From the NCBI RefSeq assembly GCF_007097205.2, contig NZ_VJYK02000013.1:1-37791 (forward strand): 37,791 nt of DNA, given 5' to 3'. The translations under genes and the position numbers were made by a program. Shown piece after piece: positions 1 through 37,791 of the stretch; positions within the stretch are counted from its first letter, which is position 1, and the number at the start of each line of letters is the position of its first letter. Source of the DNA: Streptomyces alkaliterrae (GTDB lineage: Bacteria > Actinomycetota > Actinomycetes > Streptomycetales > Streptomycetaceae). The notes beneath the pieces are model-generated. The model was not told the origin of the DNA, made no database searches, and saw only the letters and a program-made list of their open reading frames with translations.

Positions 1-1524
1 GGCCAACGCCCGCCCAGCATCCCCACCGCAACGAGCCACCACCGCAGCCCGAAACTCATGATGCTCCCGCCCCGTCTGCAACGTAAACGCCACATCAGAC
101 AGCCCACCCCCCTCAAACTCCGCCACACACTTCGCCAGCCGCACACGCTGACGAGACAACACATCCACCGACTTACCCGAAGTCACCAACACACCCCAAT
201 CAGCCACCGAATCAGCATCCGGCTCCACCTCAGGCGGCTGCTCCACAATCACATGCGCATTCGTACCCCCCATACCAAAAGAACTCACACCAGCCCGCCG
301 CGGCAAAGACCCCGACCACTCCCGCAACTCCGCGTTCACAAAAAACGGACTCGAGTCAAAATCAATCTCCGGATTCGGTCGCCGAAAATGCAAACTCGGC
401 GGAATCACTCCCCGCTCCACAGCAAGTACCGCCTTGATAAACCCGGCAATGCCTGCCGCAGTATCTAGATGCCCCACATTCGTCTTCACCGAACCCAACG
501 CACAGAACCCACGCCGCGACGTCGACACACGAAACGCCTCCGTCAACGCCGACACCTCAATAGGATCACCCAACGGCGTCCCCGTTCCATGCGCCTCCAC
601 ATAACCAATCGAATCCGCATCAACCCCCGCGACCTGCTGCGCCTCAAAGACAACACCCGCCTGACCCGCCACACTCGGAGCAGTAAAGCCCACCTTATCC
701 GCACCATCATTATTAACAGCAGACCCACGAATCACCGCACGAATCGCATCCCCATCACGCACCGCATCCGACAACCGCTTCAACACCACAAGTCCGACGC
801 CGCTACCTCCGACGGTGCCGCGCGCCTGCGCGTCGAACGCCCTGCAATGACCATCGGGAGAGAAGATGTTTCCCTCCTGGTACTGGTAGCCGCCGTACTG
901 AAGGACGTTGATCGTCGCCCCACCGGCGAGCGCCACATCGCATTCGAACTCAAGGAGGCTCTTGCACGCCTGATGGACCGAGACCAGTGAGGTGGAACAC
1001 GCCGTGCCGATCGTCATGCTCGGCCCGGTCAGGTTGAGACGGTGAGAGATCTGGGTGGCCGCGAAATCCTTATCATTGAAGAGAGATATCTGGCGGGCGA
1101 ATGATGACATCAGGTCCGTGCGCGGCAGCAGATGGTGGAGGAAGTATCCACTGCGCCCGATCCCAAGAAAGACGCCGGTCGTGCTCTCGCCACTCGCCGG
1201 GTCACAGCCCGCGTCCTCCAGGGCCTCGACAGCTACCTCAAGGAGGAACCGCTGCTGCGGATCCATGATCTCCGCCTCGCGCGGCGTGTACCCGAAGTAC
1301 GCCGCGTCGAAGTTCTCGATCCCGTCGAGAATTCCCGCCGCGCGTACAAGGTCGGGACTCGACAGAACCGTGGGGTCACTGTGGGCTGCAATGAGGTCGT
1401 CGTCACCGAGACGGGATATCGACTCCTTACCCCGAATGAGGCTCTGCCAGAACTCCTCGGCGTTCGCGGCTCCGGGAGCCCGCAGACCCATTCCGACAAC
1501 GGCAATGCTTCGATCGTCACTCAC
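1..1524 (-). CDS. Modular type I polyketide synthase, N-terminal KS domain (cut by window edge)
   Basis: The first 508 codons of a PKS whose remainder lies beyond base 1. The visible part is a ketosynthase, which performs decarboxylative Claisen condensation on an acyl chain, plus the start of the post-KS linker. The catalytic Cys is residue 176 (codon 999-997) in GTACSTSLVSVH. The two histidine motifs follow as EAHGTGTPLGDP (near base 590) and KTNVGHLD (near base 475), then SSFGMGGTNAH. The N-terminus reads MSDDRSIAVVGMGLRAPG with no separate docking helix. The start is GTG, sharing GTGA with the stop of the upstream NRPS, so translation is probably coupled. The residue before TAC is Gly where most modular KS have Asp. 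Codon usage switches abruptly near base 785: above it codons end mostly in C/G, below it T- and G-ending codons and TTG dominate, pointing to a recombinant KS. Certain as a KS; AT and later domains are not visible. Confidence 0.95.
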   Translation of the reverse strand, partial: MSDDRSIAVVGMGLRAPGAANAEEFWQSLIRGKESISRLGDDDLIAAHSDPTVLSSPDLVRAAGILDGIENFDAAYFGYTPREAEIMDPQQRFLLEVAVEALEDAGCDPASGESTTGVFLGIGRSGYFLHHLLPRTDLMSSFARQISLFNDKDFAATQISHRLNLTGPSMTIGTACSTSLVSVHQACKSLLEFECDVALAGGATINVLQYGGYQYQEGNIFSPDGHCRAFDAQARGTVGGSGVGLVVLKRLSDAVRDGDAIRAVIRGSAVNNDGADKVGFTAPSVAGQAGVVFEAQQVAGVDADSIGYVEAHGTGTPLGDPIEVSALTEAFRVSTSRRGFCALGSVKTNVGHLDTAAGIAGFIKAVLAVERGVIPPSLHFRRPNPEIDFDSSPFFVNAELREWSGSLPRRAGVSSFGMGGTNAHVIVEQPPEVEPDADSVADWGVLVTSGKSVDVLSRQRVRLAKCVAEFEGGGLSDVAFTLQTGREHHEFRAAVVARCGGDAGRALA

Positions 1525-4500
1525 CGATTACCTCCATTCCGTTCACCCATGGCCGCTCGGCGCCTTTCAAGACGACCCCGGACACCCGCGAAGGCCTGCT
1601 CGCTCTCCGTCCCAGATATGTGACGGGCCAGGGAGGCGATCGTCGGGTATCTATACAGATCGATCATGTTCAGTCTCTCGGGGTAAACGACCTTCAAGTG
1701 ACCGAAGACCCTGGCGAGCAGAATCGAATTCCCTCCGATATCAAAAAACCCGTCATCCGCTCCCGGTCGAGATACACCGAGGACCTCCGACCAGGCCGCG
1801 GCGATGGTCTTCTCGATCTCGTTCTCGGGTTTCCGGTAGGCGCGCTGCGCCCGCTCGGGTTCGGGAGAGGGCAACGCGGTCCAGTCGGCCTTTCCGTTGG
1901 GCGTGAGAGGGATGGCCGGCAGCTCAACGAACGCGGCGGGGGTCATGTACTCGGGGAGCGCCGCCCGGACCGCGGCCACGGCGTCTCCTCGGTCGAAGCC
2001 GTGTCCCTCTTCCATGACGACGTACGCCACAAGACGCCTGGTGCCCAGCTGGTCCTCACGCACAGCCGTCACCGCGTCACGGACACCCGTGATCTCCCGG
2101 AGCACCGCTTCTATCTCGCCCAGCTCGATCCGGAAGCCGCGCAGCTTGATCTGCCGGTCGTTCCGGCCGAGATACTCCAGTTCGCCGCAGGGGAGCCAAC
2201 GGGCCAGGTCCCCGGTCCGGAAGAGGCGTGCTCCAGGCCGTCCGCCGAACGGATCAGGGACGTAGCGCTCGGCAGTCAGCGACGGCCGGCGGTGGTACCC
2301 CTGGGAGACGCCGTCGCCTCCGAGGTAGAGCTCTCCAGCGATGCCGGTCGGCACGGGCCGCATCGCCGAATCGAGGACATAGGATTGCGCGTTCGCGATG
2401 GGACGCCCGATCAACGGCTTGGCGCCGTCCTCGGGGACGAGGGTGAACGTCGAGTACACCGTGTCCTCGGAGGGCCCGTACAGGTTGTACACCTTCCGCA
2501 CACCGTCTCGCGCGTGGAGCTGGTCAACGAGACCGCGCGGCAACGGCTCGCCCGCGAGGTTGACGACACGTACGCCTTCCGGCAGTCCGCCGAGGCGCAG
2601 CAGCGTGTCCATCGCGGAGGGGACCGTGTTCACCAGCGTCACCCGGTCACGCGCGGGCAGGGACGGAAGCAGGAGCGCGTTGTCGGCGAGGATGACGGTG
2701 GCTCCGGTGGTGAGTGGCAGGAAGAGCTCGAAGACGGAGAGGTCGAAGCAGATCGACGTCGAAGCGAGGGTCCCTTCGAGCTCGTCCGCGGAGAAGACCT
2801 CCTTCGCCCACATAAGGAGCGACACGACGTTGCGATGCGTGATCCGTACGCCCTTCGGCCTGCCGGTCGAACCCGATGTGTAGATCACCAGAGCGACCGA
2901 CTGCTCGTGCACGGCGGCATCGTCGGCCAAGGCGTCGGACCCGGCTGCCTCGTTCGCGCCCCCCTCCTCGTCCACCGCCAACAGCGGGGCCGACGAACGG
3001 GACAGCGCCGGGCGCGTCGACGCCTGCGCCAGCACCACGACCGGGGACGCGTCGCTGAGGATCCGGTCGATGCGCGACGGCGGGTAGGCGGGATCGAGCG
3101 GCACATACGCCGCGCCCGCCTTCAGCACGGCCAGCAGCGCCGCGGGCAGATAGGCGCCCCGGTCGAGACACACACCCACGAACGCCCCGGAGGTAACGCC
3201 CGCAGCCCGTAGCCGGCGCGCGAGCCGGTTCGCGTGTGCGTCGAGCTCCGCGTAGGTGAGCCGCACCTCACCGGCGATGACCGCCGTCGCATCGGGCGTC
3301 GCAGCCGCCTGCGCCTCGAAGAGCTCATGCACGGGGCGTTGTTCGTGATGACCGGCCCGGGTCCGGTTCCAGTCGACCAGCAGGCGTCGGGCCTCTTCCC
3401 CGGTCATGACCGGCAACTCGCCCAGCATGCTCGGCGCGGCGACTAGTCCGGAGAGGAGCACCTGGTAATGCTCCAGCATCCGTTCGACGGCGGCCCCCTC
3501 GAACCTGGCTTCGTCGAAGGCAATCTTGAGGGACATCCGCTCGCCGGGCACGACCGTCAAGGTGAGCGGGAAGCTCGTCTGCTCCGACGTCCGGATCGAC
3601 TCGACCCGTATCCCTCCGCCAGAGAGGTCGAGTGCCTTCCGTATAGGGAAGTTCTCGAACACCACCAGCGAATCGAACAACGGCACATCGCCCTGCACGC
3701 CAGCCCAGCGCCGGATCTCGGCGGGCGGAGCGTAGCCGTACTCCTCCCGTTCGGCCTGGGCCGCCTGGAGTCCGCGGAGCCAGTCGGCCACCGGCGCCTC
3801 GTCGTCGACGTGGACGCGCACGGGCAGCGTGTTGAGGAAGCACCCGACCATCGACTCCACACCGTTGACCGACGGAGGGCGGCCCGAGGCGACCATCCCC
3901 AGCAGGACGTCGCGTTCACCTCCGTAGCGGCGAAGCAGCAGCGCCCAAGCGCCCTGCACCAGCGTGCTCAGCGTGATCCGCTCACGGCGGGCCCCGTCTT
4001 GGAGGGCCGCAGTGGCCTCGCGTGAGAGCGTCACGCTGCGCTTGGCGATGCGGCCGGGGCCGGGGCGGCCCGCCGACGGCCGGTCCACGCCCAACGAGGT
4101 CGGCCCATGCACTCCGGCGAGCGACCGGCGCCAGTACTTCTCCGCCTCGGCAAGATCCTGCCCGCGCAGCCACGCTATGTACTCGCGGTACTGCACGGCC
4201 GGAGCGAGCGGTGCTGTTCCACCGCTCACCCGGGCCCGGTAGTGCTGCATGACCTCCGTCACCACGATCGGCATCGACCAGCCGTCGGAGATCGCGTGGT
4301 GGCGAGTCCAGAGGAACCGGTGACGGTCCTCCGATAGGCGCACCAGGAGGCAGCGCATCAACGGTGCGCGGGAGAGATCAAAATCATGCCCGCGGTCGTC
4401 CTCCATACGAGCATCGAACCGCCCGCGCTGCTCGTCGGCGCGCAGGGACGTCCAGTCCTCCTCCCGCCACGGAAGGTCGACCCGTCGGCGTACGACCTGC

Positions 4501-4730
4501 AGCGGACGGCTCTGGTCGAGCCTCATGAACAGGGTTCGATGGACGGCGTGCCGTGCCGTCACCTCGTCCCAGGCAGCGCGGAACGCATTCAGATCGAGGG
4601 GCCCGCAGACATCGAACGACAGCTGCACGACGTAGACACCGCTGTTCGGCGCGAGCTGCGAGGTGATCAGCATCGCGTGCTGGAGCGGCGACAGCGGATA
4701 GATAGCCTCAATGTCGTTCGTCCTGTTCAT
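1521..4730 (-). CDS. Nonribosomal peptide synthetase, one module C-A-PCP
   Basis: A 1069-residue single elongation module. The condensation domain opens with IEAIYPLSPLQHAML and carries HHAISDG (His144-Asp149). The adenylation domain has IYTSGSTGRPKG, FDLSVFELF, NLYGPSE, FRTGDLARW and the Lys in PNGKADW. The carrier domain has FFDIGGNSILLAR with the phosphopantetheine Ser at residue 1002. There is no thioesterase, so the chain passes on, by GTGA overlap, to the downstream KS. Pocket residues aligned by eye to the phenylalanine-activating GrsA read D-L-F-N-N-A-L-V-Y-(K). This resembles a pocket usually listed for alanine; substrate call moderate to low. The IYPLSPLQ opening often occurs in condensation domains taking a D-configured donor, which fits the epimerase ending the preceding protein, but that is inference. 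The ATG start lies 15 nt after the upstream stop. Confidence 0.95.
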   Translation of the reverse strand: MNRTNDIEAIYPLSPLQHAMLITSQLAPNSGVYVVQLSFDVCGPLDLNAFRAAWDEVTARHAVHRTLFMRLDQSRPLQVVRRRVDLPWREEDWTSLRADEQRGRFDARMEDDRGHDFDLSRAPLMRCLLVRLSEDRHRFLWTRHHAISDGWSMPIVVTEVMQHYRARVSGGTAPLAPAVQYREYIAWLRGQDLAEAEKYWRRSLAGVHGPTSLGVDRPSAGRPGPGRIAKRSVTLSREATAALQDGARRERITLSTLVQGAWALLLRRYGGERDVLLGMVASGRPPSVNGVESMVGCFLNTLPVRVHVDDEAPVADWLRGLQAAQAEREEYGYAPPAEIRRWAGVQGDVPLFDSLVVFENFPIRKALDLSGGGIRVESIRTSEQTSFPLTLTVVPGERMSLKIAFDEARFEGAAVERMLEHYQVLLSGLVAAPSMLGELPVMTGEEARRLLVDWNRTRAGHHEQRPVHELFEAQAAATPDATAVIAGEVRLTYAELDAHANRLARRLRAAGVTSGAFVGVCLDRGAYLPAALLAVLKAGAAYVPLDPAYPPSRIDRILSDASPVVVLAQASTRPALSRSSAPLLAVDEEGGANEAAGSDALADDAAVHEQSVALVIYTSGSTGRPKGVRITHRNVVSLLMWAKEVFSADELEGTLASTSICFDLSVFELFLPLTTGATVILADNALLLPSLPARDRVTLVNTVPSAMDTLLRLGGLPEGVRVVNLAGEPLPRGLVDQLHARDGVRKVYNLYGPSEDTVYSTFTLVPEDGAKPLIGRPIANAQSYVLDSAMRPVPTGIAGELYLGGDGVSQGYHRRPSLTAERYVPDPFGGRPGARLFRTGDLARWLPCGELEYLGRNDRQIKLRGFRIELGEIEAVLREITGVRDAVTAVREDQLGTRRLVAYVVMEEGHGFDRGDAVAAVRAALPEYMTPAAFVELPAIPLTPNGKADWTALPSPEPERAQRAYRKPENEIEKTIAAAWSEVLGVSRPGADDGFFDIGGNSILLARVFGHLKVVYPERLNMIDLYRYPTIASLARHISGTESEQAFAGVRGRLERRRAAMGERNGGNR

Positions 4731-4745
4731 CGCGTCAGTCCCGTC

Positions 4746-7700
4746 CTAGCTCTCAAGTTCCTCAAGGAGGTCATCGAGCTCCTCCTGGGTCAGGTCGATG
4801 TCTGGGAAAGCAGATGGATCGACCCTTAGCCGACCCGTATGGCAGTCGTCGAGGACCTGCCGCACCGAGGCGGTGAACCGCGCGGCGAGTGCCTCGACGG
4901 TCTCCACGTCGTGCACGGCCTCGCTGAAGGTGAAGCTGATACGGAGCCGCCCGTCGGCCACGATTCCGTTGATGCTCAGCAGGTGCTTGCGCCGCTGCGC
5001 CGCACCGTGCGAGGCGCCGACAGAGTCCGTGGACAGTTCAAACATCGAGTCCGGCAGCCGTGAGGCGTCGGCCTGTCCCAGATAGTTAAAGACGATCTCC
5101 GCCTGGCTCCCCTGGGCCAGCAGGTCGCGAACCGACCGGTCCGGGGCCAGATGACGCAGCAGCCCGAATCCGACACCGCGCCTCGGGACACACCGCACCT
5201 GCTCCTTTACGGCCCGCAGCCCGTCGTCGCCGGCCGGCGAGTCGATGCGCAGCGGATACATCGCCGTGAACCAGCCAATAGTCCGCGAGATATCCACGTT
5301 GTCGAAGAGCTCCTCGCGGCCGTGCCCCTCCACATCGACGAGAAGTGATCGAGAGCCGGTCCACGGTGCGCACGCCTCGGCCAGTGCGTGGAGCAGCACC
5401 TCGTGCGCCTCGGTCCTGTGCATGGCGCGCACATCGCGTATCAGCGTGGTCGTCTCGTCGGCCGAGAGTTCCACGGTGACCGTCCGCGCTGTCGCCTCGG
5501 TGTTGGCCCCGTCCCGGTCGCGCGGCAGCGGCGCCGTCGGTGGCTCGACCTGGCGGGCCCAGTAGCCGAGTTCGGCCTGCGTCTCGTCGCCGGCCGCGTG
5601 TGCCTGGAGCCTCGCGGCCCACTCCTTGTACGAGGTGGTCTTCAGCGGCAGCAGCACGGGGCGGCCGTCGCGCAGCGCCTCGTAGCACGCCTGGAGGTCT
5701 TCCATGAAGACGCGCCACGAGATTCCGTCGACAACCGCGTGGTGGATGACTGTGTAGACCTGGGCCGGGCGCCGTCCGCCGTAGTCGATGTAGACCATGC
5801 GCAGCAGTGGCCCGTTCCGGAGGTCCAGGCCGCCCTGGATCCGTGCCTGCATCGCGGCGACCACCCCGGCCCAGGCCGGTTGCTGTTTGTCCGTCAGATC
5901 GAGGTGTTCGACCGGCTCACTCTTCTCCTCCGGTGCGCTCGTCCATTGGCGGACGCCGGCCGTGTCGTGGACGAAGCGGTTCCGTAGGGCGTCATGGTGG
6001 CGTACGACGGCGTCACGTGCCCGCGCCAGCAGGTCGAGGTCGAGCCCTCCCGTGGTGACGTCCACCAGTACGGCCTGGTTGTAGTGATGTGCGTCGGCGA
6101 GCTCCTGCTCGAAGAACCAGCGCTGGATGGGGGCCAGCTCCGCGTCGCCCAGGACCAGGCCTTGCTCCGCTCGCGGACCGGCTCCCTCCTTGGCCACCGC
6201 GGCGAGCTCGGCGAGCGTCTGGTGCTGGAACAGGTCGCGGGCGGAGAGGACGATCCCCGCCTTCTTCGCGCGCGAGACCATCTGGATCGCGATGATCGAG
6301 TCGCCGCCGAGCTCGAAGAAATTGTCATCCGCGGCGACTCGCGGCAGCCCCAGGAGCTCACGCCAGATTTGTGCCAGCCGTTCCTCGAGCCGCGTCCGCG
6401 GCGCCAGGAACGAGTTGGCCGGCCGCTGTTCGGCGAGTGGGTCTGGCAGGGCCTTGCGGTCCACCTTTCCACTGGGCAGCAGGGGCAGTGCGGGCAGTTC
6501 GGCGAACAGAGCGGGAACCATGTACCGCGGCAGCCGCTCCTCCAAGAGTCGGCGTGCCTGGGTGACGTCGAATCCGTCCGTCGCGACGACATAGGCGACG
6601 AGCCGCTTGCCGCCGCGCCCGTCGTCGTCCGCCACGACCACCGCCGTCCGAACACCCGGCGCGTCGGCGAGTGCCGACTCCACCTCGCCGAGTTCCACCC
6701 GGAAGCCGTTCACCTTGACCTGGTGATCGCGGCGCCCGATGAACTCCAGTTCACCGCCCGGCCGGTAGCGCACGATGTCACCCGTGCGGTACATCCGGGC
6801 CTCGACGTCCCCCGCGAAGGGGTCGGGAACGAACCGCTCGTCCGTGAGATCGGGCCGGTGGAGATAGCCGCGCGCGACGCCGTCGCCACCAATGCACAGT
6901 TCTCCGGGTATGCCGGCCGGGACCGGGTTGAGCCGTCCGTCGAGAACGTAGACCAGGGTGTTGGAGAGCGGGCGACCGATGGAGTTGTCGGCGCCGGTGA
7001 CGGGGTGGCTGGTCGACCAGATCGTCGCCTCGGTCGGACCGTAGAGGTTGAGCACCTGGCCGCCGACGGTCGCGGACAGCGTCCCGGCCAGCGCGGGCGG
7101 CAGCGCCTCACCGCCGACGAGCATCCAGTCCAACTCGCGTAGAGACCGTCGTGCGTCGTCGTCGGCGACCAGAAGTGCGGCGAGCGACGGTGTGCACTGC
7201 AGATGCGTCACCCCGTGGAGCTCGATGAGCCCGGCGACGTCCTCGCGCGGCGCCTCCCCGGGGACCGGCAGAACGGTAGTCCGGCGCAAGGTGTCGAGAT
7301 GCTCGAAACTCGCCAGCACTTCCTCCGTACCGACGCCGAAGTCGATGAGACAGGCGATTTCGTCCACCCCCGTCTCGCGAAGCCGGCCGACGAACGACGC
7401 ACACTGCTCCGGAGTGCCGAAGAGCCCGCTGTCGCCGTAGTAGCGATCAAACGCGTGGTCGAGGAGCGCGTCGAGATCCGTCTCCTCGAGGTCTTCCAGT
7501 TCCAGTCCACGCGAGCGGGCGATGGGACGCACGAGTTCGACGGACTCGCGCAGGTAGTTCTTGAACGGTTCACGCACGGTCCGTCGGACGAACTCCTCGT
7601 CGTCCGACACGAACGTGTGGAGCATCAACGTGACATGCCCTTCGCCGGCATGCCCCGCCTCCCGCCGGGCGGTGCGGTACACGTCGAGCGAAATCGCCAG

Positions 7701-10700
7701 GTCCTCCGCCGACTGCCCGAGCAGGTGGGTCAGCAGGCTGGCGCCGACGGCACCGGCGCGACGGAACGTCTCTGGGTTGCCCGCCGCCGTGATCCAGACG
7801 GGCAGCTCCGGCTGCACGGGGCGGGGCAGCGTCCGTACCTCGATGTCGTCGCCGGTTCCCGAGACCGTCCGTACTGCCTCGCCGCGCCAGAGTTTCCGTA
7901 CGACGTCGAGATCGCGGAACATGATCTCTTTGCGGTCGGCGAAGTTCTCCGGCGCGAGGGCGAAGTCGTGGGGCTGCCAGCCCGAGGCGACCGAAAGCCC
8001 TACTCGCCCGCCGGACAGGTTGTCGATCACCGCCCAGTCCTCGGCGACCCGGAGGGGGTTCTGCAGCGGGAGCACGAGGCTTCCGGCGCGGATTCCGATC
8101 CGGCTCGTGCAAGCGGCGACGGCGGCGGCGGTGATGCCCGGGTTCGGATAGAGCCCGCCGAACGTTCCGAAGTGCCGCTCCGGTGTCCATACCGCCGCGA
8201 AACCATGCTCGTCGGCCCAGCGTGCCCCGTCGAGCAGCATGCGGTACTTGTCCGTCCCGCGCTCGCCGGCGTCGCTCGCGAAGTAGAACAGGCTGAAGTC
8301 AACAGCCCTGTCGGAGCCGCGTCTCCGGGCATCGCTCAGCACCAGCTCCTCGCCGACGAGTACAACCTTGAAGCCGCGTGTCAGGGTCCACAGCAGCTCC
8401 AGGACCGAGATGTCGAAGGTGTAGTGCGTCAGCGCGAGCCAGGTGCCCGGCGTGGAGCCGCCGAGGCGCTGGTCCATGGCGGCGAAGAACCCTGCCAGGT
8501 TCCGCTGCGCGACCATCACGCCCTTGGGGCGGCCGGTGGATCCCGACGTGTAGATCACGTAAGCCAGGTGGTCGGGGCGGAGGGCCCGGACCGGCGAGGA
8601 TCCGTCCGCGTCGGCGTCCGTCTCCGGGGCGATGAGCTCGACACCGTCCGGCAGCTCCGCCAAGCGGGCCGTCGGGGCGACCACGAACCGCAGCCTGGTG
8701 TCCTCGATCATGTACGCGATCCGGTCGACGGGAGCGCCGGGGTCCATCGGAACGTATGCGCCGCCCGCCTTGAGCACTGCGAGCATAGCGACGACCATCT
8801 CGACCGACCGCTCGGTCCACAGGCCGACGATGACGTCCTCCATGACGCCCCTCGACCGCAGGATCCGCGCCAGTCGGTTCGCCTCCCGGTCGAGTTCGCC
8901 ATAGGTGAGCGAGCGGTTCCCGAACACCAGTGCCGTGGCCTGGGGGGTGGCCTTCGCTCGCGCCTCGAAAGCATCGGCGACGAACAGCTCATCGGTCCGA
9001 GCGACGTAGTCCCGGTTCCAGTCGGAAAGGACGAGCTCCCGCTCCGGCTCACCTAGGAAGGTGAACTCGCCTATTCGGGTCGCCGGTTCGCGGACGATGG
9101 CCCGGACCAGCTCCGTGAAGTGGTCGACCAGTCGCTCGATCGTCGCGGCGTCGAAGAGATCCGTGCGGTACTCGACGCGCCCCGTCAGCCCCTCGTCGTT
9201 CTCGACCAGGTCGACGGTGAGATCGTACTTCGCGACGCTTCCCGGCAGAGCCAGCGGCTCGATCCCGAGACCGTCCATGTCGAGCCCGTCGCCGGGCGCG
9301 GTCTGGTAGACGAAGAGGGCTTGGAAGAGCGGCGTGTGTCCGGGGTCCCGCGGCGGATTCAGCGCCTCGACGAGGCGTTCGAACGGGAGATCCTGATGTG
9401 TCTGCGCGGCGAGCGTCACCTCACGCACCCGCCCGAGCAGTTCCTCGAAGGACGGGTCCCCGGACAGATCGGTCCGGATCACCAGCGTATTGAAGAAGCA
9501 ACCGACCAGTGCCTCGGCCTCGGCGCGCGTACGGTTCGCTATGGGCGTGCCGACCGCGATGTCCTCCTGGCTCGAGTAGCGCGACAGCAGGACGTTGACC
9601 GCGGTGAGCAGCGCCATGAACATCGTGGACTGCCGTTCTCCGGCAAGCGCGCGCAGCGCATCCGTGGTGGTCCGGTCAAGGGTGATCGGGACGGTCGCTC
9701 CCTCGATCCCCTGGACGGCGGGCCGGGGCCGGTCGGTGGGGAGGTTCAGCAGGGCCGGCAGCCCGCGGAGTTGCTCCGTCCAGTACTCCAGCTGCGGACG
9801 GATTCCGTCGGTTTCGAGCCACTGGTTCTGCCAGGAGGCGAAATCGGCGTACTGGATCGCCAGCGGCGCGAGCGGAGAGGGCTGGTCCGCCCGGAACACC
9901 CTGTACAGCGTCACGATCTCCTGCCAGAGTACGGCGGTCGACCAGCCGTCGGAGACGATGTGATGCAGGCACAGAAGCAGTACGTGCTCCTCGGGTGCGA
10001 CGCGCAGAATCTCTGCCCGGAACAGCTCGTCGCGCTCCAGGTCAAAGGGCCGCGCCGCGAAGGCCTGGGCCCTGGACAGCACATCCGGAGCGGGGACGTC
10101 GAGCACCGGCACGTCGACGGCCGACGCCTCGCGGACGATCTGCGCGGGAACACCGTCCACCGTCGCGAAGTTCGTGCGGAGCGCCTCATGGCGGCGCAGC
10201 ACCTCACTCAGCGCGCGTACCAGGCAGGCGGTGTCCAGGGGACCGCTGATACGAAAGGAGGCGGGGATGTTGTAGGCGGCGTTCGCGCCGTCGACCTGGG
10301 TGAGCACCCAGATACGGCGCTGTGCGTACGACAGGGGCAGCGGTCCGGAGCGCTCGATCGGCGTGATCGTGTCATCCGCGTCCGCCTTGCACGCCGCGCG
10401 CTCGTCGTCGATCAGTTCGGCCAGCTGCGCGACCGTGGAGGACTCGAACAGGGTGGCGACCTGAAGCGCGACCTTGGTGGCTGCCCGCACACGGGCGACA
10501 ACGCGAGTGGCCCCCAGCGAGTTGCCGCCAAGCGTGTGAAAGAAGTCGTCGTGCACACCGACCTTCTCGCAGCCGAGGATGTCCGCCCAGACCTGCGCGA
10601 GCAGGCTCTCCGTTTCCGTACGCGGCGCGACATGGCTCGCAGTCCTGGACGCGTCGGGGTCCGGCGCCGGCAACGCCCGCCGGTCCACCTTCCCGTTCGG

Positions 10701-13487
10701 AGTCAGCGGCAGAACCGGCAGCACGACGAGGGCGGTTGGCACCATGTAGTCGGGCAGCTGAGCTCGCAGCCGCTCCGTGAGCTCGGCGGGCGGCAGGTGG
10801 GCGCTGCGGCGGGCGACGATGTACGCCGCGAGGTAGGGGTCAGCGCCGTCGGAACGTACGACGGCCACGGCATCGCTCACACGCTCGCCGCGCAGGAGCG
10901 TCGCCTCGATCTCGCGGAGCTCCACCCGGTGCCCACGGATCTTCACCTGCTGATCGGCGCGGCCCAGGAACACGACGGCGCCGTCCGGCCGCTGCCGGAC
11001 CAGGTCGCCCGTGTGGTACATGACCGCACCGGGCTCGTCAGTGAAGGGGTCGGGAAGGAAGCGCTCAGCCGTCGCGCCGCGCTGCCCCTCGTAGCCGCGC
11101 GCGACGCCGGAGCCCCCGATGTACAGCTCTCCGGGCGCGCCTTCCAGCACGGGGCGCAGCTTCTCGTCCAGGACGTAGGAGCGGTAGTTCGGGAGCGGGC
11201 GCCCGATGGGCACCTGGCCCGTGGTCCCGTCCGCCACCGTGAGCGTGAGAGCACCGACGGCCGTCTCGGTCGGCCCGTAATGATTGACGACGCGCAATCC
11301 GGGACGCAGTTTCCGCACCCGCTCCACCAGGGACGCCGGAAGCTCCTCTCCGCCGAACACCAGGCAGGTGCTGGGCAGCAGCTCGGCCGCGTCCTCGGCG
11401 TCGAGCAGCGCAGCGAGATGCGAAGGGACGATCTTGAGCATGTCCACGGGCTGCTCGCGGAAGCGGCGGACCAGTGCGTCGGCCGCCAGGACTTCGTCCG
11501 GCGCGGCGAGGAACAGCGACCGGCCGGTGCACAGGGCGCCGAACACCGCGGTGTGACCGAGGTCGGCCGCGGTGGTCGCCAGCGTGCCCAGCACGGCGTC
11601 CTCGGGCAAGGCGAACTCCGGTACGACGCCTGCGACGTAGTTGCCTACGGCGCGGTGCGGCACACCGACCGCCTTGGGGCGGCCCGTCGATCCCGAGGTG
11701 AAGATGAGGTAGGCGAGGTGGTCCGGGCGGACGTCCACGGCGGGCGGCGCGTCCGGCAGCGGGTCCGGCTCCACGGCATCGTCGAGGTCGAGCATCGGAA
11801 TCCCGTGTGGCGTCACGGGACCGGTCAGACCACTCCCGGTGAGGAGCGCCGCCGGGTGCGCGTCCTCGATCATGCGGGTGAGCCGGGCGGCAGGCAGGGA
11901 CGGATCGAGGGGGACAAACGCGCCGCCCGCCTTGAGGACGGCGAGCAGGCCGACGACGTATTCGAGGGAACGCTCGGTCATCAGCCCGACGGGCACATCC
12001 GGCCCGACCCCCCGCGCCCGCAGAGCGTGCGCGAGCCGGTTCGCCCTGCGCTCGACCTCGCCGTACGTCAGGCGGCGGCCTCCGCACACGGCGGCGAGCG
12101 CCTCGGGCCGTTCCGCTGCCCAGCGCTCGAAACGCGCGTGAACGAGCTGGGGCTCCGGGTGCAGCCGCCGCTCACCGGTGCCCTGCGCGAGAACACGCGC
12201 GGTCTCCTCCTCGTCCGCCAGCCCGATGTCGCCGACCGGTGCGTCGGGATCGGCCACGACGGCACGGACGACGGAAGCGAGCTGACCGGCGATCCGTTCT
12301 GCGTGCCGAGCCGATACTCGCCGCACGTCGTGTACGACGCCCAGGGTGAGTTCATCCTGTGCTCCCTGAACCACGTCGAGGTGGAGGAGCGACCCCGCCG
12401 GTGAGACGACGAGACCCTCCATGGCCAGGCGCCGTCCGCCGGCGCGCACCTCCGCCGGCAACTCGGTTCGGGCGAAGGTGAAGGGCACCGGCTCCGTCGT
12501 CCGCGTCCCGTCGAAGGAGAACTGATCCACGGGCGCTTCGGCCCACGCCTCGTCGAGGTCCTTGGCGAGGGCCGCGAACGCCCGCGCCGGCTCCATGACA
12601 GTGAGCAGCGGGACCGGGCTCTCGAAGTTCCCCACCACGTCCTGGAGTTCGTCCAGACCCCGGGACGTGGAGAGGAGGGCGGTCACCATCCGCTCCTCGC
12701 CGGTCAGCCGCCACAACAGCACCTGCCAGGCTCCGAGCAGAACCGCCGTGACCGAACAGCGGATCCGAGTCGCCAAGTGTCCCACCGCCGCGGCGGCCGG
12801 GCCGTCGAGAGGTACACGCACCGCCGCGGAGCCGGCACCCGTTCCGGGCTCGAAGGGCGTGAGCAGCCGCGCCGCAACGGCGAGTTCCTGGCCGAGCCAT
12901 GCGTCCATCCGGGCCCGTGCCTCGTCGCTGCCAGTCTGCTCGTGCAGCCACTCCGCCGCGTCCAGGTACTGCAGCGACACCTCGTCCTGGGTGCGTCCCC
13001 CGAGTGCGGCAGCGAGGTCCTCGAAGATCACGGCGAGCGACCGGCGGTCGACGAACACTCCGGAGGCCGTCAGCACGAGGACGGCCCGGTCGGAGCCCAA
13101 CATGAGGCGGGCACGGACCGCGCCGCCGTCCGAGCTGCCGTCGGAGGGCGCGCGGACGTCGGCGTCGGCCGCCCGGTCGACTGCCTCGGCCGCGGCGAGG
13201 GCATCGCCCGGGAGAACGTCGTCGATCCATTCCGGCTCGCCGCTGTCGTCCACCAGCTGCAGCGGCGTCGCCAGGCCGGGTACCGGGACGAGCCGTGAGC
13301 GCAACGACTCATGACGCTCAATCACCGATTGAACGGCGCGCAGGACCTCGGAGCGGTGCGTCGGTCCCTCCATCGCGATGCGGCACTGTGCCCGGCGCTC
13401 GGCGGAATGCGACCACGCTTGGAGCTGCGGCGGCGAAAGCCGGAAGCCGACCATCGGAGAACTGTCAAAATCCGCGGCGTCGTTCAT
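4746..13487 (-). CDS. Two-module NRPS: condensation-like(non-catalytic)-A(Asp)-PCP-C-A(Gly, split by LLM oxygenase)-PCP-E
   Basis: A 2913-residue synthetase. Residues about 1-430 are condensation-like, but the HHxxxDG site is replaced by ASGVFVDRRSL (near 140), so it cannot condense. Adenylation domain 1 (about 445-940) has AADLGHTAV and pocket D-L-T-K-V-G-H-V-G-(K), almost the aspartate code of surfactin synthetase; PCP Ser990. A catalytic C domain follows (HHIVSDG, His1175). Adenylation domain 2 is interrupted after FDISVLELLW (near 1690) by a luciferase-like flavin monooxygenase (about 1728-2065, DFSLFYFASD, WTPERHF, SGWQPHDF) and resumes at THLQCTPSL. Its pocket D-I-L-Q-L-G-L-I-W-(K) is the classic glycine code. 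PCP Ser2397 is in LGGDSIIAIQ. The C-terminal epimerization domain has HHAVVDGISW (His2582) and EGHGRE (near 2720). Asp activation matches the TauD oxygenase on the preceding protein. An epimerase after a Gly module is odd unless the monooxygenase makes a chiral carbon. Confidence 0.95.
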   Translation of the reverse strand: MNDAADFDSSPMVGFRLSPPQLQAWSHSAERRAQCRIAMEGPTHRSEVLRAVQSVIERHESLRSRLVPVPGLATPLQLVDDSGEPEWIDDVLPGDALAAAEAVDRAADADVRAPSDGSSDGGAVRARLMLGSDRAVLVLTASGVFVDRRSLAVIFEDLAAALGGRTQDEVSLQYLDAAEWLHEQTGSDEARARMDAWLGQELAVAARLLTPFEPGTGAGSAAVRVPLDGPAAAAVGHLATRIRCSVTAVLLGAWQVLLWRLTGEERMVTALLSTSRGLDELQDVVGNFESPVPLLTVMEPARAFAALAKDLDEAWAEAPVDQFSFDGTRTTEPVPFTFARTELPAEVRAGGRRLAMEGLVVSPAGSLLHLDVVQGAQDELTLGVVHDVRRVSARHAERIAGQLASVVRAVVADPDAPVGDIGLADEEETARVLAQGTGERRLHPEPQLVHARFERWAAERPEALAAVCGGRRLTYGEVERRANRLAHALRARGVGPDVPVGLMTERSLEYVVGLLAVLKAGGAFVPLDPSLPAARLTRMIEDAHPAALLTGSGLTGPVTPHGIPMLDLDDAVEPDPLPDAPPAVDVRPDHLAYLIFTSGSTGRPKAVGVPHRAVGNYVAGVVPEFALPEDAVLGTLATTAADLGHTAVFGALCTGRSLFLAAPDEVLAADALVRRFREQPVDMLKIVPSHLAALLDAEDAAELLPSTCLVFGGEELPASLVERVRKLRPGLRVVNHYGPTETAVGALTLTVADGTTGQVPIGRPLPNYRSYVLDEKLRPVLEGAPGELYIGGSGVARGYEGQRGATAERFLPDPFTDEPGAVMYHTGDLVRQRPDGAVVFLGRADQQVKIRGHRVELREIEATLLRGERVSDAVAVVRSDGADPYLAAYIVARRSAHLPPAELTERLRAQLPDYMVPTALVVLPVLPLTPNGKVDRRALPAPDPDASRTASHVAPRTETESLLAQVWADILGCEKVGVHDDFFHTLGGNSLGATRVVARVRAATKVALQVATLFESSTVAQLAELIDDERAACKADADDTITPIERSGPLPLSYAQRRIWVLTQVDGANAAYNIPASFRISGPLDTACLVRALSEVLRRHEALRTNFATVDGVPAQIVREASAVDVPVLDVPAPDVLSRAQAFAARPFDLERDELFRAEILRVAPEEHVLLLCLHHIVSDGWSTAVLWQEIVTLYRVFRADQPSPLAPLAIQYADFASWQNQWLETDGIRPQLEYWTEQLRGLPALLNLPTDRPRPAVQGIEGATVPITLDRTTTDALRALAGERQSTMFMALLTAVNVLLSRYSSQEDIAVGTPIANRTRAEAEALVGCFFNTLVIRTDLSGDPSFEELLGRVREVTLAAQTHQDLPFERLVEALNPPRDPGHTPLFQALFVYQTAPGDGLDMDGLGIEPLALPGSVAKYDLTVDLVENDEGLTGRVEYRTDLFDAATIERLVDHFTELVRAIVREPATRIGEFTFLGEPERELVLSDWNRDYVARTDELFVADAFEARAKATPQATALVFGNRSLTYGELDREANRLARILRSRGVMEDVIVGLWTERSVEMVVAMLAVLKAGGAYVPMDPGAPVDRIAYMIEDTRLRFVVAPTARLAELPDGVELIAPETDADADGSSPVRALRPDHLAYVIYTSGSTGRPKGVMVAQRNLAGFFAAMDQRLGGSTPGTWLALTHYTFDISVLELLWTLTRGFKVVLVGEELVLSDARRRGSDRAVDFSLFYFASDAGERGTDKYRMLLDGARWADEHGFAAVWTPERHFGTFGGLYPNPGITAAAVAACTSRIGIRAGSLVLPLQNPLRVAEDWAVIDNLSGGRVGLSVASGWQPHDFALAPENFADRKEIMFRDLDVVRKLWRGEAVRTVSGTGDDIEVRTLPRPVQPELPVWITAAGNPETFRRAGAVGASLLTHLLGQSAEDLAISLDVYRTARREAGHAGEGHVTLMLHTFVSDDEEFVRRTVREPFKNYLRESVELVRPIARSRGLELEDLEETDLDALLDHAFDRYYGDSGLFGTPEQCASFVGRLRETGVDEIACLIDFGVGTEEVLASFEHLDTLRRTTVLPVPGEAPREDVAGLIELHGVTHLQCTPSLAALLVADDDARRSLRELDWMLVGGEALPPALAGTLSATVGGQVLNLYGPTEATIWSTSHPVTGADNSIGRPLSNTLVYVLDGRLNPVPAGIPGELCIGGDGVARGYLHRPDLTDERFVPDPFAGDVEARMYRTGDIVRYRPGGELEFIGRRDHQVKVNGFRVELGEVESALADAPGVRTAVVVADDDGRGGKRLVAYVVATDGFDVTQARRLLEERLPRYMVPALFAELPALPLLPSGKVDRKALPDPLAEQRPANSFLAPRTRLEERLAQIWRELLGLPRVAADDNFFELGGDSIIAIQMVSRAKKAGIVLSARDLFQHQTLAELAAVAKEGAGPRAEQGLVLGDAELAPIQRWFFEQELADAHHYNQAVLVDVTTGGLDLDLLARARDAVVRHHDALRNRFVHDTAGVRQWTSAPEEKSEPVEHLDLTDKQQPAWAGVVAAMQARIQGGLDLRNGPLLRMVYIDYGGRRPAQVYTVIHHAVVDGISWRVFMEDLQACYEALRDGRPVLLPLKTTSYKEWAARLQAHAAGDETQAELGYWARQVEPPTAPLPRDRDGANTEATARTVTVELSADETTTLIRDVRAMHRTEAHEVLLHALAEACAPWTGSRSLLVDVEGHGREELFDNVDISRTIGWFTAMYPLRIDSPAGDDGLRAVKEQVRCVPRRGVGFGLLRHLAPDRSVRDLLAQGSQAEIVFNYLGQADASRLPDSMFELSTDSVGASHGAAQRRKHLLSINGIVADGRLRISFTFSEAVHDVETVEALAARFTASVRQVLDDCHTGRLRVDPSAFPDIDLTQEELDDLLEELES

Positions 13488-13532
13488 CGTTTGCGACTCT
13501 CCATTGATGTCAGCCGATTGAGGTTGGCGGTA

Positions 13533-21559
<8,027 letters not shown>

Positions 21560-21563
<4 letters not shown>

Positions 21564-24500
21564 GAGCCCTGCCTCCTGCGCTGCCGCTGCCGGAAGGCAG
21601 CCTTCTGCCTACTCGCCCGGCTCTCGACGCCTGCGCTCAGCTTCTCGTCGGCGTTCTCACCGCCCGCACTGATGTGCGCCGCGAGCCCGGCGATGGTCGG
21701 AAAAGTGAACAGGTCGACCAGTTCGATGCGGCCCAGTCCCGCTGTGGTGATGTGCGAGTGCATCCTTGCGGCCAGTAGCGAATGGCCGCCGATCTCGAAG
21801 AAGTTTTCGTGGACACCCACCCCTTCGCGTTCGAGGAGTGCCTGCCAAATCTGCTGGAGAGCGTGCTCGATCTGGTTGCGTGGCGCCAGGTGCGTGGCGG
21901 TCCCACCGCCCTTGACCTCGTCCGCCATCCTGACGAGCGCACCGCGGTCGACCTTTCCGTTGAGTGTCAGCGGCAGGCTCTCCACCGGGACGATGCGCGA
22001 CGGCACCATGTAGTCGGGCAGCTGGCCGCGGGCGTGGGCGCGGATTCCCGCCTCGTCGTAGGCCATGCCCTCGCGCGGCACGGCGAACGCGACGAGAGCA
22101 GTGTCGCCGTTCCGGTCCGGCCGGGCGACCACGGTGCAGTTCGCTAGCGCCGGGTGCCCGTCGAGTACGGTCTCAATCTCACCGAACTCGATGCGGAAAC
22201 CGCGCACTTTTACCTGGTGGTCAGCGCGGCCGAGGAACTCGAACCTGCCGCCGCCTAGCGGTCGGACAACGTCCCCGGTGGCGTACATCCGGCTTCCGGG
22301 CCGGTCGGTCAGCGGATCGGGAAGGAATCTCTCCGCGGTCAACGCGGGCCTGTTCCAGTACCCGCGCCCTACGCCGTCCCCACCGATATACAGCTCGCCG
22401 GGAACCCCGACCGGTACCGGCCGGAGCTGCGCGTCGAGGACGTACAGCGTGGTGTTGGGCAGGGCTCCGCCGACCGTCGCGCGGTCGTACCGGTCGGGCT
22501 CAAGCCGTTGCACCGCCGACCAGACGCATGTCTCCGTGGGTCCGTACATGTTGAGGACGTCACCGATACCGGAGTCGCACAGCCGCGAGGTGAGCTCCGG
22601 CGGAGAGGCGTCCCCGCCGACGAGGAGGGTGCGCAGGGTGCTGACCGCCGGAGGCTGGCCGTCCCGGTCGAGGAGCAGAAGACGGGCGAAGGCCGGCGTG
22701 CACTGCAGGTGCGTGACCCCGTACCGCGTGATCACCTCCGTCGGCGTACGAGACGGCCGGGCATGAGCGTCTTTCATCGCCTGTTTGACGGCCTCAATGT
22801 TCCCGAGCGCATCGAGTACCAGGTCGTCGGGGACGCCGAAGTCGATGAGACAGGCGATCTCGTCCACTCCGGCCCCGGCCACTGCGCGGACGAGGTCGGC
22901 ACAGGATTGCGGGGTCCCGAACAGCGCGCTGGTACTGGAGTACCGCTCAAAAGCGTGATCGACGATCACTTCGCGGTCACGTACGGGGTCGAGCCCCAGG
23001 CCCCTGGCCAGTCCCCGCATCAGGTCGATCGAGCTGCGCAGGTACGCCTTGAACGGCTCGCGCACGGCCTCTCGCACGATCTCCGCGTCCGGGTGGACGA
23101 AGGTATGCAGCATCAGGGTCACGACTCCTTCGTCATGCCCGGCGGCTGCCCTCGCGGCCCGGTAGATGCCGATCTTGCGGGTCAGCTCTTGGACGTTCTG
23201 GCCCAGTAGGTGCGTGAGGAGGTTGGCGCCGGTCGCACCGGCCCTGCGGAAGGTCTCGTCGCTGCCGGCGGCGGTCGCCCACACCGGGAGTTCCGCCTGG
23301 ACAGGACGCGGGAGCGTCCACACGTCGATATCGGAGCCGACGCCGTTACGCCGCGAGACGGACTTCCCTGCCCAGAGCCGCCGGACGACCTCGATGCCAT
23401 CCCACAGGGACTCCTTGCGCGTGGTGTAGCCGTCCGGAGCGAGCACGAAGTCGTCGGGCTGCCACCCGGAGGCGAACGACAGGCTGACGCGCCCGTCCGA
23501 CAGGTTGTCGACCACGGCCCACTCCTCCGCGACCCGCAGCGGGTCCTGCAGGGGGAGAACGACGCTTCCGGCACGGATCTCAACCCTGTCCGTCGACGCC
23601 GCGACGGCGCCCGCGAGGACGGAAGGATTCGGGTAGGCGCCGCCGAAGGCGTGGAAGTGCCGCTCCGGGACCCAGACGGCCCGGAATCCGTGCGTGTCCG
23701 CGAAACGGGCTCCCTCCAGGAGCAGACGGTAGAGGTCCTTCCCTTTACTCTCCCCGGAGTCGGCGGCGAAGTAGAAGAGGCTGAAGTCGACCGGGCGCGT
23801 CGGCGTCCGCGTCTCCGGGACGGCCGCCACGGCGGCCGGGGAAGTCCACAGGGCGGGCTCGATGACAACCTTGTAGCCACGGCACAAGGTCCAGAAGAGT
23901 TCGAGTATGGAGATGTCGAAGGACACGCTTGTCACGGCCAGCCATACGGGCTGCTCCGCGCCGGGGCGGTCCTGCCCGGGGTGAGGTCCACTCCCCACCG
24001 CGCGATCGAGGCCTTCGAACAGGTTGATGACATTGCGCCGGCTCACCATCACACCCTTGGGGCGACCGGTCGAGCCCGAGGTGTAGATGACGTAGGCGAG
24101 CGCCTCAGCGGAGCCTTCGCAGGGCGGGGCGGGTGACAGCCTCTCCGCCTCCTCTGCGAGGGCGCTCAGAGTCAGGACGTCACCCTCGTACGACCTGAGG
24201 GCGCGGCCTCCCTGGTCATCTACCACGCAGAAGTCCACCAGCGCGTCCTGCGCCATGTACGCGAGGCGATCCGGCGGATAGGACGGGTCCAACGGAACGT
24301 GGGCGCCACCGGCCCGCGCGATGGCGAGCATGACCACAACCAGCGCCGCCGAGCGCTCCAGGCTCACTCCGACGCGCGCTTCCTCCCGTACGCCCCGCTC
24401 ACGCAGTACTGCGGCCAGCCGGCCGACCCGGTCGGCGAGTTGTCGGTAGGTGAGCGACTCCTCGTCAGAGACCAGCGCCGTGGCATGCGGGGTCCGCAGC

Positions 24501-26077
24501 ACCTGCGCGTCGAACTGTTCGAGCCAGGTCCGGCCGTTGACGGGGAGCTGCGGACCACGTGCGTCGCGAAGCAACGCCCGTCGCTCCGCCATGGACATCG
24601 AGGGGAGCGAGGAGATCCGGGCGTCGGGACGTACGGCGATCTCGTCCAGCATCGCGACAAAGCCCTGCGCGAGGCGTTCGACCGTGGCCACCTCGAACAG
24701 GTCGGCGTTGTACGTCCATGTGCAGACGTAGCGCCCGTCCACCTGGTGCACCGAGAGCACGATGTCGAACGGTGCGCCGCGCTGTCCCGACGAGGGCAAC
24801 ACGTCCAGCGGAACCTCCTGCCCCGAGGTTTCCGCCTGCTGCCAGACGTACATCACCTGGAAGAACGGTGGACGGCTCGGATCGCGCGGAGGGCTGAGGC
24901 GCTCGACGAGAAGCGGGAACGGATAGGGATGGTCAAGGGCGCGCAGAAGTGTCGAGCGGGTTCTGCCGAGGATGTCGCTGAACTCCGGGTCCCCGCGCAG
25001 GTCGCTTCGTACGACGACCGGGTCGGTGAAGAATCCGACCAGGTCCTGGGAGCCCGGGGCCCGGCGCCCGGAGGCCGGCGTGCCCACGGCCACATCATCC
25101 GAGCCGCTGTACTTCTGCAGCAGCACCTGGAACGCGGAGAGGAAGAGCATGTTCGGCGTCGCGTCGGCGTCACGCGCGCTCCGGGTGAGCCGCTCCGAGA
25201 GCGTGGAGTCCACCGTGACCGGGAGACGGCCGCCGCGGAAGGTCTGGGCGGGCCGACGCGGCCGGTCGAACGGCAGATCCATCACCGTAGGACTACCCCC
25301 GAGCCGCTCTCGCCAGAATGCGAGGTTCCGCTCCGCTTCCGGCCCGGCGAGCCACGCCTGCTCACGGCGTACATGCTCCACGAACCGCGCCGCGACAGGC
25401 TTCAGCGTCGGCTCCTCTCCCGTGGTGCGAGCACGATAGACAGCCAGCCACTCGTCGACGATCACATCGATCGACCAGAGGTCCGCCACGATGTGATGGA
25501 CGACGACCACCAGAACGGGCCGTTCGTCCCCCGGTCCAGTGCGCAGCAGCAACGCCCTGATGGGAAGCTCACGTTCAAGATCGAAGGGGGCGTCCATGAA
25601 CGCTTCCACAGCGCGCTCGACCCGATCCTCCGGTGCGGCCTCCTCTGTGAGGAACCGGGACGGTACGCCGCAGGGGCTCTGAGTCGGCTCGCCGTCCCCC
25701 CAGGTGAATACGGTCCGCAGGGCCTCATGGCGTCCCAGCACCTCCCGGAACGCCGCGTCGAGTTCTTCCGCGTCTATCGCACTCCGGGCGCGGGCGGCGA
25801 AGGCGAGGTTGTAGGCCGCGCTGTCCGGCGTCAGGCGCTGGTGCAGGAGAAGGCTCTGCTGGCCGACGGTGAGCGGGTACGGACCGGTCGGCTCGTACCC
25901 CCGGTGTTCCAGGAATGCCTCAACCTCCTCCCTGTTCGCGCGCACCACGGCGAGGACGTCGGGCGTAAGCGCGGCGCGCGGCCCCCCACACTGCAGGCGG
26001 CCGTCCTCGATGAACACTCGTACGCCCTTCGAGGCGAGTGAACCGATCAGCTCGGAGATGCCGTCAGGCCCCTTCAT
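21560..26077 (-). CDS. NRPS, TubC docking-C-A(Gly, split by LLM oxygenase)-PCP
   Basis: A 1505-residue module and the probable first peptide-forming enzyme. Residues 1 to about 55 form a TubC-type N-terminal docking domain (SELIGSLASKGVRVFIEDG, then LTPDVLAVVRANREEVEAFL). The condensation domain has HHIVADLW (His194-Asp199), with Leu replacing the usual Gly after Asp. The adenylation domain contains IYTSGSTGRPKG and FDISILELFW (near 720). It is interrupted by a luciferase-like monooxygenase at about 760-1095 (DFSLFYFAADSG, WVPERHFHAFGG, SGWQPDDF) and resumes with THLQCTPAF and NMYGPTE. Pocket residues D-I-L-Q-L-G-M-V-W-(K) indicate glycine. The PCP Ser1433 is in FFEIGGHSLLAAR. Likely role: N-acylation of glycine with the fatty acid from the FAAL-ACP and oxidation of the tethered glycine. 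The closest precedent I know is the oxygenase within the Gly adenylation domain of myxothiazol MtaG. Start ATG has AAGG just upstream. Confidence 0.95.
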
Positions 26078-26211
26078 GTCCTTCTCTCCCGTCCTGCCGG
26101 TCGCGTCGTGTCACGGTGGATTCCGTCGGCCTCCCCCTGCTTCACCGCGCGGTCTTTGTCAGCCGGAACTGCGGTTCCGCACTCCGCCACGACACCCGCC
26201 GCGCTCAGCGG

Positions 26212-27357
26212 TCAGGGAGCGGCAGCCCTGGTGGCGAAGTCCAGGACCCCGGTCTCCCGCCCCCAGCCGTACTCCACTCCCGCGCGGACGACGGGCTCAG
26301 CCAGCATGGCCAGGTCGTCCAGTCGATGGTCCGGGATGAAACGGCGCAGTCCACCGGGGGCGAGGGTGGCCAGCACCCGCCGCGCCGACGCGTCGCGCAG
26401 AGCGATGTCGACCGGAACCGAGGCGGGGGCCCGCCTGTTGTGCTCCCCGGCCAGACAACCGAGCAGCACGGACGTGAGCCACACCTCACGCAGGAGTACG
26501 TCGCTGACGAGATCTCGCAGCGGCTTGGGGTCGGCCAACGCATCGAGCTGGTCCCGCAGGGCCGCCATCACATCGCCCACGTGCAGCCCGCCCGCGGCGA
26601 GAACCTGGTCGGCGGGCTCGCGCCGCCATCCACCGGGCGCCTGCGCATCCGCGAAGTACAGAAAGGCGGTGCCCTGGAGCCACCACAGATGCGACAGGGC
26701 GCCGGTCTCTGTCAGCGTGCTCTTCCGGGACGGGTCCACCGGCACGTCACACACCGCCTGACGGCGCCCCTGACGCTCATTTCCCACCAGGCTCGGCGCG
26801 TCGCCGTGCTCCACCGGCCCGCCGACAGGGGCGTAGGCGGACACTCCGCTGCTGCGAAGGTAGCCCATCAGGGCCACGTCATCGGTACTTTCCGGCCCAG
26901 TCGTACCCGCCGCGTCCAGGTACCCTACGAATCCCCTGGCAACCGGGGCCGGCAGGACCAAGCCGACCGAGGGCACATACTCCCCCACGACCTCGGCCCA
27001 AGCGTGTCCGAGCAGAGCCGCCAGGCGTACCGCGTTCGCGGCGAGCCCTCCCCACTCGACGAAAAGACAAAGAGCATCAGCCGGCCTCGCCTGGATCAGA
27101 TCCAGCAGGATATCCGGGAAGTCGTCCTTCAGCACCGCGTCGTCCTGGAGGACCAGGTGGTGAGTCGCGTCGTCGGCGCAGCTCGCCCAGGCCTCACGAG
27201 CGGCTCGCAGTGCCGTTGCCGGTGCCGCAGGGCGGGGGTCGAGCGCAATACACAGGCCCAGTTCCGGATGACGATCCACAAGGTCCTGCGCCTGGCCCCT
27301 CCGGGCGGGATGGGCCATGACGGCTCCGGAGAGGCGTATGTCTCCTCGTACCAGCAT
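26212..27357 (-). CDS. Protein of unknown function with THHLVLQDD motif (possible GT-A-like fold), paralog 1
   Basis: A 381-residue protein inside the biosynthetic operon, 40 nt after the FAAL stop and 134 nt before the next NRPS. No named family is recognised. The N-terminal half reads GAVMAHPARR (about 11-20), an IALDP segment, THHLVLQDD (65-73) and a VPSVGLVLPAP segment. A short hydrophobic strand ending in acidic QDD resembles the metal-binding DxD of GT-A glycosyltransferases, but this is only a resemblance. A paralog lies on the other strand beyond the exporter (35458-36597), colinear to the residue at QDD 71-73 and about half identical over the first 80 residues. I chose ATG 27357 over GTG 27369 because it matches the paralog start (ML...DI.LS.AVMAHP) and has GGAG 11 nt upstream. 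No signal peptide or membrane segment is evident. Possible roles, all unproven: glycosylation, tailoring or self-protection. Confidence 0.85.
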   Translation of the reverse strand: MLVRGDIRLSGAVMAHPARRGQAQDLVDRHPELGLCIALDPRPAAPATALRAAREAWASCADDATHHLVLQDDAVLKDDFPDILLDLIQARPADALCLFVEWGGLAANAVRLAALLGHAWAEVVGEYVPSVGLVLPAPVARGFVGYLDAAGTTGPESTDDVALMGYLRSSGVSAYAPVGGPVEHGDAPSLVGNERQGRRQAVCDVPVDPSRKSTLTETGALSHLWWLQGTAFLYFADAQAPGGWRREPADQVLAAGGLHVGDVMAALRDQLDALADPKPLRDLVSDVLLREVWLTSVLLGCLAGEHNRRAPASVPVDIALRDASARRVLATLAPGGLRRFIPDHRLDDLAMLAEPVVRAGVEYGWGRETGVLDFATRAAAP

Positions 27358-27397
27358 CGCGGTCAGCACTCCATGGTGTCGGGCGTACCCCGGCTCA

Positions 27398-29404
27398 TCA
27401 GCCGAGGTCGATTCGGACCTCTTCGGCCGCCGGGCGGACGGCTGTCTCCCGCCGGCGGATCACCTCCGCGACGGATTCGACCGTCTTCGCCTCGGCCACC
27501 TCCTCCAGCGTCAGTTCGTATCCGTCGGAGGCCTGGAGGTGCCCGAGCAGCTGGACCGCCTTGAGCGAGTCCCCGCCCAACTCGAAGAAGCGGTCGTGGA
27601 CTCCCACCGCCCCGATGCCGAGGACCCGTCCCCACGCGTCGGCCACCGCCCGCTCAACGGCGTCCCTGGGCGGCATGTACGGCCTAGGGAACCGCTTCTC
27701 GGGCGGGTACTCGCCTGCCAGGTAGGAGATGCGTACCGCCGACCGCCGAAGCTTGCCGCTGGAGGTGCGCCGGATGCCTCCGCGCGGTACGAACACGATC
27801 TCGCTAACCGCCACATCGTGTTGTTCGCCGATCCGCGTCCGGATCGCCTCAGCCGTGCTCCGACGATCCGCCTCGGAGCTCTTGGCAGCAGCTTCGACAG
27901 CCAGCACGAGCCGCTCTTCGGTCCCGTCGTCGACGGAGAAAGCCACACAGTGGCCGCTCCGCAGAGAGCGGGGGTGCGCCCCCTCGACCGTCCTCTCCAG
28001 GTCCTGCGGGTAGTGGTTGCGCCCCCGGATGATGATGAGGTCCTTCAGCCGGCCAGTCACGAAGAGTTCGGCCTCCCTGGTGAACCCGAGGTCGCCTGTG
28101 CGCAGGAAAGGCCCCTCCCCGTCGTCGGTCATGGCGCCGAACGTGGCCGTCGACTCCGCCGCGTCACCCCAGTACCCACCAGCGGTGCTCGGACCGTTCA
28201 CCCAGATCTCGCCCACGATCCCCTGAGGGCACCGCACGCGGGTCTGCGGGTCGACGATCACCACCCGCTGTGCGGGGTCGGCGCTCGTGCCGCACCCGAC
28301 GACGTCACGGACGACGGCCCCCGAGGTAGCTTCGACCACCCGGTTCTGTTCGAGTTCCGCCGCGTCCAGAGCCACAAGGGACACGCCTTCCGTCGGCGCG
28401 GTCACCAGAAGCGTGTTTTCGGCAAGACCGAACGATGGCCTGAACGCCGACTGCCGGAATCCCGCCGGCGCGAAGGCCTCGGCGAACCTGCGCACAGTAT
28501 CCGCGCGTACCGGCTCGGCTCCCGATATGGCGACATGCCAGTTCGACAGGTCCAGCTCGGCGACCTCCTCCGGAACGGCCGCCGCGGCCCGAGCACACAA
28601 GTCGTAGGCGAAGTCCGGAGCCGCGCTCACAAAGGAGCCGTAGTCGGACATGGCCTGGACCCACCGCAACGGGTCACGGATGAAGGACAAGGGAGCGAGC
28701 AGCCGGGTGCGCCCACCGCAGTAGAGGGCCATGAGAAGACCACCGATGAGCCCCATGTCGTGGTATGGCGGCAGCCAGAAGACTCCGTCCATCCTGCCGG
28801 CGATGCCGTACGCGTCACAGCCCGCACGCAGGTTGTGCAGCAGATTGCCGTGCGAGAGCATGACGCCCTTCGGACGGCCGGTCGAGCCGGACGTGTACTG
28901 CAGCACGGCGATGTCGTCCGAGGACATGTCGGGCAGCACATGGCGGGCCGCGTCCGCGGTGTCCCACTCGGCGGAATTGATCCACTCCAGGTGGCCCGTC
29001 ACCGCCCCCTGAGTGGCCTCCGCCGCCTCGCCGTCAGCCAGGACGCAACAGGGGCGAGCATCCTGCATGATCGCGCGCACCCGCTCCACACCCCGGCTCA
29101 GCCGGGTCTTCTCCGGCGGGTAGGCGGGGACGGCGACCACCCCCGCGAGCATGCAGGCGTAGACACCGACGACGTAGTCGAGGCCAGGCTGGTTCAGCAC
29201 CAGGACACGGTCGCCGCGCAGCGCCACCGACTGGATTTGAGCCGCCAAAGCTCGTGCGCGCAGCAGGAGTTCACTGTTGGTCAGTGACTGCGCGCGTGTG
29301 GCGCGCCTCCCGGAGAACGCGTCCAGGAAAGTGTAGGTGACCCCCAACGGGTCGCCCTCGGCGCGCTCGTACAGTAGCTCGTTCACGCTTCTCTGCGGTA
29401 TCAC
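27398..29404 (-). CDS. Fatty acyl-AMP ligase fused to acyl carrier protein (FAAL-ACP), lipid starter enzyme
   Basis: A 668-residue protein. The adenylating part has YTSGSTGRPKG (170-180), PPYHDMGLIGG (212-222), a SFGLAENTL segment and LRTGDLGF, all typical of the FAAL branch that makes acyl-adenylates and passes them to a carrier protein rather than CoA. The C-terminal ACP has FFELGGDSLKAVQ with the phosphopantetheine Ser613. The protein ends RPAAEEVRIDLG, a charged tail that could serve as the short linear motif bound by the TubC docking domain of the NRPS at 21560-26077. Role: activates a free fatty acid and starts the lipopeptide. The start is GTG, with GGAG 5 nt upstream. It lies between the MbtH gene and the QDD gene on the same strand. 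The chain length accepted cannot be read from sequence. Confidence 0.95.
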   Translation of the reverse strand: MIPQRSVNELLYERAEGDPLGVTYTFLDAFSGRRATRAQSLTNSELLLRARALAAQIQSVALRGDRVLVLNQPGLDYVVGVYACMLAGVVAVPAYPPEKTRLSRGVERVRAIMQDARPCCVLADGEAAEATQGAVTGHLEWINSAEWDTADAARHVLPDMSSDDIAVLQYTSGSTGRPKGVMLSHGNLLHNLRAGCDAYGIAGRMDGVFWLPPYHDMGLIGGLLMALYCGGRTRLLAPLSFIRDPLRWVQAMSDYGSFVSAAPDFAYDLCARAAAAVPEEVAELDLSNWHVAISGAEPVRADTVRRFAEAFAPAGFRQSAFRPSFGLAENTLLVTAPTEGVSLVALDAAELEQNRVVEATSGAVVRDVVGCGTSADPAQRVVIVDPQTRVRCPQGIVGEIWVNGPSTAGGYWGDAAESTATFGAMTDDGEGPFLRTGDLGFTREAELFVTGRLKDLIIIRGRNHYPQDLERTVEGAHPRSLRSGHCVAFSVDDGTEERLVLAVEAAAKSSEADRRSTAEAIRTRIGEQHDVAVSEIVFVPRGGIRRTSSGKLRRSAVRISYLAGEYPPEKRFPRPYMPPRDAVERAVADAWGRVLGIGAVGVHDRFFELGGDSLKAVQLLGHLQASDGYELTLEEVAEAKTVESVAEVIRRRETAVRPAAEEVRIDLG

Positions 29405-29543
29405 GATGGCTCCGAATACCTCTCTTGTGAGTACGTGGCCCGCACTGTCGCGTTCCAGGCCGGTGTCAGCGACTCCCGCGTCGGTGGACGGTCCGCCAGG
29501 CCGCTCGGCCCTGCTGAACGGTCGCTCTCACGAAGGGGACGGG

Positions 29544-29726
29544 CTAACGAAGGCTGCGTGGGCGCATGTCTGTCCACAGCTCTTCTATCCGGCTCAGACA
29601 CTCCGCCTTGGTGCCGGAGAATCCCACCGCGCTCCAGCCCTCGGGAAGCGACCTGTCGGCAAGCCAGATGGAATACTGCTCTTCCAGGTTGACGACGACG
29701 TCGAAAATATCCCGCAGCTCACCCAT
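29544..29726 (-). CDS. MbtH-like protein
   Basis: A 60-residue MbtH-family protein (61 codons with stop), the small partner that binds adenylation domains and keeps many actinobacterial ones soluble and active. The signature NLEEQYSIW, then [24 protein letters not shown] is complete to the C-terminus. A longer ORF extends upstream to 29810 but adds a Cys-rich stretch foreign to the family. ATG 29726 gives the usual length and has AAAGGG 8 nt upstream, so I chose it. The Pro that normally follows the invariant Trp (WP) is Leu here. It is the first gene of the minus-strand biosynthetic run and probably serves the four adenylation domains downstream. Confidence 0.93.
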
Positions 29727-30258
29727 TCCACAGACCCTTTCCACTGCTACAAGATATCCGGGGGAAAAGCAGTCGCCGCAGCAGCTCCCTCCGCACACCC
29801 GATGATTCACTTACAAGCAGAGAGCATCTCACCTTGCGGCACCAGCGGAGCGAGCGCCTCGCCCCCTGCCGCCTTGGGTGACCTGAACCCTACCCCGTCG
29901 AAAGTCAATGTCAACCGAAAGTGCATCCACTGGATGGCGAGATTGCGTCATGACTCAATTGCGACAGAACTAGCCCTGCTAACCTCGGAGAACGGAAGCT
30001 AACCTTCAGGGAATCGCCTGGCCAGGTCTGCGCGTCAGGAAGCCGGCCGACCGCTCACGCCCCTACCCACCGGCCGCGGCAGCCCACCCTTCGGCGCCGG
30101 AAGAACACGGACGCCGAGCGGAGCCGAGCCCCGCCTGCCGGCCCTGCCGTCGCATTGACGGTGCGACCGCCCAACCACGCCGGCCGTCGGGAACCGGGCC
30201 TGACCAGCACAGAACGCACGCATCCGAAAGAAGCCGCCGACGCCTGCGAGGTTCCCAC
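29727..30258. other. Divergent intergenic region (532 bp)
   Basis: This separates the minus-strand biosynthetic run from plus-strand genes. It contains the candidate minus-strand promoter at 29887-29914. A weak plus-strand possibility is TTGCGA near 29960 with TAACCT 15 nt on. Local AT content around 29900-29990 is higher than in the flanking genes, as expected of a regulatory region. I see no other gene, repeat or RNA in it. Confidence 0.5.
29887..29914 (-). promoter_or_regulatory. Candidate sigma70-type promoter for the biosynthetic operon
   Basis: On the minus strand, TTGACA (29914-29909) is followed after 16 nt by TAGGGT (29892-29887). It is the best promoter-like match I found upstream of the MbtH gene. 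Transcription would begin near 29880 and leave a leader of about 155 nt before the ATG at 29726. Not experimentally supported; other promoters may exist between 29727 and 30258. Confidence 0.45.
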
Positions 30259-30573
30259 ATGTTTGCCGCCTGGTTCCGACACAGGCATGTCGGCAAGGAG
30301 CCTGGGACGACCCTGCCGGCCGGGACAGTCTGTGACATTCTGTGGGCAACCGCACGCGCGGAGGACCGGCTCGAACACATCAGAGTCAAGCAGGGGCCCG
30401 GTTATCTCGATCTGGTTCTCCTGCACAGCACGGAGACACCGGACGAGGCGCTGAGGGCAGCGCAGCGACTGTGCGCGCGCGCATACGCCACCGCGCCCTT
30501 CTTGTCCGACTGGGAAGCACGAAGCATGCAAATGCTGGACATCCCGGACCCTCGAAATCCCCCATCTCACTGA
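30259..30573 (+). CDS. Small protein of unknown function, 104 aa
   Basis: Begins at ATG with GAGG 7 nt upstream and encodes 104 residues. The central part (CDILWATARAEDRLEHIRV, then PGYLDLVLLHS, then DEALRAAQRLCARA, then APFLSDW) has the alternating strand/helix pattern of a compact alpha/beta domain. It is reminiscent of short uncharacterised proteins common in streptomycetes, though I cannot name a family. It has no signal peptide, membrane helix or metal-binding motif. It is divergent from the MbtH gene and precedes the 9-codon ORF and the IS remnant. Codon third positions are GC-rich and the frame is uninterrupted, supporting a real gene. Function unknown. Confidence 0.6.
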   Translation: MFAAWFRHRHVGKEPGTTLPAGTVCDILWATARAEDRLEHIRVKQGPGYLDLVLLHSTETPDEALRAAQRLCARAYATAPFLSDWEARSMQMLDIPDPRNPPSH

Positions 30574-30629
30574 ATGCTTCACCTACCCTCGAAGCGGAAT
30601 CATTCCTGCCAGTTGAAGGAGATAACGGC

Positions 30630-30659
30630 ATGGCCGCGTATCGCAAAGTCCTTTCTTAA
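30630..30659 (+). CDS. Candidate leader peptide, 9 codons, with a very strong ribosome binding site
   Basis: Reads MAAYRKVLS then TAA. It is preceded by GAAGGAGAT, near-perfect complementarity to the 16S tail, with 8 nt to the ATG. Such a good site before so short a frame suggests either a translated leader peptide or the surviving start of a gene lost when the adjacent IS arrived. The IS begins only 69 nt after the stop. Too short to be sure it is translated. Confidence 0.3.
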   Translation: MAAYRKVLS

Positions 30660-30728
30660 AGAAGGTTGCAATATTAGGGGCAAATTCGGGTTGCGGCGAC
30701 CGGAAACACCCAGCTAGCATCTCGACTA

Positions 30729-30744
30729 AAGGTTGTCTCGTAAG
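30729..30744 (+). repeat. Left inverted repeat of the IS
   Basis: A 16-bp terminal repeat paired with 31556-31571. Its outer flank is CTA. Confidence 0.6.
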
Positions 30745-30747
30745 GGG

Positions 30748-31553
30748 TCAGCTGTGGGCGAGGTTGTACATGTGGGCGATGCCGGTGGCGGTCCAGTAGA
30801 CGCCGCTCCCGCGGCGGCGGCTGTCGCAGAGGATCTTCCGCGTCTTCATCCGGGCGAAGACGTGCTCAACGCGGGCTCACACGCGACGGTGGGAGGCGTT
30901 GCGCTCCTCCTTCCATTGCGGAAGGTGCTCCTGTCCGGCCCGGCGACGGTGGTGCGGGATGATCGCACCGATGCCCTGGTAGTCGCCGCCGGCCACCACC
31001 ATCGCCGCTCCGCAGGCAGCTTCGGCACCCGAGGCGTGGAAGGCGATGCAGTCGTTTCGGTTATCCGGCAACGGGTCGCCGACCGTGAATACCAGACGGG
31101 TGTCCGCCTGGATGACGACCTGGAGGTTCGTCGAGTAGCGGCAGTTCTTCGACGGCGCTGCCACCGTGCGGTCGCGCGTGGGCACCAGAGCGCCGCCCAC
31201 AATCAGTACCTCGTCTCGTTTCGGGCGCCGCCACAGGAGCTGGAGCACGAGCCAGGGCGCGTGACGGTCGATGATCCGGCCGACTGCGGCCACGAGATGC
31301 CGAACAGCGGCGCGAGCTGCCGCACGGTGAGGTTGGTGCGGTAGTACACCGCAACCAGCACCACCCGGCCTGCCAGCGATAGAGACCACAGCCTTCCCGT
31401 TCGGCTCTCGACCAGCTCAGCCCCGCCAGCCTTCTCCACCGCTGTCGCCAGCCTCCGGAAACGGCCCGGCGCCAGCCCTATGAACACCTCGATCACGTCA
31501 CGACGTTTCGCACTCAACACCTGCACGACCAGCCCAACGCGCACCAGCCCCAA
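30748..31553 (-). pseudogene. Broken IS5-type DDE transposase
   Basis: Three pieces in two frames rebuild one transposase. The N-terminal DNA-binding part contains LTVRQLAPLFGIS (frame of 31553-31203). After a frameshift near 31280-31300 the catalytic core continues (GGALVPTRDR, SKNCRYSTNLQVV, NRNDCIAFHASG, PQWKEERNASHRRV). After an in-frame TGA near 30882 comes ARVEHVFARMKTRKIL to a stop at 30748. Where active relatives have DGTLVPTRD and ADGGYRG, this copy has GGALVPTRD and AGGDYQG, so catalytic aspartates are also lost. It is dead and probably old. The TTG start at 31553 is tentative. Confidence 0.85.
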
Positions 31554-31555
31554 CA

Positions 31556-31571
31556 GTTTCGAGAAAATCTT
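31556..31571 (-). repeat. Right inverted repeat of the IS
   Basis: Matches the left repeat at 12 of 16 positions when read inward. Its outer flank is CTA. Confidence 0.6.
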
Positions 31572-31574
31572 CTA

Positions 31575-31708
31575 GTTGGTCACTGCACCGGTTACCGAAC
31601 ATCACTTCAAGAAGCCCCATGGAGCACAGATCTGTTGGGCTTGGCCCCACGGGTACGTGGGTAGTGCCTTCGGATTCCCGATCGCACCAGGAGAGACGAG
31701 GAGCTCAC
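31575..31708 (+). promoter_or_regulatory. Leader of the ABC exporter operon with a small perfect hairpin
   Basis: This 134-bp stretch lies between the IS and the ATPase start. It contains a 6-bp perfect palindrome CCCACG-GGTA-CGTGGG at 31646-31661, which could be an operator half-site pair or an mRNA hairpin. The Shine-Dalgarno GAGGAG ends 5 nt before the GTG at 31709. No convincing -35/-10 pair is visible, so the native promoter may have been displaced by the IS. Confidence 0.35.
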
Positions 31709-32719
31709 GTGCCACTCATCGAGGTTCGGGACCTCGTGAAAGAGTTTCAGCGGCCACGCCAGAAGGCTGGCAGGTTTTCCGCTCTCAGAACACTCGTCTC
31801 ACGAGAATACGATGTGGTGCGTGCCGTCGACGGCATCAGTTTCAGCGTCGATGCCGGTGAGGTCGTGGGCTACATCGGCCCCAACGGTGCGGGCAAGAGC
31901 ACAACCATCAAGCTACTGACGGGAGTTCTCGAGCCGACCTCCGGCAGCGTCCGCGTCGCCGGCTCCGCCCCTTCCCGCAACCGGCGCGAGAATGCCCAGC
32001 GCATCGGTGCGGTCTTCGGGCAGCGCAGTCAACTGTGGTGGGATCTGCCCCTTGTGGAGTCGATGAAGCTCCTGGCAGCGCTCTATGACATCGACCCAAA
32101 GGCGTACCGCACCCAACTGGCTTATCTCGACCAGGTGCTGGGACTCGAAGACATTCTTCCCACGCCTGTCCGCCAACTCAGCCTGGGCCAGCGCATGCGG
32201 GGCGATCTTGCCGCCGCCTTCCTCCACCAGCCCTCCGTCCTCTACCTGGACGAGCCCACCATCGGTCTCGATGTGCACGCCAAGGACCGCGTCTGCGCTT
32301 TCATCGAGCAGGTCAGCCAAGAACGGCGCGCCACCATCGTTCTGACCACGCACGACCTGGCCGACATCGAGCGCCTCTGTGACCGAGTGATCCTCATCGA
32401 CCGCGGCAGCGTGGCCTTCGATGGCCCCGTAAAAAAGCTCAAGGCCAGCTACGCCCCCGAGCGCGTCCTCAAGGTGCGCTACGAACCCGACGGACAAGCA
32501 CCTCAGTTGACGGTAGGTCAGAACATCGCCTCGGGAACAGTCCTCGTCGCCGCACCGGGGGAAGTGTCCCTGAGGCTCCCGCCCACCGCGTCGGCCGTGC
32601 CGACCGCGCTGTCGGAGATCGGAACACTCGGGAACATCGTCGATCTGTCCATCGAGGAGACCAGCCTCGAGGAAGTGATCAAACAGGTGTACCCCGCGAG
32701 GAGGGCGGCCGCCCAATGA
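31709..32719 (+). CDS. ABC-2 type transporter ATP-binding protein
   Basis: A 336-residue nucleotide-binding subunit. Walker A is GPNGAGKS (57-64), the Q-loop is FGQ (103-105), the signature LSLGQ (157-161), Walker B VLYLDEP (177-183) with GLD following, and the switch His lies in LTTHDLADIE. A C-terminal extension of about 90 residues after the core is typical of ABC-2 drug or polysaccharide exporters. I chose GTG 31709 (MPLIEVRDLVKEF) over the longer upstream frame because it has GAGGAG and matches the normal N-terminus. It overlaps the permease start as ATGA, so ATPase and permease are translationally coupled. Together with the two following genes it forms an exporter, presumably for the lipopeptide, giving secretion and self-resistance. 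Confidence 0.93.
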   Translation: MPLIEVRDLVKEFQRPRQKAGRFSALRTLVSREYDVVRAVDGISFSVDAGEVVGYIGPNGAGKSTTIKLLTGVLEPTSGSVRVAGSAPSRNRRENAQRIGAVFGQRSQLWWDLPLVESMKLLAALYDIDPKAYRTQLAYLDQVLGLEDILPTPVRQLSLGQRMRGDLAAAFLHQPSVLYLDEPTIGLDVHAKDRVCAFIEQVSQERRATIVLTTHDLADIERLCDRVILIDRGSVAFDGPVKKLKASYAPERVLKVRYEPDGQAPQLTVGQNIASGTVLVAAPGEVSLRLPPTASAVPTALSEIGTLGNIVDLSIEETSLEEVIKQVYPARRAAAQ

Positions 32720-33507
32720 ACCCCTGCAGTGTCTATCGGCCCATCATCACCTGCAGAGTCAGAGAAGCTCTGGTCTTCCGCGCGAACTCAATCACGCTGG
32801 GCGCGGGCGCGCTCGTGCAGATATTCTTGGTCAACGCCGTCTGGACCGCCGCTCATCGGTCGGGAACGTTCGAGCAGCCGCTGGACCCGCTCCTGGTCTA
32901 CGTGACGCTGGCCGGCCTCCACGCCTGGCTGCTGTCGGGTTCGGTCCTGCCCTACGTACAGCGGCAGGTCAATCGGGGCGCCCACATCTTCGAGATACTC
33001 CGGCCCTCCGGCTATCTCTCTCAGGTAACAGCCCACCAGCTCGGTCTCATCGCGGGAGCGCTGCTCTTCATCGTTCCAGCGCTCCCGATCGCCCTGCTCG
33101 TCGGTTCCCTGAGCCCGCCGCACACGGTCTCGTCGGGCCTGCTATACGTCGTCAGCCTGACGCTGGGGCTGGGTATCCACGTCCTTCTCTGTGTCCTCGT
33201 GAGCCTGAGCGCTTTCTGGACCTTGCAGATCGACGGGCTCACCCTCCTCTACCGCATCATCAGCCAGTTCTTCGCCGGCACCTTCGCACCGCTCTCCCTC
33301 TTCCCCGGCTGGCTTGCAGCGATAGCCGAGTTGCTCCCGTTCCAGGCGACGACATACCTGCCCATCACCGTGTACCTCGGTGAGGTCAGCGGAACGGACG
33401 CCCTGTGGGCTATCGCCCACCAACTGCTCTGGCTGGCGGCACTGACGCTGGCCGCCATCGCAGTCTGGCGCAGGGCTCAGCGGAGGGTGGTGGTCCAGGG
33501 TGGTTAA
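32716..33507 (+). CDS. ABC-2 type transporter permease, subunit 1
   Basis: A 263-residue integral membrane protein with about six hydrophobic segments (for example ALVQIFLVNAVW, LGLIAGALLFIVPALPIALL, LLYVVSLTLGLGIHVLLCVLV, and a C-terminal LLWLAALTLAAIAVW). Features fit the paired ABC-2 permeases of the DUF990 kind: an amphipathic N-terminus (CRVREALVFRANS), the HIFEILRPSGYL cytoplasmic loop after the first pair of helices, and the PFQATTYLP loop late in the protein. The start overlaps the ATPase stop (ATGA), and the end overlaps the next permease by 8 nt. It forms the membrane channel with the second permease. Confidence 0.9.
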   Translation: MNPCSVYRPIITCRVREALVFRANSITLGAGALVQIFLVNAVWTAAHRSGTFEQPLDPLLVYVTLAGLHAWLLSGSVLPYVQRQVNRGAHIFEILRPSGYLSQVTAHQLGLIAGALLFIVPALPIALLVGSLSPPHTVSSGLLYVVSLTLGLGIHVLLCVLVSLSAFWTLQIDGLTLLYRIISQFFAGTFAPLSLFPGWLAAIAELLPFQATTYLPITVYLGEVSGTDALWAIAHQLLWLAALTLAAIAVWRRAQRRVVVQGG

Positions 33508-34318
33508 CCGAAGCCGGTTCATACGTACGGTACGAACGGCCTGGATACTCGAACGTGCTGCCATCCGCGCACAGATGCAGTACAAAACCAACTTCATTTC
33601 GATGACGCTGCTGGGGGTCATCTACCAGGCCAGCGCCTTCTCCTTCGTAGCCATCGTCATGTACAACTCCGGCGTGATCGACGGATGGGTGTTCGAGGAG
33701 ATCTGCTTTCTCTACGGGTTGCGGCTGCTCGCCCACGCACTCTCCGTTCTGCCGCTCAGTCATTTGTGGACACTCGACTCCATGGTTCGGGAGGCGGAGT
33801 TCGACCGCTATCTCCTGCGGCCGATGAGTCCCTTCCTCCAGTTCCTTACGAGCAAATTTCAGATGAACGCCGCAGGCGACCTGCTGGTCGCCGTGATCGT
33901 CCTCGGCTACGCATTCCCCCGGGTCGACATCGATTTCAATCCGGCCACCGTCGCCTACCTCACGGCAAGCGTCGCGGGCGGCGCCCTGATTGAAGCATCC
34001 ATCCAGGTGTCCGTAGCATCTCTCGTGTTTCGAACCCTCAACACTATGTCGTTCAGAATTTTTACCGATACAATTTTCAACCTTACCGGAAGCTACCCCT
34101 TAACGATCTTCTCCGGTTTCACCCAGTCTCTCCTCATAGCCATTCCAGTATCTTTCGTTGCTTACTTTCCTGCAGTAGTCACCCTGGGCAAGGAGGGCGA
34201 GCTGAACGTGCCCCACTGGGTCGCATTTCTCACTTTCCCCATCGGTCTTCTCCTGCTCCTGGGCGCCGCCGTGACATGGAAATCACAGATGCGCCACTAC
34301 CAGAGTTCCGGTCACTAA
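33500..34318 (+). CDS. ABC-2 type transporter permease, subunit 2 (contains a TTA codon)
   Basis: A 272-residue integral membrane partner of the preceding permease, related to it in layout: N-terminal ERAAIRAQMQYKTNFIS before the first helix, a FDRYLLRPMSPFLQFL loop equivalent to HIFEILRP, and hydrophobic segments up to a final FPIGLLLLLGAAVTW. The GTG start lies inside the end of the previous gene. Codon 201 is TTA (34100-34102), in an unusually AT-rich stretch (about 34050-34160) with several codons rare for such a genome. In streptomycetes TTA codons need the bldA tRNA, so export could be tied to development. Function by context: product efflux. Confidence 0.9.
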   Translation: MVNRSRFIRTVRTAWILERAAIRAQMQYKTNFISMTLLGVIYQASAFSFVAIVMYNSGVIDGWVFEEICFLYGLRLLAHALSVLPLSHLWTLDSMVREAEFDRYLLRPMSPFLQFLTSKFQMNAAGDLLVAVIVLGYAFPRVDIDFNPATVAYLTASVAGGALIEASIQVSVASLVFRTLNTMSFRIFTDTIFNLTGSYPLTIFSGFTQSLLIAIPVSFVAYFPAVVTLGKEGELNVPHWVAFLTFPIGLLLLLGAAVTWKSQMRHYQSSGH

Positions 34319-34403
34319 CCGAAGTCTAATGGCACATCGCCGCGATTAAACGGGGGTCGCCGCATACCGTGAATGCCTCTACTCTTACCAATGGAGTGGT
34401 CAG

Positions 34404-35387
34404 ATGCTGACTAGTTTCGGCCTCACGCCTGTGTGCGAGCGGGTCTATCACGCGATGGTCCAGGCACCGCACCTAGGCGTGGCGGAAATTGCGGAGAGTC
34501 TTGAACTGACGGAATCAGAAGTTCGTCCCGCATTGGACGCCCTGATAGATCTCACCTTGCTGCGGGTCTCGCGGGAGGAGCCCGAGCGGCTCCGACCGGT
34601 GGATCCTCAAATCGGACTTCAAATCCTCATCTCCCACCAGGAGGAGGAACTCGCGCGAAGAGAACGGGAGATCGCAATCATGCGAGCCCGCAGCGCCCTA
34701 TTGGCAACATCCCAGCAGAAGAGCGAAAGCGCATCACTGCCAAGTCAGAACGAGTACCTCTCCGGGCCGGGCGCGCTCCGCGACCGCCTCCGGGAGCTGG
34801 TGACGGACGGGACGACGGAAGTGAACATCTCGCTCCCGAGCGGCGTTCCCTCCGAGCTCTCTCCGGGCTTCGCCGTCCTACTCGAAGACATCGTCGATCT
34901 TGGACGAGCGAGGCTGCGTGCCCTGCTCCCGGGTACGGCTGCCCAACACCCCGTGTCCGACCTCATACGGGGCATGGCGGAAAGGGGCGTGGCCCTACGG
35001 GCCACACCAGCCCTTCCGCCCTGCATGCTTCTTGTCGACGGGAATGTCGCCGTACTCCCGCGGAACCCGACCGCGGAATCCAGTGACGCGACCATCGTCA
35101 GGGATACCAGCGTCCTCAGCCCTCTCGTCACCACGTTCGAGCAGATGTGGCTCACGGCCACGGCTCTCAGCGAGCTGAGAGCTCCGGACGGGAGTGCCAA
35201 CCTGGCGTTCGACGAACGGGTTCTGCTCCGGCTGCTCGCTTCGGGGATCACCGACGAGTCCGTAGCACAGCAGCTCGGGGTGTCCCGGAGAACCGTCCAG
35301 CGAAAGATCAGTGACCTGATACAACGTCTTGGCGCGAACAGCCGGTTCGACGCCGGCCTCAAAGCCGGACGCTGCGGCTGGATTTGA
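34404..35387 (+). CDS. TrmB-like/LuxR-type helix-turn-helix transcriptional regulator
   Basis: A 327-residue regulator. The N-terminal about 70 residues (LTPVCERVYHAMV, then VAEIAESLELTESEVRPALDAL) form a TrmB-like winged helix. The middle part carries a phospholipase-D-like helper region typical of this group. The C-terminal about 60 residues (DERVLLRLLASGITDESVA, then SRRTVQRKISDLIQRLGA) are a LuxR-type HTH. There is no receiver domain, so it is not a standard two-component regulator. The ATG has GGAG 7 nt upstream. It lies 85 nt after the exporter, in the same direction, and is the only regulator in the window, so it is the likely pathway-specific activator. Its target sites are unknown. 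Confidence 0.88.
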   Translation: MLTSFGLTPVCERVYHAMVQAPHLGVAEIAESLELTESEVRPALDALIDLTLLRVSREEPERLRPVDPQIGLQILISHQEEELARREREIAIMRARSALLATSQQKSESASLPSQNEYLSGPGALRDRLRELVTDGTTEVNISLPSGVPSELSPGFAVLLEDIVDLGRARLRALLPGTAAQHPVSDLIRGMAERGVALRATPALPPCMLLVDGNVAVLPRNPTAESSDATIVRDTSVLSPLVTTFEQMWLTATALSELRAPDGSANLAFDERVLLRLLASGITDESVAQQLGVSRRTVQRKISDLIQRLGANSRFDAGLKAGRCGWI

Positions 35388-35457
35388 CCCGACACCCGGC
35401 ACTCGCTCCCAGCACAGACCCCTGGGTTCACACCTCCGCGTAGAAGAAAGGCCCACC

Positions 35458-36597
35458 GTGCTCCAGCACCAGGACATCGCCCTCTCCGCTGCCGTCATGG
35501 CTCACCCACGGCGACGCGAGGCCGCGTACGCACTACGCGACGCACACCCGGACCTGGGGTTGCGCGTGATCCTCGACCCCGACCCGGACGGGCCTCCGGC
35601 CACCATTCGCACAGCACGGCGGGCGTGGGGGGCTGTGGAGGAGGGGGCTACTCACCATCTGGTGGTGCAGGACGACGTCGAGTTGTGCGACGGATTTGCC
35701 GCTGCCGTGACACAGGCGATCGCTTCCAAGCCCAACAGCCCCCTGGCGCTCTTCACCAGTTGGGGCTCCCGCACAGCACAGGTCGTGCGGCTGGCCGCAC
35801 TCACCGGTGAGTCCTGGGCTCCGGTCGTCGACCGCTTCGTGCCTCCGGTCGCTCTCGTCCTACCGGCCCCGGAGGCACGGGACTTCGCTCGACATACCGA
35901 GACCCTCGACCTCACCGTCACCGATGGAAAGGCCCTGACGAACTTTCTCGAATCACGGGGCGCCGATGCCTACGTGTCGGTGCCCAATCTAGTGGAACAC
36001 GACTCCGAAGACAGCCTGATGGGCCATCACATCATGATGGGCGTACGCCGTTCAGCCTTGTTCTCGGCAATGGCCGACGCCCCCCATCCAATGAACGGTT
36101 CGGTCGCGTCAGTCACCACCGTAGCCCACCTCGATGGTCTCTCCGGATACACGGCGATCTACCCAGGGTCCGCGACTTCGGGCGAAGCCATACCGCCGCC
36201 TGCCCACAACGTCCTGGGGCAGGCGGGGATGACCGGACCAGAGATCACCGACCTGTTCCTTTCGGACCTGCGGCGTAGTCCGTCGGCCGATCCTTCCGAC
36301 AGCGGTTTCGGCCGCCCCCTCCTGTTTCAGTTGTGGTTGGCCATGTTCGCGATGGGAGCGCAGTTGCCCTCAGCCCTGGGCGATTCCAGTCCGGGTGCCC
36401 TGGAGACCGCTCTAGAGCGTCCCTTGAGCAGCCTCGGGCTCTCTACCTTTCCATCCGGAGTGCTGTGCCGAATCCTTCCTGACAAGCGGTTGACGAAGAG
36501 CACGGAGCAGTTGCTCCCACTGTGCGTGGGCGGAATCTGTTCTGGCTTCGCAGCAACCTCCACATGGCCGCGCTTGAACGAACTCCTGGGACGGTAG
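35458..36597 (+). CDS. Protein of unknown function with THHLVVQDD motif, paralog 2
   Basis: A 379-residue paralog of the protein at 26212-27357. The two are colinear: AVMAHP near residue 12, ILDP near 38, THHLVVQDD at 65-73, then LFTSWGS, VRLAALTGESW and VPPVALVLPAP. Conservation is strong in the N-terminal half and weaker in the C-terminal half. As with its paralog, the QDD could be a glycosyltransferase-type metal site, but I do not recognise the family and make no function call. The frame is open upstream to ATG 35329, overlapping the regulator. I chose GTG 35458 because it has AGAAAGG just upstream and gives an N-terminus matching the paralog. Two copies bracketing the assembly-line and exporter genes suggest a shared role in this pathway. 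Confidence 0.85.
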   Translation: MLQHQDIALSAAVMAHPRRREAAYALRDAHPDLGLRVILDPDPDGPPATIRTARRAWGAVEEGATHHLVVQDDVELCDGFAAAVTQAIASKPNSPLALFTSWGSRTAQVVRLAALTGESWAPVVDRFVPPVALVLPAPEARDFARHTETLDLTVTDGKALTNFLESRGADAYVSVPNLVEHDSEDSLMGHHIMMGVRRSALFSAMADAPHPMNGSVASVTTVAHLDGLSGYTAIYPGSATSGEAIPPPAHNVLGQAGMTGPEITDLFLSDLRRSPSADPSDSGFGRPLLFQLWLAMFAMGAQLPSALGDSSPGALETALERPLSSLGLSTFPSGVLCRILPDKRLTKSTEQLLPLCVGGICSGFAATSTWPRLNELLGR

Positions 36598-36879
36598 TTC
36601 CCCGGTCCCCCTGAGAGCTTGGGGTCAGGTCGCCATATGAGCATCAGCGTGGCGGGCATCATCCTGCTTACCAACGTTCCGGGCATCTCGCCGATGACCC
36701 TCTTCTTTCCGCTCGGCACCTCTGCCACGGCCGAGTCCCTGCCGGGCCTCGAACTGTCCACCCGGGACGCGGTCGCGACGCCCTTGGACGAGTCTGTCCC
36801 AAGGGCTCGCCCCGGGATGTCCTCGACGTCTTCCACCACGGCGACCTTGTCGCCGGCCGTCACCGACCTGCCCCGCCGA
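36598..36879. other. Intergenic debris, no gene recognised
   Basis: Open frames exist on both strands but none has a convincing start, ribosome site or recognisable domain. A hydrophobic run (SVAGIILLTNVPGIS) in one plus-strand frame could be a decayed membrane-protein fragment. It precedes the ISAs1 remnant. Confidence 0.4.
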
Positions 36880-37133
36880 GCAGGCCACCCGAAGGAGATC
36901 GACGCCTGGGCACGCGGGCACTGGATCAGCGAGAACGCCGTCCACTGGGCCAAGACGTCACCTTCGCCGGGGACACCAGCCAGGTCCGCCGCCACCGCAC
37001 CCCCGCCCTCATGAGCGCGCTGCGTGACCTGGCCCGCGCCGCCCTCCACCGCGCCGGCTGGACCAACATCGCCAGCGGCCGGCGCGCCCACACCCAACCC
37101 GAAACCGTCCTCGCCATCGGCGGAGTCCCGTGA
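36880..37133 (+). pseudogene. C-terminal remnant of an ISAs1-type transposase
   Basis: The plus-strand frame gives EIDAWARGHWISENAVHWA, matching the RGHW.IEN.LHWVRDVTF block of ISAs1-family transposases. A one-base shift after HWA moves to the frame DVTFAGDTSQVRRHRTPALM, then LRDLARAALHRAGWTNIAS, ending TGA at 37131-37133. The N-terminal and most of the catalytic domain are missing and no inverted repeats were found. It is a decayed mobile-element fragment at the cluster edge. Confidence 0.7.
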
Positions 37134-37593
37134 TCAAATCGGACGGTCAGGATCATCCCCGGGGCCCTGGGTTGGGAACGGTGCGGCCATCGACCTGGAC
37201 CGGGGCGGACGGCGTGCACGTCCTCCGCCCCGACGACGCGCTCGTCAGCGGCATGGACGATGGGGCCGGCCGCGGCCTCCGGGGTCACGAGATGGAGGGC
37301 CTCCTCCTCGTCCAGGCCCGTCCGCTCGGCGGCCCCTGGTCGGCAGGACCGCGCTCGTCTGGGCCGTGAGGCTCTTCGAGGCCACCGTGGTGTGGATCTC
37401 GGTCACCACTTCAGCCTATGGGTCGCGTTGTCGGGCACATACAAAACGGGAGGGGAATGGCCGGGCGGGACACGTCGCGACCACCCCTGTGAACGCGACG
37501 CTCTGAGCACATGGCCACCCCTTGGCCACGCCCGCTCACCCGGAGGCTTCACACTGGGTCCGACCTGAGCCTGTATCAGCCCGGGCCAACGAG
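37134..37593. other. Intergenic stretch between transposase remnant and tRNA terminator
   Basis: 460 bp without a supportable gene. Short open frames on both strands lack domain content or good start sites. No integrase, attachment-site repeat or RNA gene was recognised. Confidence 0.4.
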
Positions 37594-37628
37594 AAAGGCC
37601 AGGTCAGATGGGGTCTGACCTGGCCTTT
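37594..37628 (-). terminator. Perfect 15-bp hairpin terminator of tRNA-Thr
   Basis: The arms AAAGGCCAGGTCAGA and TCTGACCTGGCCTTT are fully complementary around a 5-nt TGGGG loop. It starts 6 nt beyond the 3' end of the tRNA and ends in AAA/TTT on either side, so it should act on the tRNA transcript and may also stop plus-strand readthrough. Confidence 0.85.
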
Positions 37629-37633
37629 GTGTG

Positions 37634-37707
37634 AGCCTCCTGTCGGAGTCGAACCGACGACCTACGCATTACAAGTGCGTTGCTCTGGCCAGCTGAGCTA
37701 AGGAGGC
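37634..37707 (-). tRNA. tRNA-Thr (anticodon TGT)
   Basis: Read on the minus strand it begins GCCTCCTTAGCTCAG and ends GACAGGAGGC plus discriminator T. The acceptor stem pairs GCCTCCT with AGGAGGC. The anticodon stem-loop CGCAC-TTGTAAT-GCG carries TGT, decoding ACA threonine. The T arm is GTCGGTTCGACTCCGAC. CCA is not encoded. All four arms fold, so it should be functional. Confidence 0.96.
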
Positions 37708-37791
37708 GTCGCGGGTCGCGTGATGGCCCGCGTGGGCGTGACCACTTTACACAGCGGGTGGCGTGGAGGGCCAAGGCGTTCGGGGGTGGAG

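Follow-up and report, generated by a model that had tools for sequence, protein, structure and literature searches.

Glycine is achiral, so an epimerization (E) domain behind a glycine-activating module would be chemically meaningful only once the residue has been made chiral. This is the question raised by P0001, a 2913-aa protein of Streptomyces alkaliterrae in which a module that is coded for glycine and carries an embedded monooxygenase (LLM) ends in an E domain. Here, we address it by a sequence analysis of the window, i.e., the whole stretch of 37,791 nucleotides of contig NZ_VJYK02000013.1. The NRPS/PKS genes of the window are all on the minus strand, to which the coordinates below refer unless noted, and the order of assembly runs from a fatty-acyl-ligase-like protein via P0004, P0002, P0001 and P0003 to P0005. 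The line likely starts with the former, a protein that by eye resembles a fatty-acyl-AMP ligase with a carrier domain (27398-29404). It is followed by P0004 (TubC_N-C-A(Gly)-LLM-PCP; 21560-26077), P0002 (KS-AT-MT-KR-ACP-C-TauD; 13533-21563), P0001 (C*-A(Asp-like)-PCP-C-A(Gly)-LLM-PCP-E; 4746-13487), P0003 (C-A-PCP; 1521-4730) and P0005, the KS of the following PKS, which is cut at the contig end (1-1524). P0001 opens with a C-like domain without HHxxxDG (C*; 12198-13454), which may belong to the interface-like C family; it precedes A1 (10668-12131), the code of which, DLTKVGHVG, we take to be Asp-like, while a TauD-type dioxygenase domain (13569-14450) closes the preceding protein P0002. The pairing of C* and TauD may point to the formation of beta-hydroxy-Asp, with C* in the role of an interface-like C domain. 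Further along, ABC-transporter-like genes are flanked by two proteins similar to each other by eye (26215-27369, minus strand, and 35329-36594, plus strand); a Pfam search gave no match for either.

The second module of P0001 begins with a C domain (9036-10340) that has an intact HHIVSDG motif and lies outside the clade of C domains that follow E domains (post-E clade). In A2, the LLM (7284-8297) is inserted between A4 (FDISVLE, aa 1691), which ends the N-terminal part (8304-8990), and A5 (NLYGPTE, aa 2147) in the part comprising A5-A10 (6453-7274). Read across the insertion, the two parts together give the code DILQLGLIW; we take this code, and DILQxGxxW in general, to mean glycine, and A2 is accordingly predicted to activate glycine. 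The published MOx domains, as described in the parts of PMC11342130 and PMC10204066 considered here, also sit in glycine A domains, in line with this meaning of the code. The insertion scores 493 bits as TIGR04020 (MupA/Atu3671 LLM family; curated cut-off, 244), a family also mentioned in PMC8739492. Then follow the PCP (6183-6392), which reads LGGDSII, and the E domain (aa ~2445-2905; 4773-6155).

As originally predicted, this E domain is intact. It scores 115 bits for TIGR01720 (cut-off, 74) and has the HHxxxDG, EGHGRE and NYLG motifs of NRPS epimerization domains, namely HHAVVDGISW (aa 2582-2591; 5715-5744), EGHGRE (aa 2720-2725; 5313-5330), GWFTAMYP (from aa 2738) and NYLGQ (from aa 2801). 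Presumably, the catalytic His is the second of HHxxxDG, as is the convention, and thus His2583 rather than His2582. A tree of 271 C and E domains places the P0001 E domain in a single clade together with 97 further E domains, and the solved chains nearest to it in sequence, i.e., PvdL, tyrocidine synthase 2, bacitracin synthase 3 and gramicidin S synthase 1, are all NRPS chains containing E domains. The junctions between PCP-E and D-type C domains in PvdL, TycA-TycB and BacC are sequence relatives of the window's E and next C domains; they act on chiral residues and have no embedded monooxygenase. The residue directly after HH (P0001 aa 2584) is A or T in the LLM+E orthologs (four rows) and in no other matched E domain; it is L in 53 of 63 matched E domains. 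The carrier is also of the kind found before E domains: GGDSI is present in all six LLM+E rows, which represent four distinct modules, versus none of the 70 LLM rows without E in which the motif is readable (it is unreadable in a further 25 of these 95 rows); three of the 70 carry DSL. Among plain modules, GGDSI/V precedes E in 85 of 85 A-PCP-E rows (80 I, 5 V). Because GGDSI also occurs in 17 of 69 plain A-PCP rows with something other than E next, the motif is only supporting evidence as a marker of E.

How common is this arrangement? Domains were called by phmmer with the window's domains as references, on stop-to-stop frames rather than gene calls, and codes were read for 360 A domains (window, L042-L161, L182-L194 and L225-L264). 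LLM-bearing A domains without E have Gly-type codes in 90 of 95 cases, orthologs included (82 DILQxGxxW and, counted with them, eight DIVQLGMVW); the LLM+E modules have DILQLGLIW in the window, DILQLGVIW in genomes G384 and G747, and DILQLGMIW in Komarekiella. The window itself holds such a module without E: P0004 has a Gly-coded A domain with an LLM (22787-23785), and the next protein opens with a KS. The two LLMs are sisters in a clade of seven (support, 0.955), and P0004 is thus a built-in comparison inside one line.

The complete order A(Gly)-LLM-PCP-E was found in three clusters, i.e., in the window, G384 (65% identity over the A-PCP-E part) and G747, which is Saccharothrix sp. ST-888 (70% over 1174 aa). 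The P0005-related PKS of G384 (L043, 3-8321, plus strand; 65% identity over 441 aa of the KS) is encoded on the opposite strand and has three carriers and a TE at its end. TIGR04020 is present above the cut-off in 155 of 391 genomes of the order; among 40 regions of up to 20 kb, hand-chosen from the listed places, only G384 has an E domain after an LLM module. Similarly, among 80 loci kept of at least 588 matched stretches, some of which stop before the position where E would begin, only Komarekiella (L089) has the start of an E domain after A-LLM-PCP. Here, A(Gly)-LLM-PCP is followed by the N-terminal ~60 residues of an E domain (61 bits against E, 18 against the best C), and the contig then ends; a search for the remainder did not place it. 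The Komarekiella LLM is outside the clade of seven, so that LLM and E were probably paired on two occasions or brought together by shuffling. Among the matches listed for the 195 genomes around Komarekiella, a further six begin within the LLM; five of these reach only as far as the carrier, and one ends before it. With a composite LLM-A-PCP-E query, 22 of 394 genomes of the class matched at E <= 1e-140, and only the window matched at full length; G384 is absent from the 22, presumably because it was not drawn into this sample. G540 and Archangium, near-full composites by score, were rejected as A-LLM-PCP-C. No E domain was seen after the 95 other LLM-bearing A domains, some of which are cut short. 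Several survey rows are orthologs or one module seen twice (L188/L192 and L089/L190), and misses are possible in genome surveys in which first looks score few candidates per genome. In several phyla, loci including L082, L086, L092, L093 and L099 encode proteins of ~1500-1600 aa with A(Gly-type)-LLM-PCP, the N-terminal ~550 aa of which have no match to the C references used. In the open-licence literature on hydroxyglycine and NRPS epimerization, as far as its text was covered, we found no description of A-LLM-PCP-E; nor did we find in the open-licence literature an epimerization domain acting on achiral glycine in a nonribosomal line. Altogether, the A(Gly)-LLM-PCP-E arrangement is real, conserved and rare.

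That the arrangement goes beyond chance is borne out by the E domains of the two orthologous clusters, which are 64% identical to that of the window over all of its 461 positions and keep the catalytic motifs. Using NG86, dN/dS of E is 0.41 against G384 and 0.40 against G747, compared with 0.28/0.26 for the C domain of the module, 0.27-0.31 for the parts of A2, 0.51/0.39 for its PCP, 0.12/0.15 for the LLM and 0.56/0.54 for C*. For the KR of P0002 (aa 1609-1745), which is 41% identical between the orthologs and, judged from its sequence, probably inactive, dN/dS is 0.71/0.76. The value of 0.40 for E exceeds those of the C and A domains of P0001 and P0003 (0.25-0.33) and is only indicative of activity because NG86 is crude and dS is mostly 0.5-1; with dS reaching 1.7 in these comparisons, we rejected dN/dS as a clean test. 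We also abandoned strict motif patterns as a test for a dead E domain in favor of alignment columns; the patterns are too strict, both being matched in only 60 of 100 full-length E domains. Of 61 reference columns, each shared by 90% or more of 95 other E domains (median kept, 60), the window keeps 53, G747 56 and G384 57. Because the window's count is lower than in all but two of the 95 (50 and 51) and near that of degenerate E domains (49-50), the argument rests on which columns are kept and not on how many. The columns of HH, D145, S148, W149, EGHGRE, GWFT and NY show no loss in the three orthologs, and the losses elsewhere are mostly hydrophobic swaps, the exceptions being L142 to A/T, P245R in the window and R323H in G747.

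Plain glycine modules serve as controls for reading this conservation, and they disprove the idea that E follows Gly only in LLM modules: three cluster types without an embedded LLM have E after Gly, i.e., G182/G252/G156, G274 and G046/G057. The first type is skyllamycin-like, an assignment based on code order and module count (11 modules in G182) and on residue meanings of the codes that we assume. In the E domain after Gly4 of these three clusters, H141R turns HH into HR, G279, H280, T299 and N359 are changed, EGHGRE is broken, and Y360 is also lost in two of them; dN/dS of this domain is 0.50-0.59 in the three pairs, while it is 0.23 and 0.16 for the G182/G252 E domains after Trp-like and Leu-like codes. 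The E domain of G274 is even more degraded (36 of 61 columns). Thus, E domains after plain Gly in skyllamycin-like clusters have lost the catalytic His and EGHGRE, whereas the window keeps both, a contrast that speaks for chemistry in the latter. The residue types and the 11-residue class of the skyllamycin-like assignment agree with the portions of PMC13194151 and PMC12502043 consulted.

G046 and G057 differ from the two degenerate types. Their E domains after plain Gly are intact (58 and 59 of 61 columns, respectively; dN/dS, 0.32); L300 (G057) and L301 (G046) each show plain Gly, an intact E and a D-type next C without an embedded LLM. The best TIGR04020 match of G046 has an E value of 7e-42, which is below the cut-off, while the genome of G057 has a match at 1.9e-120; as the contigs are only 13 kb, a trans oxygenase could be encoded elsewhere. 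These intact domains are the strongest result against an obligate oxygenase-epimerase link. Among 30 loci sampled as best matches to the Gly A domain of G274, and therefore biased because this domain itself precedes E, 17 have plain DILQxGxxW; the next domain is C in 11, E in four (two degenerate and two intact) and not visible in two. The available description of epoxinnamide likewise indicates, by inferred module order, a plain Gly module 4 with E and an alpha-hydroxyglycine module 8 without E (PMC9321520). Together with the LLM-less clusters, epoxinnamide module 4 argues that E after Gly is by itself no sign of alpha-oxygenation. In all four Gly+E cluster types, i.e., the window, skyllamycin-like, G274 and G046/G057 (the cut Komarekiella module was not counted), E stands at the C-terminus, and a D-type C is the first domain of the protein that follows. 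After other residues, E is C-terminal in 16 of 82 classifiable cases and internal in 66 (one cut case was not counted).

The next C domain was predicted to be of the D-donor type, and the phylogeny agrees. The C domain of P0003 (3402-4709), in which IYPLSPLQ starts at aa 10, has its best solved relatives by sequence in the C domains of the McyB, PvdL, surfactin, bacitracin and tyrocidine synthases; the clade of 80 (support, 0.987) to which it belongs also takes in every one of the 71 post-E C domains, six others and the two orthologs. By comparison, all eight C domains after A-LLM-PCP without E are outside this clade. However, this clade also includes the C domains that follow a Gly-E, whether degenerate (G182, G252 and G274) or intact (G046/G057). 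A D-type C domain in this position therefore does not prove that the donor is chiral, and we rejected this argument; the type shows the ancestry of the E-C junction. The A domain of P0003 (1866-3320) has the code DLFNNALVY, which we take to be Ala-like. In G182/G252, the standalone LLM scores above the TIGR04020 cut-off, the presumably hydroxylated Gly9 module is without E, and the C domain after it is outside the post-E clade. An ordinary C domain at this position is consistent with the consulted part of PMC9321520, in which the configuration of such residues is reported as (S), the L-like one.

We infer the site of oxygenation, turnover by E and the final configuration in the P0001 module as follows. 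A2 would load glycine, and the C domain of P0001 would join it to the preceding Asp-type residue; the embedded FMN-type monooxygenase would hydroxylate the alpha carbon on the PCP, giving an alpha-hydroxyglycyl thioester with a stereocentre. Through exchange of the alpha proton, E would equilibrate this stereocentre, and of the two isomers the D-donor-type C domain of P0003 would pass on the D-like one. By the priority rules, L-like is S and D-like is R for alpha-hydroxyglycine. Relatives without E, of the skyllamycin type, would keep the (S), L-like isomer and be followed by an ordinary C domain. With stereochemistry as in Sky39, the product of the LLM would be (S), and E and the D-type C domain would deliver (R). 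We see an even chance that the LLM alpha-hydroxylates Gly, probably to S, and that E and the D-type C domain select R. The original prediction of a stereocentre made by the monooxygenase and set by E thus gains from the Gly code, the LLM score above the cut-off, the intact E, the D-donor-type next C and the recurrence in three clusters; what does not stand is the use of E after Gly alone as a sign of alpha-oxygenation.

The known glycine-module oxygenases bear on what the LLM does. TIGR04020 membership rests on the LLM of the skyllamycin-like clusters, while MtaG, MelG, SolF and Sky39 are compared by description; MtaG and MelG we take to be the A-MOx-PCP proteins of myxothiazol and melithiazol. 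The skyllamycin-like clusters resemble the window in having a TIGR04020 LLM and a Gly-coded module that keeps the residue in the chain, but their LLM is a separate protein, and the Gly9 module lacks E and has an ordinary next C. In the passages of the papers considered, MtaG/MelG, like P0001, have a flavin monooxygenase between A4 and A5 of a glycine A domain, and this MOx hydroxylates C-alpha (PMC10204066, PMC11342130); the carbinolamide is then cleaved to the amide with release by a TE (PMC10204066), whereas in the window E, C-A-PCP and KS follow. SolF of solanimycin gives alpha-hydroxyglycine (PMC10204066, PMC11342130) and, like P0001, combines a glycine module with an in-cis flavin monooxygenase, the product staying in the chain; its insertion is between A8 and A9, and no E is mentioned in the passage concerned (PMC10204066). 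Sky39 makes (S)-hydroxyglycine, and the (S) configuration is reported in skyllamycin and dolyemycin and proposed in epoxinnamide (PMC9321520). Alpha-hydroxyglycine is described as rare in peptides and prone to cleave into an aldehyde and an amide (PMC10204066).

Among the alternatives, the most serious is a docking role, in which E persists as part of a subunit junction, having come from a chiral module along with its PCP and partner C; the LLM alone would then set the configuration, or E would be without chemical consequence. The terminal position of E and the D-type C opening the next protein in all four Gly+E types, compared with 16 of 82 otherwise, make it a serious rival, as does the persistence of E in two types despite lost catalytic residues. 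Relic-like E domains lose these residues, however, while the window type keeps them across 36% divergence, and we consider the docking explanation on its own rather unlikely. A junction role is likely at least in part, with the window type combining it with an intact active site. We think it quite improbable that the LLM oxidises N, giving N-hydroxyglycine or an imine, or that alpha-hydroxylation ends in cleavage as in myxothiazol, with E idle in either case. For the necroxime line, the text considered proposes that a glycine primer becomes an oxime through an oxygenase domain of the first modules (PMC7318616), but glycine is no primer in P0001, where the intact C domain (HHIVSDG) precedes it, and the glycine-module oxygenases described in the parts of PMC11342130, PMC10204066 and PMC9321520 consulted act on C-alpha. 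For cleavage, the A4-A5 MOx in myxothiazol/melithiazol offers a precedent (PMC10204066, in the part cited above); P0001 has neither a TE nor a chain end, and with P0003 and the PKS following, cleavage of the chain is unlikely. Finally, specificity codes are predictions, and A2 could load a chiral amino acid on which E does ordinary work; given DILQLGLIW in the window, DILQLGVIW in both orthologs and Gly-type codes in all but five of the 95 other A domains that carry an LLM, we regard this as very improbable.

We return to the reading in which E acts on an alpha-hydroxyglycyl residue. The broader claim that oxygenase and epimerase form one unit is plausible for this cluster and does not extend to an obligate link, because both alpha-hydroxyglycine modules checked, i.e., epoxinnamide module 8 by inferred order and the presumably hydroxylated Gly9 of G182/G252, are without E. 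It is a tentative proposal, to which we give somewhat less than an even chance, that P0001 represents an E domain with a dedicated alpha-hydroxyglycine substrate made in cis, in a line delivering (R) versus (S) in the published pathways considered here, and that this pairing arose twice. As a practical rule, when an E domain follows a glycine code, its catalytic residues should be inspected before a D-residue or a modification is predicted. If true, a module that both forms alpha-hydroxyglycine and fixes its configuration would offer a way of controlling the stereochemistry of hemiaminals in peptides.
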